From Bacteroidales bacterium (lineage in GTDB: Bacteria; Bacteroidota; Bacteroidia; Bacteroidales; UBA932): 64,000 bases of DNA. Position numbers and translations under genes: made by a program. Below, one piece after another: positions 1-64,000 of the stretch (positions are counted from its first letter, which is position 1; each line of letters starts with the position of its first letter). The stretch is from the NCBI GenBank assembly GCA_015060455.1, contig SUYM01000007.1, positions 31,234 to 95,233 of the forward strand. The letters run 5' to 3'. Below the pieces are notes generated by a model, which was given only the letters and a program-made list of their open reading frames with translations, did no database searches and had not been told where the DNA came from.

Positions 1-1550
1 GCATTTTTGCCTTCTCCCTTTTCCAGTGCAATCATTCCCGCCCGTGCCCGAATTTCATTGACTATGGCAAGCGCCTCATCAAAACGGTCTTTCTCATTCA
101 GAGCCTCAGCAAGAGAAAGATAAACGTCTGTGTATCTGATCAGAGGGAAATCACAATGACACCTGCGGCGGTCGATATAACGTCCCTTTTCGGTTTCATT
201 ATACTTCCTGTACAGGTAATAGAACGAATTTCTCTTGTCATGCCACATATCCTTTCCGTCGCAGTCACCATCTGTTCCTCTCTCAATGAAAGGCCACCTC
301 AACTGCTTACCCAACATGGGGTTGCCGCTGTTATGATAAGGGCTGTAGCAATCAATCGGAGTATATGGTGTGATAACAGTCTTCAAAAGACGCGGATCTC
401 TCGACTGATAAGCCTTCATAAGCCGTTCTTCATTGCCGTTGTCAAGATAATAGGTGTCCATGACGGTGGCTCCGATGCGTGTGACCGCGCCACTATATGC
501 GGTCTTATATTCATCTTTATCACTGGACTTCAGCCCGTCACGCAGGAAGAACACCTCACGCTGCACTTCCGTAAGGTTCTTCCAGCCCGGAAGATGGTCG
601 TTCCAGTCAAATGCGCTTCCGTCGGCATTGTAGTAAGAATCGACGAAGTCCGGATTGGGCATAAGTTCCGACCATGCGTCATAGTGATCCCGTGCTCCTA
701 TGATATTCTGGATATTGCTCGAATAGCCGCTGGTCTCATCAAACTGAAGAGGAAATATCATTTCCTTGTCCTTCTCGTTTTCATACTTGAAGAAGTCTTC
801 CCACTCTCCATTCCAAAGTCCGTAACCGCACTCGGCCACCTTCTCAAAATCCGCAATGGCAAGATCCCATTGTTTCAGCCACATATATATCTGACCTCTC
901 AAAGCATAGGCAGCACCCTTTGACGGGCGTCCGTAATTGGCGGTCAGTGTGTTATCCGGACAATACTCGCACTCGATGTTGTGAGTAAGATCCTCAATAC
1001 ATAGAGCCCATACCTGCTCCGCGGTTGAGGCTTCCCTTGTCGCCTCATCGGCTGTAATCGGGGCCTTGTATATAGGGACACCTCGGAAAAGCATGTTCAG
1101 ACGATGATAGAAGAAGGCACGCATGAAACGCGCTTCACACATATACCGGTTGTACTTTTCGTCTGAAAGCCCTGCCTTCTGGAGATTTGCAAGAGCGTCG
1201 TTACACCTGTGGATGCCTTCATATCCGAACTGCCACTCACGGGTAAACCAATTGAATCCTGCACTCGGCGCGGTTGACGAAAGTATGGTGACACTGTTAT
1301 AATACGCCGTATTGAAGCCCAAAGCCTCTATGCCATTCCAATTGAGACCGGTAGTTTCGGCAGGCTTCGTCTTTTCAAGATCATTGTTGTACAACACGCT
1401 GTATATGCCCGCGATACCCTTGTCGGCAAGGCTTTCTGATGTCCACATCACTCCCGACGAGACTTCGTCGTATGGATACTTATCTAATGAGCAGGCAGCC
1501 AGAGACAGGCAGCAGAATAATGCTGTTATTATATTTTTCATCATTTTCAT
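1..1550 (-). CDS. SusD/RagB-family outer-membrane lipoprotein (3' end beyond window)
   Basis: Surface glycan-binding partner of a SusC transporter. I read about 516 codons on the minus strand, open to the window edge, so the C-terminus is missing. The N-terminus is a lipoprotein signal with lipobox-like LAAC followed by SLDKYP. Family hallmarks are the helical TPR-like middle (ARFMRAFFYHRL, ALRGQIYMWL) and the late motif NEIRARAGM just before the edge. Three in-frame ATGs (1550, 1544, 1541) compete for the start; the first lies 4 bases after the SusC stop, consistent with tight coupling. It is the last visible gene of the operon that begins at the GH88 gene. SusD identity is firm; the ligand cannot be read from sequence. 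Confidence 0.93.
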   Translation of the reverse strand, partial: MKMMKNIITALFCCLSLAACSLDKYPYDEVSSGVMWTSESLADKGIAGIYSVLYNNDLEKTKPAETTGLNWNGIEALGFNTAYYNSVTILSSTAPSAGFNWFTREWQFGYEGIHRCNDALANLQKAGLSDEKYNRYMCEARFMRAFFYHRLNMLFRGVPIYKAPITADEATREASTAEQVWALCIEDLTHNIECEYCPDNTLTANYGRPSKGAAYALRGQIYMWLKQWDLAIADFEKVAECGYGLWNGEWEDFFKYENEKDKEMIFPLQFDETSGYSSNIQNIIGARDHYDAWSELMPNPDFVDSYYNADGSAFDWNDHLPGWKNLTEVQREVFFLRDGLKSSDKDEYKTAYSGAVTRIGATVMDTYYLDNGNEERLMKAYQSRDPRLLKTVITPYTPIDCYSPYHNSGNPMLGKQLRWPFIERGTDGDCDGKDMWHDKRNSFYYLYRKYNETEKGRYIDRRRCHCDFPLIRYTDVYLSLAEALNEKDRFDEALAIVNEIRARAGMIALEKGEGKN

Positions 1551-1554
1551 AGTT

Positions 1555-4500
1555 TTAGAAAGACACCTGAAGTCCTACTGCATACTGACGGATAAGAGGA
1601 TAGCCGACCGATGTACCTATCTCAGGATCAAGACCGGGGAATTTTGTTATCGTCAGCAGATTCTCTCCTGAGAGATATACCCTGATCTTGTCCATTCTGA
1701 TTTTCTCCATCCATTTCTTAGGGAAGGTATATCCGATCTGAGCGTTCTTGAGTTTAAGGTAATCACCCTTATAGAGCCAGAAATCGCTCTCAAGGCCATT
1801 ATCACCCTGACTGCTGTTCCTCAGTCGAGGATATGTAGCGTTGATATTGGTGCGCAGATCCTCCTTATTTGACGGATCGAAGAAATAATGGTCATCAGCC
1901 ACTCTCCGGGAGATACCTCGTCCATTGGATGTCTGTGAACTATTGTAGATGGCATGATTCCAATAAAGGTCAAAACCTGCCGAACCGGCCCAGAGCATGA
2001 AGAAATCCAGACCTTTCCAGTTAAGGGAAACCTCGAAACCGAAATTATAAAGAGGGGTGGAGGATGTTCCCATGAGGTTTGCGTCATTGGTATCGCCGTA
2101 GTTTCCGTCACCGTTGGCATCCTCATATATAAGGTCACCATACCAGAGAGCGTTCTTGCCTACCTTTGTGACTCCATTGAACGAATAGCCCTGAGCAATC
2201 ATGGCCCTTACCCACTCCATATCGGACTCTGTCCTGATCATGCCGTCCTTAGGTCCCTGCCCGAGTCCCGGTTCGCCGTTCCTGTATGTTCCGTCACCGC
2301 GATAGACCTTTCTCATGTAGTACTCACCCATCATTCTGTCTTCGAGTATCACTCCGCCGAAACCGCTCTGGGCCACATCTCCGTAGTTATTGTAGAACTT
2401 ATCCGGGAATCCCTTCTCATCGTAAGTCCAGTACCTTTTGAGTTTACCCTTGTACTTGATGACCTTGTTGGCATTGTAGGCATAATTTCCCTTTACCGAG
2501 TAGAAGAAATCTCCCACAGTATCCCTCCACCCGAGAGAAAGTTCGATACCCATATTCCTTACAGCCGCTATATTCTTTGTCGCACCCTTCACATTACCCA
2601 TAGTGATTGGTATTGAAGGGGTATAGAGAATGCCTGAGGTGAGTTTGTGATAAGCCTCGAACTCTCCGGAAAGCCTGTCTTCAAAGAAACCGAAGTCGAT
2701 ACCGAGATTGCTGATCTTTGTTGCCTCCCACCTCAGTGTGTCGTTACCGAGTTTTGTAACGGCCAGGCCGGTTACCGGTATTCCATCTACAACCGCCTTG
2801 TTGACATCGTATGTCGCCTGATAATCGTAATTACCTGAGGCATTGTTTCCCAACATGCCCCACGACGCTCTCAACTTGAGATTAGAAAGCCACGCCGATG
2901 TGGCCTCCATGAAACGCTCCCGCGAAATCACCCATCCGGCAGAGAAAGAAGGGAAATATCCCCATCGGCTTTCCGGGGCGAATCTTGACGAGCCGTCACA
3001 TCTCAAATTGGCTTCGAAGAGGTACCTTGACTTGTACGCATAGTTAAGTCTTCCGAAAAACGACATCAGCGCCCATTCATACTCGGAACTTGAACTGCTG
3101 GAAAGAGAGGTCGCCGAATTGAGGGTGTGGAGGCTCCAGTCGGTCATACCCTTCCTTGTGACCGAAAACGATTTCGCATGATAATTGGAAGTCGTGAAAC
3201 CGGCGAGAGCGCCGACATCATGTCCATCACCGAACTCCTTGCCGTATCGTACAAGAATTTCCGAATTGAGACGCTCATTCTTGCTTGACTTGTTTGTTAT
3301 GGTCCCGTTTTCCAATGAACTGCTGTTCACCCGCTTGTCGAGGACATAGTTCCATGTGCCGTTGGGCTGATTCCAGGAGGCATACTCGAAGAAATCCGGA
3401 GCATAATTGGCACTCATCTCTATTGAAAGCCCGTCATAAGGCTTTATCTTGGCATAGGCGGTAAGGTTTATTCTTGTTGACTTGTCATATCCGTCACGGG
3501 TATTCATCTGCGCAAAGATATTGTTCGCAGTTGTGGACTCCTCGATGGCGGCAGGCTGTCCCCACTTGTTCGCAGAGCCCGGATAAAGACCGGGTGTGGT
3601 AAGGTGAAGATACTCGAAACCACGTGCTATGTCAGTCATACCAAGTTCACGATAAACTCCATTGATGCGGGTTCCTATATCCAGCCACTTTGCGACCTTG
3701 TATTCCACATTCGTGCGGAACTGAATCTGCTCCATGCCCGAATCCATGCCTTTTTCGTTCATGATACCGTCAGTATCCTGATAACCGATGGAAACGAACC
3801 AGTTAGATTTTTCGTTTCCGCCCTGCACCGAAAGGTTGTGCTTGTGCTGGAAACCGTTTCCGATAATCTCGTCAAACCAATCGGTGTTAGGATAGGCTAT
3901 ATAATTCGGAACTCCGTAGGCGTTCAGTTCATTCGGAGCCTGTGCCGCAGCCTGCCAGGCCTGGATTGTTGACGGGTCGAACACGATTCCGGTACCCACA
4001 TTCTCACATCCCTCGTTAATCAGACTCATGTGACGGGCGTAGTCGCTGACAAGAGAAAGATTGTTCTGCGCCGTCTGCAATGAGCCGATGAACGAATAGT
4101 TAACCTTCGTCTTGCCTTTGCCGGATTTTGTCGTCACCAGAATGACACCGTTTGCCGCACGCGAACCGTAAATTGCAGCAGAGGCGGCATCCTTGAGAAT
4201 CGTGATGCTTGCAATGTCTTCCGTATTGACATTGTTCATGTCCCATTCGATACCGTCCACCAGCACAAGAGGTCCGTTGGCTCCACTTGTGAGAGTTCCG
4301 TTTCCTCTGATTCTTATGGATGCCCCGTCAGAGCCCGGTTGACCCGAAGACTGAGCAACCGCTACTCCGGACGACACTCCGGCGAGAGCGGCAGAAGCAT
4401 TAGGCACCGGACGGCTTGACATCTCCTCATCGAAATTTACTGTCGAGATGGAACCGGTCAGGTTGATTTTCTTCTGCACGCCGTAGCCGACGACGACCAC

Positions 4501-4824
4501 CTGTTCAAGAAGTTCCACGTCCGACTGCATGACAATCTCCACATGCTGAGGCCCCGTGACCGCCATTTCGTAATTCTTGAAACCTATGGAAGAGAACTCC
4601 AGCACGGAACCGTTCCTCACATCGATGGTGAAATTGCCGTCAATGTCTGTTATCGTTCCGTTGGAAGTACCCTTTTCCATAACTGCCGCTCCCGGTAAAC
4701 CAAGTCCCTGTTCGTCCTTCACAACACCATAGACGGTGTCAAGACTTTGGGCCCTGAGCATCGGTGCGAGAAGAAGGAAAAAGGAAATGAAAATGCCGGG
4801 CAGGCGTGTAATGATACTTTTCAT
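1555..4824 (-). CDS. SusC/RagA-family TonB-linked outer-membrane transporter
   Basis: TonB-dependent importer that forms a lidded barrel with SusD in the outer membrane. The protein has 1089 residues. Residues 1-25 are a signal peptide ending near LRAQ. Residues 31-105 are the carboxypeptidase-D regulatory-like domain (GVVKDEQGLGLPGAAV, DGNFTID). The SusC signature VVVVGYGVQKK lies near 109-119, followed by the plug (IRIRGNGTL, PLVLVDGIEWD, ILKDAASAAIYGSRAANGVILVTTK) to about residue 235. The rest is beta-barrel, ending in Phe (VGLQVSF), the usual outer-membrane insertion signal. The SusD start lies 4 bases beyond the stop; the nuclease gene ends 13 bases before the start. Length is normal for the family and I see no frameshift. 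The cargo is unknown. Confidence 0.96.
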   Translation of the reverse strand: MKSIITRLPGIFISFFLLLAPMLRAQSLDTVYGVVKDEQGLGLPGAAVMEKGTSNGTITDIDGNFTIDVRNGSVLEFSSIGFKNYEMAVTGPQHVEIVMQSDVELLEQVVVVGYGVQKKINLTGSISTVNFDEEMSSRPVPNASAALAGVSSGVAVAQSSGQPGSDGASIRIRGNGTLTSGANGPLVLVDGIEWDMNNVNTEDIASITILKDAASAAIYGSRAANGVILVTTKSGKGKTKVNYSFIGSLQTAQNNLSLVSDYARHMSLINEGCENVGTGIVFDPSTIQAWQAAAQAPNELNAYGVPNYIAYPNTDWFDEIIGNGFQHKHNLSVQGGNEKSNWFVSIGYQDTDGIMNEKGMDSGMEQIQFRTNVEYKVAKWLDIGTRINGVYRELGMTDIARGFEYLHLTTPGLYPGSANKWGQPAAIEESTTANNIFAQMNTRDGYDKSTRINLTAYAKIKPYDGLSIEMSANYAPDFFEYASWNQPNGTWNYVLDKRVNSSSLENGTITNKSSKNERLNSEILVRYGKEFGDGHDVGALAGFTTSNYHAKSFSVTRKGMTDWSLHTLNSATSLSSSSSSEYEWALMSFFGRLNYAYKSRYLFEANLRCDGSSRFAPESRWGYFPSFSAGWVISRERFMEATSAWLSNLKLRASWGMLGNNASGNYDYQATYDVNKAVVDGIPVTGLAVTKLGNDTLRWEATKISNLGIDFGFFEDRLSGEFEAYHKLTSGILYTPSIPITMGNVKGATKNIAAVRNMGIELSLGWRDTVGDFFYSVKGNYAYNANKVIKYKGKLKRYWTYDEKGFPDKFYNNYGDVAQSGFGGVILEDRMMGEYYMRKVYRGDGTYRNGEPGLGQGPKDGMIRTESDMEWVRAMIAQGYSFNGVTKVGKNALWYGDLIYEDANGDGNYGDTNDANLMGTSSTPLYNFGFEVSLNWKGLDFFMLWAGSAGFDLYWNHAIYNSSQTSNGRGISRRVADDHYFFDPSNKEDLRTNINATYPRLRNSSQGDNGLESDFWLYKGDYLKLKNAQIGYTFPKKWMEKIRMDKIRVYLSGENLLTITKFPGLDPEIGTSVGYPLIRQYAVGLQVSF

Positions 4825-4837
4825 TAGTTATTGAGTT

Positions 4838-5614
4838 TTAGAATAGACTGTTAAGCACTTTTGCCAACCGGTAGCCGGCATACTGCATCTGGGTCTCGAT
4901 AAGTGGCATCGCCGCATTTACAAAATCCTGCCCCAGAGTGTCCCCCGGTTTTGAAAGTTCAAACTGAACCATGCAGCGCTGCACATTGTCGGCGGCCCAA
5001 TCCTCGACCGTACCTGCTGTCACGCCCTTGATTTCCTCCCTTGTCAGAAGGTCAAGTTCATCGGCATACTCGGTCGCAGACCATTTCCTGCACGAAAGAA
5101 AGGCCATATAGTCCCAGACACTGTGAATCTTTATATCCACCGCGGGCTTGTATGTGCCTGCACAGAACTTTACCCAGTAGTTGTACTTGCGGCCCTTGAA
5201 TGCTATATGCGACGGGCAGTGCATGTCCGCCACACAGTGGATGATATATTTAAGATTGACCGCTATGGTAGAATCTGTCTGGTTTTTATGATCTTTCAGT
5301 ATCTCCACCGCATTATTGATTGCCTGCACGGCATCACCCTGAGGACGTGGAAAATAGTTCAGGTCCTCATCCACAGCAAACGCATGCCATGTGTCAATGA
5401 ATTTATACTCCGGAGTATGACGCCAGTCGTCCATCCATGTTGAATAGTACATGATTGAATGGCCTCCGAGACATTTTTCGATCTTCTTCTTTGCAGACGG
5501 TTTCAGATGTTTCTCTGCAAGAACCGTGATGATGTCGTGGCATTCATGACCGAATCCGAAAGCAGGTGAACAGAGAATCAGTGCAGCAAAAACAATAAGA
5601 AGAATTCTTTTCAT
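4838..5614 (-). CDS. S1/P1-type zinc nuclease, secreted, operonic with SusCD
   Basis: Zinc-dependent single-strand nuclease of the S1/P1 family, 258 residues with a signal peptide (1 to about 20). The trinuclear zinc ligands can be traced: mature N-terminal residue Phe21, His26 in ECHD, Asp62 in WMDD, His77 in TWH, the block HCVADMHCPSH (His126, Asp130, His136) and HSVWD (His164, Asp168). The usual N-terminal Trp of mature P1 nucleases is Phe here. In P1 the terminal amine and carbonyl bind zinc, so activity may survive. It lies between GH88 (2-base gap) and SusC, so it should be co-transcribed with a glycan-uptake operon, an unusual neighbour. A paralogue with the normal Trp lies at 8480-9289. 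Confidence 0.9.
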   Translation of the reverse strand: MKRILLIVFAALILCSPAFGFGHECHDIITVLAEKHLKPSAKKKIEKCLGGHSIMYYSTWMDDWRHTPEYKFIDTWHAFAVDEDLNYFPRPQGDAVQAINNAVEILKDHKNQTDSTIAVNLKYIIHCVADMHCPSHIAFKGRKYNYWVKFCAGTYKPAVDIKIHSVWDYMAFLSCRKWSATEYADELDLLTREEIKGVTAGTVEDWAADNVQRCMVQFELSKPGDTLGQDFVNAAMPLIETQMQYAGYRLAKVLNSLF

Positions 5615-5616
5615 GC

Positions 5617-6792
5617 TTATTCAAGATTGTTGATTTTGACCAATGCTTCAAGGAAATAGTAGTCCGCATAACTGAGAGGAACGTCTATCTCCGAATTACC
5701 TGGTTTGTTTCCTGTGCTGTGTTTCAGAATAAAGCCTGCACATTCTCCTTCCCCTGCAAGATAGTGATCAGACGACAAGGTACGAAGTTGACGTTCAGCC
5801 ATAGCAAGACAATCTTCTGCCAGTTCGGCATCCTGAGTAAGAGTGCTCAGATCAATAAAGCTGGAAGCCATTACCGCAGCGGCAGACGCGTCCCTGTCAT
5901 CCTCCGGAACAGCAGGAGAATCAAAATCCCAATACGGGATCCCGTCTTCTGGCAAGCGTCCGAGGAGCATTCTTGCAACATTCTCAGACTGAGACAAATA
6001 CTCCTGTACGCCGGTCTCTCTATACATCATCGCATAACCATAGACAGCCCACGCCTGTCCGCGAGCCCATGCCGAGTCATCCGAATATCCCTGAATGGTC
6101 TGCTTGCGGCGGATTTCTCCAGTCTCCTTATCGTAGTCAACAAGGTGGAAACAAGACCAGTCCTCCCTGAAATGGTTTGCCATTGTAGTGTTGGCATGTG
6201 TCAGAGCGATATTTTTCAGCGAATCTGCACCGAAGAGTCTGTGTGCATTCATCAGGAGTTCCAGATTCATCATATTGTCAATAATGACCGGACACGACCA
6301 CTTGTTGCCCCGGATATTGAAATCCCAACTGCGAAGAACACCGGCAGCCGGATAATAACGCTTCGCCAATTTTGCAGCACCTGCCGCTATTTCCGGCAGA
6401 TACGTGGTGTCCCCGGTGAGTCTGTAACCGTTGCCGAAACTGCAATTGACCTGAAACCCTATATCATGGTCAGTCTTCCTGTTATAGAGTCCATACAGTT
6501 TTGCGGTCTGCTTCCTGGCAAGAGACAGAATCTCCTCATTTCCGGTATATTCGTAGATATACCAGAGGGTCCCGGGAAAGAATCCGCTGCACCACCACTC
6601 ACAGCCGGAAGTTACCAGACTATCCGCCGTGAATGACCTTGGGAACTCATCATCAGCCAATTGTGAATCCATCAGGACCGACTGAGCGACGGCTCTTTCA
6701 AAAACACGATCTGACATTTCGCGAAGAGACTCCTCCCTGCAGCATCCTGCCACAGCGACAATCAGAAGAGGAAAAAACAGTTTTAATTTCAT
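5617..6792 (-). CDS. GH88-family unsaturated glucuronyl hydrolase-like lipoprotein
   Basis: Likely removes unsaturated uronic acids left at the non-reducing end by polysaccharide lyases. I chose the ATG at 6792 because it gives a clean lipoprotein signal (MKLKLFFPLL, lipobox AVAGC with Cys17); an upstream in-frame ATG at 6822 would add ten non-signal residues. The mature part is an alpha6/alpha6 barrel. The two catalytic acids of the family fit Asp110 (DHDIGFQ) and Asp172 (IIDNMMNLELL), and the conserved SAWARGQAWAVYGYA follows at about 240-254. It is first in an operon with the nuclease, SusC and SusD. A lyase would be expected nearby but is not in view. GH105 is the main alternative family. 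Confidence 0.88.
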   Translation of the reverse strand: MKLKLFFPLLIVAVAGCCREESLREMSDRVFERAVAQSVLMDSQLADDEFPRSFTADSLVTSGCEWWCSGFFPGTLWYIYEYTGNEEILSLARKQTAKLYGLYNRKTDHDIGFQVNCSFGNGYRLTGDTTYLPEIAAGAAKLAKRYYPAAGVLRSWDFNIRGNKWSCPVIIDNMMNLELLMNAHRLFGADSLKNIALTHANTTMANHFREDWSCFHLVDYDKETGEIRRKQTIQGYSDDSAWARGQAWAVYGYAMMYRETGVQEYLSQSENVARMLLGRLPEDGIPYWDFDSPAVPEDDRDASAAAVMASSFIDLSTLTQDAELAEDCLAMAERQLRTLSSDHYLAGEGECAGFILKHSTGNKPGNSEIDVPLSYADYYFLEALVKINNLE

Positions 6793-6819
6793 TTTAGTTT
6801 TATTGTTATCAACACCGGA

Positions 6820-6827
6820 CAAAATTA
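6820..6827 (-). promoter_or_regulatory. -7 element for the GH88-nuclease-SusCD operon
   Basis: Read on the minus strand the octamer is TAATTTTG, matching the Bacteroidota -7 consensus TAnnTTTG, about 28 bases before the GH88 ATG. No clear -33 TTTG was found, so the assignment rests on one box. Confidence 0.45.
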
Positions 6828-6948
6828 ACCCGTCTCAGTCTGAAAAAATAGCACAATCCAGTACATTTCTATAAATATCCAAATATGCCGTCCCCGCTCC
6901 AAAACTGGGAACATCTGTGCGTACAACAATCACTACCCCGTCCGGTAC

Positions 6949-7030
6949 GTCCGCAAAAAGGCCATTTTTACGGATGGAGAGCATCAAAATTGTCGGCGCG
7001 TCCGTAAAAACGGCTGATTTACGGATGGAG
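6949..7030. repeat. REP-like palindrome pair (copies 1 and 2), 51-bp phase
   Basis: Two 31-base imperfect palindromes at 6949-6979 and 7000-7030. Each has a left arm TCCG(C/T)AAA and a right arm TTTACGGA followed by TGGAG. Copy 2 arms (TCCGTAAA/TTTACGGA) are perfectly complementary. Start-to-start distance is exactly 51, with a 20-base unconserved linker ending in GGCGC. They lie just upstream of the RAYT transposase gene, and three further copies lie just downstream of it. Confidence 0.88.
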
Positions 7031-7052
7031 AAGGCTGATTTTCTGTGAAGTG

Positions 7053-7083
7053 TTTGGTAATACGGATTTTAAGTGTACATTTG
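7053..7083 (+). promoter_or_regulatory. Promoter of the RAYT two-gene unit
   Basis: A -33 TTTG at 7053-7056 and a -7 TACATTTG at 7076-7083 are separated by 19 bases, the spacing expected for the Bacteroidota primary sigma factor. The predicted transcript begins near 7090, about 60 bases before the small ORF. Confidence 0.6.
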
Positions 7084-7152
7084 CGGTGTTATAGAACTGT
7101 TCTGGTTCGCCATCCATGATCAAATGGCGTCAAGTCTGTTAAAATTTTGATT

Positions 7153-7392
7153 ATGGAGACAAAGGAAATCATCTGTCTTGATGTCAAGACCGTACCTGCA
7201 TTTGATATTGAAACTCACATGCCCCATACAGCATATACTGTGTCATGTATGCTGAATGGCGTATTTGCCATTGCTTCCGGGTGGGTACTCCGTGACGCCA
7301 TTGAGTTGTTCCGACAGTTATATTGCATAAATGAGAACGTAGCCATCCGCCTGACCCGCCCTTTCAGACCTCAGAAATCACAAAACCATTAA
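7153..7392 (+). CDS. Small protein of unknown function preceding the RAYT gene
   Basis: A 79-residue protein starting METKEIICLD; an in-frame TTG six bases upstream (7147) is a weaker start. It begins about 70 bases downstream of a good promoter and stops 11 bases before the RAYT ATG, so the two are probably one transcript lying inside the REP brackets. I do not recognise the family. It has an acidic N-terminal half, a moderately hydrophobic centre (CMLNGVFAIASGWVLRDAIE) and a basic tail (RLTRPFRPQKSQNH), with no signal peptide. Its position suggests a role in expression or activity of the transposase, but it could also be a short non-functional leader ORF. Confidence 0.55.
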   Translation: METKEIICLDVKTVPAFDIETHMPHTAYTVSCMLNGVFAIASGWVLRDAIELFRQLYCINENVAIRLTRPFRPQKSQNH

Positions 7393-7403
7393 ATCAGATT
7401 GCT

Positions 7404-8321
7404 ATGTCTTCATTTACGGAAAAGGAGCGGGAGTGCGAGATGGCGTTTGATAAATCCGGTCCATTCTGGCACCTCTATACGGACGGACGAATAATGACAG
7501 ATTTCCTTTGCTGCGAGGAAGATTTCAAGATTGCAATGACAGCGCTGGCTGTTACGGCAATTTTGTCAACAAAGGTCCTCATCATCACCTTCGAGTTAAT
7601 GAGCAATCACCTTCATCTGATAATGAGCGGTGACAGCGAAGACTGTATGGAGTTTTTCAGCAGTTTCAAGACTCGACTCAGGAAAGTGCTTCTGTCATTG
7701 GGGCGGATAATAGACTGGGATCCATTTTGCGCAGAAATACTACCGATAGAGACTCTCACGGCATTAAGAAACGAAATCATTTATGTAAACCGGAATGCTT
7801 TCGTAGCAAACCCGCAATATACGCCTTTCAACTATCCCTGGGGTGGTGGAACAGCCTACTTCACACCCTGCATCCATGCGTTGCCGGCAAGGTCCGTTAA
7901 AGAGATCGGATTCAACAAAAGCCGTAAGTTGACACATTTCCGTGAAATCAAACTGATTGAGAAACTCGAATTTGTGGGAGATACGGCTCACATACCGTCG
8001 TTTTGCAGAATTGACATCGGGGAGCAGATGTTCAGAGATGCAAGGAGTTATTTCAATTCCTTGACACGCAATGCCGAGGCATTCAGCCAGATTGCAGAAA
8101 GGCTGAAGGACACGGTGTTCCTGACAGATGACGAGATGTATGCCGCAGCCGTCAAGTGTGCAAAGCAGGCATTTGACAACCAACAATTGGCGACCCTGAG
8201 TCCTGACCAGAAAATCAAGTTGTCCAAGGAACTGCATTTCAAATATAACGCATCCAAGCAGCAGATCCGCCGTATTTTGAGACTCGACCTCACTCTCCTC
8301 AATGAACTTTTCCCGACATAA
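7404..8321 (+). CDS. REP-associated tyrosine transposase (RAYT, Y1/HUH superfamily)
   Basis: A 305-residue HUH-type nuclease of the IS200-like family, domesticated to act on REP palindromes as single-stranded DNA. Visible motifs: the HUH motif as HLH in MSNHLHLIM (His69, His71) and the putative nucleophile Tyr127 in NEIIYVNRNAF, the usual spot in RAYTs. The C-terminal half is helical and basic, ending in a helix-turn-helix-like KYNASKQQIRRILRLD. RAYTs differ from IS200 transposases in being single-copy and flanked by the REPs they recognise. Here five REP copies bracket the gene within 500 bp on either side. The start ATG follows the small ORF by 11 bases. Activity cannot be judged from sequence, but no key residue is missing. 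Confidence 0.88.
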   Translation: MSSFTEKERECEMAFDKSGPFWHLYTDGRIMTDFLCCEEDFKIAMTALAVTAILSTKVLIITFELMSNHLHLIMSGDSEDCMEFFSSFKTRLRKVLLSLGRIIDWDPFCAEILPIETLTALRNEIIYVNRNAFVANPQYTPFNYPWGGGTAYFTPCIHALPARSVKEIGFNKSRKLTHFREIKLIEKLEFVGDTAHIPSFCRIDIGEQMFRDARSYFNSLTRNAEAFSQIAERLKDTVFLTDDEMYAAAVKCAKQAFDNQQLATLSPDQKIKLSKELHFKYNASKQQIRRILRLDLTLLNELFPT

Positions 8322-8333
8322 ATCCGCCGGCGC

Positions 8334-8466
8334 ATCCGCAAAAACGGCTGATTTACGGATGGAGGGCAGCAAGTCCGCCGGCGCATCCGCAAAAACGGCA
8401 TAATTACGGACGGAGCATACATTTTAGTGAGGCGTATCCGCAAAAAGGCCATTTTTACGGACGGAG
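8334..8466. repeat. REP-like palindrome triplet (copies 3-5), 51-bp phase
   Basis: Three 31-base copies at 8334-8364, 8385-8415 and 8436-8466, with starts exactly 51 apart. Left arms read TCCGCAAAAA; right arms read ATTTACGGA, AATTACGGA and TTTTTACGGA, each followed by YGGAG. The 20-base linkers differ except for the end GGCG(C/T). The cluster begins 12 bases after the RAYT stop and ends 13 bases from the stop of the convergent nuclease gene. Confidence 0.88.
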
Positions 8467-8479
8467 AAGTCAGGAGCGC

Positions 8480-9289
8480 TTACCCGAATATCGAATTGAG
8501 CACATAGGCGAGGCGGTAGCCGCCCAGGAGGAGGCTTTCTTCAAGCATCGGGGAGAAGTCATATACGAACTGATATGAGAGGTTCGGGGTGTGCTTGTCA
8601 AGACGCTCCACATAGTCATATATCCTGGCTGCATTCTGAACCGTCACAAGGAACCAGTTCTCATAGGTGCCCTGCATGACTGCCTTCTTGAATTTCTTGT
8701 CCTTTCTGTCCAACTGGTCAGCCCATTCCTGATAGCCCCACCTGCGGGCAGAGTCAATCATCTTGCTGTCAAAGACAGAGTGCAGACTGGTCTTCTGTCC
8801 GAACCATTTGACCTTCAAATCATTGCCTCCGCGGTCCGACAGACGGCCGGCATGCATGGGACAATGAAGGTCACCCACCATGTGGATTATCATCTTCACA
8901 TAATCCACCTTCATGCTGTCTGTGAGGGCTGCCGCATTTTCAGTCAGTTCCTTCGTCACCATATTCAAGGCTGTAACGACATCACCCTTGTCGTTCTTCG
9001 GCATGGTCTGGTAGGTATATCCCTTATCCACATTGGCATAGTGCCAGGTCTTGGTGTGGCTGTAACTTGACTCCCAATAAGGCGAATTCTGGATATTGTC
9101 CATCCACGAAGAATAATATACAATCGACTTGCCGTCAAGAAGTTCATCAAGCGCCTTCTTCGCCTTCCTTGTAAGATTCTGCTCGGCAATGGCAGCAACA
9201 ACATCATGCCCCTTGGGACCCCATGCAAACGAAAGATGGCTCAGCGAAAGAGCAAGCGCCGCACACAAAATGAAAATGACTCTCTTCAT
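8480..9289 (-). CDS. S1/P1-type zinc nuclease, secreted (paralogue 2)
   Basis: A 269-residue secreted nuclease. I chose the ATG at 9289 because it begins a clean signal peptide (MKRVIFILCA, cleavage near LSFA); an upstream in-frame ATG at 9331 would add 14 residues. Zinc ligands are intact: Trp23 (first mature residue, WGPKGHD), His28, Asp64 (WMDN), His83 (TWHY), His136, Asp140 and His146 (HMVGDLHCPMH), His170 and Asp174 (HSVFD). It should cut single-stranded nucleic acid and release 5'-mononucleotides in the periplasm or outside the cell. It is a paralogue of 4838-5614, with the RAYT unit lying between them. No partner gene is contiguous, so it is probably monocistronic. Confidence 0.92.
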   Translation of the reverse strand: MKRVIFILCAALALSLSHLSFAWGPKGHDVVAAIAEQNLTRKAKKALDELLDGKSIVYYSSWMDNIQNSPYWESSYSHTKTWHYANVDKGYTYQTMPKNDKGDVVTALNMVTKELTENAAALTDSMKVDYVKMIIHMVGDLHCPMHAGRLSDRGGNDLKVKWFGQKTSLHSVFDSKMIDSARRWGYQEWADQLDRKDKKFKKAVMQGTYENWFLVTVQNAARIYDYVERLDKHTPNLSYQFVYDFSPMLEESLLLGGYRLAYVLNSIFG

Positions 9290-9373
9290 AAATTCATATT
9301 TATATCCTGCAAACATACACAAAAAGTGCATTTGCGCCTATAACATCAAGACAAAAGTATAGGAGAAAATCAA

Positions 9374-9510
9374 CAATTTCAGCAAAAAATAGAGTATTTT
9401 TCCTCGAAATTATTTCCCAAAATCGCCATCTGAGACTATTCAGACGGCGATTTTTGAATTTATCCGTTTTCTTTTTCGGGACACGGATAAGTGTTCTGAA
9501 CTTTGCAGGC
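9374..9510 (+). repeat. 137-bp two-hairpin upstream element, copy A
   Basis: One of three related elements in the window. Order: conserved AT-rich head (caatttcagc, then tttttcctcgaaatta); hairpin 1 with arms AAAATCGCC (9419-9427) and GGCGATTTT (9446-9454); hairpin 2 with arms TTATCCG (9460-9466) and CGGATAA (9484-9490); then GAACTTTG (9498-9505), a 7-of-8 match to the -7 box TAnnTTTG. The ORF6N gene starts 19 bases after the element. I read it as a mobile or duplicated promoter region with structured DNA or RNA. Confidence 0.8.
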
Positions 9511-9528
9511 GGACAAATATGAAACGTT

Positions 9529-10395
9529 ATGGAGATTTTAGAAAACAAAACGAGTATTGAGGAACGGATATTCTCTATCCGGGGCAAGCAGGTGATTCTG
9601 GACAGAGACCTGGCACGTCTATATGGAGTTGAGGTCGCTCAAATGAATAGGCAGGTCAAGCGAAATATGGAAAGATTTCCTGATGATTTTCTGTTTCAAC
9701 TTATTAGAGAAGAGTGGGATGCTTTGAAATGCCATTTTGGCATCTCAAACTCCAGAGGAGGTGACCGCTCGCTTCCTTATGCGTTCACAGAACAAGGGGT
9801 TTCCATGCTTGCCGGACTTCTTCGCAGCCCCATTGCGATAGAAGCCAATATACGAATAATCCGAGCATTTATTGCGCTGAGAAAAGCCGTTAAGGATAAC
9901 GAACTTTTACTACACAGAATAGAGCGGATAGAATATCGGCAAAGTAATTCGGAATTTAGAATTGAAGAACTCTTCAACAAAATAAAAGAGAACAATGATA
10001 CTACGCCTGTCCAGGGCATCTTCTTCGACGGGCAGGTGTATGATGCTTACGTTTTTGTGGCGGGGTTGGTGCGGAAGGCAGCAAAGAGGATAGTGTTGAT
10101 TGACAATTATATAGACGAGACGGTGCTGACGCTGCTGGACAAAAGGGCTTCCGGTGTGGAGGCTGTGATATATACCGGGCGCATTTCGCAACAGTTGCAG
10201 TTGGACATCGACAAGCATAATGCGCAGTATCCGCCCATCAATGTCAGGACGTTCAACAAGGCGCACGACAGGTTCCTGATAATAGATGACGAGGTGTATC
10301 TGGTCGGTGCTTCCATCAAGGACCTCGGGAAGAAATGGTTCGGCTTCACGCTGATGGAGAACACCGATGCGGAGGAATTGATCGGGAGGATATGA
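9529..10395 (+). CDS. ORF6N-domain protein with PLD-like C-terminal domain (paralogue 1)
   Basis: A 288-residue two-domain protein. Residues about 10-120 form an ORF6N domain, a phage-type DNA-binding module related to KilA-N/Bro, with the tell-tale YAFTEQGVSML at 84-94. A coiled linker (120-160) leads to a C-terminal domain (about 163-288) with a phospholipase-D-like HKD variant, HDRFLIID (His246, Arg248 for Lys, Asp253), followed by ASIKDLGKKWFGF. Such proteins are common in Bacteroidales accessory regions and are usually annotated only as DNA-binding. Its first 27 codons and its last 126 are almost identical to the neighbouring gene, whereas the middle is not. It is preceded by the 137-bp element. 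Function unknown; a regulator or defence role is inference. Confidence 0.85.
   Translation: MEILENKTSIEERIFSIRGKQVILDRDLARLYGVEVAQMNRQVKRNMERFPDDFLFQLIREEWDALKCHFGISNSRGGDRSLPYAFTEQGVSMLAGLLRSPIAIEANIRIIRAFIALRKAVKDNELLLHRIERIEYRQSNSEFRIEELFNKIKENNDTTPVQGIFFDGQVYDAYVFVAGLVRKAAKRIVLIDNYIDETVLTLLDKRASGVEAVIYTGRISQQLQLDIDKHNAQYPPINVRTFNKAHDRFLIIDDEVYLVGASIKDLGKKWFGFTLMENTDAEELIGRI
10015..10393 (+). repeat. Long direct repeat encoding the PLD-like domain (second copy 10939-11317)
   Basis: 379 bases repeated at offset 924, differing at only about ten positions, most of them in the first 100 bases. A second shared block covers 9529-9610 and 10455-10536 at offset 926, starting exactly at the ATG. 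The sequence between the blocks is unrelated at nucleotide level. This marks a recent duplication or conversion event. Confidence 0.9.
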
Positions 10396-10454
10396 CACAT
10401 CGAAGAGAATAGTCGTCGCAGGAAAGTAAGTAGTACAATATAAAAAGACGGATT

Positions 10455-11318
10455 ATGGAGATTTTAGAAAACAAAACGAGTATTGAGGAACGGATATTCT
10501 CTATCCGGGGCAAGCAGGTGATTCTGGACAGAGATCTGGCGATGCTGTATGGTGTGGAAACTAAAGCGTTGAATCAGGCGGTAAAACGAAACATTGAGAG
10601 GTTTCCATCGTCTTTTATGTTTCAACTCAAACAGGATGAGTTTTCAGAACTGGTCACAATCTGTGACCGGTTTGAGAAACTGAAACACTCCTCTGTCATG
10701 CCTCACGCATTTACAGAGCAAGGTGTTGCAATGCTTTCATCAGTCCTGCGAAGTCCTACAGCAATCTCTGTCAGTATAACAATTATGGAGTCCTTCGTTA
10801 AAATGCGACAATTTATAATGAATAATTCGCATTTGTTTCACAGGATGGGTGTTTTAGAGATGCGTGTCATGGAAACTGAATCTCAAATTGGGCGGATTAT
10901 GAATATGATTGATAATAATAAATCCCTCCCAAAGCAAGGCATCTTCTTCGACGGGCAGGTGTATGATGCTTACGTTTTTGTGGCGGGGCTGGTGCGGAAG
11001 GCAGTGAAGAGGGTTGTGCTGATTGACAATTATATAGACGAGACGGTGCTGACGCTGCTGGACAAAAGGGCTTCCGGTGTGGAGGCTGTGATATATACCG
11101 GGCGCATTTCGCAACAGTTGCAGTTGGACATCGACAAGCATAATGCGCAGTATCCGCCCATCAATGTCAGGACGTTCAACAAGGCGCACGACAGGTTCCT
11201 GATAATAGATGACGAGGTGTATCTGGTCGGTGCTTCCATCAAGGACCTCGGGAAGAAATGGTTCGGCTTCACGCTGATGGAGAACACCGATGCGGAGGAA
11301 TTGATCGGGAGGGTATAA
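10455..11318 (+). CDS. ORF6N-domain protein with PLD-like C-terminal domain (paralogue 2)
   Basis: A 287-residue paralogue of the upstream gene, 59 bases downstream and probably co-transcribed. The first 27 codons match paralogue 1. The middle (about residues 30-160) differs: it carries MPHAFTEQGVAML in the ORF6N domain and a different coiled linker. From GIFFDGQVYDAYVF to the stop the two are nearly identical again, including the HKD-like HDRFLIID. The constant-variable-constant pattern suggests tandem duplication with replacement of, or selection on, the recognition part while the effector half was homogenised by gene conversion. Confidence 0.85.
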   Translation: MEILENKTSIEERIFSIRGKQVILDRDLAMLYGVETKALNQAVKRNIERFPSSFMFQLKQDEFSELVTICDRFEKLKHSSVMPHAFTEQGVAMLSSVLRSPTAISVSITIMESFVKMRQFIMNNSHLFHRMGVLEMRVMETESQIGRIMNMIDNNKSLPKQGIFFDGQVYDAYVFVAGLVRKAVKRVVLIDNYIDETVLTLLDKRASGVEAVIYTGRISQQLQLDIDKHNAQYPPINVRTFNKAHDRFLIIDDEVYLVGASIKDLGKKWFGFTLMENTDAEELIGRV

Positions 11319-11404
11319 GACCGCAAATTGCGACCGTGAAGAGGATTGCGATATTTTTAATGAAACTTTATTTCAATTTAAATAATTTTATATATGTTTG
11401 CAGT

Positions 11405-11698
11405 ATGAGGATAATATCAAGACAGAAGTTAAAGGACTATTGGGAGGTACACAATGAGGCTGAAATTCCGCTCAGGGAGTGGTATGCAAAGGTAGAAAAG
11501 GCAAAATGGACCAGTTTCAATGACATCAGACGGGATTTCAATTCAGTTGATTATGTCGGCAATCAGAAATATGTATTCAATATCAAAGGGAACAATTACA
11601 GGCTCATTGTAGCAATCAAATTCACTCCCGCACTTGTATATATAAGATTCGTTGGCACACATAGTGAATATGACAGAATAGACATCAAGACAATATAA
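11405..11698 (+). CDS. higB: HigB-type mRNA interferase toxin
   Basis: A 97-residue small basic protein of the HigB branch of the RelE superfamily, which cleaves mRNA on the ribosome. Visible signature: KAKWTSFNDIRRDFNSVDYVGNQKYVFNI, then NNYRLIVAIKF and YIRFVGTHSEYDRID, the common HigB core. I chose ATG 11405 over the longer open frame because the added upstream residues are the tail of the neighbouring gene in another frame. The antitoxin gene starts 1 base after the stop, toxin first as is usual for higBA. A TATGTTTG -7 match at 11393-11400 would place transcription almost on the ATG, implying a very short or absent leader. Confidence 0.9.
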   Translation: MRIISRQKLKDYWEVHNEAEIPLREWYAKVEKAKWTSFNDIRRDFNSVDYVGNQKYVFNIKGNNYRLIVAIKFTPALVYIRFVGTHSEYDRIDIKTI

Positions 11699-11699
11699 A

Positions 11700-12065
11700 A
11701 TGGCACAGATAAGAACTCAAAGAGAATATGAAGCCATAATGGCCCGTATCGACACCCTATTTTTCGAAACGGATGAAAACACTCCAGCCGACGATCCGCG
11801 TCTGACGGAACTTGACATACTCTCCGCACTCGTGGAAGAGTATGAAAGCGAGCAATTCCCCATCGCTCCCCCGACCCTTTCCGAGATGCTCATACACAAA
11901 ATGCACGAACTGAACCTCACGCAAAAGGAATTATCCGCGACCCTCGGCATGACGGCGCCCCGCCTGTCCGAAATACTCAACGGCAAGAAAGACCCGACCT
12001 ACCGCCAGGCACAGAAGATTGCACAGACCCTGGACATCGACGCAAACATTGTGCTGGCGATATAG
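11700..12065 (+). CDS. higA: HigA-type antitoxin with XRE helix-turn-helix
   Basis: A 121-residue antitoxin. The N-terminal half is acidic (DENTPADDPRLTELD) and probably binds HigB. The C-terminal half is a Cro/CI helix-turn-helix (LTQKELSATLGMTAPRLSEILNGKKDPTYRQAQKIAQTL) that should bind the operon promoter. It lies 1 base downstream of the toxin stop, so the pair is translationally coupled and should autorepress with the complex. Confidence 0.92.
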   Translation: MAQIRTQREYEAIMARIDTLFFETDENTPADDPRLTELDILSALVEEYESEQFPIAPPTLSEMLIHKMHELNLTQKELSATLGMTAPRLSEILNGKKDPTYRQAQKIAQTLDIDANIVLAI

Positions 12066-12137
12066 AGATACCATAATCTGACGGATTCACACAAAATCTT
12101 CCGTCTGTGGCCTCCATTACACAAGTAGGATGATTTT

Positions 12138-12180
12138 TGAAAAAATTCGTCCCGTGGGATCCGGTAACTCCTACGGGACG
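12138..12180 (-). terminator. Terminator after the lipocalin-like gene
   Basis: Arms CGTCCCGT (12148-12155) and ACGGGACG (12173-12180) form an 8-bp stem followed, in the minus direction, by a run of T residues. It begins 8 bases beyond the TGA at 12188, which supports that TGA as the true end of the gene. Confidence 0.75.
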
Positions 12181-12187
12181 AACAAAC

Positions 12188-12616
12188 TCAGCGCTTTTTG
12201 CAGACCAGTTTCATTGTGTCTGCATAATCATCTCCTACCTCCATATAATACACGAGTACCATACCTTCGGTCGTAAGAGACTTGATTTCACAGTCATACT
12301 ACATAATATCCGGCTCCGGAGTTGTCTCTGCAAAGACAATCTTCTTACCTGTAAGAGTCCAACGGCTGGTTGACAGCACAGTGCCATTGACTTTCACGGC
12401 ACACGAGCCATCAGAAGCGAGGGTAAAGACATATGTTTCCTCCAACCCGTCCGCCTCTGAATCTACAACTCCGTCCTCAATGTACTCCCACACCCGGGAA
12501 GTAATCTCCCAATCCCCAAGTATTGATGAACTGTTCACAGCGACCTCTTTCTCTTTCTCACACGAAACCGCCATCAATGTCATTATCAGACCTGCAAAAA
12601 ATAGAATTCTTTTCAT
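12188..12616 (-). pseudogene. Lipocalin-like lipoprotein gene interrupted by an in-frame TAG
   Basis: Starting at ATG 12616 (MKRILFFAGL, lipobox MAVSC) the frame encodes a lipocalin-like beta-barrel lipoprotein (SSSILGDWEIT, SDGSCAVKVNG, SRWTLTGKKIVF). It meets TAG at 12299-12301. The same frame then continues sensibly for 36 residues (YDCEIKSLTTEGMVLVYYME to KLVCKKR) to TGA at 12188-12190, just before a terminator. The continuation looks like the last strands of the fold. A single C-to-T change in a Gln codon would explain it. Alternatives are a sequencing error, suppression of TAG, or a tolerated truncation of the last quarter. Confidence 0.75.
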
Positions 12617-12750
12617 GGTTATCCGCAAAAGGTGCAGCGAAATCAGTAAATGCTAAACTTCTAAACTTTTCAAAACGACCGTGACAAAAATCCGCCTGTT
12701 TTTGTAACGAAGGTGCAGTTTTTAAGGTAAAATTGATGTTTTTGAGGACC

Positions 12751-12784
12751 ACCGTGACAATTTTTACCAATTTTTTGTCACGGT
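12751..12784. repeat. Inverted repeat upstream of the lipocalin-like gene
   Basis: Perfect 10-bp arms ACCGTGACAA (12751-12760) and TTGTCACGGT (12775-12784) with a T-rich loop. A third half-copy, ACCGTGACAA, occurs at about 12678. This looks like a terminator or operator; I cannot tell which. Confidence 0.6.
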
Positions 12785-12860
12785 CCCGACTCAGATCAGT
12801 TTACTGCACTGATAGCGGATAATCACTATTTTTTCATAGTTTGGTGATGTTATAATTTTT

Positions 12861-12876
12861 CTCGCGCTAGCGCGAG
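12861..12876. repeat. 16-bp perfect palindrome CTCGCGCTAGCGCGAG
   Basis: A fully self-complementary, very GC-rich palindrome in an AT-rich intergenic stretch, preceded by TTTTT on the plus strand. It may stop transcripts from the downstream FISUMP gene or be a protein-binding site. Nothing else is evident between 12785 and 12944 except a weak hairpin near 12902-12926. Confidence 0.6.
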
Positions 12877-12944
12877 GGTTAGACATTGAAACGCATGGCC
12901 TGGGAAGTCGCTTACGCAGGCTTCCTGACCACGCTGATTAAAAA

Positions 12945-14420
12945 TTATTCTCTGGCACAACGGACTGCAAAGCCGCTCGCGCGATAGTTGTAGCTCGACG
13001 GATAGACGCCGCCACTGCTGCTGAAGCTCAGGCGGAACGCGTAGTAGCTAGAGTCGCTGTTAGGAGAGGCAGACCAATAGTAGCCGCTGTCACCGACGTT
13101 GACTAGGCCGCCATCGAGGCTGCTGCGACACCCCGAAGCAGGGTACCACGTTATAGAAGGAGATGAAATGCTGAAAGATATTCCTTCATTTATCGAATCG
13201 TATGTAGTATCATCAAACCCAGCCTTTGACCAAACACCATCGTCTCCACCATCCGGAACACGCCAACCGGCTGGACATGGGTCGTAAATAGTCTTGGAGG
13301 ACTGCCAACGGGAGTTGTCTGTTGAAGATGAACCTGTGTAATACCAATCGTAATTTACGTCATTGCGCTTTATGGAGGTCGTAGGGTGAGCAGTAGCGTA
13401 TTCTATTGTACCATTGCCTGAATTTGATGACACTGGAGACGGCCATGATATTGTCGATTTAGCGGTAGTTTCTGACGAAATAGACGAAGACCCGAGGAAC
13501 GGATCCTTACGGCCCCACTGATAGAGCAGACCGAGAGCTCCGACCTCACCAGGAGTAGCAGATGTAGCACCGAGGTTACGGTCCATCATCGTGCCGGCGT
13601 TGTTGTAATAAGTCTGACCCAGAGGCTGGTCGGTCAACCATATATGCCATGACCAAAGGATGTTTCCTGCGTCATCCTTGGCAGCGACAACGGCATTACC
13701 TTCCTTGAATGTATCTGCGGTCTGAAAAGTAATGTAATCGTCAGCATATGATACAGACTTTATCAAATCGCCAACCAATGGTGCTATTGAGGTTCCAAAG
13801 GACTCCCACAAGACAGATACACTTGCGATGTCTCGCATAGGAACATCACTATTACCTTCAGTTGCATAATACGAATAAGTACCTTTTCTATCTACTATAT
13901 AGCAATTTGCTGTTCCGTCAACAGACAAATTACTATCGAATGGTGGTGTAACAAAACCCTGAGTTTCTCCATACATATAGACACCATTCTTGCATAGATA
14001 GATAGTATAATAGTATTCTGTCGCACGCAAAAGTTGCTTTAATTTTGTTGAAGACATCTCGCGCGTTATTCGTACCTTCGAGACATGAGTTGCTTCGATA
14101 TCCATTTCATCAATAGTTGAATATATGAAACCTGCTTCTTGATAATCCGCCATTTGTTCCACATCAAGGAGTGTATTAAACGTAGCAGTTGTTGGAGTAA
14201 CTGCAGACAGGCTTAAAGTCATCGGACCTTTCTTCTGGGTCTGTACGCCATCTGTAGAAGGAGGTGTTTGTTCGTCATCAATTTCTTCGTTTCCGGATCC
14301 GGCATCGTCAATTCCACCAAGTTCTACGTTTGTCTCACTTTCAAGGCCGTCATCGCAAGATGTTACAAAAAGTCCGGCACATAGCGACATTAATACCAAA
14401 AAAAATAAGATCTTTTTCAT
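12945..14420 (-). CDS. FISUMP-domain surface lipoprotein
   Basis: A 491-residue lipoprotein from ATG 14420 (MKKILFFLVL, lipobox VTSC); an in-frame ATG four codons earlier overlaps the upstream gene. After an acidic linker comes a fibronectin-like stretch (about residues 60-160), and the C-terminal third is the Fibrobacter-succinogenes major paralogous domain: MMDRNLGATS, LLYQWGRKDPF, YDPCPAGWRVP, YWSASP and final FAVRCARE. These proteins are exported and likely surface exposed; their molecular role is unknown. The stop of the HEPN-like gene lies 4 bases before this start, so the three genes from 14990 down may be one transcript. Confidence 0.88.
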   Translation of the reverse strand: MKKILFFLVLMSLCAGLFVTSCDDGLESETNVELGGIDDAGSGNEEIDDEQTPPSTDGVQTQKKGPMTLSLSAVTPTTATFNTLLDVEQMADYQEAGFIYSTIDEMDIEATHVSKVRITREMSSTKLKQLLRATEYYYTIYLCKNGVYMYGETQGFVTPPFDSNLSVDGTANCYIVDRKGTYSYYATEGNSDVPMRDIASVSVLWESFGTSIAPLVGDLIKSVSYADDYITFQTADTFKEGNAVVAAKDDAGNILWSWHIWLTDQPLGQTYYNNAGTMMDRNLGATSATPGEVGALGLLYQWGRKDPFLGSSSISSETTAKSTISWPSPVSSNSGNGTIEYATAHPTTSIKRNDVNYDWYYTGSSSTDNSRWQSSKTIYDPCPAGWRVPDGGDDGVWSKAGFDDTTYDSINEGISFSISSPSITWYPASGCRSSLDGGLVNVGDSGYYWSASPNSDSSYYAFRLSFSSSGGVYPSSYNYRASGFAVRCARE

Positions 14421-14424
14421 ACTT

Positions 14425-14721
14425 CTAATCATTAGCTTTTATGCATTCTATAAGAAATTCACACGCAAAAGGAAATACATCCATGTAAGACATGAAGTGC
14501 GACAGAGATTTCTCGCCATGAAATAAATTATTTCGATAACGGGCAACGATTAATATCATTGCCTTCTGGATATCACAAGCATCATTTTTATTTGATGTCA
14601 GAATTGTTTCTACTAGTTTTTTATGCTCATCACCTAACTTCAGTTTTTCAAACCGAGAATTTACTTTTGCTGCATGCTCATCAACATATCTGCCCCGTGC
14701 AAACTTCAGAAACTTCTCCAA
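14425..14721 (-). CDS. Small HEPN-like protein with an RNNLFH motif
   Basis: A 98-residue helical protein. ARYRNNLFHGEKS contains the R-x4-H signature of HEPN ribonucleases, close to the Apea/abortive-infection HEPN subgroup. There is no ATG. The best start is TTG 14721, preceded by a strong AGGAGG at five bases. The gene follows the 78-residue ORF by 32 bases and precedes the FISUMP gene by 4. HEPN proteins of this size are often toxins in toxin-antitoxin or abortive-infection modules, but the partner here is not a recognised MNT antitoxin. It could also be the C-terminal fragment of a larger HEPN protein. Moderate confidence in the family, low in function. Confidence 0.6.
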   Translation of the reverse strand: MEKFLKFARGRYVDEHAAKVNSRFEKLKLGDEHKKLVETILTSNKNDACDIQKAMILIVARYRNNLFHGEKSLSHFMSYMDVFPFACEFLIECIKAND

Positions 14722-14753
14722 AACATCCTCCTGATGTATTGCTTTCCCATGAC

Positions 14754-14990
14754 TTAATCCTCCATAAATTCAATAAGTTGCGAACAATCAATCTCCTTGA
14801 TTTGATGCGTAGTCAAATCCTCTATCAACGCATACGACACTACAACTGTTCCATTCCCTCCCGGAATCAAATGATGAACAATGTCAAGAAGCATTGCTGA
14901 TGAATCATCGTACTGCCCTTCTACAGTTTCATCGAAGCCATCTAAAGCTTCTAAATGTACATAGTACTTAACTTTACGGTTAATTGCCAT
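14754..14990 (-). CDS. Small protein of unknown function upstream of the HEPN-like gene
   Basis: A 78-residue protein beginning MAINRKVKYYVHLEALDGFDE and ending CSQLIEFMED, mixed alpha/beta by composition, acidic, with no signal peptide. I prefer ATG 14990 to longer starts, whose extra residues look random. It stops 32 bases before the TTG of the HEPN-like gene and its last codons overlap that gene's ribosome-binding region, so the two are probably translated in sequence. I do not recognise the family. Position suggests an antitoxin or regulator for the HEPN-like protein, which is inference only. Confidence 0.5.
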   Translation of the reverse strand: MAINRKVKYYVHLEALDGFDETVEGQYDDSSAMLLDIVHHLIPGGNGTVVVSYALIEDLTTHQIKEIDCSQLIEFMED

Positions 14991-15388
14991 AATAATAAAA
15001 CAAATGACCACCCCAGCCCCGAGATGATTAAGGTCCATAAAAAGAAAGTGTGAGGCTGTTTCGTCTATCAATCTGAAGGTTGTGGAAAGACCCAAGTAAC
15101 GATAAACAACGCGATACCCCACACTTGGATAGATATGGGGAATCGGCGCGCACAAAATGGGACAGTACGCCCTGCCATAACCTAAACAAGAATGAGTGTT
15201 GTCCGTCTCGTCCCGTTACTTAGAAAACTTCCACATTTTCAGATTAGGACAGTGCGAAAACACTTTCAATATGTATGTCGATGGGCAACAGCCCTATCAC
15301 GCATCAAATTTAGAAATTATTTTCTACAAACAACACCCTGCCTGTGAGGTATCGCATTGTAATAATAGAAAACTCATCAAATTATACC
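14991..15388. other. Intergenic stretch with no supported gene
   Basis: About 400 bases between divergent genes. A minus-strand frame stays open to 15155 but shows no plausible start or domain. Nothing else stands out until the promoter at 15389. Confidence 0.5.
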
Positions 15389-15396
15389 TATATTTG
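15389..15396 (+). promoter_or_regulatory. -7 element of the RlmI-like methyltransferase gene
   Basis: TATATTTG matches TAnnTTTG exactly, 43 bases before the ATG at 15439. Confidence 0.55.
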
Positions 15397-15438
15397 CAGG
15401 CGGAAACAGCAGAGGACCTGCCGAAAAAACACCCGACT

Positions 15439-16374
15439 ATGATGACTTTTGAGAGCCCTGGCGCATTCTGGAAAGATTATGAACTGATTGACTCCGGCAA
15501 TTTTGAGAAACTCGAAAGGTTCGGACCGTATATTATGGCCCGCCCTGAGCCTAAGGCGTTGTGGGACAAGTCATTATCGGACGGAGAATGGAACAGGATG
15601 ATCCACACGCGCTTCAAGACAGGAGCAGGATTCGGCAAGGCAGGAAAGGAGGACAGCGGCACTTGGGAGCGCCGAAAGAAGATGGATGACCAGTGGTATA
15701 TCCGCTACAATGGCTCTCAGGAGGGGCTGAATTTCTCATTGCGGCTCGGACTGACCTCATTCAAGCATGTGGGTGTGTTCCCTGAGCAGTCTTCAAACTG
15801 GGAGTATATATACAAACAGACTAAAGCATTGGTGGAAAAGGCGGATGCAGAAGGGAAACCGAAGCCGAAAGTGCTGAATCTCTTTGCATATACCGGCGCT
15901 GCTTCTCTCGCCGCAAAGGCTGCCGGTGCGGACGTGACTCATCTGGACTCTGTTCGTCAGGTGGTGACATGGGCGCGCGGAAACATGGAGGCAAGCCGTC
16001 TGGACAACATAAGATGGATCGTGGAGGACGCTCTCAAATTTGCACGCAGGGAGGCAAAAAGAGGCAACACCTATCAGGGTATCATCCTCGATCCGCCTGC
16101 ATACGGACACGGACCTGACGGAGAGAAATGGAAACTCGACGAGTGCCTCAACGAAATGCTGCAATGTGTGGCGGCCATCCTCGCGCCGCAGGACAGTTTC
16201 ATGGTCCTCAACCTCTATTCCAACGGTTACTCGGCAGTGCTCGGCGAGACCATCGTCAAGCAGGCCTTCTGCCTTAAAAACGCATACAAGTCCCTCGATT
16301 TCGGGGAACTTGTACTACGCGACTCGTATGGCAAGAATCTGCCGCTGAGTGTATTTGTAAGGCTGGCCAGATAG
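15439..16374 (+). CDS. Class I SAM-dependent methyltransferase, RlmI-like
   Basis: A 311-residue Rossmann-fold methyltransferase related to the 23S rRNA m5C methyltransferase RlmI but lacking the N-terminal PUA domain. Motif I is LNLFAYTGAASLAAKAAGA, the acidic residue ending strand 2 is in VTHLDSV, and motif IV is ILDPPAYGHGP. The N-terminal part (FGKAGKEDSGTWERRKKMDD, FKHVGVFPEQSSNW) is characteristic of this Bacteroidota subgroup. Two adjacent ATGs (15439, 15442) are equivalent start candidates, and upstream codons lack support. It is probably monocistronic, with the next gene convergent 10 bases away. The substrate is presumably rRNA but unproven. Confidence 0.85.
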   Translation: MMTFESPGAFWKDYELIDSGNFEKLERFGPYIMARPEPKALWDKSLSDGEWNRMIHTRFKTGAGFGKAGKEDSGTWERRKKMDDQWYIRYNGSQEGLNFSLRLGLTSFKHVGVFPEQSSNWEYIYKQTKALVEKADAEGKPKPKVLNLFAYTGAASLAAKAAGADVTHLDSVRQVVTWARGNMEASRLDNIRWIVEDALKFARREAKRGNTYQGIILDPPAYGHGPDGEKWKLDECLNEMLQCVAAILAPQDSFMVLNLYSNGYSAVLGETIVKQAFCLKNAYKSLDFGELVLRDSYGKNLPLSVFVRLAR

Positions 16375-16384
16375 CGGTCGCAGC

Positions 16385-19300
16385 CTATTCCTCTTCTATA
16401 TCAAGCATTGAGTTGAATCTTCCACGGATCTCGTCGGCATAGGCGTCGTCACCATAATGGTCAGTGAGGTCCGCTATATAGGATATGCAGTTGTAGCATG
16501 CCTCGAACTCACGCTTGGCCACATCATAGTATCCAAGGAAGAATTCGGACGAGGCAAATATCTGATCCATGAACCTTTGTGCAAGAGCGAGGGCCTTTTC
16601 TGAGGCTCCGGCCTGATAATATGTCTCTATCATGTCGATGACCATATACTCGTTCGAGAAGCCCATATAGGTGACATCCAGAGGGAAATTAGTCTCCGGC
16701 ACGCACTCCTGACACATATCAAGCAACTCTATCGCACGCTCCTTGTCACCGATCTTCAACATCTCCTTGGCGGCATTGACAAAGACATTTCTCTGAGAAA
16801 GCACACCGCAGAAAGTATAGAAGTTCTGATAATCAACATAATAGTCAGTACGTTTGAGAGCATCCCAACTGAACACGTTCTTCATCTTGTGATACAGGTC
16901 CTCAGGGTCAGCGAATCCGATGTCGGTGCTCTTGGTCTTGTTCTTTATAGGCACGAACTTATATGAGAAGCCCTCATACATAAGATAGTCCTTGATGCCG
17001 ATATTGATGTCCCCACCCATGCTCAGAAGGTTTATAGGACGGTCCCACTGGTAGTTGGAGAGCAGGTCGAGCATGAAAAGTTCCGGTTTCGTAAGATAGT
17101 CCTTTCCCTTCGGTATGGTCAGGACAATCTGATCAGGAATCATATCCTCATATTTCTTGTCCAGGATGCCATACTTGATGACATTTTCCTTGTTGACAGG
17201 AAGAATGAGTTGGCGGGACATGATATAGTCAACCTTCCTGCCGCTTGACAACGAGATTTTAACCTTCGGATGCCTGAACACGCGCATTACATCTGAAAGA
17301 AGCAGAGCCTGTTCGCGTTCATCGTATATATATATGTATTCGTTTGTTCCATACAGATATTGTTCAGGTCCCACAGAAAGGTCAAGAGGCGCAGATTCGT
17401 TGACGGCCCATTTCATCTGGTCGATATGCCAGTCCGTGCCGAGAAGCGAGGTGTTGGCTATACGCACATCAGGACGCACGTTTTCCACTTCCTGGGCATA
17501 CCAGAGCGGGAATGTATCGTTGTCGCCGTGGGTAACGAGAATACCGTTAGGACCGACAGAGTTGAGATAGTTCTTCGCCATTTCCACTGCAGTATAACGG
17601 TTGCTGCGATCGTGGTCGTCCCAGTTTTCCGATGCCATGAGGGCTGGGACTCCAAGAAGGAGAAGTGTGACAGCGGAGGCGATGGTGATGTCAATGGCAG
17701 ATTTCTCGACTCGGCCTTTGGCCTCGCTCGCAATCGACGAAGTCGCTGAAGCGCACGCGGAAGAAATGACAGAAGAAGAAATCCTTTCAGATATCCAACT
17801 ATACACCGCTGCCACAGCAAGGCCGATCCATACGGAGAAGAAATAGAACGAGCCAGCATAGGCATAATCTCGTTCACGCACCTGATATGGCGGCTGATTG
17901 AGATATACCACAATGGCGATTCCCGTCATGAAGAACATCAGGAAGGTCAGCCAGTTACCCCTCTTGTCGCGGGCAAACTGGAAGAAGATGCCGATAAGAC
18001 CAAGCAGCAGAGGAAGCATATAATAATGGTTCTTGCCCTTGTTGTTTTTCAGATAGTCAGGCGCATCGGACTGGTCGCCAAGACGGAATTCATCAAGAGG
18101 CTTTATGCCGCTCTCCCAGTTTCCGGCAAAAAGTTCGCCCGGAGAAGGTGCATGAATATCGTTCTGGCGTCCGGCGAAGTTCCACATGAAATAACGCCAG
18201 TACATCCAGTTCATCTGATAATCAAAGAAATATGACAGATTTTCCCCGAAGGTAGGCTTCTTGTGTGTCGGGTCCATATACGACCGGTAGAACTTGATGT
18301 GCTTGTCGTCAGAACTCCACATACGAGGGAAAAGCATCTTGTCCTTTGCGTCATATACCACGTCGCCCGGACCATCGGCACTGATATATCTGTCTCCCAT
18401 CGGAGCCCAATATTTAGTGGCCTCTATATCATAATCAGCATCGAAATAATGCCCATATATCAAAGGATTGCTTCCATATTGCTCTCGGCCGAGATAGCGC
18501 ACAAGGGTGAACGGATTGTCCGGCTGATACTCGTTGGTAGGAGTCTTTGCGGACGAACGGATCACGACGATCGAGAAGAGCGAAAAGCCCACGACAATCA
18601 TCGTAAAGCACAGAAGCGCGGTATTCAGCAGGACCTTTCCCTGTTTGAGAGTGCGGAACAGTCCCCAGAAGCACAGTCCCAGGAGAGCGACCATGAAGAA
18701 CACTGCGCCGCTGTTGAAAGGAAGTCCGAGGACATTGACAAAGAAAAGGTCGAAATATGCAGCAAATTTCGGCAGATATGGAATGATGCCGAAAAGGATT
18801 ACCGCAAGGATAGCCACTGAAAGCAGGAAGACCAGCAGGTATTGCTTGAAGGTGTAGTTCCTGCTCTCAGGCCTTCTGTAATAGAACATGAAGACCAGTG
18901 CCGGGATTGCAAGCAGGTTGAGAAGGTGCACTCCGATGGAGAGTCCCATCAGGAAACTTATGAGCACGATCCACCTGTTGGCATAAGGTCTGTTTGCCGT
19001 CTCATACCACCTTGTCATAGCCCAGAACACCAGGGCGGTGAAAAGGGACGACATCGCATACACCTCCCCCTCCACAGCAGAGAACCAGAATGTATCAGTG
19101 AAGGCATAAGCCAATGCTCCGACAACACCTGAACCCAGCATCGCCACCACCTTTCCGGGCGAATATCCGTCAGCATCCTTTGGTTTGAGAAGACGTTTTG
19201 CAAAGAATACGATGGTCAGATACAGGAACATTATGGTCAGTGCCGAAAGTATGGCGTTCATGGCATTTACCGCCACAGCAGCCTTTTCCGGGCCCGTGAA

Positions 19301-19504
19301 CATGGAGAAGAACCTTGCGAAAAGTTGGAATACAGGGTTTCCCGGCGGGTGTCCAACTTCAAGTTTATATGACGATGCGATGAACTCACCGCAGTCCCAG
19401 AACGAAGCGGTAGGCTCTATCGTGAGGAGATATACGCAGGCGGAAACGGCAAAAACCGCAGCCGCCACGATGCCGTTCAATCTATTTACTGTCTTTTTCT
19501 TCAT
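16385..19504 (-). CDS. DUF2723 family multi-pass membrane protein (GT117-like), C-terminal TPR-like
   Basis: A 1039-residue membrane protein. The family signature TASFWDCGEFIASSYKLEVGHPPGNP follows the first TM segment, and about ten further TM segments occupy the N-terminal half (one run is LALVLLATS-like, another VIFFMVALLGLCFWGL-like in character). The family is thought to be a protein O-mannosyl-transferase-like glycosyltransferase acting at the membrane. The C-terminal 400 residues are soluble and helical. I chose ATG 19504. Near residues 590-620 a Ser/Ala-rich stretch (SSSVISSACASATSSIASEA) coincides with a copy of the dispersed TCATTTCGAGC-type repeat at about 17690-17790, apparently inserted in frame. 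Confidence 0.88.
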   Translation of the reverse strand: MKKKTVNRLNGIVAAAVFAVSACVYLLTIEPTASFWDCGEFIASSYKLEVGHPPGNPVFQLFARFFSMFTGPEKAAVAVNAMNAILSALTIMFLYLTIVFFAKRLLKPKDADGYSPGKVVAMLGSGVVGALAYAFTDTFWFSAVEGEVYAMSSLFTALVFWAMTRWYETANRPYANRWIVLISFLMGLSIGVHLLNLLAIPALVFMFYYRRPESRNYTFKQYLLVFLLSVAILAVILFGIIPYLPKFAAYFDLFFVNVLGLPFNSGAVFFMVALLGLCFWGLFRTLKQGKVLLNTALLCFTMIVVGFSLFSIVVIRSSAKTPTNEYQPDNPFTLVRYLGREQYGSNPLIYGHYFDADYDIEATKYWAPMGDRYISADGPGDVVYDAKDKMLFPRMWSSDDKHIKFYRSYMDPTHKKPTFGENLSYFFDYQMNWMYWRYFMWNFAGRQNDIHAPSPGELFAGNWESGIKPLDEFRLGDQSDAPDYLKNNKGKNHYYMLPLLLGLIGIFFQFARDKRGNWLTFLMFFMTGIAIVVYLNQPPYQVRERDYAYAGSFYFFSVWIGLAVAAVYSWISERISSSVISSACASATSSIASEAKGRVEKSAIDITIASAVTLLLLGVPALMASENWDDHDRSNRYTAVEMAKNYLNSVGPNGILVTHGDNDTFPLWYAQEVENVRPDVRIANTSLLGTDWHIDQMKWAVNESAPLDLSVGPEQYLYGTNEYIYIYDEREQALLLSDVMRVFRHPKVKISLSSGRKVDYIMSRQLILPVNKENVIKYGILDKKYEDMIPDQIVLTIPKGKDYLTKPELFMLDLLSNYQWDRPINLLSMGGDINIGIKDYLMYEGFSYKFVPIKNKTKSTDIGFADPEDLYHKMKNVFSWDALKRTDYYVDYQNFYTFCGVLSQRNVFVNAAKEMLKIGDKERAIELLDMCQECVPETNFPLDVTYMGFSNEYMVIDMIETYYQAGASEKALALAQRFMDQIFASSEFFLGYYDVAKREFEACYNCISYIADLTDHYGDDAYADEIRGRFNSMLDIEEE

Positions 19505-19527
19505 TTTACATATTATATTCAAACTTA

Positions 19528-19556
19528 CAAATATACACATATAATCGCTATCTTTG
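19528..19556. promoter_or_regulatory. Divergent promoters for DUF2723 (-) and SUI1 (+)
   Basis: Minus strand TATATTTG at 19528-19535 and plus strand TATCTTTG at 19549-19556 both match TAnnTTTG. They lie 23 and 15 bases from the respective ATGs, in a 67-base gap between divergent genes. Confidence 0.6.
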
Positions 19557-19571
19557 CAAAAATCTTGAACA

Positions 19572-19916
19572 ATGGCAGACAACGACTGGAAAAAAAGACT
19601 TGGCGTGGTATTCTCCACCAATCCCGATTTTGTATATGAACAGGAGGAAGACCAGCAGGAGGAGACCCTTGAACCGTGCCGGCAGAACCTTATTGTCTCG
19701 ATCGACAGGAAGGGCCGTGCCGGCAAGCAGGTGACGCTTGTCAAGGGGTTCGTCGGGAGGGAGGACGACCTGGCCGAACTTGGACGGACGCTCAAAGTGA
19801 AATGCGGAGTGGGCGGCAGTGCCAAGGACGGGGAAATCGCAATCCAGGGAGATTTCCGCGACAGAGTTGTTGACCTGCTCAAATCCATGGGATATAAGGC
19901 AAAACGAGGTAACTGA
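19572..19916 (+). CDS. SUI1/eIF1-like translation initiation factor (YciH family)
   Basis: A 114-residue protein. The C-terminal 75 residues form the SUI1 fold: LIVSIDRKGRAGKQVTLVKGF, LAELGRTLKVKCGVGGS and KDGEIAIQGDFRDRVVDLL. The N-terminal 35 residues are acidic. Bacterial homologues are proposed to affect start-codon fidelity, though their role is not essential where tested. It begins a run of same-direction genes (DUF4271, hemD, rnpA, yidD) with very short gaps. Confidence 0.93.
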   Translation: MADNDWKKRLGVVFSTNPDFVYEQEEDQQEETLEPCRQNLIVSIDRKGRAGKQVTLVKGFVGREDDLAELGRTLKVKCGVGGSAKDGEIAIQGDFRDRVVDLLKSMGYKAKRGN

Positions 19917-19917
19917 C

Positions 19918-20535
19918 ATGCTCTTCAATTCACTTGCATTGGTTTCCATTCTTTTCATCATAGTAATCTTGAAAAGAATTGCAGATTTCCTGCCGACACT
20001 GGTCACATGCCTTCTCTGGTGGAAGGAGAACATCAACATTGACGTCAGCCTGAAAACAAGAAGGGAGCGCGACCTTATCGCGACAGCCTTCATCCTGCCG
20101 TTCTGCCTCATCTGCACCAGAGTCGGCCTGTACTCCCCCGATTTCATGACCGGGATGACAGAACCTCTCAGACTTGGTGTCACGACAGGTGTGTTCTTCT
20201 GCTATCTGCTTGTCAGGGAAGGACTGAGCGCAGGGATCAGACCCAAGAACATCAGCAGCGCTGTCTGGCATGCCGGAACCACCGTCGAATACACATTCTT
20301 CATATTTCTCGCCTTGGTCCTGCTGGCGACAAGCGGACTTCTGCTCACATCATTGTCTGTCCAGGCAATCAAAACTGCAATGTTTTGGCTATCAGGAACT
20401 ATCTACGCGCTGCTGCTGGTCAGAAAAGTGCAAATTTTCGCATCAAACAGCAGTTTTTTCACAGGAATTTTGTACCTTTGCGCCCTCGAAATTCTGCCTA
20501 CCGCGATTCTCATCGTTTCTGCGGTAGTTTTTTAA
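19918..20535 (+). CDS. DUF4271 integral membrane protein
   Basis: A 205-residue protein with about five TM helices (LALVSILFIIVIL at the start, FILPFCLICTRVGLY, GVTTGVFFCYLLV, FFIFLALVLLATSGL, ILPTAILIVSAVVF at the end). ATG 19918 overlaps the region just after the SUI1 stop (1 base between). DUF4271 is found almost only in Bacteroidota and is typically next to hemD, as here. Its function is not established; a link to cell-envelope or gliding/secretion machinery has been suggested by context only. Confidence 0.85.
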   Translation: MLFNSLALVSILFIIVILKRIADFLPTLVTCLLWWKENINIDVSLKTRRERDLIATAFILPFCLICTRVGLYSPDFMTGMTEPLRLGVTTGVFFCYLLVREGLSAGIRPKNISSAVWHAGTTVEYTFFIFLALVLLATSGLLLTSLSVQAIKTAMFWLSGTIYALLLVRKVQIFASNSSFFTGILYLCALEILPTAILIVSAVVF

Positions 20536-20573
20536 GCGGAATTTCGCCAAACAACAACACCAGAACAAGAATA

Positions 20574-21314
20574 ATGAGCGTAAAGAACATCCTGATTTCA
20601 CAGCAGCAGCCGAAGACGGCTTCGCCTTATACCAGTATTGCAGAAAAATTTGGAGTGAACTTCGATTTTATTCCTTTTTTCAAGAACGAAGCACTTTCAT
20701 CAAGAGAATTCCGCGCTCAGAAAATCAATATACTTGATCATACGGCCATCGTGTTTTCTGCACGCACAACAATTGATGCGTTCTTCCAACTTTGCGAAGA
20801 ACTCCGCGTCAAGGTGCCTGAAACCATGAAATATTTCTGCACATCAGAGGCCGTTGCAAACTACCTCCAGAAGCACATCGTATATCGCAAAAGAAAGATA
20901 TTCTTCGGAGACGGAAAGCCGGAGTCAATCCTCGGTCTCATCAGCACAAAGCACAAAGGAGAGAACTTCCTGATTGCAACAGCAAGTTCCAACGGCAAGG
21001 ATGCAGTGACCAGGGTGTTTGAAGGCTCTCCATATGCCCACGAGACAGCAACTTTCGTAAAACCTGTGCCGCAGGACATCAAGAACGTTGACCTCCACTC
21101 ATATGACGTGGTTGTATTCTTCAATCCGGCGGACGTAAAGTCCCTGTATGAGAATCATCCGGACTTCAAGCAGGAGAACATCAGATTCGTATCATACGGC
21201 AAGTCCATTGTCGGAGCAATGAATGAGGCCGGGCTTACAATCGAGATTTCGGCACCTACACCAGAGGCGCCATCAGTAGCCAAGGCACTTGAAATCTACC
21301 TCTCAAAAAACTGA
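20574..21314 (+). CDS. hemD: Uroporphyrinogen-III synthase
   Basis: A 246-residue cytosolic enzyme closing hydroxymethylbilane into uroporphyrinogen III for haem synthesis. Bacteroidota-type features are MSVKNILISQQQPK at the start, IVFSARTTIDAFFQLCEEL and the late YDVVVFFNPADVKSLYENHPDF plus FVSYGKSIVGAMNEAGLTIEISAPTPEAPSVAKALE, the usual active-site cleft segment. ATG 20574 follows the DUF4271 stop by 38 bases. hemW, another haem-pathway gene, is 13 kb away and not linked. Confidence 0.9.
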   Translation: MSVKNILISQQQPKTASPYTSIAEKFGVNFDFIPFFKNEALSSREFRAQKINILDHTAIVFSARTTIDAFFQLCEELRVKVPETMKYFCTSEAVANYLQKHIVYRKRKIFFGDGKPESILGLISTKHKGENFLIATASSNGKDAVTRVFEGSPYAHETATFVKPVPQDIKNVDLHSYDVVVFFNPADVKSLYENHPDFKQENIRFVSYGKSIVGAMNEAGLTIEISAPTPEAPSVAKALEIYLSKN

Positions 21315-21315
21315 T

Positions 21316-21720
21316 TTGGAACAGACCGTCGCTAATACCTTCCCCAAACAGGAAAGATTGTGCGGCAAGAAAGGCATAGAACGTCTTCTTGCCAAAGGGC
21401 GACATGGGAGTGAGGGACCTCTGCGCTATACGTATATAGCAGACAACGGGCTGGAATACTCCCGCGTACTGGTCTCCGTTCCGAAGAAACTCTTCAAGAG
21501 GGCCGTAAAGCGCAACCTTCTGAAACGCCGTATCAGAGAAAGTTGGAGAAAAAACAAAGGTATGATACTGCCGGGACACGGCATCGACATTCTCCTGACC
21601 TATTCCACAAAGGAAGTGCTTACATATCAGACAATATTCTCACACATAGGGAATATCATAGTCAAGATCAACAACAAAAGGCTCAATACAGCAAAGAGCG
21701 ATGAAACCACAGCAGAATAA
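21316..21720 (+). CDS. rnpA: Ribonuclease P protein component
   Basis: Protein subunit of RNase P, about 134 residues. Signature: [17 protein letters not shown], then [31 protein letters not shown], the RNA-binding RNR motif. No ATG fits. TTG 21316 places the FPKxERL block about 10 residues from the start, as in relatives; TTG 21289 would overlap hemD by 26 bases. The 3' end overlaps yidD by 20 bases, the conserved rnpA-yidD arrangement. Confidence 0.92.
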
Positions 21721-21955
21721 GACCATCAAAGTCATCAGAAAGATTCTGATCTTTCCTTTCGTGCTGCTGATCCGTTTCTATCAGGTCTGCATCTCTCCCC
21801 TCACCCCTGCCGCATGCCGTTTCACTCCGACCTGTTCGCAATACGCCCTCGAAGCGTTCAGAAAACACGGCATTTTCAAGGGTTTTTACCTGTCCGTCAG
21901 AAGGATTCTTCGTTGCCATCCCTGGGGAGGACATGGATACGATCCGGTTCCATAA
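21701..21955 (+). CDS. yidD: Membrane protein insertion efficiency factor
   Basis: An 84-residue protein with the family core [29 protein letters not shown] and [12 protein letters not shown]. It is thought to help YidC insert membrane proteins. Its start lies inside rnpA, implying translational coupling. Confidence 0.95.
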
Positions 21956-22157
21956 AATCTGTTGTTTTTGCTAAAAACAACAAATATACGGCCCACAACA
22001 ACAAAAACAACAACAAAAACAACAAGCACTACAACCACGGAAAAGAAGAAAAGCGCGACCTTTGCCTCCGGTTAAGAATCTTATTCGTCTCTTTCTTCGA
22101 ACCCGATTCAAAAATGTGTGCAATTCCTTTCAAGGGATTCGACAGAAAGATACACAT
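21956..22157. other. Intergenic stretch after yidD with an ACAACAAAAAC-rich tract
   Basis: About 200 bases. 21975-22030 is a low-complexity C/A tract (acaacaaaaac units). No start codon, domain or RNA gene is apparent, and a plus-strand frame across it looks random. Confidence 0.5.
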
Positions 22158-22188
22158 AAAAAGGGAAGCCGTGACGGTTTCCCTTTTT
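22158..22188. terminator. Bidirectional terminator between yidD and lepA
   Basis: AAAAAGGGAA and TTCCCTTTTT arms flank a short GC stem (CCG/CGG). The A- and T-runs on both sides let it work for both convergent transcripts. Confidence 0.8.
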
Positions 22189-22291
22189 GTATTATATAGC
22201 ATTTGAGATATAATTGCCAAAACTGGTTTTGAAACTAATCTATCGGAGCAAAGCGACAAGGTGGCTTCTGCCACCCGGCCTAAGGCCAACA

Positions 22292-24079
22292 CTAATCAAG
22301 TTTCAAGACCGCCATGAAGGCACTCTGCGGAACCTCGACTGTACCGATCTGGCGCATACGCTTCTTTCCCTGCTTCTGCTTCTCCAGAAGCTTTCTCTTA
22401 CGCGAGATATCACCGCCGTAACACTTCGCGGTTACATCCTTGCGGACAGCCTTGACGGTCTCACGGGCGATGATCTTCGCACCTACAGCCGCCTGTATGG
22501 CAATATCGAACTGCTGACGAGGAATGAGTTCCTTGAGTTTCTCACACATCTTGCGCCCGAAGTCGTATGCATGGTCTGCATGGATAAGGCTCGAGAGGGC
22601 ATCTGCAGGATCACCATTAAGGAGAATGTCCAGTTTTACAAGTTTCGCCTCCTTGAATCCGATCACATGGTAGTCAAACGATGCATATCCCTTCGAAATG
22701 GACTTGAGTTTGTCATAGAAATCGAATACAATCTCAGACAGAGGCATTTCATACGTCAGTTCCAGGCGGTCCGCAGTAAGATAATGCTGGTTGATGAGAA
22801 CTCCCCTCTTGTCAAGACAGAGTTTCATTATAGGACCGTAGTAATCCGATCTCGAAATGACCTGGGCACGTATATATGGTTCTTCAATATGGTCAATAAG
22901 AGTTGCTGCAGGCAGACCTGACGGGTTATGCACATCAAGACATTCGCCTTGAGTGGTATAGACCTTATAAGAAACGTTTGGAACAGTCGTGATTACGTCC
23001 ATATTAAACTCACGGTACAGACGCTCCTGCACTATCTCCAGATGAAGAAGACCGAGGAAGCCGCAACGGAATCCGAATCCAAGGGCAAGCGAAGACTCCG
23101 GCTCGAACACAAGAGACGCGTCGTTAAGCTGGAATTTCTCCAAAGACGCCCTGAGTTCCTCATATTGGTCAGTCTCGACAGGATACATACCCGCAAAGAC
23201 CATAGGCTTCACCTCCTCGAATCCTGCAATAGCCTCCTTACATGGATTGTTCACATGGGTTATGGTATCTCCCACTTTCACCTCCACCGCGCTCTTGATA
23301 CCGGAAATTATATATCCCACACTTCCGCACGGGATCTCCTTGCGCGGGTGCATCTTCATCTTCAGTACTCCGATCTCGTCCGCATCGTATTCCTTGCCTG
23401 TGCTGACGAACTTGACCTTATCGCCCGGCTTGATGGAACCGTTCACCACCTTGAAATACGCTATGATTCCTCTAAACGAATTGAACACCGAGTCGAAGAT
23501 AAGGGCCTGAAGCGGAGCATCCGGATCTCCCGCAGGCGCTGGAATCCGCTCGACAATGGCATCCAACACCTCTTTCACTCCTTGTCCCGTCTTTCCGGAC
23601 GCAAGCAGCACCTCCTCCGGCTTACATCCGAGAAGATCCACCACCTGGTCTGTCACGACGTCAACCATCGCAGAATCCACATCAATCTTGTTGAGCACAG
23701 GGATGATTTCAAGATCGTGTTCAATGGCAAGATACAGATTGGATATGGTCTGTGCCTGAATACCCTGCGTGGCATCGACAACCAGAAGAGCGCCCTCGCA
23801 CGAGGCGATTGCACGCGACACCTCATAGGAAAAGTCAACGTGACCCGGAGTGTCGATCAGATTGAGAGTATATTGCTCACCATTATATACATAGTCCATC
23901 TGGATAGCATGGCTCTTGATGGTTATACCCTTCTCCTTCTCAAGGTCCATGGAGTCCAGAACCTGGTTCTCCATGTCACGCGCCGTGAGAGTGTTGGTTA
24001 TCTCCAGCATCCTGTCCGCCAGGGTACTCTTGCCATGGTCGATATGGGCTATGATACAGAAATTTCTTGTCTTCTTCAT
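22292..24079 (-). CDS. lepA: Elongation factor 4 (LepA), back-translocating GTPase
   Basis: A 595-residue ribosomal GTPase. G1 is [10 protein letters not shown]2/G3 KGITIKS and DTPGHVDF, G4 NKID, G5 SGKTG. The LepA-specific C-terminal domain contains [21 protein letters not shown] and [25 protein letters not shown]. Length is normal and complete. It is probably monocistronic, with promoter TATCTTTG (minus) at 24101-24108. Confidence 0.98.
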
Positions 24080-24100
24080 TGTGTCAACGATAAATCACGC

Positions 24101-24127
24101 AAAGATAATTGATTTTTTCTATATTTG
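24101..24127. promoter_or_regulatory. Divergent promoters for lepA (-) and the ECF sigma operon (+)
   Basis: Minus-strand TATCTTTG at 24101-24108 and plus-strand TATATTTG at 24120-24127 match TAnnTTTG. They lie 22 bases from the lepA ATG and 39 bases from the sigma ATG. Confidence 0.55.
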
Positions 24128-24165
24128 CTTAAACCACAAGCCCCCTTCATCCATCTAATACGGCG

Positions 24166-24711
24166 ATGACAGACAGAGAAATCATAACCCTGCAAAGATC
24201 AGGCGAATACGAACAGGCGTTCAACGCCATCGTCGACTCCTATTCGGAGCGTCTTTACTGGCATGTAAGGCGGTTTCTCGGAAGTCATGACGACACGAAT
24301 GACCTCCTTCAGGACATATTCCTGAAAATATGGAAGGGACTGCCGTCATTCAGGGGAGATTCGCAGATATTTACTTGGATTTACAGGATCGCGACCAATG
24401 AGGCGCTGACATATCTGAACAGAAAGGGCAGCAAGGCAGGGCTGGATGTGGAAATCGCAGACGCGCTCAAGGGCGACAAGATTGATGAGGACCCATGGTT
24501 CAACGGCGACTCCTTGCAACGGGAACTGCATAAAGCCGTCCGAAGCCTTCCGGAAAAGCAGCAGCTGGTGTTCAACCTTAGATATTTTGATGAGATGAAA
24601 TATGAAGACATGTCGCAGGTCACCGGTACCTCGGTCGGAGCATTGAAAGCCTCTTACCACCATGCATATAACAAAATAAAAGAAAGGCTCGAGAAGATAT
24701 TCATTCATTAA
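24166..24711 (+). CDS. ECF-type RNA polymerase sigma factor
   Basis: A 181-residue sigma-70-family regulator. Region 2 is visible in DSYSERLYWHVRRFLGSHDDTNDLLQDIFLKIWKGL and FTWIYRIATNEALTYLNRK; region 4 is SLPEKQQLVFNLRYFDEMKYEDMSQVTGTSVGALKASYHHAYNKIKERL. It heads a three-gene set with a one-TM protein and a Spy-like periplasmic protein. This layout (sigma, membrane protein, Spy/CpxP-like) recurs in Bacteroidota and suggests an envelope-stress regulon, with the one-TM protein as likely anti-sigma. Confidence 0.92.
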   Translation: MTDREIITLQRSGEYEQAFNAIVDSYSERLYWHVRRFLGSHDDTNDLLQDIFLKIWKGLPSFRGDSQIFTWIYRIATNEALTYLNRKGSKAGLDVEIADALKGDKIDEDPWFNGDSLQRELHKAVRSLPEKQQLVFNLRYFDEMKYEDMSQVTGTSVGALKASYHHAYNKIKERLEKIFIH

Positions 24712-24760
24712 ACCATATAGCCATCGACCCGTCTAAAGCCTGTGATTCTGAGTGAATCAT

Positions 24761-24856
24761 CCACTGTCATCCTGAGCGAACGAAGCACCCACTGTCATCC
24801 TGAGCGAGTGAAGCACCCACTGTCATCCTGAGCGAGCGAAGCGAGTCGAAGGATCT
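24761..24856. repeat. 28-bp tandem repeat built on TGTCATCCTGAGCGA
   Basis: ACTGTCATCC starts at 24763, 24791 and 24819, a strict 28-base period, followed by the terminal half GAGTCGAAGGATCTG. The same core occurs at 27820-27905 with a 21-base period. It sits between the sigma gene and the one-TM gene and could form hairpins from its two half-sites (CATCCTGAGCGA versus TCGAAGGATC). Confidence 0.85.
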
Positions 24857-24872
24857 GTAAAACAAAGAATAT

Positions 24873-25274
24873 ATGAAAGATATACTACAAGATAACAATC
24901 TAAGGCAAATGCCCTACAGCACCCCAGACGGCTATTTCGAAGGCCTTAAGGCGGGACTGAAGATGATTCCGGTCCGTGAGAAGACAACCCCTTGGAGAAG
25001 ATACGCAGGCATCGCTGCAGCAGCGGCCATCCTGCTGACTGCAGGCGGATTCATAGCCGGAAGGCTGAGCGGAAGAGCGGAATTCTCTGAAGAAGACTAC
25101 ATAGTGTTTTCCGATGAAATGACCAATACCATCTATCAGGAAAGTTACACGGATCAATACGCCACAGTTCAAGATCTGACGGAAGACGACCTCATCGAAT
25201 ACCTTATATATACAGGCGTTGAAATCGAAGAAATCGAAGAAATTGAAGAAATCGAAGAAATTGAAGAAATTTAA
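24873..25274 (+). CDS. One-TM protein, candidate anti-sigma factor, with Glu-Ile repeat tail
   Basis: A 133-residue protein. A short cytosolic N-terminus (MPYSTPDGYFEGL, a motif seen in Bacteroidota sigma-linked membrane proteins) leads to one TM helix (IAAAAAILLTAGGFIAG, about 49-65) and an acidic exported part. The C-terminus is a run of EIE units coded by an imperfect 9-base repeat (about 25222-25271). The repeat can change the tail length without breaking the frame. It is followed 11 bases later by the Spy-like gene. The anti-sigma role is inferred from context. Confidence 0.75.
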   Translation: MKDILQDNNLRQMPYSTPDGYFEGLKAGLKMIPVREKTTPWRRYAGIAAAAAILLTAGGFIAGRLSGRAEFSEEDYIVFSDEMTNTIYQESYTDQYATVQDLTEDDLIEYLIYTGVEIEEIEEIEEIEEIEEI

Positions 25275-25285
25275 ACACTATCATC

Positions 25286-25831
25286 ATGAAAAATTTCACA
25301 CTTATCGCAATTCTCGCACTGCTCTCATTCTCAAACATTCAGGCACAGCCGAAACAGAAATGTAACTGGCAGGAAAAGATGATGAGCGAAAAGATCGCTT
25401 TCATCACAATGGAGCTCCAGCTCACCCCTGAAGAGGCACAGGTCTTCTGGCCGGTCTATAACCAGATCGCAAAAGAAAAGTTCGAAATGCAGAAACAGGT
25501 CAAGACCGCATACGCATCCCTTAAAAAGGCTTTGGCAGAAGGAACTGCTTCCGACAAGGAAATCAACGCCATACTTGACGACTACCTCGCAGCAAAGCAG
25601 GCCAACAAGGAAGTCGGAAAAGACGACGCAGACCGATACCGCAAAGTACTTCCTGCCAAGAAAGTCGCTAAACTGTATGTTGCCGAGGAAAACTTCCGCC
25701 GCCACCACATCCGCAACTTCAAAGGCGGACACAAGGGCCCTGGCACAGCAGGTCAATCGGCACAGGGCGGCAATGGATCCGGCCGTCCGGCACAGGGCCA
25801 GGGTGGCGGAAAACCGGGAGCGAGGAAATAG
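25286..25831 (+). CDS. Spy/CpxP-like periplasmic protein
   Basis: A 181-residue secreted protein: signal peptide 1-20 (cleaved near IQAQ), then a helical LTxxQ-like core (ITMELQLTPEEAQVFWPVYNQIAKEKFEMQKQVKTAY), and a low-complexity Gly/Gln/His-rich tail (GGHKGPGTAGQSAQGG) that may bind metal or be disordered. Homologues are chaperone-like stress proteins. It is third in the ECF sigma operon. Confidence 0.8.
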   Translation: MKNFTLIAILALLSFSNIQAQPKQKCNWQEKMMSEKIAFITMELQLTPEEAQVFWPVYNQIAKEKFEMQKQVKTAYASLKKALAEGTASDKEINAILDDYLAAKQANKEVGKDDADRYRKVLPAKKVAKLYVAEENFRRHHIRNFKGGHKGPGTAGQSAQGGNGSGRPAQGQGGGKPGARK

Positions 25832-25883
25832 CCCGTTAAGGAGTGGCCCTTGGAGGCCCAACTGCACAGTGGGTGTAAGTACA

Positions 25884-27020
25884 TTAATACTTCCGTGCAA
25901 TCCACATCTGAAGAAAGCGGTCGGATACGGAGTACACCTTTGTCCTGCCTTCTACATGATAAGTGATCATCTGAAGTCTCAAAAGATGCCGTATGGCATT
26001 CTGCACCGAACTTGGGGATTGGAGCGAATGCCGCTTGACAAAAGAAACAGAAGTCACTTCAGATGCCTTTACATCTTTGGCTATTGCAATCAGGGTCTCT
26101 TTCTGGACATAATTCAACAAGGACAACTGTGTCAGGAATGAATGCTCTTTGTCCTGAAGGATATCACTGACCGTATCGTCCATCAGTTCCTCTGATATCT
26201 CTACATCCGGTTCATTATAGGCAAAAGCATTATGTAATGTCTGATGAACATAATATGTATGGCCCTCAAAAAGGTCATACACATACTCTGCTGCATTCCG
26301 GGATATTATCCGGCCATTTCTCGCAAACATATCATCAATAAAATCGACATATATCTCTCTATCAATCTTGTCAAGGAACATCTGCTCCACACTATTGTAG
26401 AAGGGCTTCGCCGGGGAATTGAACATATTCTCAAGCGTATGTCTGTCACTTCCGGCAAATATGAACACGCAATTGCTCATCCTCTGTATGTAAGTCCGGA
26501 GCAAAGCCTCTGTATTATCTTCCGGATATTTTCCAATCTGCTGAAACTCATCTATCGTACATACGCAGGGTTTATCTGTATTTTCCAGATAACTGAAGAT
26601 TTCCGACAATGTAAGTTCGGGTGAACGTATATCACCAAGCCTCACATCAAAAACAGGCAATCCAGTCATCGGATCATAGCCAAAACTGCCGGTCAGCGAC
26701 TTTAATACAGATATGAATACATCCAACGCTTGCCTGCCCTTGGGAACCAACTGTGTATAAATCTCTTTACTCAACAGCAAGATGAACTCGTGAAGGCTTG
26801 TTGTGGAATAGATGTCCACATAAAAAGTATGATAGTTCTCAGATATTTCATTCTGATTATACACATGACGTATCAACTGTGTCTTGCCCATACGCCTCGG
26901 GGAAGTCAGCAGCATATTGGTCTGATTTCCAACACATTTAATCAGTCTGGCCGTCTCATGTACCCTGTCACAGAAATACTCGTCCGAGATAATTCCGCTT
27001 ATGATAAAAGGATTCTTCAT
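25884..27020 (-). CDS. AAA+/STAND-type ATPase with C-terminal winged-helix
   Basis: A 378-residue protein of the archaeal-ATPase-like (PF01637-type) group, widespread in Bacteroidales. Walker A is LLTSPRRMGKTQL, Walker B CVCTIDEFQQIG, and FIFAGSDRHTLENMF is the sensor/arginine region. The C-terminal 100 residues (SVSFVKRHSLQSPSSVQNAIRHLLRLQMI) look like a winged helix. The function of this group is unclear; some are fragments of defence or regulatory modules. It has no obvious partner and is convergent with the Spy-like gene. Confidence 0.85.
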   Translation of the reverse strand: MKNPFIISGIISDEYFCDRVHETARLIKCVGNQTNMLLTSPRRMGKTQLIRHVYNQNEISENYHTFYVDIYSTTSLHEFILLLSKEIYTQLVPKGRQALDVFISVLKSLTGSFGYDPMTGLPVFDVRLGDIRSPELTLSEIFSYLENTDKPCVCTIDEFQQIGKYPEDNTEALLRTYIQRMSNCVFIFAGSDRHTLENMFNSPAKPFYNSVEQMFLDKIDREIYVDFIDDMFARNGRIISRNAAEYVYDLFEGHTYYVHQTLHNAFAYNEPDVEISEELMDDTVSDILQDKEHSFLTQLSLLNYVQKETLIAIAKDVKASEVTSVSFVKRHSLQSPSSVQNAIRHLLRLQMITYHVEGRTKVYSVSDRFLQMWIARKY

Positions 27021-27218
27021 ATCTGGATTCTTTTGAGCAAATATAATTATAAGATTTTAATTATACAAATCGTATAATAATTTTACCGTAACGACACCAG
27101 TACCGAGTCCAGCACTGCGGACTCGCATCATAACCCCAAAAGTCAAAACCGACATTTCGGACAATTTTCATGAAACTGGGAAGCGTTTATCAATAAAAGT
27201 ATAAACAAGCAGGGAACC

Positions 27219-28094
27219 TCATGCGAAGAGGTAGAATTCACGTGTGAGGTCCAGATATTCCTTGGTGTATTCCCCTCCTTTCTGGATTGTGAGCATCGAG
27301 TCTGTCGGTCTGTCGGTCCGCTGACGGGAAAATTCTGCAATTATGCGGCTCGGGGCCTTGCGGGGAACCGTGCGGATGCGGGTTATCTTATGCTGATGCA
27401 GGCCACACATGCGGGCATGGCGGGTCAGGTCATGCTCGGTGTCAGCAGGGAGGACCATGGCCACGCGGCCTGTGGAGGTAAGATGGTCTGCCGCGAAGTC
27501 GAGGATTTCCCTGTAGGAGAGCCCTGTAGAGGTGTGCCGGGCATTGTTTCTTCTTTCTTCCGGGGCCTGAAGGGAGCCGTCGAAATAAGGCGGATTGGAA
27601 AATATCAGGTCAAAGCGGTCTTCCGGCAACAAGGCCGCTGCATACTCTTCCAACGACTTGTTGAACGCGTGCAGCATATCAGCCCAAGGGGAGGCCTGGA
27701 AATTCTGCCCTGCCTCGGTCGCAGAAGGCTCATCGATATCTATGGCATATACCCTGATATCCGTGGCGTGGTTCATATCATCTTGAAAGCCATCTATACC
27801 ATTCTGTAATCCGTTTCTGTCATCCTGAGCAACTCTTCTGTCATCCTGAGCATTGCCTTTGTCATCCTGAGCGTTGCCTTTGTCATCCTGAGCGTCAGCG
27901 AAGGATCTGAGCCGCTGTGCCGCCATGAGTGCTATGGTACCTGTGCCTGTACCGATATCAAGAAGCCTGCAATCCTGTGGAGTTATGGTCATAAGGGCGC
28001 CGAGCAGCACGCCGTCGGTGTTCACCTTCATGGCGCTGCGCTCATTGACGACGCAGAATTGCTTGAAACGGAATATTTGTCGGGGCTTTTCCAA
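27219..28094 (-). CDS. tRNA1(Val) A37 N6-methyltransferase-like, with in-frame repeat insertion
   Basis: A TrmN6 (YfiC)-type methyltransferase of about 291 residues. Family core: FRFKQFCVV, SAMKVNTDGVLLGA, motif I LLDIGTGTGTIALMAAQRL, motif IV FDLIFSNPPYFDGSL, final EYLDLTREFYLFA. There is no ATG near the conserved start; TTG 28094 (EKPRQIFRFKQF follows) is my choice, with TTG 28103 also possible. Between motif I and motif II it carries about 45 extra residues, with tandem AQDDKGN-like heptads at 27820-27905. These are coded by a copy of the TGTCATCCTGAGC repeat, read antisense. The insertion keeps the frame, so the enzyme may still work. It ends by a hydrophobic-poor 200-base gap before the ATPase gene. 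Confidence 0.85.
   Translation of the reverse strand: MEKPRQIFRFKQFCVVNERSAMKVNTDGVLLGALMTITPQDCRLLDIGTGTGTIALMAAQRLRSFADAQDDKGNAQDDKGNAQDDRRVAQDDRNGLQNGIDGFQDDMNHATDIRVYAIDIDEPSATEAGQNFQASPWADMLHAFNKSLEEYAAALLPEDRFDLIFSNPPYFDGSLQAPEERRNNARHTSTGLSYREILDFAADHLTSTGRVAMVLPADTEHDLTRHARMCGLHQHKITRIRTVPRKAPSRIIAEFSRQRTDRPTDSMLTIQKGGEYTKEYLDLTREFYLFA
27820..27905. repeat. 21-bp tandem repeat inside the methyltransferase gene
   Basis: TCATCCTGAG starts at 27820, 27841, 27862 and 27883, a strict 21-base period, ending in AGCGAAGGATCTGA. The 21-base period (seven codons) keeps the gene open, unlike the 28-base version at 24761. Confidence 0.9.
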
Positions 28095-28219
28095 AACACA
28101 CAAATTGAAGGTGAAACATAAAAAACTATCACTCAGTGCTTTACCACATTCAGGGTGGGGCAAAACGACCCACCTTCGAATAAGGAATTTGCTGTATATC
28201 AATACGTTACATTACACCC

Positions 28220-28870
28220 TCACACAAATTGTCCATCCACCATATACATAGACCTGTCGCACATTTTTGCAAGGTCAGGGTCGTGCGTCACGATGACTAT
28301 GGTCTGGCCGTACTTGTCCCGGAGTTCAAAGAACAGATTATGCAGGTCCTCCTTAGTCCTGGAGTCAAGATTGCCGGAAGGCTCATCTGCAAAAAGGACT
28401 GCCGGGCTGTTGATAAGGGCGCGTGCAATGGCGACTCTCTGCTGTTCTCCGCCTGAGAGTTCCGATGGCTTATGCGTAAGGCGGTCAGACAGTCCTAAGT
28501 CGAAGAGGAGTTGCGCGGCATGCTGCTCTGCATCCTTGCGGGAGCGCCCTGCGATGAAAGCCGGAATCATCACATTCTCGATTGCAGTGAACTCCGGAAG
28601 AAGATGATGGAACTGGAAGACGAAGCCGATACGCAGATTCCTGAACCGGGCGAGTTTGTCGCCTTTGAGTTTCAGGACATCCACCCCGTCGATCAGAAGC
28701 GATCCTGAATCCGGGGTCGAGAGCGTACCGAGAATCTGCAACAAAGTGGATTTACCCGCTCCGGAAGCGCCCATTATGGACACCACCTCCGATTTCGACA
28801 CACTGAAATCCAAACCCTTGAGCACTTTGAGTGTCCCGAACGACTTTTCTATACCTTTTGCCTGTATCAT
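28220..28870 (-). CDS. ABC transporter ATP-binding protein, LolD-like
   Basis: A 216-residue ATPase of the LolD/MacB group, which powers lipoprotein release or peptide efflux with FtsX-type permeases. Walker [11 protein letters not shown]-loop [14 protein letters not shown], signature [15 protein letters not shown], Walker [14 protein letters not shown]-loop IVIVTHD. No permease is adjacent. The ATP-binding identity is firm; the substrate is not. Confidence 0.9.
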
Positions 28871-28893
28871 ATATTCATATTTTGGATAACTCC

Positions 28894-28975
28894 GTCCGCA
28901 TTCTGGGCGATTTTACGGATGGAGCAGCACTTTTACCGCCTTCCGTCCGTAATTTAGCCTGTTTTGCGGATGCGC
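28894..28975. repeat. REP-like palindrome pair (copies 6 and 7), 51-bp phase
   Basis: Two degenerate 31-base units at 28894-28924 (ends TTTTACGGATGGAG) and 28945-28975 (starts GTCCGTAA, right arm TTTTGCGGAT), start-to-start exactly 51. They lie between the LolD-like gene and tRNA-Pro, 20 kb from the RAYT gene. Confidence 0.8.
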
Positions 28976-29047
28976 TGCGCCAGATAATGCAACCGGGCAT
29001 CAAAGATATACAAAAAAAAGCAACTACCATCAGATAGTTGCCTTTTG

Positions 29048-29121
29048 TCGGGGTACTGTGACTCGAACACAGGACCCTCTGGTCCCAAACCAGATGCGCT
29101 AGCCAACTGCGCCACACCCCG
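29048..29121 (-). tRNA. tRNA-Pro, anticodon TGG
   Basis: A 74-base cloverleaf on the minus strand. Acceptor CGGGGTG pairs with TACCCCG, discriminator A, no encoded CCA. The D-arm holds GCGCAGTTGGCTAGCGC, the anticodon stem CTGGT/ACCAG closes the loop TTTGGGA (anticodon TGG), and the T-loop is TTCGAGT. Confidence 0.96.
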
Positions 29122-29225
29122 AGTTCCCTCAATTGGGACTGCAAATATACGGCGAAAAAATAAAAGTGCAAAACTTTTTTATAAAATTTTGCACTTTTAT
29201 GGTTTCAGATTCCTCGACTTCGCTC

Positions 29226-29370
29226 GGAATGACAGAGAGAACACGCTCGTTATAACATCGTGAACACGCCCGGAATGACAGAGAGAACACGCTCGTTATA
29301 ACATCGTGAACACGCCCGGAATGACAGAGAGAACACGCTCGTTATGACATCGTGAACCCGCTCAAGATGA
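29226..29370. repeat. 46-bp tandem repeat, three units plus a partial one
   Basis: GGAATGACAGAG-like starts fall at 29226, 29272 and 29318, with a decayed fourth at about 29364. Within each unit ACACGCTCGTTATAACATCG recurs. The array is preceded by AGATTCCTCGACTTCGCTC, the end of the widespread TCATTCCGAGC-type repeat. No gene is supported between the tRNA and mdh. Confidence 0.85.
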
Positions 29371-29466
29371 CATCTGGGAAACGCCATGCTGACAACCGGA
29401 AAATTGTCAGGACGACGACTTTACACCATCATTCCGAACAAATCAGAGTGAAGAATCGACTACAGA

Positions 29467-30453
29467 TCAGAGATTCGGATTAATAGCCTTCCACTCTTCT
29501 ACCGGTGGGATGATGCCCAGGGAGATGATCTCGTCACGCATCTTCTGAAGATGTACGTAAGAAGCATCCAGAGCAGCGATTTCCTCAGGAGTTCCTGTAA
29601 CCTCACCATAGTGAACGCCTGTTGCGTCGATAACGGTAGGCATAGCCATGAGGACATTGTGATATTTCTCATTGTTCACATAGCAACCTGCAGGCCAGTG
29701 GAACTCAGGACCGCCCATAGCAGCCTGGATCATGAGAACTGACTGATATGATGGGCTCTGGAATGATGAACGGCCGCGGAGTTTGATGATGTTCGAGCCA
29801 CCCTGGATAGTTGCGTGCTTGATCTCAGCCCACTTGTCCTCAGGGATATTGTACTCTGACAACGGCTTGCCGTCAACTGTGATCTTTGATGCGAAAACAG
29901 CCATTGCCTCACCATGACCGCCGTAAGTGCGTGCGTTCTCCACCTTGTACTGTGGCACGCCGAGTTCCTTAGCGATTGCAGACTGAAGACGCGTAGAGTC
30001 GAGGGCTGCAAGTGAAGTCAACTGGCTTAGCTTGAGACCTGAGCGGATAAGTGCTGTAAGAGCAGTCACGTCAGCAGGGTTGAAGATCACAACCACGTGG
30101 TTCACGTCAGGGCAATACTTCCTGATGTTGTCACCGAACTCGGCAGCAATCTGGCAGTTGCCTTTGAGAAGGTCCTCACGGGTCATACCCTCCTTACGAG
30201 GTGCTCCACCCGATGAAATGATGTACTTGGCACCTGTGAACGCCTCCTCAGGATCAGTTGTCCAAGTGATGTTGGCTCCCTCGAATGCGCAGTGGTAAAG
30301 TTCCTCTGCAACACCGTTCACACCAGGACCATAGATGTCATAAAGACAGATGTTTGGAGTGAGGCCGAGCATAAGAGCAGTCTGAGCCATGTTTGATCCG
30401 ATAGCGCCACCGGCACCAACGATCACAAGTTTGTCATTTGTCAAAAATTCCAT
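29467..30453 (-). CDS. mdh: Malate dehydrogenase (NAD-dependent, LDH/MDH superfamily)
   Basis: A 328-residue cytosolic enzyme interconverting malate and oxaloacetate. The NAD-binding loop is VIVGAGGAIGSNM; GAKYIISSGGAPRKEGMTREDLLKGN carries the active-site loop arginines; the catalytic His is in ARTYGGHGEAM. I chose ATG 30453 (MEFLTNDKL), the usual Bacteroidota start, over a longer upstream frame. Its -7 box TATATTTG (minus) is at 30493-30500. Confidence 0.95.
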   Translation of the reverse strand: MEFLTNDKLVIVGAGGAIGSNMAQTALMLGLTPNICLYDIYGPGVNGVAEELYHCAFEGANITWTTDPEEAFTGAKYIISSGGAPRKEGMTREDLLKGNCQIAAEFGDNIRKYCPDVNHVVVIFNPADVTALTALIRSGLKLSQLTSLAALDSTRLQSAIAKELGVPQYKVENARTYGGHGEAMAVFASKITVDGKPLSEYNIPEDKWAEIKHATIQGGSNIIKLRGRSSFQSPSYQSVLMIQAAMGGPEFHWPAGCYVNNEKYHNVLMAMPTVIDATGVHYGEVTGTPEEIAALDASYVHLQKMRDEIISLGIIPPVEEWKAINPNL

Positions 30454-30492
30454 AATTCTAATATAATATTTATACTTGATTCCAAAATCACG

Positions 30493-30500
30493 CAAATATA
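30493..30500 (-). promoter_or_regulatory. -7 element of mdh
   Basis: Minus-strand TATATTTG, an exact TAnnTTTG match, 40 bases before the mdh ATG. Confidence 0.5.
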
Positions 30501-30601
30501 ATGATTTCTTCCGATTTGCCAATATGATACCGGAGTGATACATATAGAACATCAGATGAAACGCTGAACATCAAAAATTTTTCAGATACAAAAACATTTG
30601 C

Positions 30602-30873
30602 TATCTTTGCGGCTGAAATTTAATGAGATAAGACAAGTGGAACCTCCCAGTCCTATATTAAAAAACCAGAAACTCTCTGCGGATCAGACCTCTGACGATC
30701 CGTTGTCCCGCGATATTTATATGATTATGGGTGAAACTTCTGACGATGGTCAGGAGGGTTTTTATGTGTGTGCATGGTCTGCGCGCACTGGTTTGACGTA
30801 TATAGGAACGCCGGGCAACATGATATCATAAGACTGCCGGGAGACCTGAACAGAAAAGAGATTAGACTGATAT
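30602..30873 (+). promoter_or_regulatory. Promoter and long leader of the phosphopantetheinyl transferase gene
   Basis: TATCTTTG at 30602-30609 matches the -7 consensus, giving a leader of about 255 bases. A short frame (to 30831) lies in it, with inner ATGs at 30720 and 30726 and a product ending GTPGNMIS; I do not recognise it and give it about 0.25 chance of being real. No known riboswitch fold was identified. Confidence 0.4.
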
Positions 30874-31509
30874 ATGGCACTTTATTTAAGAAAGAAATTA
30901 GACAACAAAGCAGAAATTGCCGTTTGGCAGGTCACGGAGACCGAAGAGGAACTGATGGCTATCACCTCCGTTCCTACTGACGAACTTGAAGAGATAATGC
31001 TTTTCAGAAACGAAAGTCACAGAAGGCAGAAACTTGCCGTAAGAGCACTTATCAATGAGGTTTTTGAGGAAAAGATGTACCTCAACCATCATGACAACGG
31101 AAAGCCGTACCTTGAAAACTGCGCGACAACTATCAGCATAACCCACACAGACAAATACGTGGCTATAATCATCCATGACGAGGAAGAAGTCGGAATAGAT
31201 ATAGAGGCTCTGGACAGAGATTTTGCAGCTGTGGAAAAGAAGGCGCTGTCGGAAGAGGAGATCGACGACCTGGATGACGACAAGAAGAACGAGCAACTTG
31301 CTATCTACTGGTGCGCGAAGGAGGCCATCTTCAAGAGAATGTCACAGAACAGAGTGGATTTTGCCGAGCAGATCGAGGTGGAGAAATTCAACGTCAGAAA
31401 GGAAGGAGAACTGGAAGCGACCTTCATCCACAAGGACGAACACGAGGAGGATTTTGAACTCGAATATATGATGTTCGACCGCCATGTTCTTGTTTGGCTT
31501 GTAGGATAG
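30874..31509 (+). CDS. 4'-phosphopantetheinyl transferase superfamily protein
   Basis: A 211-residue Sfp-type enzyme that transfers phosphopantetheine from CoA to a carrier-protein serine. The two signatures are present: VGIDIEALDRDF (Mg-binding Asp) and WCAKEAIFKRM (with the Lys/Glu pair). An N-terminal SITHTDKYVA segment fits the substrate pocket. Followed 58 bases later by a strong terminator, so it is probably the last gene of its transcript. It may activate acyl carrier protein or a secondary-metabolite carrier. Confidence 0.9.
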   Translation: MALYLRKKLDNKAEIAVWQVTETEEELMAITSVPTDELEEIMLFRNESHRRQKLAVRALINEVFEEKMYLNHHDNGKPYLENCATTISITHTDKYVAIIIHDEEEVGIDIEALDRDFAAVEKKALSEEEIDDLDDDKKNEQLAIYWCAKEAIFKRMSQNRVDFAEQIEVEKFNVRKEGELEATFIHKDEHEEDFELEYMMFDRHVLVWLVG

Positions 31510-31567
31510 GCAATAAAATAGAAATGTTAGCCAATTTATAGATTTTATAATTTAGACACAACTATAT

Positions 31568-31602
31568 ATGCCTGTTAACCAACGAGTTAACAGGCATTTT
31601 GT
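31568..31602 (+). terminator. Terminator after the phosphopantetheinyl transferase gene
   Basis: Perfect 12-bp arms ATGCCTGTTAAC and GTTAACAGGCAT with a 6-base loop, followed by TTTTG. Confidence 0.88.
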
Positions 31603-31656
31603 TTGATTGTTAATAACTTTTATCTGATATATACGATAATGTTATGGTAATTGAAT

Positions 31657-31664
31657 TATCTTTG
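31657..31664 (+). promoter_or_regulatory. -7 element of nrdD
   Basis: TATCTTTG, an exact TAnnTTTG match, about 98 bases before the ATG. The leader contains a weak hairpin (ACCGCGAT/ATTGCGGT near 31714-31740). Confidence 0.5.
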
Positions 31665-31761
31665 CCATCCAAGATAAATCTTGGCATATAAATCCAATAG
31701 AAATAACCAACAGGACCGCGATTTTCGAGAGGATTGCGGTTGTAATTTACACTGACCGATT

Positions 31762-33969
31762 ATGGTAAAGCATGTAGTAAAACGCGACGGTAGGGTCGTG
31801 ATGTTTGACAAGAGAAAGATTGTTGACGCCGTTCTGAAGGCGATGGATGTTACAGAGCAGGGAGAAGATATCGTACTCGCTGCCGAGATTGCCTCTGCCG
31901 TATCTAAAATCGATATGGAGAACATGAGCGTGGAGGACATTCAGGACCAGGTGGAGAACGAACTCATGAACAGCCCTCGTAAGGAGGTCGCAAAGAAGTA
32001 TATCGCTTACCGTAATCAGCGTAACCTTGCCCGCAAGGCAAAGTCGCGCGAAATCTTCCAGGAGATCATCGATGCCCAGGCAACCGAGATCACCCGAGAG
32101 AATGCGAACATGAATGCCGACACCCCTGCCGGCATGATGATGAAGTTCGCTTCGGAATCGACCAAGTCGTATGTAGATGAGTGTCTTCTTGCAGACGATG
32201 TCAAGGATGCTGTCAAGAACAACTATATCCATATACATGACAAGGACTATTACCCTACAAAGAGCCTTACCTGCATCCAGCACCCTCTCGACAAGATTCT
32301 GGAAGACGGTTTCTTTGCCGGCCATGGCGAGTCACGCCCGGCAAAGAGAATCGAGACAGCCAGCATCCTCGGCTGTATTTCCATGGAGACCGTACAGAAC
32401 GAGATGCACGGAGGTCAGGCCATCCCTGCATTCGATTTCTATATGGCACCTTTCGTAAGACGTTCATTCCAGGAAGAACTCGACAAGATCGGTGAAATCA
32501 ATGGAGAAGACTATTCAAGACTCTACAACACTCCTATCGATGATTATCTCAGACGTGACCTCGTGGGCATTCAGGGAGACGACAGGGTGATCCAGCATGC
32601 AATCAACATGACCGTAAGCCGCGTACACCAGTCTATGGAGGCTTTCGTTCACAATATGAACTCAATCCACTCACGTGGTGGAAACCAGGTAGTATTCAGT
32701 TCGATCAACTATGGAACCGACACCTCAGCAGAGGGACGATGCGTCATCCGCGAGATTCTTAACACCACATACGAAGGTGTCGGCAATGGGTCAACAGCGA
32801 TCTTCCCTATCCAGATATGGAAGAAGAAAAGAGGCGTAAGTTATCTGCCTGAGGACCGCAACTACGACCTTTACAAGTTCGCATGCAAGGTGTCTGCACG
32901 CCGTTTCTTCCCTAACTTCGTGAACCTTGACGCACCATACAACCAGCACGAACTCTGGAAGGCTGACGACCCGAAGAGATACCAGTACGAGGTAGCGACA
33001 ATGGGATGCCGCACACGTGTGTTCGAGAACCGTTTCGGACCAAAGACATCCATCGGACGCGGAAACCTCTCATTCACAACCATCAACATCGTGAAACTCG
33101 CAATCGAGTGCATGGGCATCGCGAACCAGGAGGACCGTATACATGAGTTCTTTAGCAAACTCGGCGCTACCCTCGACATCGCGGCAAAGCAACTCAACGA
33201 CCGTTTCAACTTCCAGAAGACCGCTCTCAAGAAGCAGTTCCCTCTTCTGATGGGCGCCCTCTGGCTTGACAGCGAGAAACTCGGAGAAAACGACAGCATC
33301 GAGCCTGTAATCAATCATGGAACCCTTGGAATCGGTTTCATCGGACTTGCAGAAACGCTTATCGCCCTCTGCGGCAAGCATCATGGTGAATCCGCCGAGG
33401 CACAGGAACTCGGACTCCGCATCGTGACATTCATGAAGGACAAAGTGGGCGAATACTGCGAGAAGTACAGACACAATTACAGTGTGCTTGCAACACCGGC
33501 AGAGGGTCTTTCAGGAAAGTTCACAAGGGCAGACAAGAAGAAGTTCGGCATCATCCCCGGCGTAACAGACAAGGACTACTACACCAACTCGAACCATGTA
33601 CCTGTTTACTACAAGTGTACACCTAAGCACAAGGCCGAGGTTGAGGCTCCTTATCACGCACTCACAGGTGGCGGACACATCTTCTACGTGGAAATCGACG
33701 GTGACGCGACTCACAACCCTGAGGCTATCATGGCAATCGTCGACCTGATGGACAAGTATGACATCGGATACTGCTCGGTAAACCACAACCGCAACCGCTG
33801 CATGGACTGCGGATATGAAAACGCAGATGCGAACCTTGAGAAGTGTCCTCACTGCAAGAGCACCAAGATCGACAAGCTCCAGCGAATCACCGGTTACCTC
33901 GTAGGTACCACAGGCCGATGGAACGGTGCAAAACTCGCAGAACTTAGAGACCGCGTGGTGCATAAATAG
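31762..33969 (+). CDS. nrdD: Anaerobic ribonucleoside-triphosphate reductase (class III)
   Basis: A 735-residue glycyl-radical enzyme making dNTPs without oxygen. Residues 1-95 are an ATP-cone (VKRDGRVVMFDKRKIVDAV). The catalytic barrel follows. The zinc site is CMDCGYENADANLEKCPHC, and the C-terminal radical loop is ITGYLVGTTGRWNGAKLAEL with the radical Gly in TGYL. The activase NrdG is not adjacent, although it usually is; the radical-SAM gene on the opposite strand is HemW, not NrdG. Confidence 0.97.
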   Translation: MVKHVVKRDGRVVMFDKRKIVDAVLKAMDVTEQGEDIVLAAEIASAVSKIDMENMSVEDIQDQVENELMNSPRKEVAKKYIAYRNQRNLARKAKSREIFQEIIDAQATEITRENANMNADTPAGMMMKFASESTKSYVDECLLADDVKDAVKNNYIHIHDKDYYPTKSLTCIQHPLDKILEDGFFAGHGESRPAKRIETASILGCISMETVQNEMHGGQAIPAFDFYMAPFVRRSFQEELDKIGEINGEDYSRLYNTPIDDYLRRDLVGIQGDDRVIQHAINMTVSRVHQSMEAFVHNMNSIHSRGGNQVVFSSINYGTDTSAEGRCVIREILNTTYEGVGNGSTAIFPIQIWKKKRGVSYLPEDRNYDLYKFACKVSARRFFPNFVNLDAPYNQHELWKADDPKRYQYEVATMGCRTRVFENRFGPKTSIGRGNLSFTTINIVKLAIECMGIANQEDRIHEFFSKLGATLDIAAKQLNDRFNFQKTALKKQFPLLMGALWLDSEKLGENDSIEPVINHGTLGIGFIGLAETLIALCGKHHGESAEAQELGLRIVTFMKDKVGEYCEKYRHNYSVLATPAEGLSGKFTRADKKKFGIIPGVTDKDYYTNSNHVPVYYKCTPKHKAEVEAPYHALTGGGHIFYVEIDGDATHNPEAIMAIVDLMDKYDIGYCSVNHNRNRCMDCGYENADANLEKCPHCKSTKIDKLQRITGYLVGTTGRWNGAKLAELRDRVVHK

Positions 33970-34010
33970 GATTCCGCACAGCAGATAAAACATTCTGCGA
34001 TATCTATAAT

Positions 34011-34060
34011 ACCGGTACTACACGAAAAATAGATTTTCATGTGGTACCGGTGTTGTTTTT
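34011..34060 (+). terminator. Terminator after nrdD
   Basis: Long imperfect hairpin with outer arms ACCGGTAC (34011-34018) and GTACCGGT (34044-34051), extended inward by CGAAAA/TTTTC, followed by GTTGTTTTT. Confidence 0.75.
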
Positions 34061-34155
34061 GGTTCAATTTGACTGGTTTTCTGGACCGGTTGGACACGAA
34101 ATGCGGGAGTTTGTGCAGTACCGGTATCAGGCTGCGCAATAATGTCAAACAGCCT

Positions 34156-35361
34156 TTATATCAGATTGGAGACAATGCGGTCGGAGACAAAGAAACGGGA
34201 CTGAGGGATGCGGAGATTTCCTTCCCGGTTATATACAAGATCACCGGAAGCCAAGGCCATGTCCACAGCACCAGCGGCGCAGCATCCTCGCAAGACATCC
34301 TCCGGCAGACCTGCGGAAGTCCTCATGCCAAGCATGACCTTCTCCATCACAATCTGTCCGCCGTCCAGCACCTCTCCGTCCATCACCGCCGTAAAATCCC
34401 CATACTGAGCCGCCTCAACATATCCACGAATATCTTCCTTGTTCCATTGACGGACAAAGAGAAGGGAGTCTTCTGACAGAGCACTTATAGCCTCATCTGA
34501 CGGACGTAACATGAAACTGTGAGCACCAGGACCGAGCCCCACATACGGAACATGTCTCCAATAAGCCGAATTATGCAACGCCTCACAACCGGGTTGCGCG
34601 AAATTCGAGATTTCATAATGATGGTATCCTGCACGGGACAGTTCCTTGCATAGAATCTCATACTGCCGCGCACACTGCTGCTCCGGAGCCTCCTCGAACC
34701 GTCCTTTGGTCATCAGTTTCTCCAGCATGCTTCCCGGCTCGACAGACAACTGATAGGCGGAAATATGCCTTGGAGCAACTCCCTTTGAAGAAATGTTCAG
34801 AGCCTGGGTTATCGTCTCCCTCCAAAGCCCGTCAGAAAGTTGAGGCAAACCGAAGATAAGGTCTATGCTTATATTCTCTATGCCCGCATCCTCTATGATC
34901 CGATATGCCTGCCTGGCCTGATCCGCACTGTGACGACGGTTCATGAAACGCAATATGCCCTCATCAAAGGACTGCACCCCCATGCTGATGCGGTTTACCC
35001 CAAAATCCTTCAAGGCCCGGACATAATCAACGCCCTTTTCGACAATGTCCTCGGGATTGACCTCCACGGTAAATTCCCTGTACTCCGGGCGTCCGAGAGC
35101 AGCCACAAGCCGCTCAAAGGCAGACACCGGCAGGATTGAAGGAGTCCCTCCACCAATATAAAGGGTGTTCACACCACCTGATGCAAACACCCTGTCTATT
35201 TCATGTCGCCGTGCCCTGATCTCTGATTCCAGGGCAGAAAGATATGCCTCTATCTGACCCTCCTGCGAACGTTCATTGCTGCGGCACTTTGGAGCGACCT
35301 CCGAATAGAACCCGCAATAAGTGCAGAAACTCCTGCAGAAAGGTACATGGACATATATCAT
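34156..35361 (-). CDS. hemW: Radical SAM haem chaperone HemW-like
   Basis: A 401-residue radical SAM protein. MIYVHVPFCRSFCTYCGF carries the 4Fe-4S motif CxxxCxYC with HVPFC typical of HemW and HemN; IGGGTPSIL, VEVNPE, GVNRISMGVQSF and DLIFGLP follow. The C-terminal HemN-like domain contains YVGLGPGAHSF. It delivers haem to respiratory proteins rather than oxidising coproporphyrinogen. Its ATG overlaps the stop of the upstream coiled-coil gene by one base (TAATG-like coupling). Confidence 0.9.
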   Translation of the reverse strand: MIYVHVPFCRSFCTYCGFYSEVAPKCRSNERSQEGQIEAYLSALESEIRARRHEIDRVFASGGVNTLYIGGGTPSILPVSAFERLVAALGRPEYREFTVEVNPEDIVEKGVDYVRALKDFGVNRISMGVQSFDEGILRFMNRRHSADQARQAYRIIEDAGIENISIDLIFGLPQLSDGLWRETITQALNISSKGVAPRHISAYQLSVEPGSMLEKLMTKGRFEEAPEQQCARQYEILCKELSRAGYHHYEISNFAQPGCEALHNSAYWRHVPYVGLGPGAHSFMLRPSDEAISALSEDSLLFVRQWNKEDIRGYVEAAQYGDFTAVMDGEVLDGGQIVMEKVMLGMRTSAGLPEDVLRGCCAAGAVDMALASGDLVYNREGNLRIPQSRFFVSDRIVSNLI

Positions 35362-36284
35362 TATCTGAGCATGAGTTCAGCCTCGCCGAGTTTTGACTGC
35401 TCGGTATATACCTCCACAGTGTATATGCCCTTCTCAAACGAAGGAATCTCGTTGATATAGATTCCCATCTCGACCTCCTTGCCCTGATAGTCAACCTCTC
35501 TTGATGCTGAGCAGATCATCGGTTCTCCGCCAGCCACGCTGAATGTGCGCTGAGTGCTGTTGGTCAGAAGTATTCCGTTAGGGTCCTTTACCCTTACATA
35601 CACTCTCACAGGACCGGCCTTGGCAAGATCGTTTTCAACAAGGGCGAGAGAAACAATCATCTTCTTCACCCTGCTGCTCCTGTCTGTAAGTTTGTCCGAA
35701 CCGTTATATGCTTCAAGTCTGATTCCGCGAGCCTTTATGACCGCGCCCACAGCCACCTGGCTTGAAAGACTCTGAACCTCCCTGCTCAACTCTTCCGACT
35801 GCCTGCGGCTCTCCGCTGCCTCCCTGCGTGCCTTTGCTGCATCAGCGGTCAACTTCTTGTTAAGGGTGTTGAGCGAGTCGATCTGAACAATATAGTTACG
35901 CATTATGCTCCTGAGCGTTCCCAGTTCCTTCTCATACTTGCGTATCATGCTGCGGTTTGTAGCCTCAGTCCTCTTGATGCGTTCGATCAGTTGAGAAACC
36001 TCCTCCCTCGAAGAGTCAAGTTGCGAGTTGATGGAATCGTAATCCGATGACAGAGTCGCATAATCATTCTGAAGGTCAATCATCTGGGCAGTAAGTTCCT
36101 CCTTTTCAATATTCAGGTCATTGATAAGGGTGCTTTTCTGCCACCATATGTACGCAAGAAAGCCGGCAAGGACTACAGCGACGGCAGCAAGAGCAATTGT
36201 CGCAATCTTCATTTTCTTGTTGGGATCGGTCTCCTGGTCGTATGAACCATAGTCCGTGTTATCCAGGTCTTTGTTGAAATCCAT
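35361..36284 (-). CDS. One-TM coiled-coil protein of unknown function
   Basis: A 306-residue protein from ATG 36284, preceded by a strong AGGAGG. N-terminal 30 acidic residues precede one TM helix (IATIALAAVAVVLAGFLAYIWW, about 26-47), followed by a long heptad-rich coiled coil (about 52-180) and a C-terminal beta-rich domain (VRVYVRVKDPNGILLTN, YTVEVYTEQ). The topology puts the coiled coil outside the cytosol. It is co-transcribed with hemW by a one-base overlap. I do not recognise a named family. Confidence 0.8.
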   Translation of the reverse strand: MDFNKDLDNTDYGSYDQETDPNKKMKIATIALAAVAVVLAGFLAYIWWQKSTLINDLNIEKEELTAQMIDLQNDYATLSSDYDSINSQLDSSREEVSQLIERIKRTEATNRSMIRKYEKELGTLRSIMRNYIVQIDSLNTLNKKLTADAAKARREAAESRRQSEELSREVQSLSSQVAVGAVIKARGIRLEAYNGSDKLTDRSSRVKKMIVSLALVENDLAKAGPVRVYVRVKDPNGILLTNSTQRTFSVAGGEPMICSASREVDYQGKEVEMGIYINEIPSFEKGIYTVEVYTEQSKLGEAELMLR

Positions 36285-36320
36285 ATTTCCTCCTTTGTTT
36301 AATTGTTTCATTGGCAACCA

Positions 36321-36347
36321 CAAATATAACAAATTTCATTATATTTG
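36321..36347. promoter_or_regulatory. Divergent promoters: coiled-coil/hemW (-) and membrane protein (+)
   Basis: Minus-strand TATATTTG at 36321-36328 and plus-strand TATATTTG at 36340-36347, both exact TAnnTTTG matches, each about 35 bases before the respective ATG. Confidence 0.6.
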
Positions 36348-36381
36348 CGGAAACACCGACAAATTTAACAAGAACAGGACC

Positions 36382-36855
36382 ATGAAATATCTTATCCGCA
36401 GTATAAAATACTTTTTCTACTTCTCCATCCTCTGTTCCCTTATCATCGGAGCGCTCATTGCCATCGGAGCGGTCGAGGGCAATATCGACGCCATATTTGA
36501 CGAAGGATACAGATCGATTGTGAAAATAGGCATATTCTTCATCATTGTTGCGGCGGTATATCCAAAACTCGGATTCATCACACGTCAGATCCCGTCAGAC
36601 AAGAGTTGGGAGCAGGCGCGAGAGAGCATTGTGAAGTATATGTATGAGCATAATTACACCATCGAGAGCGAAAGTCCGCAGGTGGTTACCTTCCGTGTGC
36701 GTGGTGCCCTCGCAAGGCTGAGCAAGATGTATGAGGACAGGATAACCCTGACAAGAACTGCCGAAGGATGGGCTCTGGAAGGCCTGAGAAAAGACGCATT
36801 CAGACTTGCCAACGGTATTGAGCATGTCCTGAACGCGCCTGTACAGGAGTCCTGA
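36382..36855 (+). CDS. Two-TM membrane protein of unknown function
   Basis: A 157-residue protein. Two TM helices (FFYFSILCSLIIGALIAIGAV, about 11-31; IVKIGIFFIIVAAVYPKLGFI, about 46-66) precede a soluble C-terminal domain of 90 residues (IPSDKSWEQARESIVKYMYEHNYTIES). Monocistronic by appearance and convergent with DUF3109. I know no function for it; relatives are Bacteroidota-restricted as far as I can tell. Confidence 0.75.
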   Translation: MKYLIRSIKYFFYFSILCSLIIGALIAIGAVEGNIDAIFDEGYRSIVKIGIFFIIVAAVYPKLGFITRQIPSDKSWEQARESIVKYMYEHNYTIESESPQVVTFRVRGALARLSKMYEDRITLTRTAEGWALEGLRKDAFRLANGIEHVLNAPVQES

Positions 36856-36865
36856 CTGCAACTTA

Positions 36866-37462
36866 TTATCTTCCGGAGTTCAGCATCTTGGCAGCCTGGT
36901 CAAGAGCCTCATAGAAATCCTCTCCGAAATAACGTTCGATGGGTTCGCGAAGAAATTGATATACGCGGACCTTTTCCTTTTTGCCTTTTGCAAAGGCGTC
37001 CTGACAGATATGCCATCTGTGGAGGTTCAGGGCGCGGGTGCCGTTGCTAAGTTGCGTGATGCGGATAGGATAGAGCCAGCACGAAATGGGTTTGCGGAAG
37101 TCGCCCTTACCCTGGAACCAGCATCGTTCCATTGAGCAGAAGCAGTTGCCTTCCTCATCGAAAAGCGTATATACACACTCTTCACTGCCAGGAACAAGCG
37201 GTGTAACCATATCCCCGTCTCGGTCAATTTCAAAAAATCCGTTTGATGCCACCACGGAGCGTCCCTGCTCTGACATTATAGGCGAGAAAATATGGTAGTT
37301 CTTCTCTATCGCTTCCGCCTCACATTCTTCGAGAGGGGCACCGCTGTCGCCGATGACGCAGCAGCAGCCCTTGCATTTCTCGTAGTCGCAGGCAAAGTAT
37401 TCTGTCAGTATCTCCTCTGACACCAGACAGTCGTCAATCTGAATTATTGTTCCGTGATACAT
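36866..37462 (-). CDS. DUF3109 cysteine-cluster protein
   Basis: A 198-residue cytosolic protein. Cysteine clusters FACDYEKCKGCCCVIGDSGAP, ECVYTLF, CFCSMERCWFQ and ISCWLYP suggest an iron-sulphur or zinc site of the YkgJ-like type. The start overlaps the 3' end of the M16-like gene by 19 bases, implying coupled translation. Function unknown. Confidence 0.85.
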   Translation of the reverse strand: MYHGTIIQIDDCLVSEEILTEYFACDYEKCKGCCCVIGDSGAPLEECEAEAIEKNYHIFSPIMSEQGRSVVASNGFFEIDRDGDMVTPLVPGSEECVYTLFDEEGNCFCSMERCWFQGKGDFRKPISCWLYPIRITQLSNGTRALNLHRWHICQDAFAKGKKEKVRVYQFLREPIERYFGEDFYEALDQAAKMLNSGR

Positions 37463-40086
37463 TGTTTGTTTTCTATTAAATATTCCACTCTTGACCCCTC
37501 GGCAAGCAATTTAAGCATATTCCTGACATCATCCTTAGTGATGCTGTCAATCCTTGACTTATAATCCGTATGGAAATCCTTTCCTTCCGCGTATCTCATT
37601 CCGAGAACATTCTGCCAGTAAACAGGGTCTGACTCCATCTTCCCTATGCGCTGTTTCAGGAGAGCCTTATATGATGAGAGTTCCTCATCTGTAAGATCGA
37701 CCTCATGCAAGGTCTTCAGAAGTTCCCTGAACTCCCATAATGTCAGAGACGGGTCTTGATGGCAGGTCCCGGTCGCAAAACCATCGACTGAGGCCTGGCC
37801 AAGTGAAAGCATGAGACTTACGCGTTCCTGAGGATAGAGGGTGCATTCGTGCTTCAACCTGATATGCATTCCATTTCCTGTCATCTGTTGCGAAAGAACC
37901 TTCGTGAGACACATGGACATGACTTGCGCCGTATAATAATTCTGAGAAGTCAGGGATATGGGTGCCGACATTATGACATCGACCCTGTCTTCATCACCTG
38001 TCCTGACAAGTTTCATCGTACCTGAAATCGGCTGATAATTCACCACCGGGCGGGATACCGACCTTCCCAGCGTCCGGAACAGACCGGAATAAACAGCAAG
38101 CGCCGCCTTCAACTGCTTTTCATCAATGTCTCCCATCAACACCAACACTCCGGAATCAGTTCTGCCGGCCACCTCGCCATGCAGACGTTCTGCCTTTTCC
38201 ATGAAATCTTCCGAGAACCCTCCCTTGCACGCGGTGTATCTGTAATCGGGACACATCACACTGTCCATGACTGCGATTCTGTCCTCCAATGTGCCCGCAA
38301 GAGAAGCAAGGCGCAGAGCCTCGCAGTTTTTCCTGTATTCAAACTTTTCCCTGTCCGCAGATGTATCATTCATTACAGCAAGAAGGACCTTCAACAGATA
38401 TTCTATGCCGTCATCGGGGACTCTTCCACTAAGTCGTGTTGTGGAATGATCCACCTTGATATCCATGGTCATCCCGTGCCTCCTGATTATGTCGCGGAAC
38501 GTTTCCGAATCCGCACCGGCTATCCTGCACAGGTCGAGATAGTCCGAGAAATATGCCGCCTCACCGGCCTGAATATCAGCCACATTACCATAGCCGCCAC
38601 GCAATATGAACGACCAATGTATCAAATCCTTGGCATCAGTATGCTTTACGACGACCTTGAGCCCGTTAGACATTGTCCACATCGAACCTCCGGTAAGATA
38701 CTCCTTTCTGACTGATTTCACCTTCATCTTTTCCACCGGCAAAGGCAGGGCAAGAGTGTCCGACGGGTATGCCCACGGAGTGTCCGACGTCCAGCCCTCG
38801 CAGAATATCTCATACATCTGAGCCTCAGTCAGGCCCTTGTCTGTCGTGCCGCATGTCAATTTCAGGTTCGCATCTTTCTTGAAGGAGGCCTCATTCATGG
38901 ATTTCAGTACGTCCAGTTCCTTGTCTGTCGGAATGTCCCTGGTCATCAGGAACCTGTTCTGCTGAGCCGCAGAGGAAAGAGACTGATTATAGAGAAAGGC
39001 AGAGGCGCATCGTGCAATATATGTAGCATTGGACAGGGATCTCTCAAGGGCAAGACGCGAGTCAAAATAATCAGACTCAACATCCTTGAACTCCGTCGGT
39101 CCGACTCTGCCGTCTGCCAACGAGGAGATGGCTGCGGCTATGATTCCCACTGCCGCCCGGACATTCTCAGGGCCCACTTTGACCTCCACCGTAAACCTGT
39201 TGTCATCCAGATGATTAGCGGGACCTATGTAATTGCAGAGAACCTCGGCATATGGTATGTTCCGCCGCCTAAAAAGTTCCTTTATCCTGTTTTCTGCAAT
39301 GATTGCGGATAGGGACATGTATTTTTCCACCACCATAGGCTGGATGGTATTCATCTTTGCCCGAGGAGTACGAGGAAGGCGCCACGTTGCCGCGACACAC
39401 GATACCTGAGGGTTGCCGCTCCCGGAAACTTCCAGTTCGACACCACCTTCAACCCATTCATATCCACGACCTGCTGAGGATTCCTTCGATGTAACCATAT
39501 AGGAAAGCATCCTCAGTTTCTCAATCATCGTTGCAGCATCGACATCTCCGGCGATGATTATCGCCTGGTCAGAAGGGGCATACCATTTTCTGAGAAGGGT
39601 GTCTTCTGATGAAGATGATTTCTCGACTATACCCATCATCACAAGCAGAGACGAATCTATGGCGGTTTTTCTTGCAGAAAGATTGACGTTCCGGAAATGA
39701 TATATGGTGGCATCGTCAGTAATTCTCACGAAGCCATCACGACCCGACACCGCACCAAGAGATGTAAAGAAATCCTGCACAGAGGGAGCCAGCAGGCGTT
39801 TTTGCGAAGCGATGCCGTCACGTGAAATCCTTATGACAGATTCACTGTCCATGTTTTCAGATGACCGGGCGCCCACATTCTGCACAAGAGCAAAATCCGC
39901 CATCCCCTTCAGGAAACTGTTGGTGACAATATAGCACCTGAGTCCATTGGGCATCACCTCCGTCCTGACCGCCGGATCTGACGGCAGCACCATCAGTTTC
40001 TGTGCATAGGAATATATTGAAGACATGGCCACAAAAACAACGGATGCGGCCATTATCACGACTGTTTTTAAGAGTATTCGCTTCAT
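37444..40086 (-). CDS. M16 peptidase-like secreted protein lacking the zinc motif
   Basis: An 880-residue exported protein (signal peptide 1-28, cleaved near SYAQ). The fold is that of M16 insulinase-like proteins: RTEVMPNGLRCYIVTN at the start, WYAPSDQAIIIAGDVDAATM, and a second half with LTGGSMWTMSNGLKVVVKHTDAKDLIHWSFILRGG. The zinc-binding HxxEH is absent in both halves (the site after the first beta strand reads NVGARSSENMDS), so it is probably a non-catalytic subunit or substrate-binding partner. A catalytic mate is not in the window. Its minus-strand -7 box TACTTTTG at 40092-40099 lies only 6 bases from the ATG. Confidence 0.82.
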   Translation of the reverse strand: MKRILLKTVVIMAASVVFVAMSSIYSYAQKLMVLPSDPAVRTEVMPNGLRCYIVTNSFLKGMADFALVQNVGARSSENMDSESVIRISRDGIASQKRLLAPSVQDFFTSLGAVSGRDGFVRITDDATIYHFRNVNLSARKTAIDSSLLVMMGIVEKSSSSEDTLLRKWYAPSDQAIIIAGDVDAATMIEKLRMLSYMVTSKESSAGRGYEWVEGGVELEVSGSGNPQVSCVAATWRLPRTPRAKMNTIQPMVVEKYMSLSAIIAENRIKELFRRRNIPYAEVLCNYIGPANHLDDNRFTVEVKVGPENVRAAVGIIAAAISSLADGRVGPTEFKDVESDYFDSRLALERSLSNATYIARCASAFLYNQSLSSAAQQNRFLMTRDIPTDKELDVLKSMNEASFKKDANLKLTCGTTDKGLTEAQMYEIFCEGWTSDTPWAYPSDTLALPLPVEKMKVKSVRKEYLTGGSMWTMSNGLKVVVKHTDAKDLIHWSFILRGGYGNVADIQAGEAAYFSDYLDLCRIAGADSETFRDIIRRHGMTMDIKVDHSTTRLSGRVPDDGIEYLLKVLLAVMNDTSADREKFEYRKNCEALRLASLAGTLEDRIAVMDSVMCPDYRYTACKGGFSEDFMEKAERLHGEVAGRTDSGVLVLMGDIDEKQLKAALAVYSGLFRTLGRSVSRPVVNYQPISGTMKLVRTGDEDRVDVIMSAPISLTSQNYYTAQVMSMCLTKVLSQQMTGNGMHIRLKHECTLYPQERVSLMLSLGQASVDGFATGTCHQDPSLTLWEFRELLKTLHEVDLTDEELSSYKALLKQRIGKMESDPVYWQNVLGMRYAEGKDFHTDYKSRIDSITKDDVRNMLKLLAEGSRVEYLIENKQCITEQ

Positions 40087-40091
40087 GTTTG

Positions 40092-40121
40092 CAAAAGTAC
40101 GACAAATTTTTCCTATTTTTG
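40092..40121. promoter_or_regulatory. Divergent promoters: M16-like (-) and TPR gene (+)
   Basis: Minus-strand TACTTTTG at 40092-40099 and plus-strand TATTTTTG at 40114-40121 match TAnnTTTG. The minus one would start transcription at about the ATG (leaderless mRNA). Confidence 0.5.
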
Positions 40122-40165
40122 CATGTTGTACGCTTTATAGCAATTAATGTTAAATAAAAATAGAA

Positions 40166-41107
40166 ATGACCATGAAGAAGATTTTTCTTTCACTTATCGC
40201 AACAATCATGACTTTCGGTGCGGCTTCCGCACAGGACCTCAACGAGGCGATTACTCTTGCAAAGGACGGTAACGCTGCATTCGAACTCGGCGAATACAAC
40301 CTTGCAGTAGAGGCTTTCACCAAGGCTATTTCAATCGCTGAGGCTATTGAGGGCGAAGAGGCTGCAAACCACGCAAACACTTGTAAGACAGCCGTATGCG
40401 CCATCTATCTTTCAAATGCAAAGGCTCTCCTTAAGGCCGGTGACTATGACGGAGCACTCGCAAAGTTGAACGAGACTATTTCTGTCGCTCAGAACTACGG
40501 CGCAGAGTCAACAGTTGCTGACGCTCAGGCTCTTATCCCTAATGTCTATATGGCTCAGGGAAACGGCGCGCTTAAAGCAAAGGATATGGCTGGCGCTATC
40601 GCAGCATATTCAAAGGTGATTGAAATTAACCCGGCAAACGGTGACGCATACCTCCGTCTTGGCCGCGCACTTGCTGCTACCGGAAAGGTTGAGGAGGCTG
40701 TGGCTGCATACGAGACTGCCGCTGCAAACGGCGAGGAGAAGGATGCAAAGAAGCAACTTTCTACTCTCTTCCTCAGGAAGGCCCAGGCAAGCCTCAAGGC
40801 TGGCAAAGGTCAGGAGGCCATTGACTTTGCTGTCAAGTCTAACGAGTATCATGAAAATGCAAATGCATATAACCTTGCTGCCAAGGCTGCTCAGAAACTC
40901 GGAAAGAATGCTGACTGCATCGCTTTCTATGACAAATACCTTGAACTCAAGCCTAATGCAAAGGATGCTGCAGGTGTGAAATTCACTATCGCAGCCCTTT
41001 ACCAGCAGATGGGAAACAAGGAGAAGGCCGTAGAGTACTACACTATGGTCGCTTCTGACCCTCAGTATGGTGCAGGCGCACAGGAGCAACTCAAGACTCT
41101 CAAATAA
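40166..41107 (+). CDS. Secreted tetratricopeptide-repeat protein
   Basis: A 313-residue protein: signal peptide MTMKKIFLSLIATIMTFGAASAQ, then about six TPR units (AFELGEYNLAVEAFTKAISIA, ALLKAGDYDGALAKLNETISVA, ALKAKDMAGAIAAYSKVIEINP, AYLRLGRALAATGKVEEAVAAYETA, AYNLAAKAAQKLGKNADCIAFYDKYLELKP). ATG 40172 is a second candidate two codons in. TPR proteins scaffold complexes; partners are unknown. Its codon usage and the high GCA/GCT content look like a strongly expressed gene. A U32 gene starts 5 bases after the stop. Confidence 0.88.
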   Translation: MTMKKIFLSLIATIMTFGAASAQDLNEAITLAKDGNAAFELGEYNLAVEAFTKAISIAEAIEGEEAANHANTCKTAVCAIYLSNAKALLKAGDYDGALAKLNETISVAQNYGAESTVADAQALIPNVYMAQGNGALKAKDMAGAIAAYSKVIEINPANGDAYLRLGRALAATGKVEEAVAAYETAAANGEEKDAKKQLSTLFLRKAQASLKAGKGQEAIDFAVKSNEYHENANAYNLAAKAAQKLGKNADCIAFYDKYLELKPNAKDAAGVKFTIAALYQQMGNKEKAVEYYTMVASDPQYGAGAQEQLKTLK

Positions 41108-41112
41108 ATCTG

Positions 41113-43095
41113 ATGAGACAACTTGAACTGCTTGCTCCGGCAAGAGACAAACATATCGGCATCGCGGCAATAGACTGCGGTGCCGATGCTGTGTATATAG
41201 CCGGAGAGCAGTTCGGGGCACGCCAGGCAGCCGGAAATCCTGTCGAAGACATAAGGGAACTATGCGACTATGCGCATAAATTCGGCGCCAGGATATTCAT
41301 AACATTGAACACAATCCTGTATGAAGACGAACTGGCCCGGGCGTACGATTTCATGTTGAAGGTGCAGGAGGCCGGTGCAGATGCCATCATCGTGCAGGAC
41401 CTTGCGGTCGTGCAGATGGCTCGGGAGGGCTATGGCGGCAGGTTCGAGCAGTTGCGCATACCTCTTCATGCCTCCACCCAATGTGCAGTCCGCACTCCGG
41501 AGCAGGCACGCTTTCTTGAAGGCCTGGGGTTCTCACGACTGATTCTGGAAAGGGAACTGTCGCTGGAACAGATAAGGGCGATCCGTCAGGCAGTGAGTTG
41601 CGAACTGGAGTTCTTTGTTCACGGAGCGTTGTGCGTATGTTACAGCGGTCAGTGCTATCTTTCGGAACTAATTGCGGACAGGAGCGCAAACAGAGGCGCA
41701 TGCATTCAGGCATGCCGGTCACGATACGACCTTGTGGATGCTTCCGGAAAGGTGCTGGTGCGCGACAAGGCCCTGCTTTCGCTGAAAGACTACAACCTGC
41801 GCGAGCGGCTTCTTGAATTGGCGGAGGCGGGCATAACCTCCTTCAAGATAGAGGGGCGGCTCAAGAACGAATCATACGTACGCAATGTGGTGCGCGACTA
41901 TTCTCTTGCCCTGGACCGGCTGGTCGGGAATTCTCAGAACTCGTATTGCCGCGGCTCATTCGGGAGCATCTCCGGAGGCTTTGCCCCAGACACGTCCAGG
42001 ACCTTCAACCGCGGATATACCGAACTTTTCATTGACGGTGTCCGAGGGAAATGGGCGGCAATGGACGCAGCCAAATCAATGGGCGAGCATATAGGCACTG
42101 TGACCGCTGTCGGCCGGGATTCTGTGCAGGTGAGCCTGAAAAAAGGCGTTGTCCTGGGCAATGCAGACGGATTCTCATACGTTGCCCGAGGCGGACAGGT
42201 CGAGGGTTTCCGCGGGGATGTATGCTCCGGCAGCAGCATCAGATGCAAGGTGCCTGCATCGCTTTTTGTAGGAGCGCAACTATATAGAAATATCAACGCG
42301 GCCTTTGAAAAGGAGATTCAGAGGCAGGCCTGCGTCAGGGGAATCGGCGCAGAGGTATCTTTGGCATTCTCCTTTGACGGGGGTTGTTGGGCACTTGACG
42401 CTACGGCCATATCGGAAGACGGCCGCAAGGTGAGATTCAGGACTGAGGCAGGAGAACAGACCGCTGAAAATGCTGAGCGGATGGCGGCAATGATTGAAAC
42501 CCAGATAAACAAGGGTTCGGGTCATTACAGATTCACTCTCGCAAGGGTTGACAGCCCGTCGGGGCTTCCGCTGATGAAGGCCTCAGCCCTCAATGAGGTC
42601 CGTCGCCGCCTCGCTGAAATGCTGGACGGGAAAGCGGTGATATGCAGACCTCTGCTGAACAGAAGCATGGAGGCCGCCGGAAGCAAGGATCTTTCCGGTA
42701 ACGGCTCGGAGGACGGCAGCATACATTCGGTTGAGGCACAGGGTGCGGAGCCGTCCGAAGCACAAAGTGAGTTACTGTCCGGAAAACAGACATCATACAA
42801 GCAGAACATATCCAACAGCCTCTCGGAGGCGCTCTACCACGCCCACGGAGCATCAATCGGCGGAAAAGCCTTCGAGATCGAGCCGACACCCGGCGCAGAA
42901 CTTATGCGCACGAAATACTGCATCCGCCATGAACTCGGAATCTGCCCGCTCCACCATGACATCAACTCATCCGACCTCCCGAAATCTCTTCGGGGCATAA
43001 AAGCAGGCACTCCCCTGTTCCTTCTGAACAACGGGAAGCGCCTTGCCCTTCATTTCGACTGCCGCAACTGCGAGATGGTGGTCAAAGAGGCTTAA
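41113..43095 (+). CDS. U32-family protein (RlhA-like)
   Basis: A 660-residue protein of the U32 family; characterised relatives (RlhA, TrhP) hydroxylate RNA and no longer count as peptidases. Signature GALCVCYSGQCYLSELIADRSANRGACIQACRSRYDL has the cysteines of the iron-sulphur site, preceded by ELLAPARDKHIGIAAIDCGADAVYIAG. The C-terminal half holds a beta domain and the DUF3656-like CIRHELGICPLHH cysteines. Residues about 520-570 (SEDGSIHSVEAQGAEPSEAQSE) are a low-complexity linker. Ends 14 bases inside the convergent antitoxin gene. Confidence 0.88.
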   Translation: MRQLELLAPARDKHIGIAAIDCGADAVYIAGEQFGARQAAGNPVEDIRELCDYAHKFGARIFITLNTILYEDELARAYDFMLKVQEAGADAIIVQDLAVVQMAREGYGGRFEQLRIPLHASTQCAVRTPEQARFLEGLGFSRLILERELSLEQIRAIRQAVSCELEFFVHGALCVCYSGQCYLSELIADRSANRGACIQACRSRYDLVDASGKVLVRDKALLSLKDYNLRERLLELAEAGITSFKIEGRLKNESYVRNVVRDYSLALDRLVGNSQNSYCRGSFGSISGGFAPDTSRTFNRGYTELFIDGVRGKWAAMDAAKSMGEHIGTVTAVGRDSVQVSLKKGVVLGNADGFSYVARGGQVEGFRGDVCSGSSIRCKVPASLFVGAQLYRNINAAFEKEIQRQACVRGIGAEVSLAFSFDGGCWALDATAISEDGRKVRFRTEAGEQTAENAERMAAMIETQINKGSGHYRFTLARVDSPSGLPLMKASALNEVRRRLAEMLDGKAVICRPLLNRSMEAAGSKDLSGNGSEDGSIHSVEAQGAEPSEAQSELLSGKQTSYKQNISNSLSEALYHAHGASIGGKAFEIEPTPGAELMRTKYCIRHELGICPLHHDINSSDLPKSLRGIKAGTPLFLLNNGKRLALHFDCRNCEMVVKEA

Positions 43096-43384
43096 CTATC
43101 TCCACCCTCATCCCAAGAGCATTGATGATACTGAAGAAAAGCCCTGCGCTCGGATTCACGTGTCCCCTCTCAAGTTTCGATATGTATGACTTGGTGGTAT
43201 TGACCCTTTCTGCAAGTTCTGACTGAGTCACACCCGCAGATATTCTGGCAGTATGCAGTATCTGACCTGAATAGAAAGCATAAGCGTCCTCAATAGCCTT
43301 TGTTCGCTGAGGCGTTCCCGGCTTGCCGAACTCGGCATCCAACACAACATCATAATCCCTGATCTGATGATCGTTTGTCTGCAT
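43082..43384 (-). CDS. XRE-family antitoxin
   Basis: A 100-residue helix-turn-helix protein: an N-terminal linker (residues 1-45) leads to AGVTQSELAERVNTTKSYISKLERGHVNPSAGLFFSIINALGMRV. It pairs with the RelE-like gene that overlaps it by 35 bases, toxin first. Its 3' end runs 14 bases into the U32 gene on the other strand. Confidence 0.88.
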   Translation of the reverse strand: MQTNDHQIRDYDVVLDAEFGKPGTPQRTKAIEDAYAFYSGQILHTARISAGVTQSELAERVNTTKSYISKLERGHVNPSAGLFFSIINALGMRVEIVKPL

Positions 43385-43700
43385 AATAACTCTCCTTTAT
43401 CTTAATTGCCAATTCAATCTCGCTTTCTGGTGTTTTCTGTGTCTTCTTCTGAAAACCGTTAAACAGCACAACAATGTTGCCAGCATCAAAAATGAAGAAC
43501 ACTCTGAAAATATTACCAGAGTACAACGTCCGTAACTCATAAATACCATCGCGTATATATTTGACGAATTTTGCAGAAACCTTATCTTGTGACTTCAGCA
43601 AGAGCAAGCCATACTGGACCTTCTGCAGCTCCTTCTCTGACAATCCCTTAATAAACCTCTCAAAATATCCACCATAAGTAACAATTCTCCTATCATCCAT
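43350..43700 (-). CDS. RelE/HigB-like toxin (phage Gp49-type)
   Basis: A 116-residue basic protein of the Gp49/HigB-like RelE branch: VQYGLLLLKSQDKVSAKFVKYIRDGIYELRTLYSGNIFRVFFIFDAGNIVVLFNGFQKKTQKTP, where the ELR and FQKK blocks are the family core. It starts with MDDRRIVTYGGYFERFI and is coupled by overlap to the antitoxin. Presumed to cut mRNA. Confidence 0.88.
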   Translation of the reverse strand: MDDRRIVTYGGYFERFIKGLSEKELQKVQYGLLLLKSQDKVSAKFVKYIRDGIYELRTLYSGNIFRVFFIFDAGNIVVLFNGFQKKTQKTPESEIELAIKIKESYYADKRSSDQGL

Positions 43701-43737
43701 TGCAAAGGTATTGAAAGTTTCTATATTTTACAACTTT

Positions 43738-44964
43738 TCATTCCGTCAAGTCAAAAGTCATGGAAACGTCGCCGAAACGGCTGTCAATGCCTGTGTTGGC
43801 GTCTATCCATCGCTTGGCTAACTGGCCGCGCCAGACTATATCGTCGCGGGTGTTCAGCGGAAGATTCAGTTCCACGCCGTAACTCATGGACTTTATCCTT
43901 ACCAAGGCAGTGCATTTCCATTCTGTCTGTGTGCCGCCATCATCCTCGGTGATCATGAACGCGCAATGGGACATCTGCCCGTTCCAGTCCGAAATCAAAA
44001 GGGTATTGAAGGTCTGCGGCTTGCCCGACTGGCTTCGCTTGACGACTATCATAAAGTCCGTGACCTTGGGATTATACATCTTCAATTCTGCCTCGGTCGC
44101 TGCTGTAAAATCATCGACATATCCTACCTTGACGAAGAACTCAGAGGCTCCGGCAAACCATGTGTCATAATTCCGGTGCATGGTGAAGTCTTTGAGTATC
44201 AAACCCTTTGAGGCGGTCCCGGTCGCCTTTGCCGATGGTTTTACAATTATGGACCCGCCCCCATCTCCCCATTCGGGATCCTCGCGCCGCAGCAGTTCCA
44301 GGGAGGTATATTCCGCATCCGAATTTCTGTTCACCACCCACACCGGCACCAATGCCGCCATCTGCTCATCAACCACCACCTCTTCCAAACCTCGCGAGCC
44401 GTCTTCATTGACAATAATCCTGTAACCGATGTTTGCATCTGACCCATCTTCCGGATCAAATGTAATCACAGGCATTGTCTCCCCGTCCCATGATTCGGAA
44501 AACGGCCAATAGATCTGTATGTCAGACTCGGTCAAGGCGTTGAGGAAGGCCTCCGGATCAGAGAACCTTTCTCCACCGGACTTGGTCTGGGCAGAAGAGA
44601 GTACATGCTGCCGGATAAGGTCGCGCAGAGGATTTTCATATGCCCCCGGGCTGCTTCTTGTGAGGAGTCTGCTTTCGCCGACCCCGCGCCCGGGCTGCTC
44701 AAAAAGGTCCGCCATCGTATATTCCTCATCATACCCGTTGACAGAAGAGGATTCTACGGCCTGATGAACCTCGTTCAGATGAGTAAGTTCCAACGGAACA
44801 GCCGAAAGGAGCGTGGCGACATCAGCCAGTTCAACGATAGTAGTTGCACCGGAATCGACATGCTTGTCAAAATCATCATCAATAATTTCACAGGAGGCTG
44901 CGGTCATCAGCGGCACCACCGCCGATATTACCATGAAAACATTTCTAAATGACATCTTTTTCAT
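43738..44964 (-). CDS. Lipoprotein of unknown function preceded by the 137-bp element
   Basis: A 408-residue protein. ATG 44964 gives a lipoprotein signal (MKKMSFRNVFMVISAVVPLM, then TAASC). The rest is soluble with an acidic middle (DGSDANIGYRIIVNEDGS), a Gly-rich linker (WGDGGGSIIV) and a C-terminal beta-rich part. I do not recognise the family; its overall layout suggests a surface protein. The upstream 137-bp element copy B ends about 18 bases before this ATG, with ACTTTGC in the expected -7 position. Confidence 0.8.
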   Translation of the reverse strand: MKKMSFRNVFMVISAVVPLMTAASCEIIDDDFDKHVDSGATTIVELADVATLLSAVPLELTHLNEVHQAVESSSVNGYDEEYTMADLFEQPGRGVGESRLLTRSSPGAYENPLRDLIRQHVLSSAQTKSGGERFSDPEAFLNALTESDIQIYWPFSESWDGETMPVITFDPEDGSDANIGYRIIVNEDGSRGLEEVVVDEQMAALVPVWVVNRNSDAEYTSLELLRREDPEWGDGGGSIIVKPSAKATGTASKGLILKDFTMHRNYDTWFAGASEFFVKVGYVDDFTAATEAELKMYNPKVTDFMIVVKRSQSGKPQTFNTLLISDWNGQMSHCAFMITEDDGGTQTEWKCTALVRIKSMSYGVELNLPLNTRDDIVWRGQLAKRWIDANTGIDSRFGDVSMTFDLTE

Positions 44965-44981
44965 AACATAAAACTTTAACA

Positions 44982-45115
44982 CCGCAAAGTTCCGGAGACT
45001 TATCCGTGTCCCAAAAAAGAAAACGGATAAATTTAAAAATCGCAGTCTGAGATGCCTGTGGTGGCGAATTTTGAAAAGAATTTCGAGCAAAAACACTCTA
45101 TTTTTCGCTGAAATT
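44982..45115 (-). repeat. 137-bp two-hairpin upstream element, copy B
   Basis: Read on the minus strand it has the same order as copy A: AATTTCAGCG head, GTGTTTTTGCTCGAAATT, degenerate hairpin 1 (right arm TCAGACTGCGATTTTT kept, left arm decayed to AAAATTCGCC), hairpin 2 with TTATCCG and CGGATAA, then GGAACTTTGC. It drives, presumably, the lipoprotein at 43738-44964. Confidence 0.75.
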
Positions 45116-45264
45116 CACTTTTTAAATCTTTGTGACATGGCTGTAAAAAGATGTCTCGACTCTCCTTGGTTGCTCGAAATGACATTTGGATAACATTTCA
45201 TTGATATGGATGTCATTTCAAATTTTTATAAGGCGGGTTTGAGAAATTTTTAAACAACTTCTTC

Positions 45265-45272
45265 TATATTTG
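45265..45272 (+). promoter_or_regulatory. -7 element of rsmA
   Basis: TATATTTG, an exact TAnnTTTG match, 19 bases before the rsmA ATG. Confidence 0.55.
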
Positions 45273-45291
45273 TATTATTGAAACGTTACCT

Positions 45292-46173
45292 ATGGAAGTA
45301 AGAGCAAAGAAGGCCTTGGGCCAGCACTTTTTGACAGACCTGTCCATCGCACAGAGGATCGCTGACGCACTGATAGTTCCGTGCGGGGATGGAAAAGACG
45401 GATTTCACGGAGCGTCAGACTCCCTGTCACAGGAGTGTGTCAACACATTGGCAAGCCTGCCAAACCCGCTGCTGGCATTGGAAATCGGACCGGGAATGGG
45501 CGTACTGACCCAGTATCTGCTGGAAAGACCCGAAGTCGATCTGAGAATGGTGGAGATTGATACAGAGTCTGTTAACTACCTGCTGATTCATTTCCCTAAG
45601 GTGCAGGGCAAACTCATGGAGGCGGATTTCCTAAAACTCAAACTCGAAAAATTCTTCAGCGGACAGTTTGCAGTGGTGGGTAATTTCCCATATAACATAT
45701 CTTCACAGATCTTCTTCAAGATTCTTGATTATAAGGAACAGGTGCCGCAGGTGGTGTGCATGATCCAGAAGGAGGTGGCGGAACGCATTGCGGAGAAGCC
45801 CGGCACCAAGACATACGGTATTCTTTCGGTATTGCTTCAGGCGTGGTATGACATTGAATATCTCTTTACTGTCGGCGAGGGAGCATTCAACCCTCCTCCA
45901 AAGGTAAAATCCGCAGTCATACGACTTGTGCGCAACTCCCGCAAGGAACTCGGGTGCGACGAGGGCCTCTTCAAGACCGTGGTCAAGACCGGATTCAACC
46001 AACGCCGAAAAACCTTGAGAAACTCGCTCAAACCGCTTATCCATGCAAAGGCGGACCGGGAAGGATGGACCGAGGAGCAGTTGGCGGAGTTTGTGGCACA
46101 GCCTGTTTTCGAACTGCGTCCGGAAAGGCTCAGCGTGGAGGATTTCATTTCATTGACATTAAAATTGGCATAA
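45292..46173 (+). CDS. rsmA: 16S rRNA dimethyladenosine transferase
   Basis: A 293-residue SAM enzyme that dimethylates two adjacent adenines near the 3' end of 16S r[14 protein letters not shown] opens the protein, motif I is [15 protein letters not shown], motif [17 protein letters not shown], and the C-terminus has [16 protein letters not shown]. Between the RIADAL helix and motif I there are about 25 extra residues ([20 protein letters not shown]), not found in typical homologues. The flavoprotein gene starts 2 bases after the stop. Confidence 0.95.
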
Positions 46174-46175
46174 AC

Positions 46176-46820
46176 ATGAAGGTACTATTGGTCAACGGCA
46201 GTCCACATAAGACCGGCTGCACATACACAGCCCTCAAAGAGGTTGAAAAGGAACTGATCAACTCAGGAATAGAGACCGAGATAATATGGCTCGGAGTCAA
46301 ACCTATATCAGGATGTCTCGGATGTGCGCAGTGCATAAAGAAAGGCCCGAACGGCGAACCTGCATCTCTGCGCTGCTTCATGAACGACCCGGTAAACGAT
46401 TTTCTCGACAAGGCAGAGAAGGCAGACGGCTTCATCTTCGGTAGCCCTGTTCATTATGCCGCTCTTTCAGGCGCGCTCAGTTCATTCATGGACCGCGCAT
46501 TCTACGGCAAGGGCAAGATATTCCGCTACAAGCCGGCAGCAGGCATCGTCAGCGCCCGCAGAGGCGGCACAACAGCAGCATTCGACCAGGTAAACAAATA
46601 TTTTACAATCTCGTCAATGCCTGTGGTGTCATCAAAATACTGGAATATGGTACACGGAAGCACTCCGGAGCAGGTGGTGCAGGACGAAGAGGGCATGCAG
46701 GTCATGCGTGAACTCGGCCGCAATATGGCATGGCTGCTCAAATGCATCGAAGCAGGTCGCGCCGCAGGTGTTCCTGACCCTGTCAAGGAGAAACCGGTGA
46801 TGACGAATTTCATCAGATAG
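46176..46820 (+). CDS. NADPH-dependent FMN reductase-like flavoprotein
   Basis: A 214-residue flavodoxin-fold protein of the iron-sulphur flavoprotein/FMN-reductase group. The FMN phosphate loop is NGSPHKTGCTYTAL, GCLGCAQCIKKG supplies cysteines that may bind a cluster, and FGSPVHYAALSGALSSFMDRAF is the second FMN site. It probably reduces quinones or iron with NAD(P)H. Translation is coupled to rsmA. A terminator follows 30 bases later. Confidence 0.88.
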   Translation: MKVLLVNGSPHKTGCTYTALKEVEKELINSGIETEIIWLGVKPISGCLGCAQCIKKGPNGEPASLRCFMNDPVNDFLDKAEKADGFIFGSPVHYAALSGALSSFMDRAFYGKGKIFRYKPAAGIVSARRGGTTAAFDQVNKYFTISSMPVVSSKYWNMVHGSTPEQVVQDEEGMQVMRELGRNMAWLLKCIEAGRAAGVPDPVKEKPVMTNFIR

Positions 46821-46851
46821 CGCGACACCTCTCTCATGCTCAGCGACATAC

Positions 46852-46886
46852 AAAAAGCCGCCACCCATATTAGGGCAGCGGCTTTT
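46852..46886. terminator. Bidirectional terminator between the flavoprotein gene and pheS
   Basis: AAAAGCCGC and GCGGCTTTT arms flank a 16-base loop, with A and T runs on both sides serving convergent transcripts. Confidence 0.85.
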
Positions 46887-46926
46887 CATAATCGCCTATA
46901 TTCAAGACAGTTAAGTTCCTTGCGAA

Positions 46927-47952
46927 TTATAACGATGTCTCAAACTCTTTCAGGAAGCGGAGGTCGTTCTCGAAATAGTTTCTCAGGTCACGCACCTGCC
47001 ATTTGAGCATCGCGATACGCTCCACGCCCATTCCGAAAGCAAAGCCGCTGTATTTCTTGCTGTCAATGCCAGACGCTTCGAGCACATTCGGATCAACCAT
47101 TCCGCAGCCCATGATCTCAAGCCAACCTGTTCCTTTGCAGATGTTGCAGCCCTTGCCGCCGCAGATGTTGCAACTTACGTCGATCTCAGCAGAAGGCTCT
47201 GTGAACGGGAAATATGAAGGACGCATACGGATCTGAGTCTGAGCGCCGAACATTTCGCGGGCGAAAAGCAGAATCGCCTGTTTCATGTCCGCGAATGTCA
47301 CATTCTCATCGATATAGAGTCCCTCAACCTGATGGAAGATACAGTGTGCACGGGCAGAAATAGCCTCGTTACGGAACACACGGCCGGGGCATACGATACG
47401 GATCGGAAGCGGCATCTTCTCCATGGCACGCACCTGAACACTTGATGTGTGTGTGCGAAGAAGCACTGGGTTGTCGCTGTCGCTGATGAAGAACGTATCC
47501 TGCATCTCGCGGGCAGGGTGCTCTGGCGGGAAGTTCAGCGCCTCGAATACATGCCAGTCATCCTCAACCTCAGGACCCTCAGCCACATCATATCCGAACT
47601 TACGGAAGATATTCACAATCTCCTCTCGGGCAATCGAAACCGGATGGCGCGATCCCAGTTGCACCGGATCACCAGGCATGGTATAGTCAAATGACGCAGC
47701 GCCGGCAGCAGGCGACTCCGCAGCAGCCTCCTTCAAGGCCTCTATCTTTGCCGCAGCAGTATTCTTCAATATATTAAGTTTCTGACCATACTCCCTCTTG
47801 AGTTCCGGAGCCACAGTCCTGAACTCCTCGAAAAGAGCCGTAACACTACCCTTCTTTCCAAGAAGACGCACACGCGCCTCTTCGATTTCCTGCTCGCTCT
47901 TGCAGTCAAGCGCTTCAATTTCAGCCATCAAGGCCTCTATCCTTTCCTTCAT
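46927..47952 (-). CDS. pheS: Phenylalanine-tRNA ligase alpha subunit
   Basis: A 341-residue class II synthetase subunit. Residues 1-90 are the coiled-coil tRNA-binding arm. Motif 2 is RVFRNEAISARAHCIFHQVEGLYID and motif 3 GFAFGMGVERIAMLKW. A cysteine cluster CNICGGKGCNICKGTGW is a usual zinc finger-like insertion in some lineages. The beta subunit is not in the window. Upstream lie REP copies 8-9. Confidence 0.97.
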   Translation of the reverse strand: MKERIEALMAEIEALDCKSEQEIEEARVRLLGKKGSVTALFEEFRTVAPELKREYGQKLNILKNTAAAKIEALKEAAAESPAAGAASFDYTMPGDPVQLGSRHPVSIAREEIVNIFRKFGYDVAEGPEVEDDWHVFEALNFPPEHPAREMQDTFFISDSDNPVLLRTHTSSVQVRAMEKMPLPIRIVCPGRVFRNEAISARAHCIFHQVEGLYIDENVTFADMKQAILLFAREMFGAQTQIRMRPSYFPFTEPSAEIDVSCNICGGKGCNICKGTGWLEIMGCGMVDPNVLEASGIDSKKYSGFAFGMGVERIAMLKWQVRDLRNYFENDLRFLKEFETSL

Positions 47953-47993
47953 ATATAGAATCAGTTAAATTTTATCCTTTTTGGAACTCTTCC

Positions 47994-48075
47994 ATCCGCA
48001 AAAACGCCTGATTTACGGACGCACACACATTTTTCATCAATCCCATCCGTAAAAACGCCATTTTCACGGACGGAA
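47994..48075. repeat. REP-like palindrome pair (copies 8 and 9), 51-bp phase
   Basis: 31-base units at 47994-48024 (TCCGCAAAAA ... ATTTACGGAC) and 48045-48075 (TCCGTAAAAA ... TTTCACGGACGG), start-to-start exactly 51. They fill the gap between pheS and the TerB-like gene, ending 12 bases from the stop of the latter. Confidence 0.85.
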
Positions 48076-48087
48076 CTGCAAAGGTAA

Positions 48088-49596
48088 TTAAATTTTGCAG
48101 GAAATCAGCATCTTCCAGAAAGATGAATCGCGAAGAGGAACCCTCACGCCATCACAATCGACAAAAAAGAGAGACTGCGATGCTGCAACACGATATAAAT
48201 TAAACTCCTTATCAAAAGTAATATGATATTGCTCCGGAGATGCCAGACCCTGAACCTGTGAAAATCCTGTATTGACATAGGTTTTCAACGAACTTCTATG
48301 GTTCAATATGCTTTGAATATATGAAAGATAAGAAGGTTTCTGCTCATCCTTGGTGGAAATCGCCCTATATATGCTTATCAGATTATATATCAGCAGACTC
48401 CATTCCGTATCAAGCGCACGGAGATGACTTTGGAAGGCATTGAGATTCAAATGTCCATCCGGTCCGCAGAACTCATCGGCAACAAGATTCTTAAGGTATT
48501 CCACAGCATCTGAAAAACATGACTGACTCACACCATGCTGCCCGTAATACAGCAACAGCAGATAAAGGGCACGCGATTGAGGGGAAGACTCAAAATTCAC
48601 CTTCGCATTGTCTGCGTTCTCCATCCTGAAATGAAGATTATTGTCTACCAGCACACTGCTGACTATCCCGGACTCGCTGCTGATATAGTCATAAAACATC
48701 TTGTAGTACCCTTCATAGGGCAAGACGAAGGCTTCTTCGGTGAAATGCGACACAAAACTCAAGATTCTCTTCTTGATATCCTGCGACATATCTATGCATA
48801 AAAAATCAACCACCTCCCTGCTGCAATCCTTATCATCAAAGACGGCACCATCTCTAACCTTGACGAGAATGAAGGAGTTGAACGGGAACATATCCGGACC
48901 AAGAGACAAGGCTGACAGGAACACCTTGAAGAACGTCGCCGTATCAAAATCACCGAGCGCCACCTCAACATTTTCTGCGGGCGCTCTCCTTCCATACGGC
49001 GCCAGATATCCGATCGATTTGCGCAACAGATCCCACTGCGCCCCGAAATCAGCCGCCGACCGAGTGTTCAACCCCAGACCTTCAAGCACCGAAGGCAGAT
49101 AGAAAAACTGGAGACCGATATCACCGAACGCCTTTGAAATCAACAGGTTGTCATACTTGTCATCAAAAACCATGTGAGCATTTTTCTCCCAGGATTTCTC
49201 AAGGAAAACCACCTGACAGTCAGACACCTTTGTCTCCGAAGCCGGCACCGATATGACCCGCGCCCACTCCCTGGTCTCCCGCCCGCAAGCCATTGATACA
49301 GCGGTCAGAAGAATATTCTCCCGGTCCGAGACATCACTGTCCGCCCTCATGATCCGATTGAACAGGTCAATTACATATTCCGCCTGTTCATCACTCATTT
49401 CATTGATTGAAGACACCGCCTCAGAAAGAGTTATATAATGAGCCATATCGCAATCTTCACGCGATATCGCCAATTCACTCTGAAGTTCATCCAAGATACG
49501 GATTTCCTTGCCATGAATCCTCCCGTCCGCCTTGATCAGATCCACCGCAACCTTGAATATTGTCCGTTTTTTCAGGGGTGTCAATGATGATAACAT
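48088..49596 (-). CDS. TerB-like domain protein of unknown function
   Basis: A 502-residue cytosolic protein. Residues about 5-100 match the TerB-like all-helical metal-binding domain (FKVAVDLIKADGRIHGKEIRILDELQSEL, ADSDVSDRENILLTAVSMACG) with the DGRIHGKE acidic pocket. The remaining 400 residues are helical without a domain I recognise. TerB-like proteins turn up in stress and defence operons with vWA and other proteins. It lies on the same strand as the tubulin-like operon, separated by 290 bases that hold a DUF1294 remnant, so it may be an island member or an older neighbour. Confidence 0.7.
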   Translation of the reverse strand: MLSSLTPLKKRTIFKVAVDLIKADGRIHGKEIRILDELQSELAISREDCDMAHYITLSEAVSSINEMSDEQAEYVIDLFNRIMRADSDVSDRENILLTAVSMACGRETREWARVISVPASETKVSDCQVVFLEKSWEKNAHMVFDDKYDNLLISKAFGDIGLQFFYLPSVLEGLGLNTRSAADFGAQWDLLRKSIGYLAPYGRRAPAENVEVALGDFDTATFFKVFLSALSLGPDMFPFNSFILVKVRDGAVFDDKDCSREVVDFLCIDMSQDIKKRILSFVSHFTEEAFVLPYEGYYKMFYDYISSESGIVSSVLVDNNLHFRMENADNAKVNFESSPQSRALYLLLLYYGQHGVSQSCFSDAVEYLKNLVADEFCGPDGHLNLNAFQSHLRALDTEWSLLIYNLISIYRAISTKDEQKPSYLSYIQSILNHRSSLKTYVNTGFSQVQGLASPEQYHITFDKEFNLYRVAASQSLFFVDCDGVRVPLRDSSFWKMLISCKI

Positions 49597-49733
49597 ATCC
49601 GATTTTTAAATTATAACTGCCATCTTTGAATTTCTGGTTTTCGGCCGATTATATTCCCCATAAATACAGTTTATTCCGCTGCGAATATACAAAATTTGCA
49701 GATTGTGGATAAATAAAACACCTTTTGTTTGCC

Positions 49734-49880
49734 TTAAAGAAACGTCAGAATGATAATTGTCTGAGCCACCATCATCAATGGAACCGGAATCGAAAATTTC
49801 AATTTCTGAGTCTTGTGATGAAACAGATACATTCCGGCAAATGCGCCGAAACTTCCCATCAGTGCCGATAATACCAGTTC
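49734..49880 (-). pseudogene. 5'-truncated DUF1294 membrane protein remnant
   Basis: The frame reads ELVLSALMGSFGAFAGMYLF, HHKTQKLKFSIPVPLMMVAQ, TIIILTFL, stop. This matches the second half of DUF1294 proteins, whose conserved GGxxGALxGMxxFRHKT lies there. The first 35-40 residues (N-terminal TM and the DK/RIPE segment) are missing: the codon before is TAG and the tubulin-system gene ends 7 bases further upstream. Best explained by insertion of the island into a DUF1294 gene. Confidence 0.75.
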
Positions 49881-49887
49881 CTATTAC

Positions 49888-50913
49888 TTAATCTCTATAA
49901 TATCCCCTTACCCCGTTAAGCATGGTGCTGATGTATTTGCTGAAAGCCGGATCCTTTGAATAGAACCCAATCTCGTCGGTGGCATATTTACTTGGGAAAG
50001 CGAGGACTGCCCGTCCTGAAACGAGCCAGCATGTCATCGTCAGATACTCGTCCAACGGAATAAGTTCGATTCCATGAGCAAGGTATTTCTCTATCAACAA
50101 CCTCGACATTCCTTTATACATATCTTCATAATCAGCAAAAGCAATCTGCCGTTTTGGCTTTCCAAGATAATATGTCTTCACCGAATCCATCTTGACGTAG
50201 ATTTGCTCCAGTTCCCGCCCTAAGTCATCATCATAAGATATCCGACCCTGCAACCGGCTCAGATATCGATCGACGTTTCGAGAGAACGATTCAAAATTCT
50301 TTTCTCGTGATTTATTGAAATATTTTTCACAGACTTCCGAGTCATCAAATTTACGCTTGCGACGCATCGAATCCAACTCTGCATCCATATCTCCCCAAAA
50401 ACAAGGATTTATTCTCTGCTCCCTTATCATCCGATGAAATGTTCTCCCCTCTATGTCATAATATGCAATTGTCACCTTGCCACCATTGTCAGCATGAGAC
50501 AGGAGCATATGATTCATGCGAATGAAGTTCTCGGGCCGGCTCAATATTCCATAATAAAGCACGTCTTCAAAAATAACTACGCTATCCCTCGGGGTCATCT
50601 CATCCAACAATGCATTTACCTCTAGCAGGTAATCTGGAAATATACCAAGATAGCGGGTTGAAACCGAGTTCTGGACATCAAGAAGGTTGTTGGAGATGTC
50701 TTCCAGATTATTGATCATACTCTCTGTCCTATATGCGTCCTCCCGCTGCTCTACCACAAAAATGATTATGGTTATCAGCAGAGAAACAGCAGCCGAACTG
50801 ACAATAAACTGAAAAATCTTATATAAAACAGAGTGCCGCACCCAAGAAACAAGGCGCGCCCATTTCGTCGAGTGAGATTTTGCTTCTTCTTTGTTACTCA
50901 TCGTGTTCATCAT
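49888..50913 (-). CDS. One-TM protein of unknown function, tubulin-like system
   Basis: 341 residues from ATG 50913, chosen for the GGAG box 7 bases upstream; ATG 50901 is a second possibility. It overlaps the 3' end of the tubulin-like gene B by about 20 bases, so translation is coupled. A cytosolic N-terminus of about 30 residues precedes one TM helix (FQFIVSSAAVSLLITIIIFVVEQ, about 36-58), leaving a 285-residue soluble domain (RDSVVIFEDVLYYGIL, GGKVTIAYYDIEGRTFHRMI, GIELIPLDEYLTMTCWLVSGRAVLAFPS). The alternation is reminiscent of a Rossmann-like or PLD-like fold, but no HKD motif is seen. Last gene of the operon; the DUF1294 remnant begins at the next few bases. Confidence 0.78.
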   Translation of the reverse strand: MMNTMSNKEEAKSHSTKWARLVSWVRHSVLYKIFQFIVSSAAVSLLITIIIFVVEQREDAYRTESMINNLEDISNNLLDVQNSVSTRYLGIFPDYLLEVNALLDEMTPRDSVVIFEDVLYYGILSRPENFIRMNHMLLSHADNGGKVTIAYYDIEGRTFHRMIREQRINPCFWGDMDAELDSMRRKRKFDDSEVCEKYFNKSREKNFESFSRNVDRYLSRLQGRISYDDDLGRELEQIYVKMDSVKTYYLGKPKRQIAFADYEDMYKGMSRLLIEKYLAHGIELIPLDEYLTMTCWLVSGRAVLAFPSKYATDEIGFYSKDPAFSKYISTMLNGVRGYYRD

Positions 50914-53263
50914 TTTTACACTCCGGCTTAAGCGCAAAACCGGACTTCCGAATATCCTCAAAAATCTGACGGTCAAAATGTGGGTTCTGCAACGGCATTT
51001 CCTTCAGGCTACTGATACAATACTCATATTCCTCCTGTACAGACTTATCCAATGCGTCAACACAATAAGGTATGACAGCAAAGTCTGAACGGAAGAAAAT
51101 CATTCGTTGCTTCAAATAAGGCACTTCTGATGGTCTGAAAAGGAGGCTGAATCCACCTGAGAAAAAGCTATGATCCATCTCCATTCGAGATTTCTTATAT
51201 AGATCTTCTTTATAAATGACTGCGCAGTATTCCCTGACTATCTTGTCTGACGGGCTCCTGTTAGTAAGAGGATCAAGCAGTCCTCTGTAATTCAACTTAA
51301 GGAGAGGGCTTACCTTTCTTGCAACCTCTTTCTTAAGTGCCTCATAATCTGAATCTGAAAGATTCTGGATGACATCCTCAATAAGTCTTGTCCTATATTC
51401 TTCACAACGAGGAAGATTCAAGGTGTATGCGTCAAGAGCGGCATCGAGTTCCTCTTTTGTCATCTCTACAATCGGCTTCGACAGTGTTGCTGTGAACTCT
51501 GTTAAAACAACCTCACCCTCTTCTAATATAAGATCAAGACGTTCTGATGATGAAAGATCGTACTCAAAGCAACGAGACAATTCCTCACTTTGGCTTTTGA
51601 TTAGGCTAATTTTATATACATCCCTGAGAGAAAACATGGAATCCAACATGCCTTTTACCTGAGAGTCCAGTCCTTTTATATGAAACACAGTATAATCGAG
51701 AACATAAATAGCCAACAGTCGTCTCCGACATTCTATCTTTGCTTTTAAAAGTTCACCAGCCACTTGCTCAATGTCATAAAGAAAACCTCTTATAGTCGAT
51801 TCGCTCTTGAACCGCTTCGAAAGATAATTGCCATAATCTGCCAAAATCCCATTCAACGTCGTTTTAGTTCTTTCTACAACATGAGAAAACATACTATATT
51901 CGTTCTCCATCCTTACGCGACTCTGATCTAAAAGATATAACAAATTCCAGATATAGGATTCAACTGAGATAATACCACCAACTTCTCTAAGAGTGGTTAT
52001 TATCCTATCCTTAATTTGCGTGTATAGATGGTGTCCTATGGATTCCTTCTTTTCAGATTCATTCAGAAATGGATGTGACAAAACATATTTCCACACCTTC
52101 GAACGAGTCGCCTCAAACGTATCTTCCGCACAAAGCCGAAGCCTATCTGTCTCAAAAAGGCGTTTGCAAGAAAAGATGGCTTCGAGTAAATCCTCACAAC
52201 TAGCATCCTTCAGCCTTTTTAATTCTTCCTTCCAGAATTCATCAGTCGCATCAGTGCTATCACAATACTGACGAAGCAGTTCTAACCTCGCTTTGAGAGC
52301 ATAAATCTCTGCCAACTGTTCACCCTTATATACAACGTGACACACTCCAAACCGTTGTGCCCAGCCTAATTTGTCCGTGAAGTTAAACCTTCCACCTTTC
52401 CAGCCTCCGCATGAATCCAGTGATGTATAATCTAAATAACCCAGAAGAAACATACCCGCACCCAATGCCTGACAGAGGACATTGATATTATCAACCGTCT
52501 CACAATTTTCAGTCTTATTGTCTATAAGGTAAAAGTTGTCATAAAGAGGAGACGTGATAGTCTTTGTCTGCCCTGCCACATTAAACGAAATCGGTTTGTT
52601 TGGGGAGGCTGTCTGAAGATAATCAAGATCAAGAATTGACGAATATGTGTTCAAACGAACCCTTGGGGTGCTATAGCCCGATGGATTCATTCTCCGAAAA
52701 ACTCCATATAACACCCCAAAGCCATTAATAATTACCTGATTCCCATACATCTCCCTTACAAGTTGCGCTACATTAATAAATGCACCTGCGCCCATACCTC
52801 CGGCAAGGGACATTGCAATGTAAACATCAACGTATTCGGAAATGAGCGAATTTATTGAAAGAACCGACTCTATTGCCTCACGTATCTTGTATCTCAAAAG
52901 TTCAATATTCAACTCTGTAACCAGACGTCCGTTTGTTCGCAACTGCCCAGTTCCGCATTTAAATGAATGAAGGATCTTACCACTATTTTCAGGAAACATC
53001 CAATCAAACACCCCTTGCGTACGACCTTTTTCAAAAGCCAAATACGCATTTTCCGTCTGCAAAGGCACGATTTCATCAGCCGAGAATATTTCCCCAAAGC
53101 GAGGATGTAATTCACACCAATCGCTATCAATTGCAAGGAAAGCAATCACTGGCGGAATATTTCCATCACCAAACGTCTCCTCAAACATTTTCTTGGTGTG
53201 GGCTATTGCCTTTATACCAGTACCTCCAATACCTATATAAAGAGATCTCCGAACATATGTCAT
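50894..53263 (-). CDS. Tubulin/FtsZ-like GTPase B (Tubulin_2-type), 789 residues
   Basis: Contains an N-terminal tubulin-fold GTPase: nucleotide-binding GIGGTG (11-16), a second acidic loop FLAIDSD (42-48), CGTGQLRTNGR (103-113) and the tubulin-signature loop SLAGGMGAGAF (152-162). It then has a long helical C-terminal extension (residues 330-789). Homologues of this group (PF13809-like) are rare, uncharacterised and usually next to vWA, membrane or protease genes. The paralogue GTPase A is in the same operon. The two differ in length and in the signature loop (GGMGAGA versus GGTGSSS), so they may form a heteropolymer, or one may regulate the other. No signal or TM segment. Confidence 0.82.
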   Translation of the reverse strand: MTYVRRSLYIGIGGTGIKAIAHTKKMFEETFGDGNIPPVIAFLAIDSDWCELHPRFGEIFSADEIVPLQTENAYLAFEKGRTQGVFDWMFPENSGKILHSFKCGTGQLRTNGRLVTELNIELLRYKIREAIESVLSINSLISEYVDVYIAMSLAGGMGAGAFINVAQLVREMYGNQVIINGFGVLYGVFRRMNPSGYSTPRVRLNTYSSILDLDYLQTASPNKPISFNVAGQTKTITSPLYDNFYLIDNKTENCETVDNINVLCQALGAGMFLLGYLDYTSLDSCGGWKGGRFNFTDKLGWAQRFGVCHVVYKGEQLAEIYALKARLELLRQYCDSTDATDEFWKEELKRLKDASCEDLLEAIFSCKRLFETDRLRLCAEDTFEATRSKVWKYVLSHPFLNESEKKESIGHHLYTQIKDRIITTLREVGGIISVESYIWNLLYLLDQSRVRMENEYSMFSHVVERTKTTLNGILADYGNYLSKRFKSESTIRGFLYDIEQVAGELLKAKIECRRRLLAIYVLDYTVFHIKGLDSQVKGMLDSMFSLRDVYKISLIKSQSEELSRCFEYDLSSSERLDLILEEGEVVLTEFTATLSKPIVEMTKEELDAALDAYTLNLPRCEEYRTRLIEDVIQNLSDSDYEALKKEVARKVSPLLKLNYRGLLDPLTNRSPSDKIVREYCAVIYKEDLYKKSRMEMDHSFFSGGFSLLFRPSEVPYLKQRMIFFRSDFAVIPYCVDALDKSVQEEYEYCISSLKEMPLQNPHFDRQIFEDIRKSGFALKPECKNDEHDE

Positions 53264-53339
53264 ACGCGGTTATATATTAAACGACCATTGTTTGTTCACT
53301 TCGGGGTATGCTTGCTCCTCGTATTATTCAAAAATCTGT

Positions 53340-54218
53340 TCAGCGCGAACCATTTTCCAGCAACAGATAAGGATCTCGTTCAATAATCCCCGATGCTTCC
53401 AACCGCCCAAGCAGACTGTCATTATCATCATCTGAATCAGTCCTTTGATAAAGCATCAGATAAGACAATTTTCTCAAAATATCCCGCTGCGCGTCATCCG
53501 CAACATTATATGCCTCCTGCATGATCTGCATCAGCGGGGTCTGAGCGGCAAGAATTTTCTCTGCCCGTTCTTTTGAGATTGTGCTCACAATGATATGAAC
53601 CGAATACGTCAGCAGGCGACCGGCAAGACGAGGCGATGTCAATCCTTCAGCCTTTTCAGGCAACAGACTATAGCCATCCGGCACTTGTATGTCCGCCTCC
53701 CTCCCCTCGACCCGAGCTTTATCCAGCATCACCTTTTCAAGTTCCTCATAAGTGGCATATCCCATTATGGCGCACATCAGAGAACAGAAATTCTCGTTGT
53801 CCATCAAATCAATAGTGTGAATCATCAGATCTCTGACATCCGAAGTCGAGGGCACCTTATCGAATTTACTATCCGTGAAAGCAAAGATAGAGTATTCTCC
53901 ATCATTTTCCTGGACAGTGATTTCTGACCGATATTGATTGTTCTTGTTCAAACGCTTCAACTCGTACGAAACCAAGCCTGCCACATGCTCGGGCACAGGT
54001 ATCGGAAACGGAGAATAAACAAATAGCCTATCCGGCTCCTTTGCATCACACTTCAAAACAGTATTGAAGCTGCAATGAACGCCATCAATAACAGTCGTAA
54101 ACACCCCCTCTTCCGGACATTGCGAAGCAATACCTGCCTCGTCAAACATCAGCTGAACGATCGCTGCTACGTCGACACACCGGTCTGGTTGCCGCCTAAA
54201 GAAATTGAAGATACTCAT
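53340..54218 (-). CDS. Soluble protein of unknown function, tubulin-like system
   Basis: 292 residues from ATG 54218 (MSIFNFFRRQPDR); an ATG three codons earlier is equivalent. The N-terminal 130 residues (VAAIVQLMFDEAGI, RLFVYSPFPIPVPEHVAGLVSYELKRLN, GEYSIFAFTDSKF) resemble in layout the YbjN/type III chaperone-like fold, an inference only. The C-terminal part is helical (MDNENFCSLMCAIMGYATYEELEKVM). It lies between the calpain-like and tubulin B genes with gaps under 85 bases, suggesting a chaperone or adaptor for one of them. Confidence 0.72.
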   Translation of the reverse strand: MSIFNFFRRQPDRCVDVAAIVQLMFDEAGIASQCPEEGVFTTVIDGVHCSFNTVLKCDAKEPDRLFVYSPFPIPVPEHVAGLVSYELKRLNKNNQYRSEITVQENDGEYSIFAFTDSKFDKVPSTSDVRDLMIHTIDLMDNENFCSLMCAIMGYATYEELEKVMLDKARVEGREADIQVPDGYSLLPEKAEGLTSPRLAGRLLTYSVHIIVSTISKERAEKILAAQTPLMQIMQEAYNVADDAQRDILRKLSYLMLYQRTDSDDDNDSLLGRLEASGIIERDPYLLLENGSR

Positions 54219-54300
54219 ATCCTGCAAATTTATCTATTTAATATCGTCTGCTATTTGCAAATAATTCGGTCAGATGTCTATATCTGCTAGCCCCAAATTC

Positions 54301-57300
54301 TTAATCGTAGAAATTGCTCAATTTTAACGGAGGTGATACTCTGAAGATTGTAATAGACTGTTTCTTGTCATCGCGAGGACTCAATATATTGATATTGTTT
54401 TCGCCCCTATCCTTCAGATATTTATGCACCTTTTCATTAGCTGTCTCATCCACGCTGATCGGTTCCATAAAGATAAGATTCTGCTCTGTCTTATCTACAC
54501 CTCTATGATCCTTAATGCGAGCTTTGTTAAAGAGATATACAGAATACTGATAAAATTTACCGAGCATTTCAGTGTTTAATAAGTCATTCAACTGATTGAA
54601 GGTTGAGTCAAGATTGCACAAACCGGCATCCATCAGTTCCTCTATCTTGCTGGCCAGCTCTATCTCAGACGCGTTTCCTGTCAAATCACGCTCAAATGAT
54701 GAGAAATCACCTTCATTTATATCAAAGAATACAATGACGTCGAAATTATCCTTGATAAAATCAATGTCCACCTTCTCGTAATGCTTTCCTCTGACATTCT
54801 CATCTGCCATATAATTATTCCAAGGGTTGAAAATGTCAAAAGTACCGTCCTCATGCACAGTTCTCAATGCATACGCATGGTTCTCCACCAAATGCGGATC
54901 CTTATTGGTAAACGAAGTGTCGCTTGGGCTTGCAGAATATAATGTTATCGGCAGTTTGTCTTGCAAAACATGCTTCTGCATCATTTCAAGCAGTTTCTGT
55001 CTATCCGGAACATTCTTGGTCATGCAATAGAAAGCAGTCTTCCCGGTCACAGCATAACTATATTCAACCATTCTCACTCTCTCCTCACCATCGGCACTTG
55101 CCCCTTCAATTGCATCATATCCTCCCTTATTTACCTTAGCCCATGCCTTCTCAACAGCCATAACCCATGGGTCATATGCGTCACTAGGCTCTTCCTTCAT
55201 CTTACCGACTCCGGCATAAATCGGAGTTCCGCCCTGGTTCCAGAATTTATTGTCTATATCTACATTGATTCTGTTTCCATCTTTATCATAGAACTTAACT
55301 CTGAAAAAACGATTAGTCTCACCAAGAGGTTCTATCATTCCATGCTTGCCAACAATGTACTCAGGGTTCGTATGAGCAATCGTCGCCAGTGTTGCCATAA
55401 AATAACAGTCTCCCACATTTCCCTGCTTTACATCATCCATCTCAATGCCGTCAGTCTCTGGAAGTTTTGACATCCGATTAAGCTCAGAATATTCATAACC
55501 CTTGCCCTCATGTTCCTCCTTACATTGGATAATCTCTCTCTCAATCGCATCAAGATCAAAAACATCCGTCGGTTTATAATCCGGAGCAAATCTAGATGTT
55601 TCAAACTGGACTTTTTTTCTCTTGCAGTCCTCAAACGCCTCCGAAAGAGATGAGCCGACAGATGCGTTCAGGCAAAACGCAACTCTCCTCTTTTCGCCTT
55701 CCGGACCAAATAAAAGCGTAGCAACATCAATGTCACTTAATTCAATCGTATTCGAATCTGTAGCATATCTCTCTACGACATTCATTCCAGACAGTTTGTA
55801 ATTCACAAGAAGGCGAAACAGTGTCTTGCGGAATCCTGCCAGATCATCTTTCTTTCTGCGCACAAAATCCACGAGTTCATTTAAAGTCTTCAAGCCATGA
55901 TAAGCAAGGATATGACGATAGCGCTTCTCGATCGACATCATCATTTTGTCCATACAATCCCGCATCAAACGTTTCTTTCTATCCTTAAATCCTCGGAGTT
56001 GTTCTTCCAACTCTTTTCGCTGCCTTGCTATACTCCATATTACAACTACCCCTATCAGCACCCCTACAAAAAACAGCAGGGAAAATATTATCCAAGCATA
56101 TTTATCAAAAGGGGGACGGCACTCCTTTTCAAAAAGCGGTCTCAACCACTTAAGGTAAATTGTTGCCCAAAGTGAAGAAGATACTATTCCTGCAAGAATA
56201 GATATCAGCGACCGACTTTTTGCTGTGAGTTTTACTTCAGCATCCTTATCATACCAATTTTCAAATTGGAAATTCAACAATCTGATAGCATCATTACATC
56301 TGCTTATATTTCTATCAACTGCATCAAAATCCGCTTTAATCTTAGATGGTTTGCCATCCGCTCCCGGAGAATAGTAGTCCCGTATCTCTTTTTCGCTCTC
56401 TTCCAGTTCCTGAAGGCGCTTAGACTCTTCAAGGCGGATCTTTTCTCGAATCCCGCAAAGGTTGAAATCTCCCACCGAAACTTTACTATCTGTCAGATTT
56501 TCCCCGTCGCCAGATTCCAGATATGTCAAGAATGCCAGACTAGTGTCAATGTTAGAGTGATGTGCCTGAACATCCTGTGGAGTGAGGACCTCTGAAATCG
56601 TAGTATACTGACCTTCAGGTCTGTTAAAGAAGTCAAGAAGGTACTTATCTATCTTATCCTTGAAAGAGTCAATCTGCTTCTTTCTACTTCTTGAAACCTC
56701 ATTGTTAACCTCATCAAAGACTGTCCTCTTGTGGATAACGACACGTTCCTGAATGTCTGTGATAAACTCTTCTGAGATAGTAGACTGATGTTCCTGTCCA
56801 ATTGAAACTCTCTTCCAATATTTATCTACTACATTTTCAGTGTTCTTCATCTGCCATTGCTGCTTGTGCGAAAGATCGTCAATGAACACCAAACCGTTAT
56901 CCGACGCGTTGATGAGATAGTCCTTGTCGTTATCGGAACTTTTCAGGAGTAAGCCCTGAGTCTTTTCAGTAATGACCGATGCCTCTATCGGGATCCGGTT
57001 GTCGCGAATGAACACTGGAGATGTTGAATCGATTCGCCTCTCCATTTCATCCTTATCATCCATATATGGTACAACGTTCTCTGCCAGATAGTCATCAAGA
57101 CTCTTGTCCGAATAGTTCAGAAGATGCTGAATATTCTTGAAATAGTAATAGTTTCTTACTGCCTTATCTCTCTCTTCATCATTAAAGAAAACAGACGAGT
57201 CGCCAAAGAGATTATAAATAGGATTTCCTTCGCCATCCAATTGTCTCAAAGAGAATTCTCTTCTATGATTGACAACCAGAAATATCATGCGTGCTATCGC

Positions 57301-57756
57301 ATGAGCGCGCCTTTGTTTGCTGACTGGCATTCCTCCACCGTAATCATACTTGTCGAGTAACCAATTATAAACACATACAGCATTGTTCCTAAGGCACGGC
57401 ATCATTTTCTCATAGTCAGAGAGGGTGAGACCGTGAGGGTCCTCTAAATTCAGAAGCACGTGAATCTCGTCTTTATCTTGACTGAATTCAAATTTACTTT
57501 TCTGGACCTCATTCAGACAATTAGATATCCGAGAAATGCTGTTTTCCTTATTTGAGGCAATGATGAAATATATACGCCTGTTGATTTCTTCGCCAACGTA
57601 ATTATGTTCAAGCACCCCACCGCGAAAATCGATGACATTCTTAAGTTCGAAATCACCTGAATCAAAATGGCGATAATGCATTCCGTATATGTAAGGAATC
57701 CTCAAATCATCTTCTGCGACAATCTCATCTATATCTAATACGAATCCTATATTCAT
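54301..57756 (-). CDS. Calpain-like (C2) cysteine protease with two TM helices, 1151 residues
   Basis: A large protein with a catalytic calpain-like papain-fold domain at about 755-1010: QGNVGDCYFMATLATIAH with Cys784, ENHAYALRT with His960 and FNPWNNY with Asn977, the canonical C2 triad. Before it lie a helical N-terminal region (about 1-510, acidic), two TM helices (about 517-537 and 551-575) and a linker. With two helices both flanks should face the cytosol, where the tubulin-like GTPases are. Calpain-like domains are uncommon in bacteria. Gaps to its neighbours are 82 and 99 bases, the second carrying a small hairpin (GCAGGG/CCCTGC, 57801-57817). Confidence 0.85.
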   Translation of the reverse strand: MNIGFVLDIDEIVAEDDLRIPYIYGMHYRHFDSGDFELKNVIDFRGGVLEHNYVGEEINRRIYFIIASNKENSISRISNCLNEVQKSKFEFSQDKDEIHVLLNLEDPHGLTLSDYEKMMPCLRNNAVCVYNWLLDKYDYGGGMPVSKQRRAHAIARMIFLVVNHRREFSLRQLDGEGNPIYNLFGDSSVFFNDEERDKAVRNYYYFKNIQHLLNYSDKSLDDYLAENVVPYMDDKDEMERRIDSTSPVFIRDNRIPIEASVITEKTQGLLLKSSDNDKDYLINASDNGLVFIDDLSHKQQWQMKNTENVVDKYWKRVSIGQEHQSTISEEFITDIQERVVIHKRTVFDEVNNEVSRSRKKQIDSFKDKIDKYLLDFFNRPEGQYTTISEVLTPQDVQAHHSNIDTSLAFLTYLESGDGENLTDSKVSVGDFNLCGIREKIRLEESKRLQELEESEKEIRDYYSPGADGKPSKIKADFDAVDRNISRCNDAIRLLNFQFENWYDKDAEVKLTAKSRSLISILAGIVSSSLWATIYLKWLRPLFEKECRPPFDKYAWIIFSLLFFVGVLIGVVVIWSIARQRKELEEQLRGFKDRKKRLMRDCMDKMMMSIEKRYRHILAYHGLKTLNELVDFVRRKKDDLAGFRKTLFRLLVNYKLSGMNVVERYATDSNTIELSDIDVATLLFGPEGEKRRVAFCLNASVGSSLSEAFEDCKRKKVQFETSRFAPDYKPTDVFDLDAIEREIIQCKEEHEGKGYEYSELNRMSKLPETDGIEMDDVKQGNVGDCYFMATLATIAHTNPEYIVGKHGMIEPLGETNRFFRVKFYDKDGNRINVDIDNKFWNQGGTPIYAGVGKMKEEPSDAYDPWVMAVEKAWAKVNKGGYDAIEGASADGEERVRMVEYSYAVTGKTAFYCMTKNVPDRQKLLEMMQKHVLQDKLPITLYSASPSDTSFTNKDPHLVENHAYALRTVHEDGTFDIFNPWNNYMADENVRGKHYEKVDIDFIKDNFDVIVFFDINEGDFSSFERDLTGNASEIELASKIEELMDAGLCNLDSTFNQLNDLLNTEMLGKFYQYSVYLFNKARIKDHRGVDKTEQNLIFMEPISVDETANEKVHKYLKDRGENNINILSPRDDKKQSITIFRVSPPLKLSNFYD

Positions 57757-57855
57757 AATCTATTTTATTCTAGTCTGTAAAATTATTGAATAGCAAGACA
57801 GCAGGGCATCACCCTGCCGTCCAGCCATTAACACCAATTATAAATCGGGTGATTA

Positions 57856-60800
57856 CTAATCATTCAATAAGTTTGCTTGATATTTTTTCTCCTCCTCTGC
57901 GAGAATACCTAATGAATCTGTATATTCAATCTGACCAAACTTATTGAGTCTAACTTCTACGGATGCTGAATTAAGACGTGCAAATCGCTTTGCTAGTGCA
58001 TTTGCCTCGTTCTGTATAACCAGGCGCTCTCCTTCATTCATACTTGTCTTCAATTTTCCGCGTCCCTCCCACAACAGACCATCATTCACCCAGTGAAAAA
58101 TTTTAATGATTGCTTTCTGTCTATCTGAATCAATCAAATCCATAACCTGATTATAGATATCTGTAAAGAGTTCTTCATCCTTTACAAACTGCCTGCGGCA
58201 TACAGATAGATCAGAGGACTTCTTCGTGCGAACAGCAAAATAGTCAAGGTATCCGGAGTTTCCTAAAACTTGCTGAGTCTTCGAAAGATATGCCTGTGAA
58301 GCCTTCACCTGAATTCTTCCATTTACGCTCGCAAGCAGACCAAACAGCCATCCATATGCCCACGCAATATCACCTAATTCGTTTGCCGTCTCAGGGAACA
58401 GGAGATCAATATCCTCAAGGCGTTTGTCGCTAAAGGAATAAGTAACTCCCTTCTTATCTTTGTATTCACCCTTCCAAACAGACGCATCGCTCATCTTGAA
58501 TGCCGGAATTGCTGTTTCCTGAAGAACAAATATGATACGATCCGGATCACCAACGTTGATATATTGATAATTCTGACCAGATGGTAAATATGCGTGATAT
58601 CCATTTCTACCGTCTAACAGGTGGTTATTTATATCAAACACTCCAACTACGCATTGCTGTGCAACCGCCTGACAGTGATCGCCCCTGAAATCATCATATT
58701 GCCACAACGAATCAAAAAGAGCTTCCATCTGACCAAACAAACCAAGATGAGGATACCGTTTCTGGTCGCGATAGTCATCAACCTTAGATGCTTCGCCAAA
58801 ACAATGTACGAACAGTTGATCAAGAGAAAGAGCCTCAGATTTGATTCTCTTTACAAGAGTGTTATCAGGAAGTTTATCAAGAATAAACTTCCGCATCTGT
58901 GCAATCAGTTCTTTGTTTATCTGAGGTTTGGTTGTGAAAATTTCCTTGATATAATCATCCAATGCAACCTTATCCTGCTCTGTCAGTTCAAACGCCTCAT
59001 TCTTATGAGTATCAAAGAACTCTTTAAAGTATCCGTCAACAAAGATAACTTCATTCTTCGGAGCCTTTGAATATTTGTAATCATCAAACTCCGACTGAAC
59101 AGAAGACTTTAAGGAGTCAAACATTGCCTGCACATCGCTCGCTGACCCTGTGATCTGGACAGCATACCTATCACCACCCAGTTCAATCTTCTCCTCTTTA
59201 TAGAAGGCGTCCACTACTTTGATGAGAGAGTCATATATATCAATCGCCTCTTTCTTTCTGGCAATCTCGAGCTTGATACGCATCAGGGTCGGATTAGCAT
59301 CGCTTCCGATATTATCAACCTCCTTCATATATGCCCTGATTGCATCACTCTGAGCAGCCTCTTTACTACCGATACCAAATAAAATTCCTTTGCTAGTGTT
59401 GTTGTTTATATTGGCTTTATGCTTCCTAAGTTTATCCTCTATCTTCAGTTCAGCAACCTCATGCTTCTTAAGTTCATCCTCAAGACCCTCCTTCATGGCT
59501 TCAAATGCACTCTTGAGACGCTTGGCGAGGTCAGGCAAACAGCCAAAACCCTTTTCTGTCTGCCGGCGAGAGAGGAGGTCTCCAAGATTCTTGCGAAGTT
59601 GTGCCTTATGGGAAGCAAACTCCTTAACAGCCTCATTTGCTTCAGCAGAAATCTTGTTTACAAATTTCACCTTGTTTGTTTCAATCTGACCAGCAGCATC
59701 TTTTCCTGTCTGGACCTTACCCATGACTATCGTGGCAAAACGCTTATCATCCAGTTTATAGATTGAATCTGTAAGTTCGTTCAACTGAGCACGGGTGTCC
59801 TCCTTTCCATCTTCGGTGCCATTGACGCCCTCATTCAGCTGGTTCTGAGAAATGAAATCATCTGCAATCCTATCAGCATCAAGATCCCCGGACTTATACT
59901 CGCTCAAGACCTCACGAAGGTGCTTGTTAAGCAGATATTTTACGAGGTTCTGACGATCAAAGCGAATCTCGCAATATCCAAGACCGCTATACAACTGCTT
60001 CTTTCCATCAACATCGTGCAGACGATGGGTAGAATTAGAGTAGCAAGAACTCAACGCCTGACTATCCGCAGCGATCGATGCCGCGATGAAAGACGCAACG
60101 TAACCGGTCGCTTCCGCAAAATCATGAGAGTGCCCCTGCTTTGTCTTATCATCAACAAGATAAACATTAGAATAGCGTACGGACTTGTTGTCCTTGTACT
60201 GATCATATGTAACCAGATCATTCTCCTTTTCAAGACAACCGGCAGGATACCTTTTCTCGTCGTTAAGACCTAACAAGTAGTCCAACTCCGAGAGTGCTAC
60301 ATATGAATTGATCTTTACATTTGGAGTATTCGGCTTTGTCGCAAAGAAAGACGGCATAAAGAACATACCAAGTATAGTGTCGCTAGGTGAAGCGGCTCCA
60401 CGCGGAAGCACATCAATACCCGCATGCTGAAGCATACGCGAGAAATCAAGGAACGAACTGCTGCCCGTACCTCCCGCAAGTGAGGCTATAACATATACTG
60501 TTATACCATTGCTGGAAAGCTGATATCCTCTGGCACACTCGTCCGCAGCCAAATTTGCGTTTCTCAGGCTATGGATTGTATTTGTAAGCATGGTCATAAT
60601 GCTGCCGGCATTATAAAGAACATGCGCACGTCCCATCACTCGATAACCATTTGCTCCTATAGCATTAGCCATTCCATAGATTTTTCCCAACTGCTCAAAA
60701 TTAAGATTTCTACAGTTTTCATCTGACTTCAGAACCTCGATTGACGGACGTGTTATCTTCTTGAATTCTGCGTTCGTCAGATTGTACATCTTTGTCGCTC

Positions 60801-60993
60801 TGTTTTCACCAGCATAATAATACTCAAATGGGGTCTCTTGATAATCATAATCATCTGTATCAAACGACAAGAACTTTACCAACGATGGGATTTCTCCATA
60901 CCTCCTGAAGAGACGTTTCTTTACATCCCTGATTACGCTCTGACCAGTACCGCCAAGACCAACAATCAAGGTTCTTGAAATTGATTTACTCAT
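57856..60993 (-). CDS. Tubulin/FtsZ-like GTPase A (Tubulin_2-type), 1045 residues
   Basis: The largest of the two GTPases. Tubulin-fold landmarks: GLGGTGQ (12-18), FLSFDTDD (41-48), IGANGYRVMGR (112-122) and SLAGGTGSSSF (171-181), the nearest match to the tubulin signature GGGTGSG. The remaining 850 residues are largely helical, with an apparent coiled coil (ADEELKKHEVAELKIEDKLR-like) near 470-560. No TM or signal. Such long C-terminal extensions are not known in FtsZ and could form polymer-associated arms. It follows the membrane-adaptor gene by 46 bases and precedes the calpain-like gene by 99. Confidence 0.85.
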   Translation of the reverse strand: MSKSISRTLIVGLGGTGQSVIRDVKKRLFRRYGEIPSLVKFLSFDTDDYDYQETPFEYYYAGENRATKMYNLTNAEFKKITRPSIEVLKSDENCRNLNFEQLGKIYGMANAIGANGYRVMGRAHVLYNAGSIMTMLTNTIHSLRNANLAADECARGYQLSSNGITVYVIASLAGGTGSSSFLDFSRMLQHAGIDVLPRGAASPSDTILGMFFMPSFFATKPNTPNVKINSYVALSELDYLLGLNDEKRYPAGCLEKENDLVTYDQYKDNKSVRYSNVYLVDDKTKQGHSHDFAEATGYVASFIAASIAADSQALSSCYSNSTHRLHDVDGKKQLYSGLGYCEIRFDRQNLVKYLLNKHLREVLSEYKSGDLDADRIADDFISQNQLNEGVNGTEDGKEDTRAQLNELTDSIYKLDDKRFATIVMGKVQTGKDAAGQIETNKVKFVNKISAEANEAVKEFASHKAQLRKNLGDLLSRRQTEKGFGCLPDLAKRLKSAFEAMKEGLEDELKKHEVAELKIEDKLRKHKANINNNTSKGILFGIGSKEAAQSDAIRAYMKEVDNIGSDANPTLMRIKLEIARKKEAIDIYDSLIKVVDAFYKEEKIELGGDRYAVQITGSASDVQAMFDSLKSSVQSEFDDYKYSKAPKNEVIFVDGYFKEFFDTHKNEAFELTEQDKVALDDYIKEIFTTKPQINKELIAQMRKFILDKLPDNTLVKRIKSEALSLDQLFVHCFGEASKVDDYRDQKRYPHLGLFGQMEALFDSLWQYDDFRGDHCQAVAQQCVVGVFDINNHLLDGRNGYHAYLPSGQNYQYINVGDPDRIIFVLQETAIPAFKMSDASVWKGEYKDKKGVTYSFSDKRLEDIDLLFPETANELGDIAWAYGWLFGLLASVNGRIQVKASQAYLSKTQQVLGNSGYLDYFAVRTKKSSDLSVCRRQFVKDEELFTDIYNQVMDLIDSDRQKAIIKIFHWVNDGLLWEGRGKLKTSMNEGERLVIQNEANALAKRFARLNSASVEVRLNKFGQIEYTDSLGILAEEEKKYQANLLND

Positions 60994-61039
60994 AATGTTT
61001 ATTATTTTAGTTTATTAATTGATTCAATTCGTTCAGATA

Positions 61040-61852
61040 TTAATAGTATCGGAGAAGAACCTCATTGCCCTGGGCATCCCTCAGGCCTTTGAATTCTTCG
61101 TCAAGAAGAAGAACGGTACCTCTGCTGACAAATTCTCCGTCCCGCTCGAGAGTACAATCAACCATCTGCTTGATGCAAGGACCCTGAAAACGACCAAATC
61201 TCTTCTTCACTAAGATAACGTCGCTTTCTCCCTCCAATTCGATACCGGCCTTCTCAAGTTCCTCTCTGACAGAAACCCTGCTCTTGCCCTTAAGATAAAC
61301 TTCTTCCCGACCAAGTTGAAGCACACCCTTCGGAAACTTCGCAGTCTGAATCAGGACTATAGCCAAAACCAATGCTACAAGAGCGAGTACAGCCGCAACT
61401 ATAAGCGCGACCTGCCACCATGGTGTTGGCGGGGGAAGTATATAATTTACCTTCAGATCCAAATTCATCTTGTTCTTTGGGAATCCAAGATTATCCGAAA
61501 CCTCTATTACTTTCATAGATAAATTATAGGTCGTAGCCTCTGTCTTTTTGCGTCCCTTAATTGTCAAGGCCAAACCATCCTCACCATTAGCAAACTCCTT
61601 ATAGTCCGTTGCTTTTACTGTCAGGACATCTCCCTTCAACTTTCCTTGTGAGAATGCATAATCAAACTCATTCCAATCACCGGAAAGTTTCCACGAAACA
61701 AAAGCGCCGTCCTCTTTCGCCTCTTTCGAGAATGACAGTTTCAAATTCATCTTCAAAGATTCACCCTGATTGATGTTTTTAGTAACAGCCGACACACTCA
61801 TTCCGAGAGATGCCGCAAGTAAAAAGATTCCTATAACGATTATTCTTTTCAT
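61040..61852 (-). CDS. Type I membrane protein bridging periplasm and cytosol
   Basis: 270 residues: signal peptide (1-22, cleaved near SVSA), a 120-residue beta-rich exported domain (GDVLTVKATDYKEFANGEDG), one TM helix (146-170, WWQVALIVAAVLALVALVLAIVLIQ) with a PPPTPWW entry, and a 95-residue cytosolic domain (KSRVSVREELEKAGIELEGESDVILVKK). Given the secreted vWA protein upstream and the cytosolic GTPases downstream it looks like the membrane adaptor. I do not recognise a family. Confidence 0.8.
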   Translation of the reverse strand: MKRIIVIGIFLLAASLGMSVSAVTKNINQGESLKMNLKLSFSKEAKEDGAFVSWKLSGDWNEFDYAFSQGKLKGDVLTVKATDYKEFANGEDGLALTIKGRKKTEATTYNLSMKVIEVSDNLGFPKNKMNLDLKVNYILPPPTPWWQVALIVAAVLALVALVLAIVLIQTAKFPKGVLQLGREEVYLKGKSRVSVREELEKAGIELEGESDVILVKKRFGRFQGPCIKQMVDCTLERDGEFVSRGTVLLLDEEFKGLRDAQGNEVLLRYY

Positions 61853-61873
61853 ATTAATGTCATTCTATTAATT

Positions 61874-62854
61874 TCAATTCCAACCATCACCGTCAACAAT
61901 CACTATCCCACAAGGTCTGTTTCTTACACTGACACAGAAAGTGGACGGTTCTATTTTCAGTTCATTTTCACCATCAGAAGATCCCACCAACCTAACTATA
62001 ATATCACACTCAGCGGCAGAGTTGTTATGAAAATCAAGAGTGAATTTACACTTGTATGCATCACCTGTCTTCTCAAGGTTATTAAACGACACCTTTGCCG
62101 GTTTAATGGTAACGTTTGTTTCCTTTTTTGAAACAGACTCAATCCTTGCCTCAAAGAAAAACGGTGACACATCCTTTCCGTTTGCGTCAAACAATTGTTC
62201 AACTTCTATTGTTTCACCCAATGTATAGTTAATATTCCTGAAAGCCGGTGTAACAGAGAAAAATTCACAAAAACCTTTTCCATAAGAGGTTCCTGGTCCA
62301 TCAAAAATTTCAGGATCAGCCGAACCGTTAAGATCGACATAATAAAGATGGTCATAATCACCACGCTGAGCACAATAGTCCTTTACAACAGCATCCATAC
62401 TGCTGTTCATCTCCTCTTCCTTTCCATCTGTTATCAAATATATCTTCTTAACGTCGTTTCTATAATTCTGACAGAGATAATTCCAGGCCTTTTGAAGATT
62501 TGACGCTATCCAAGTATGTCTGCCATCTATGACAACATTCTTGATTGCATCCTTAACCTTCACCCTGTCGGCGTCAGAACAAATATCTATAGTCTGTGGT
62601 TCACTTAAATCTTTGGCATACGTAAAGAATACAACCTTACAGGGCGCCTTTATTCCATCCACCCATGAATAGCAGTAATTTTGTACATCAGCCCAAATGT
62701 CCTGACCGCCACCTCTGCCAATCATGGACAGAGTGTTATCCAAAAGAATACAATGAACATACTGACTCTGTTCGTCAGAATTCTGCCCAAATGATGGCGG
62801 AGCGACACTTAAACCCAGAACAATGGCAAGCGAAATTAAAAAGACTTTATTCAT
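61874..62854 (-). CDS. Secreted vWA-domain protein
   Basis: 326 residues: signal peptide (1-24, cleaved near SFGQ) and a von Willebrand A domain (about 32-200). The metal-ion-dependent site reads DNTLS (Asp39, Thr41, Ser43; a DxTxS variant), Thr114 in GRHTW and Asp143 in LITDGKEE, so metal binding seems intact. A C-terminal beta-sandwich follows (TIKPAKVSFNNL, CDIIVRLVG). The gene sits 21 bases before the adaptor gene. vWA domains mediate adhesion or complex assembly; here it is the likely outward-facing sensor. Confidence 0.88.
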   Translation of the reverse strand: MNKVFLISLAIVLGLSVAPPSFGQNSDEQSQYVHCILLDNTLSMIGRGGGQDIWADVQNYCYSWVDGIKAPCKVVFFTYAKDLSEPQTIDICSDADRVKVKDAIKNVVIDGRHTWIASNLQKAWNYLCQNYRNDVKKIYLITDGKEEEMNSSMDAVVKDYCAQRGDYDHLYYVDLNGSADPEIFDGPGTSYGKGFCEFFSVTPAFRNINYTLGETIEVEQLFDANGKDVSPFFFEARIESVSKKETNVTIKPAKVSFNNLEKTGDAYKCKFTLDFHNNSAAECDIIVRLVGSSDGENELKIEPSTFCVSVRNRPCGIVIVDGDGWN

Positions 62855-62898
62855 AACAACACATTTAAAAGACTATTTAAAATAAGAGAAAATAAACT

Positions 62899-63273
62899 CT
62901 ACTCCGACACCTCTGTTGAATCACTTGACGACACGAAGCCCTCAATCAGACCTTCTACATAATCGCCCGCATCCTTAAAGAATCGCTCTACACCTTTGGC
63001 TGCATTTTTTATGGAAACCTTTGTAAGAACAGCATCAAATGCCCCCATTCTCTTCTTGAAGAACGCTTTCTCCTCTTCGTTGAGTTTGCCATACTGGCTG
63101 ATATACTCTTTTTCGAACTCGGCATACTTCTGCTCGATTGCCTTCCAATCCACATCAGAATAAGTTTCATAATTGGTTTCTACTTCGGTAACAAAAGAAT
63201 CGAATCTTTCTGTCAAGGTCTTACATGAGGCAAGCGACAACATAAGAACAGCAAACAGGAACAATTTCTTCAT
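62899..63273 (-). CDS. Small lipoprotein, first gene of the tubulin-like operon
   Basis: 124 residues from ATG 63273, with lipobox LASC (MKKLFLFAVLMLSLASCKTL). The mature part is helical and charged (DWKAIEQKYAEFEKEYISQYGKLNEEEKAFFKKRMGAFDAVLTK), like the DUF6565 lipoproteins of Bacteroidota. It precedes the vWA gene by 44 bases. Its function is unknown, but an envelope-anchored helical protein next to vWA would fit a receptor complex. Confidence 0.78.
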   Translation of the reverse strand: MKKLFLFAVLMLSLASCKTLTERFDSFVTEVETNYETYSDVDWKAIEQKYAEFEKEYISQYGKLNEEEKAFFKKRMGAFDAVLTKVSIKNAAKGVERFFKDAGDYVEGLIEGFVSSSDSTEVSE

Positions 63274-63299
63274 AGCACTGTATATTAAAGAGTTAGACA

Positions 63300-63500
63300 T
63301 AAAAAAAGAAAGTGCGGACTTAATTGTTGCATTCTGAGGTATCGGCAAACACCCGTAACTACAACAAGAAAGCCCGCACCCAAATGAGTGCGGTTTTCCT
63401 GTCATGAGTAGCCACTTCCTAAATTTTGCCGATTTTCAGAATGCCCTGACAGAAAACAGAGTTTTCAGTACTATTTTCAACAAGAAAGCGTTCTTTCTTC
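63300..63500 (-). ncRNA. Candidate structured leader RNA or free-standing hairpin RNA
   Basis: A -7 box TATATTTG (minus) at 63505-63512 would start transcription near 63498. Then come three hairpins: arms AAGAAAG/CTTTCTT (63482-63499), GAAAAC/GTTTTC (63452-63466) and a 116-base imperfect one (63329-63444). Stems of the last, from outside in, on the plus strand: GCATTCTGA/TCAGAATGC, ATCGGCAAA/TTTGCCGAT, GTAACTAC/GTAGCCAC, ACAAGAAA/TTTCCTGT, CCGCAC/GTGCGG. About 40 base pairs in total with small bulges. A U-run (63301-63307) follows. The 195-base span, ends and architecture would fit a 6S-like RNA, a structured leader of the operon, or a DNA hairpin site; I cannot decide between them. Confidence 0.6.
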
Positions 63501-63504
63501 CCTA

Positions 63505-63512
63505 CAAATATA
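63505..63512 (-). promoter_or_regulatory. -7 element of the hairpin RNA and possibly the tubulin-like operon
   Basis: Minus-strand TATATTTG, an exact TAnnTTTG match; no -33 TTTG found at the usual distance. No other promoter is evident between it and the lipoprotein ATG at 63273, so the operon may depend on read-through. Confidence 0.5.
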
Positions 63513-63844
63513 GTTTATATTTTTATACGCGCATAAATTTTCCCGTTTTTTTGAAATAATTATCCGCTATTAGTTCTGCCAGTAGGCTTTACTTTTCCCG
63601 TGCGCGGAATCGAAGGGACGCAGATTGGACCTTCTGCACCAAGTGGCATAGTCTCCTGCCGGCGGAAGACACACGCAAAAAAAACGGATCATCCACACTT
63701 TCCCGGCAAAACCGTGGATGGTGTTTGCAAGAAGTCAGACAATGCGGACAAATCCCGAGGCGGATGTCCCGCAATCAGTGCAGTAAACAGATATGACCAT
63801 GAAAATATCGGAGAAGATACGGTCTCTAATAGTCCGTTACCCTG
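63513..63844. other. Intergenic stretch without a supported gene
   Basis: A 330-base stretch. It holds an inverted repeat with arms CATCCAC (63690-63696) and GTGGATG (63714-63720), terminator-like in shape. A 61-codon minus-strand frame (63589-63774) has no recognisable domain and I leave it out. Confidence 0.5.
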
Positions 63845-63981
63845 CAATTTCAGCAAAAAACGTGGTATTTTTCCTCGAAATTACTTTCGAAAATCGCTGT
63901 CTGAACTATCTCAGACAGCGATTTTTGAATTTATCCGTTTTCTTTTTCGGGACACGGATAAGTGTTCTGAACTTTGCAGGC
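63845..63981 (+). repeat. 137-bp two-hairpin upstream element, copy C
   Basis: Best preserved copy. Hairpin 1 arms AAAATCGCTGTCTGA (63890-63904) and TCAGACAGCGATTTT (63911-63925) are perfectly complementary over 15 bp. Hairpin 2 arms are TTATCCG and CGGATAA, then GAACTTTGC. By analogy with copies A and B a gene should start at or just past the window edge. Confidence 0.85.
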
Positions 63982-64000
63982 AGAAGATTTTGTTAAACCA

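What the first reader, a model, noticed from the sequence alone, without database searches (positions are those of the whole stretch)
49888..63273. Tubulin-like GTPase pair with calpain-like protease, vWA protein and membrane adaptor in one operon
Seen: eight same-strand genes with gaps below about 100 bases: lipoprotein, secreted vWA protein, type I membrane protein, tubulin-like A, two-TM calpain-like protease, soluble unknown, tubulin-like B, one-TM unknown. Known: FtsZ/tubulin-like proteins of the PF13809-type group are rare and uncharacterised, and comparative genomics has linked FtsZ-like families with vWA and membrane proteins. Calpain-type proteases are rare in bacteria. Inference: an envelope-anchored sensor (lipoprotein, vWA) signals through the single-pass adaptor to GTPase filaments that control a membrane-bound protease, perhaps as an anti-phage or cell-death system. 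I do not know of a described system with this gene set.
Basis: partly seen in the sequence, partly recalled or inferred. Interest (0 to 1): 0.95.

Follow-up and report, generated by a model that had tools for sequence, protein, structure and literature searches.

The report
Tubulin-bodied membrane protease switch
A bacterial operon puts a tubulin-family protein next to a calpain-family enzyme that is predicted to sit in the membrane and to be built on a tubulin body of its own; related bacteria carry a papain-family enzyme in the same place, so the set likely works as a switch that would turn a signal from outside the cell membrane into protein cutting.

Summary
The gene set is real: eight - strand genes at 49888-63273 with gaps of 99 bases or less. 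It is a composite. Its core is four genes: vWA protein, single-pass adaptor, tubulin TubA and two-TM calpain Calp. They recur in that order in 5 of the 6 other genome loci that hold both a Calp relative and a tubulin (three Bacteroidota lineages); the sixth is cut by a contig end. U295, TubB and TM338 are not part of that core.

A parallel quartet exists: in nine genomes of the same family a TubB-like tubulin is followed by a two-TM protein with a papain (C1) instead of a calpain (C2) domain. The vWA proteins and adaptors of the two versions are homologous.

Mechanism (inferred): periplasmic signal, adaptor, tubulin assembly, proteolysis. An anti-phage role is possible but weakly supported. 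The vWA/tubulin kind was described in 2010 and 2020; I find no record of the protease slot.

The parts
62899..63273 (-). Lipoprotein (124 aa, DUF6565)
   Evidence: PF20203 31.2 bits over cut-off; LASC lipobox by eye; relatives in two papain-type loci, L082 (two copies) and L083
61874..62854 (-). vWA protein (326 aa), predicted secreted; core gene 1
   Evidence: Weak VWA match below cut-off, D-x-T-x-S loop conserved, N-terminal hydrophobic segment 1-23, homologous to vWA proteins of papain-type loci: hhalign E 5.1e-18
61040..61852 (-). Adaptor TM270: predicted signal peptide, extracytoplasmic domain, one TM (142-178), about 90-residue tail predicted cytoplasmic; core gene 2
   Evidence: Hydropathy; homologues in L027, L029, L030, L031 by phmmer and L032 by position and alignment; homologous to papain-side adaptors, score 47.0 against 20.7 reversed and 25.3 best of 40 shuffles
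57856..60993 (-). TubA, tubulin-family protein (1045 aa); core gene 3
   Evidence: PF13809 154.9 bits; GLGGTG at 12-17 and GGTGS at 174-178 nearly invariant in 61 sequences; AF2 model pLDDT 87.2
58393..60981 (-). TubA residues 5-867: predicted complete tubulin fold interrupted by a coiled coil
54301..57756 (-). Calp, two-TM calpain-family protease (1151 aa); core gene 4
   Evidence: PF00648 61.3 bits; 57 relatives besides itself, 55 of them aligned over 98% or more of its length; AF2 model pLDDT 85.8
56857..57756 (-). Calp residues 1-300, predicted N-terminal part of a tubulin-like body (no GTP-site motif)
   Evidence: VIA-align rows 24-50 all tubulin/FtsZ entries, model range starting at 1-2; GG[TS]G absent from the first 320 residues in 58 of 58. 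The cut at 300 is mine, from the secondary structure
56017..56208 (-). Calp predicted transmembrane hairpin, residues 517-580
   Evidence: Hydropathy; two segments called in 52 of 58 family members
54721..55473 (-). Calp calpain domain, residues 762-1012; Q778, C784, H960, N977 invariant in 58 of 58
54304..54669 (-). Calp residues 1030-1151, predicted C-terminal part of the tubulin-like body
   Evidence: VIA-align ranges end at 1143-1151 in rows 24-50; the cut at 1030 is mine, from where the calpain rows end
53340..54218 (-). U295, soluble protein of a common family without a Pfam domain; probably not a core part
   Evidence: 116 homologues; no phmmer match among the ORFs of the neighbourhoods fetched by then; GC 0.466 against 0.41-0.43 for the other operon genes
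50894..53263 (-). TubB, short tubulin (789 aa) of the papain-type clade
   Evidence: PF13809 145 bits; sister to the papain-type tubulin of L074, support 100/100
49888..50913 (-). TM338, one-TM protein (start codon uncertain, 50901-50913)
   Evidence: One homologue among the fetched loci, directly downstream of a papain-type protease in L086, E 9.7e-46

Best explanation
The core is a conserved four-gene unit (vWA protein, adaptor, tubulin-family protein, cysteine protease) that likely works as a membrane switch: a signal outside the inner membrane would be passed by the predicted single-pass adaptor to the tubulin, whose GTP-driven assembly with the predicted tubulin-like body of the protease would switch on protein cutting at the membrane. 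Shown: the gene set and order, intact tubulin GTP-site motifs, intact protease active-site residues, and a papain domain in place of calpain in the same slot while the other three components stay homologous. Predicted: periplasmic vWA and adaptor head, cytoplasmic TubA, protease held by a transmembrane hairpin, complete tubulin fold of TubA, tubulin-like body of Calp without a GTP site. Inferred: that TubA and Calp assemble together, that assembly activates the protease, and that the result is a stress or cell-death response rather than housekeeping. TubB and TM338 look like parts of the papain version recruited next to the calpain version; whether TubB works with TubA is open.
Confidence: 0.5

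Rival explanations
1. Membrane-remodelling machine: the tubulin forms filaments under the inner membrane that shape or traffic envelope material, and the protease only processes components or limits filament life.
For: This is the reading of Makarova and Koonin 2010 for vWA/FtsZl1 operons (PMC2875224, section 6 read). The vWA, adaptor, Calp and TM338 proteins carry signal or transmembrane segments. Other Tubulin_2 operons have a slot-four protein without a recognisable Pfam protease (5 of 5 scanned), so proteolysis is not needed for every version.
Against: Two different protease families with intact active-site residues occupy the same slot, which suggests that proteolysis is the selected output in these lineages. 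An FtsZ-family gene (PF00091, 139 bits) is present elsewhere in the genome, so TubA is not the only division candidate.
Confidence: 0.25
2. Anti-phage or altruistic death system: the switch fires on infection and the protease kills or arrests the cell.
For: Patchy: a full-length calpain protein only in the window's own genome among 398 sampled of the family and 393 of the order; operon GC 0.41-0.43 (U295 0.47) against 0.48-0.49 around it; the site beside pheS is occupied differently in 5 of 5 relatives read; a TIR gene in L082, a caspase pair in L031 and a caspase in L089 lie nearby. Tubulin/vWA operons of Firmicutes and Actinobacteria were classed as conflict systems (PMC7159879, passages).
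Against: In 11 genomes only 1 of 9 caspase and 1 of 14 TIR matches lie within 10 kb of the tubulin; the window's genome has neither. No PADLOC match above chance. No relative in viral contigs, and several flanking genes look like ordinary chromosomal ones by eye.
Confidence: 0.35
3. The resemblance of Calp to tubulin is a modelling coincidence: its ends are an unrelated alpha/beta domain, and the tubulin only neighbours it.
Against: All 27 non-calpain rows shown are tubulin/FtsZ and use both ends of Calp. The papain partner gives weak hints against TubA (N part above 40 of 40 shuffles, C part above 39 of 40, in the expected order), although its N part is no better than shuffles against the TubB-type tubulins that it actually accompanies (19 of 40 as good).
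Confidence: 0.3
4. The window holds two systems side by side: the calpain quartet, and a separate remnant (TubB, TM338) of a papain-type system whose protease was lost.
For: TubB is sister to a papain-type tubulin; TM338's only homologue among the fetched loci follows a papain-type protease; the single papain match of the incomplete genome is a partial one on another contig.
Against: Gaps stay short through TM338. Two or three TubA-like tubulins with one contig length recur (8 lengths), 5 of them a long with a short form, and TubB is short too, so a second short tubulin may be a working part.
Confidence: 0.4

Closest known systems
vWA/FtsZl1 operons (Makarova and Koonin 2010, PMC2875224; part 1 of 5 of the text, passages and section 6 read)
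   Same: Tubulin_2/FtsZl1 protein plus vWA protein plus membrane proteins; distinct from FtsZ
   Different: The word calpain does not occur in the main text; the frequent partners named there (protein kinase, P-loop GTPase, OmpA) had no Pfam match in the window operon. They could not confidently identify T6-H7 or a known C-terminal tubulin domain in FtsZl1; the TubA model has a full tubulin fold
GAP1-N2 GTPase-centric conflict systems with tubulin (Kaur et al. 2020, PMC7159879; passages read)
   Same: Tubulin with a C-terminal coiled-coil or helical region, in firmicutes two tubulin genes, vWA proteins with extracellular vWA
   Different: Tubulin theme described there for firmicutes and actinobacteria; centred on a TRAFAC GTPase with GAP1, not found here; calpain 0 occurrences, papain 1, in another system
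Bacterial calpains, family C2 (Rawlings 2015, PMC4631099; passages read)
   Same: C2 protease with the Cys/His/Asn set; rare in bacteria; three bacterial ones predicted to be membrane-associated, one of them from Bacteroides sp. D2
   Different: Tubulin, FtsZ and operon each have 0 occurrences in that text; here the domain sits in a 1151-residue protein inside a tubulin operon
Alpha/beta-tubulin and BtubA/B heterodimers (recalled)
   Same: Two tubulin-fold subunits building one filament
   Different: Here the predicted second subunit lacks the GTP motifs altogether and carries a membrane hairpin and a protease

Membership tests
Tubulin_2/FtsZl1 (PF13809) | Match over curated cut-off | tested here: met
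   TubA 154.9 and TubB 145 bits against 27
Tubulin_2/FtsZl1 (PF13809) | GTP-binding T1 and T4 loops | tested here: met
   TubA GLGGTG and GGTGS nearly invariant in 61 sequences; TubB GIGGTG and GGMGA. GTP binding itself not tested
Tubulin/FtsZ superfamily: Calp body | Tubulin fold | tested here: inconclusive
Tubulin/FtsZ superfamily: Calp body | GTP-site glycine motif | tested here: not met
   GG[TS]G in the first 320 residues in 0 of 58; so at most a GTP-site-less relative, not a tubulin GTPase
Calpain C2 (PF00648) | Match over cut-off and Cys/His/Asn triad | tested here: met
   61.3 against 23.8 bits; C784, H960, N977 in 58 of 58
Calpain C2 (PF00648) | Calcium dependence | not tested
   Calcium-site residues were not examined; Rawlings reports that bacterial homologues lack calcium-binding sites (abstract start in the listing)
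vWA/FtsZl1 membrane system (Makarova and Koonin) | FtsZl1 gene plus vWA gene in one operon | tested here: met
   vWA below Pfam cut-off but with conserved D-x-T-x-S
vWA/FtsZl1 membrane system (Makarova and Koonin) | Frequent (not obligate) kinase, P-loop GTPase or OmpA partners | tested here: not met
   No such Pfam match among the nine proteins from 48088 to 63273
GAP1-N2 GTPase-centric conflict system (Kaur et al.) | TRAFAC GTPase and GAP1 component | tested here: not met
   No GTPase or GAP1 model matches the operon proteins in Pfam, PADLOC or NCBIfam; genes beyond the contig end could not be seen
Known anti-phage system | Match to PADLOC models | tested here: not met
   9 proteins; one 14-bit match of TM338 to a Csm5 model (E 0.008), which I take as chance

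The most novel reading that the evidence does not exclude
A class of membrane-anchored cysteine proteases built inside a degenerate tubulin: calpain in one lineage and papain in another were placed into the slot-four tubulin-like subunit, on opposite sides of the transmembrane hairpin, so that co-assembly with a GTPase tubulin gates proteolysis in answer to a periplasmic vWA sensor. It would be the first tubulin-controlled protease.
Probability: 0.45. Interest if true: 0.93.

Novelty: new variant of a known kind. Interest (0 to 1): 0.8.

Why it matters
FtsZl1/Tubulin_2 proteins were named in 2010, and the literature searches listed here turned up no functional study of one. This operon gives them a concrete, assayable output (cleavage by a protease with a known active site), a clean prediction (protease activity depends on GTP and TubA), and a natural control (calpain and papain versions of one machine). 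The TubA model also bears on a point left open in 2010, whether these proteins keep the C-terminal tubulin domain. If Calp is a tubulin-bodied protease, it shows a tubulin fold used as an activation scaffold for an enzyme.

Tried and rejected
(1) First genome scan with TubA alone found nothing; the second, with the calpain alignment, gave 37 loci. (2) Viral origin: no relative in viral contigs. (3) Homology of the two coiled-coil/TM regions: hhalign E 7e-5, rejected because the reversed control scores higher. (4) Sequence proof of a tubulin body in Calp: failed (Calp N against TubA 12 of 40 shuffles as good, C against TubA 22, N against TubB-type 3, N and C against the papain partner 27 and 25). 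Profile searches of the PDB with the TubA, papain and Calp alignments listed no tubulin (for papain only the best 60 of 181 were shown). (5) One ancestry for all slot-four proteins: the five without a recognisable protease do not align convincingly with Calp or the papain proteins. Three of them (L103, L105, L106) have a hydrophobic stretch in the second half and two (L089, L119) have none. (6) TerB-like gene as part of the system: 7 of 61 genus genomes match, the window's own included; two others near full length, and those two neighbourhoods hold no ORF matching the window's tubulins. (7) Defence enrichment by neighbours: weak. (8) U295: a common family, no function found. (9) Dropped or thin: L028 and L090 left out of the tree (partial tubulins); the G177 match (L021, 28.7 bits) and the matches below cut-off were not followed; only 9 of 37 loci were compared with all window genes, all 37 only for a tubulin. 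The HMM contains five of the six tubulins it finds, so its positives are partly by construction; its 31 negatives are the informative part, limited by locus length (3.5-21 kb) and by an ORF overlap filter. That filter hid a vWA gene in L088, recovered by tblastn. One search used 94 of 104 TubA-search rows (the ten weakest left out).

Absence-in-print claims rest on searches of open-licence PMC papers only; no preprints or subscription journals.
Full report
What is there. The eight genes lie on the - strand at 49888-63273 with gaps of 44, 21, 46, 99, about 80, 76 and -11 bases. In transcription order: lipoprotein (DUF6565), vWA protein, adaptor TM270, TubA, Calp, U295, TubB, TM338. TubA and TubB are the only Tubulin_2 matches in the 2.5 Mb assembly, rated 83% complete; one FtsZ-family gene (PF00091) lies on another contig. 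A TerB-like gene follows 291 bases further on. The contig ends 727 bases upstream of the lipoprotein gene.

The conserved core has four genes. A search of 5.8 billion proteins with Calp gives 58 sequences including itself; the other 57 are 40-74% identical, 55 of them aligned over 98% or more of Calp, the exceptions over 86% and 47%. In an alignment of the 58, Q778, C784, H960 and N977 are invariant. Of 37 genome loci with a calpain relative, the six best (L027-L032) have a Tubulin_2 gene alongside and the other 31 have none in the DNA held. In five of the six the order is vWA, adaptor, tubulin, calpain on one strand (the adaptor of L032 by position and alignment, not by phmmer); the sixth, L028, begins inside the tubulin. 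The records are titled Bacteroidaceae, Bacteroidales, Prevotella, Prevotellaceae, Crocinitomix and Roseivirga; the last two belong to other Bacteroidota families. Independently, 27 of 58 calpain clusters (the window's own included) share an exact longest-contig length with one of 94 TubA clusters, where jittered lengths give 0.13. U295, TubB and TM338 have no counterpart in these loci as far as the DNA held reaches; in L031 it ends 0.6 kb after the calpain gene.

A papain version fills the same slot. In 299 genomes of the same family, 20 have a Tubulin_2 match over cut-off. Reading the neighbourhoods (L088 corrected): nine have a papain-family (C1) protein of 1156-1253 residues right after the tubulin, seven have a different operon with a zinc-ribbon membrane protein (by eye), one is the window, two are other kinds (G041, G216), and one was not followed (G177). 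All nine papain partners exceed the PF00112 cut-off, and the active-site residues are kept in 9 of 9. Two or more hydrophobic segments are called in the membrane region of 8 of 9 and one in L087. Six of the nine loci show the full quartet, one (L074) shows the end of the vWA gene at the contig edge, and two (L084, L090) are cut by contig ends. The vWA proteins of the two versions match over 269 columns (hhalign E 5.1e-18). The adaptors match with score 47.0 against 20.7 for the reversed profile and 25.3 for the best of 40 shuffles. In the tree TubA groups with the calpain-side tubulins of L027, L029 and L030 (100/100); TubB is sister to the papain-side tubulin of L074 (100/100) inside a group of 11 rows (100/99) that holds the eight papain-side tubulins in the tree plus those of L089 and L119. 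The calpain-side tubulins from Crocinitomix and Roseivirga are a separate, well-supported pair whose place is unresolved, so a single origin of the calpain version is not shown.

The window is therefore a composite: a calpain quartet followed by a tubulin and a one-TM protein of the papain kind. TubB is short (789 residues). Among metagenomic relatives of TubA, residues 876-1045 are filled in under 30% of 15 short forms examined, and 8 contig lengths carry two or three TubA-like clusters, in 5 of them a long and a short form. A second, short tubulin may thus be a recurrent part. I could not read those contigs.

Protein architecture. The vWA protein has an N-terminal hydrophobic segment and a D-x-T-x-S loop. 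The adaptor has one transmembrane segment with a domain on either side; several homologues begin as lipoproteins (lipoboxes by eye). Calp has two segments at 517-580; two are called in 52 of 58 family members. The papain domain lies before the hairpin, the calpain domain after it. An even number of segments puts both ends on one side, presumably the cytoplasm with TubA (inference).

Limits of that reading. Foldseek gives tubulins only E 0.06-0.11, behind helical pore-forming toxins at 0.002 and up. Profile comparisons of the Calp ends with TubA, TubB-type tubulins and the papain partner are not clearly better than shuffled controls (3 to 27 of 40 shuffles as good). The papain partner gives a weak hint against TubA: N part 35.6 against a shuffle maximum of 31.5, C part 29.7 with 1 of 40 shuffles as good; but its N part does not match the TubB-type tubulins it accompanies (19 of 40 shuffles as good). 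The apparent similarity of the two hairpin regions fails its reversed control (44.6 against 40.2). The claim is likely but open.

How it most likely works. A periplasmic vWA protein and lipoprotein would sense an envelope event; the adaptor would carry it across; TubA would assemble with GTP together with membrane-held Calp; and crowding or conformational change would start cleavage of substrates near the membrane. Every step of this chain is inferred; what is shown is the parts, their order and their active-site residues. The output could be a stress or death response. For it: a full-length Calp occurs only in the window's own genome among 398 sampled of the family and 393 of the order (the other matches there cover at most about 105 residues of the protease domain); GC is 0.41-0.43 (U295 0.47) against 0.48-0.49 around; and in 5 of 5 relatives read, of 18 with a pheS match, other genes lie beside pheS. 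Caspases (L031, L089) and a TIR protein (L082) lie near some systems. Against it: the linkage is thin (1 of 9 and 1 of 14 matches within 10 kb in 11 genomes), and no PADLOC model matches above chance.

Known and new. The vWA/FtsZl1 kind was described in 2010 and tubulin/vWA conflict operons in 2020. In the texts searched, calpain and papain are not tied to bacterial tubulin; a 2026 hypothesis paper (PMC13413365, passages) links eukaryotic calpains to microtubules, with no occurrence of FtsZ. I rate this a new variant of a known kind, with a possible categorically new element: a protease inside a tubulin body.

Noticed in passing
48088-49596 (-): TerB-like 502-aa gene beside pheS; near full-length genus relatives (about 40%) in L137 and L138 lie next to a roughly 900-aa gene that looks like a P-type cation ATPase (by eye).
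   Followed up: partly
46927-49596 and L139-L143: In five relatives the 5' side of pheS has a small exported protein (5 of 5, one with a further gene between) and a dipeptidase-like gene (seen in 4 of 5; both by eye); the window has the TerB-like gene and the tubulin operon there instead, an occupied versus empty site.
   Followed up: partly
L075-L081, L114-L116, L120: A second kind of Tubulin_2 operon in the order: tubulin with a zinc-ribbon membrane protein and, where the contig is long enough, a series of secreted proteins; no vWA/protease partners noticed.
   Followed up: partly
P0074/P0145, P0120/P0129/P0147, P0070/P0095/P0138 and others: Contig lengths shared by two or three TubA-like tubulins; in 5 of 8 a long form with a short form lacking the C-terminal 170 residues, in 3 long forms only.
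   Followed up: partly
L031 903-2892: Two tandem caspase-fold genes just upstream of a calpain quartet; the first reads FSGYGF where the second has FSGHGF, so it looks like an inactive/active pair.
   Followed up: partly
L082 542-6689: TIR protein and two DUF6565-like lipoproteins upstream of a papain quartet.
   Followed up: partly
L028 8196-9527: Protein fusing a phosphoribosyltransferase and a histidine phosphatase domain behind an N-terminal hydrophobic stretch, downstream of a calpain gene.
   Followed up: no
L030 3634-4653: Patatin-like phospholipase lipoprotein 119 bases upstream of a calpain quartet, same strand.
   Followed up: no
L089 7517-14202 and L119 2313-9394: vWA-tubulin operons whose slot-four protein (698 and 770 aa) has neither a recognisable protease nor a membrane segment, although their tubulins are close to the papain-side clade.
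   Followed up: partly
L103 568-4404 (-): A 1278-aa gene of another Tubulin_2 operon has a sub-threshold match to a putative metallopeptidase family (DUF6782, E 0.0076).
   Followed up: no
53340-54218 (-): U295 belongs to a family of 116 clusters found with almost no Pfam annotation; one cluster is 97% identical to it.
   Followed up: partly
9529-11318 (+): Tandem near-duplicate genes sharing nearly the same N-terminal 29 residues (ORF6N-like by eye).
   Followed up: no
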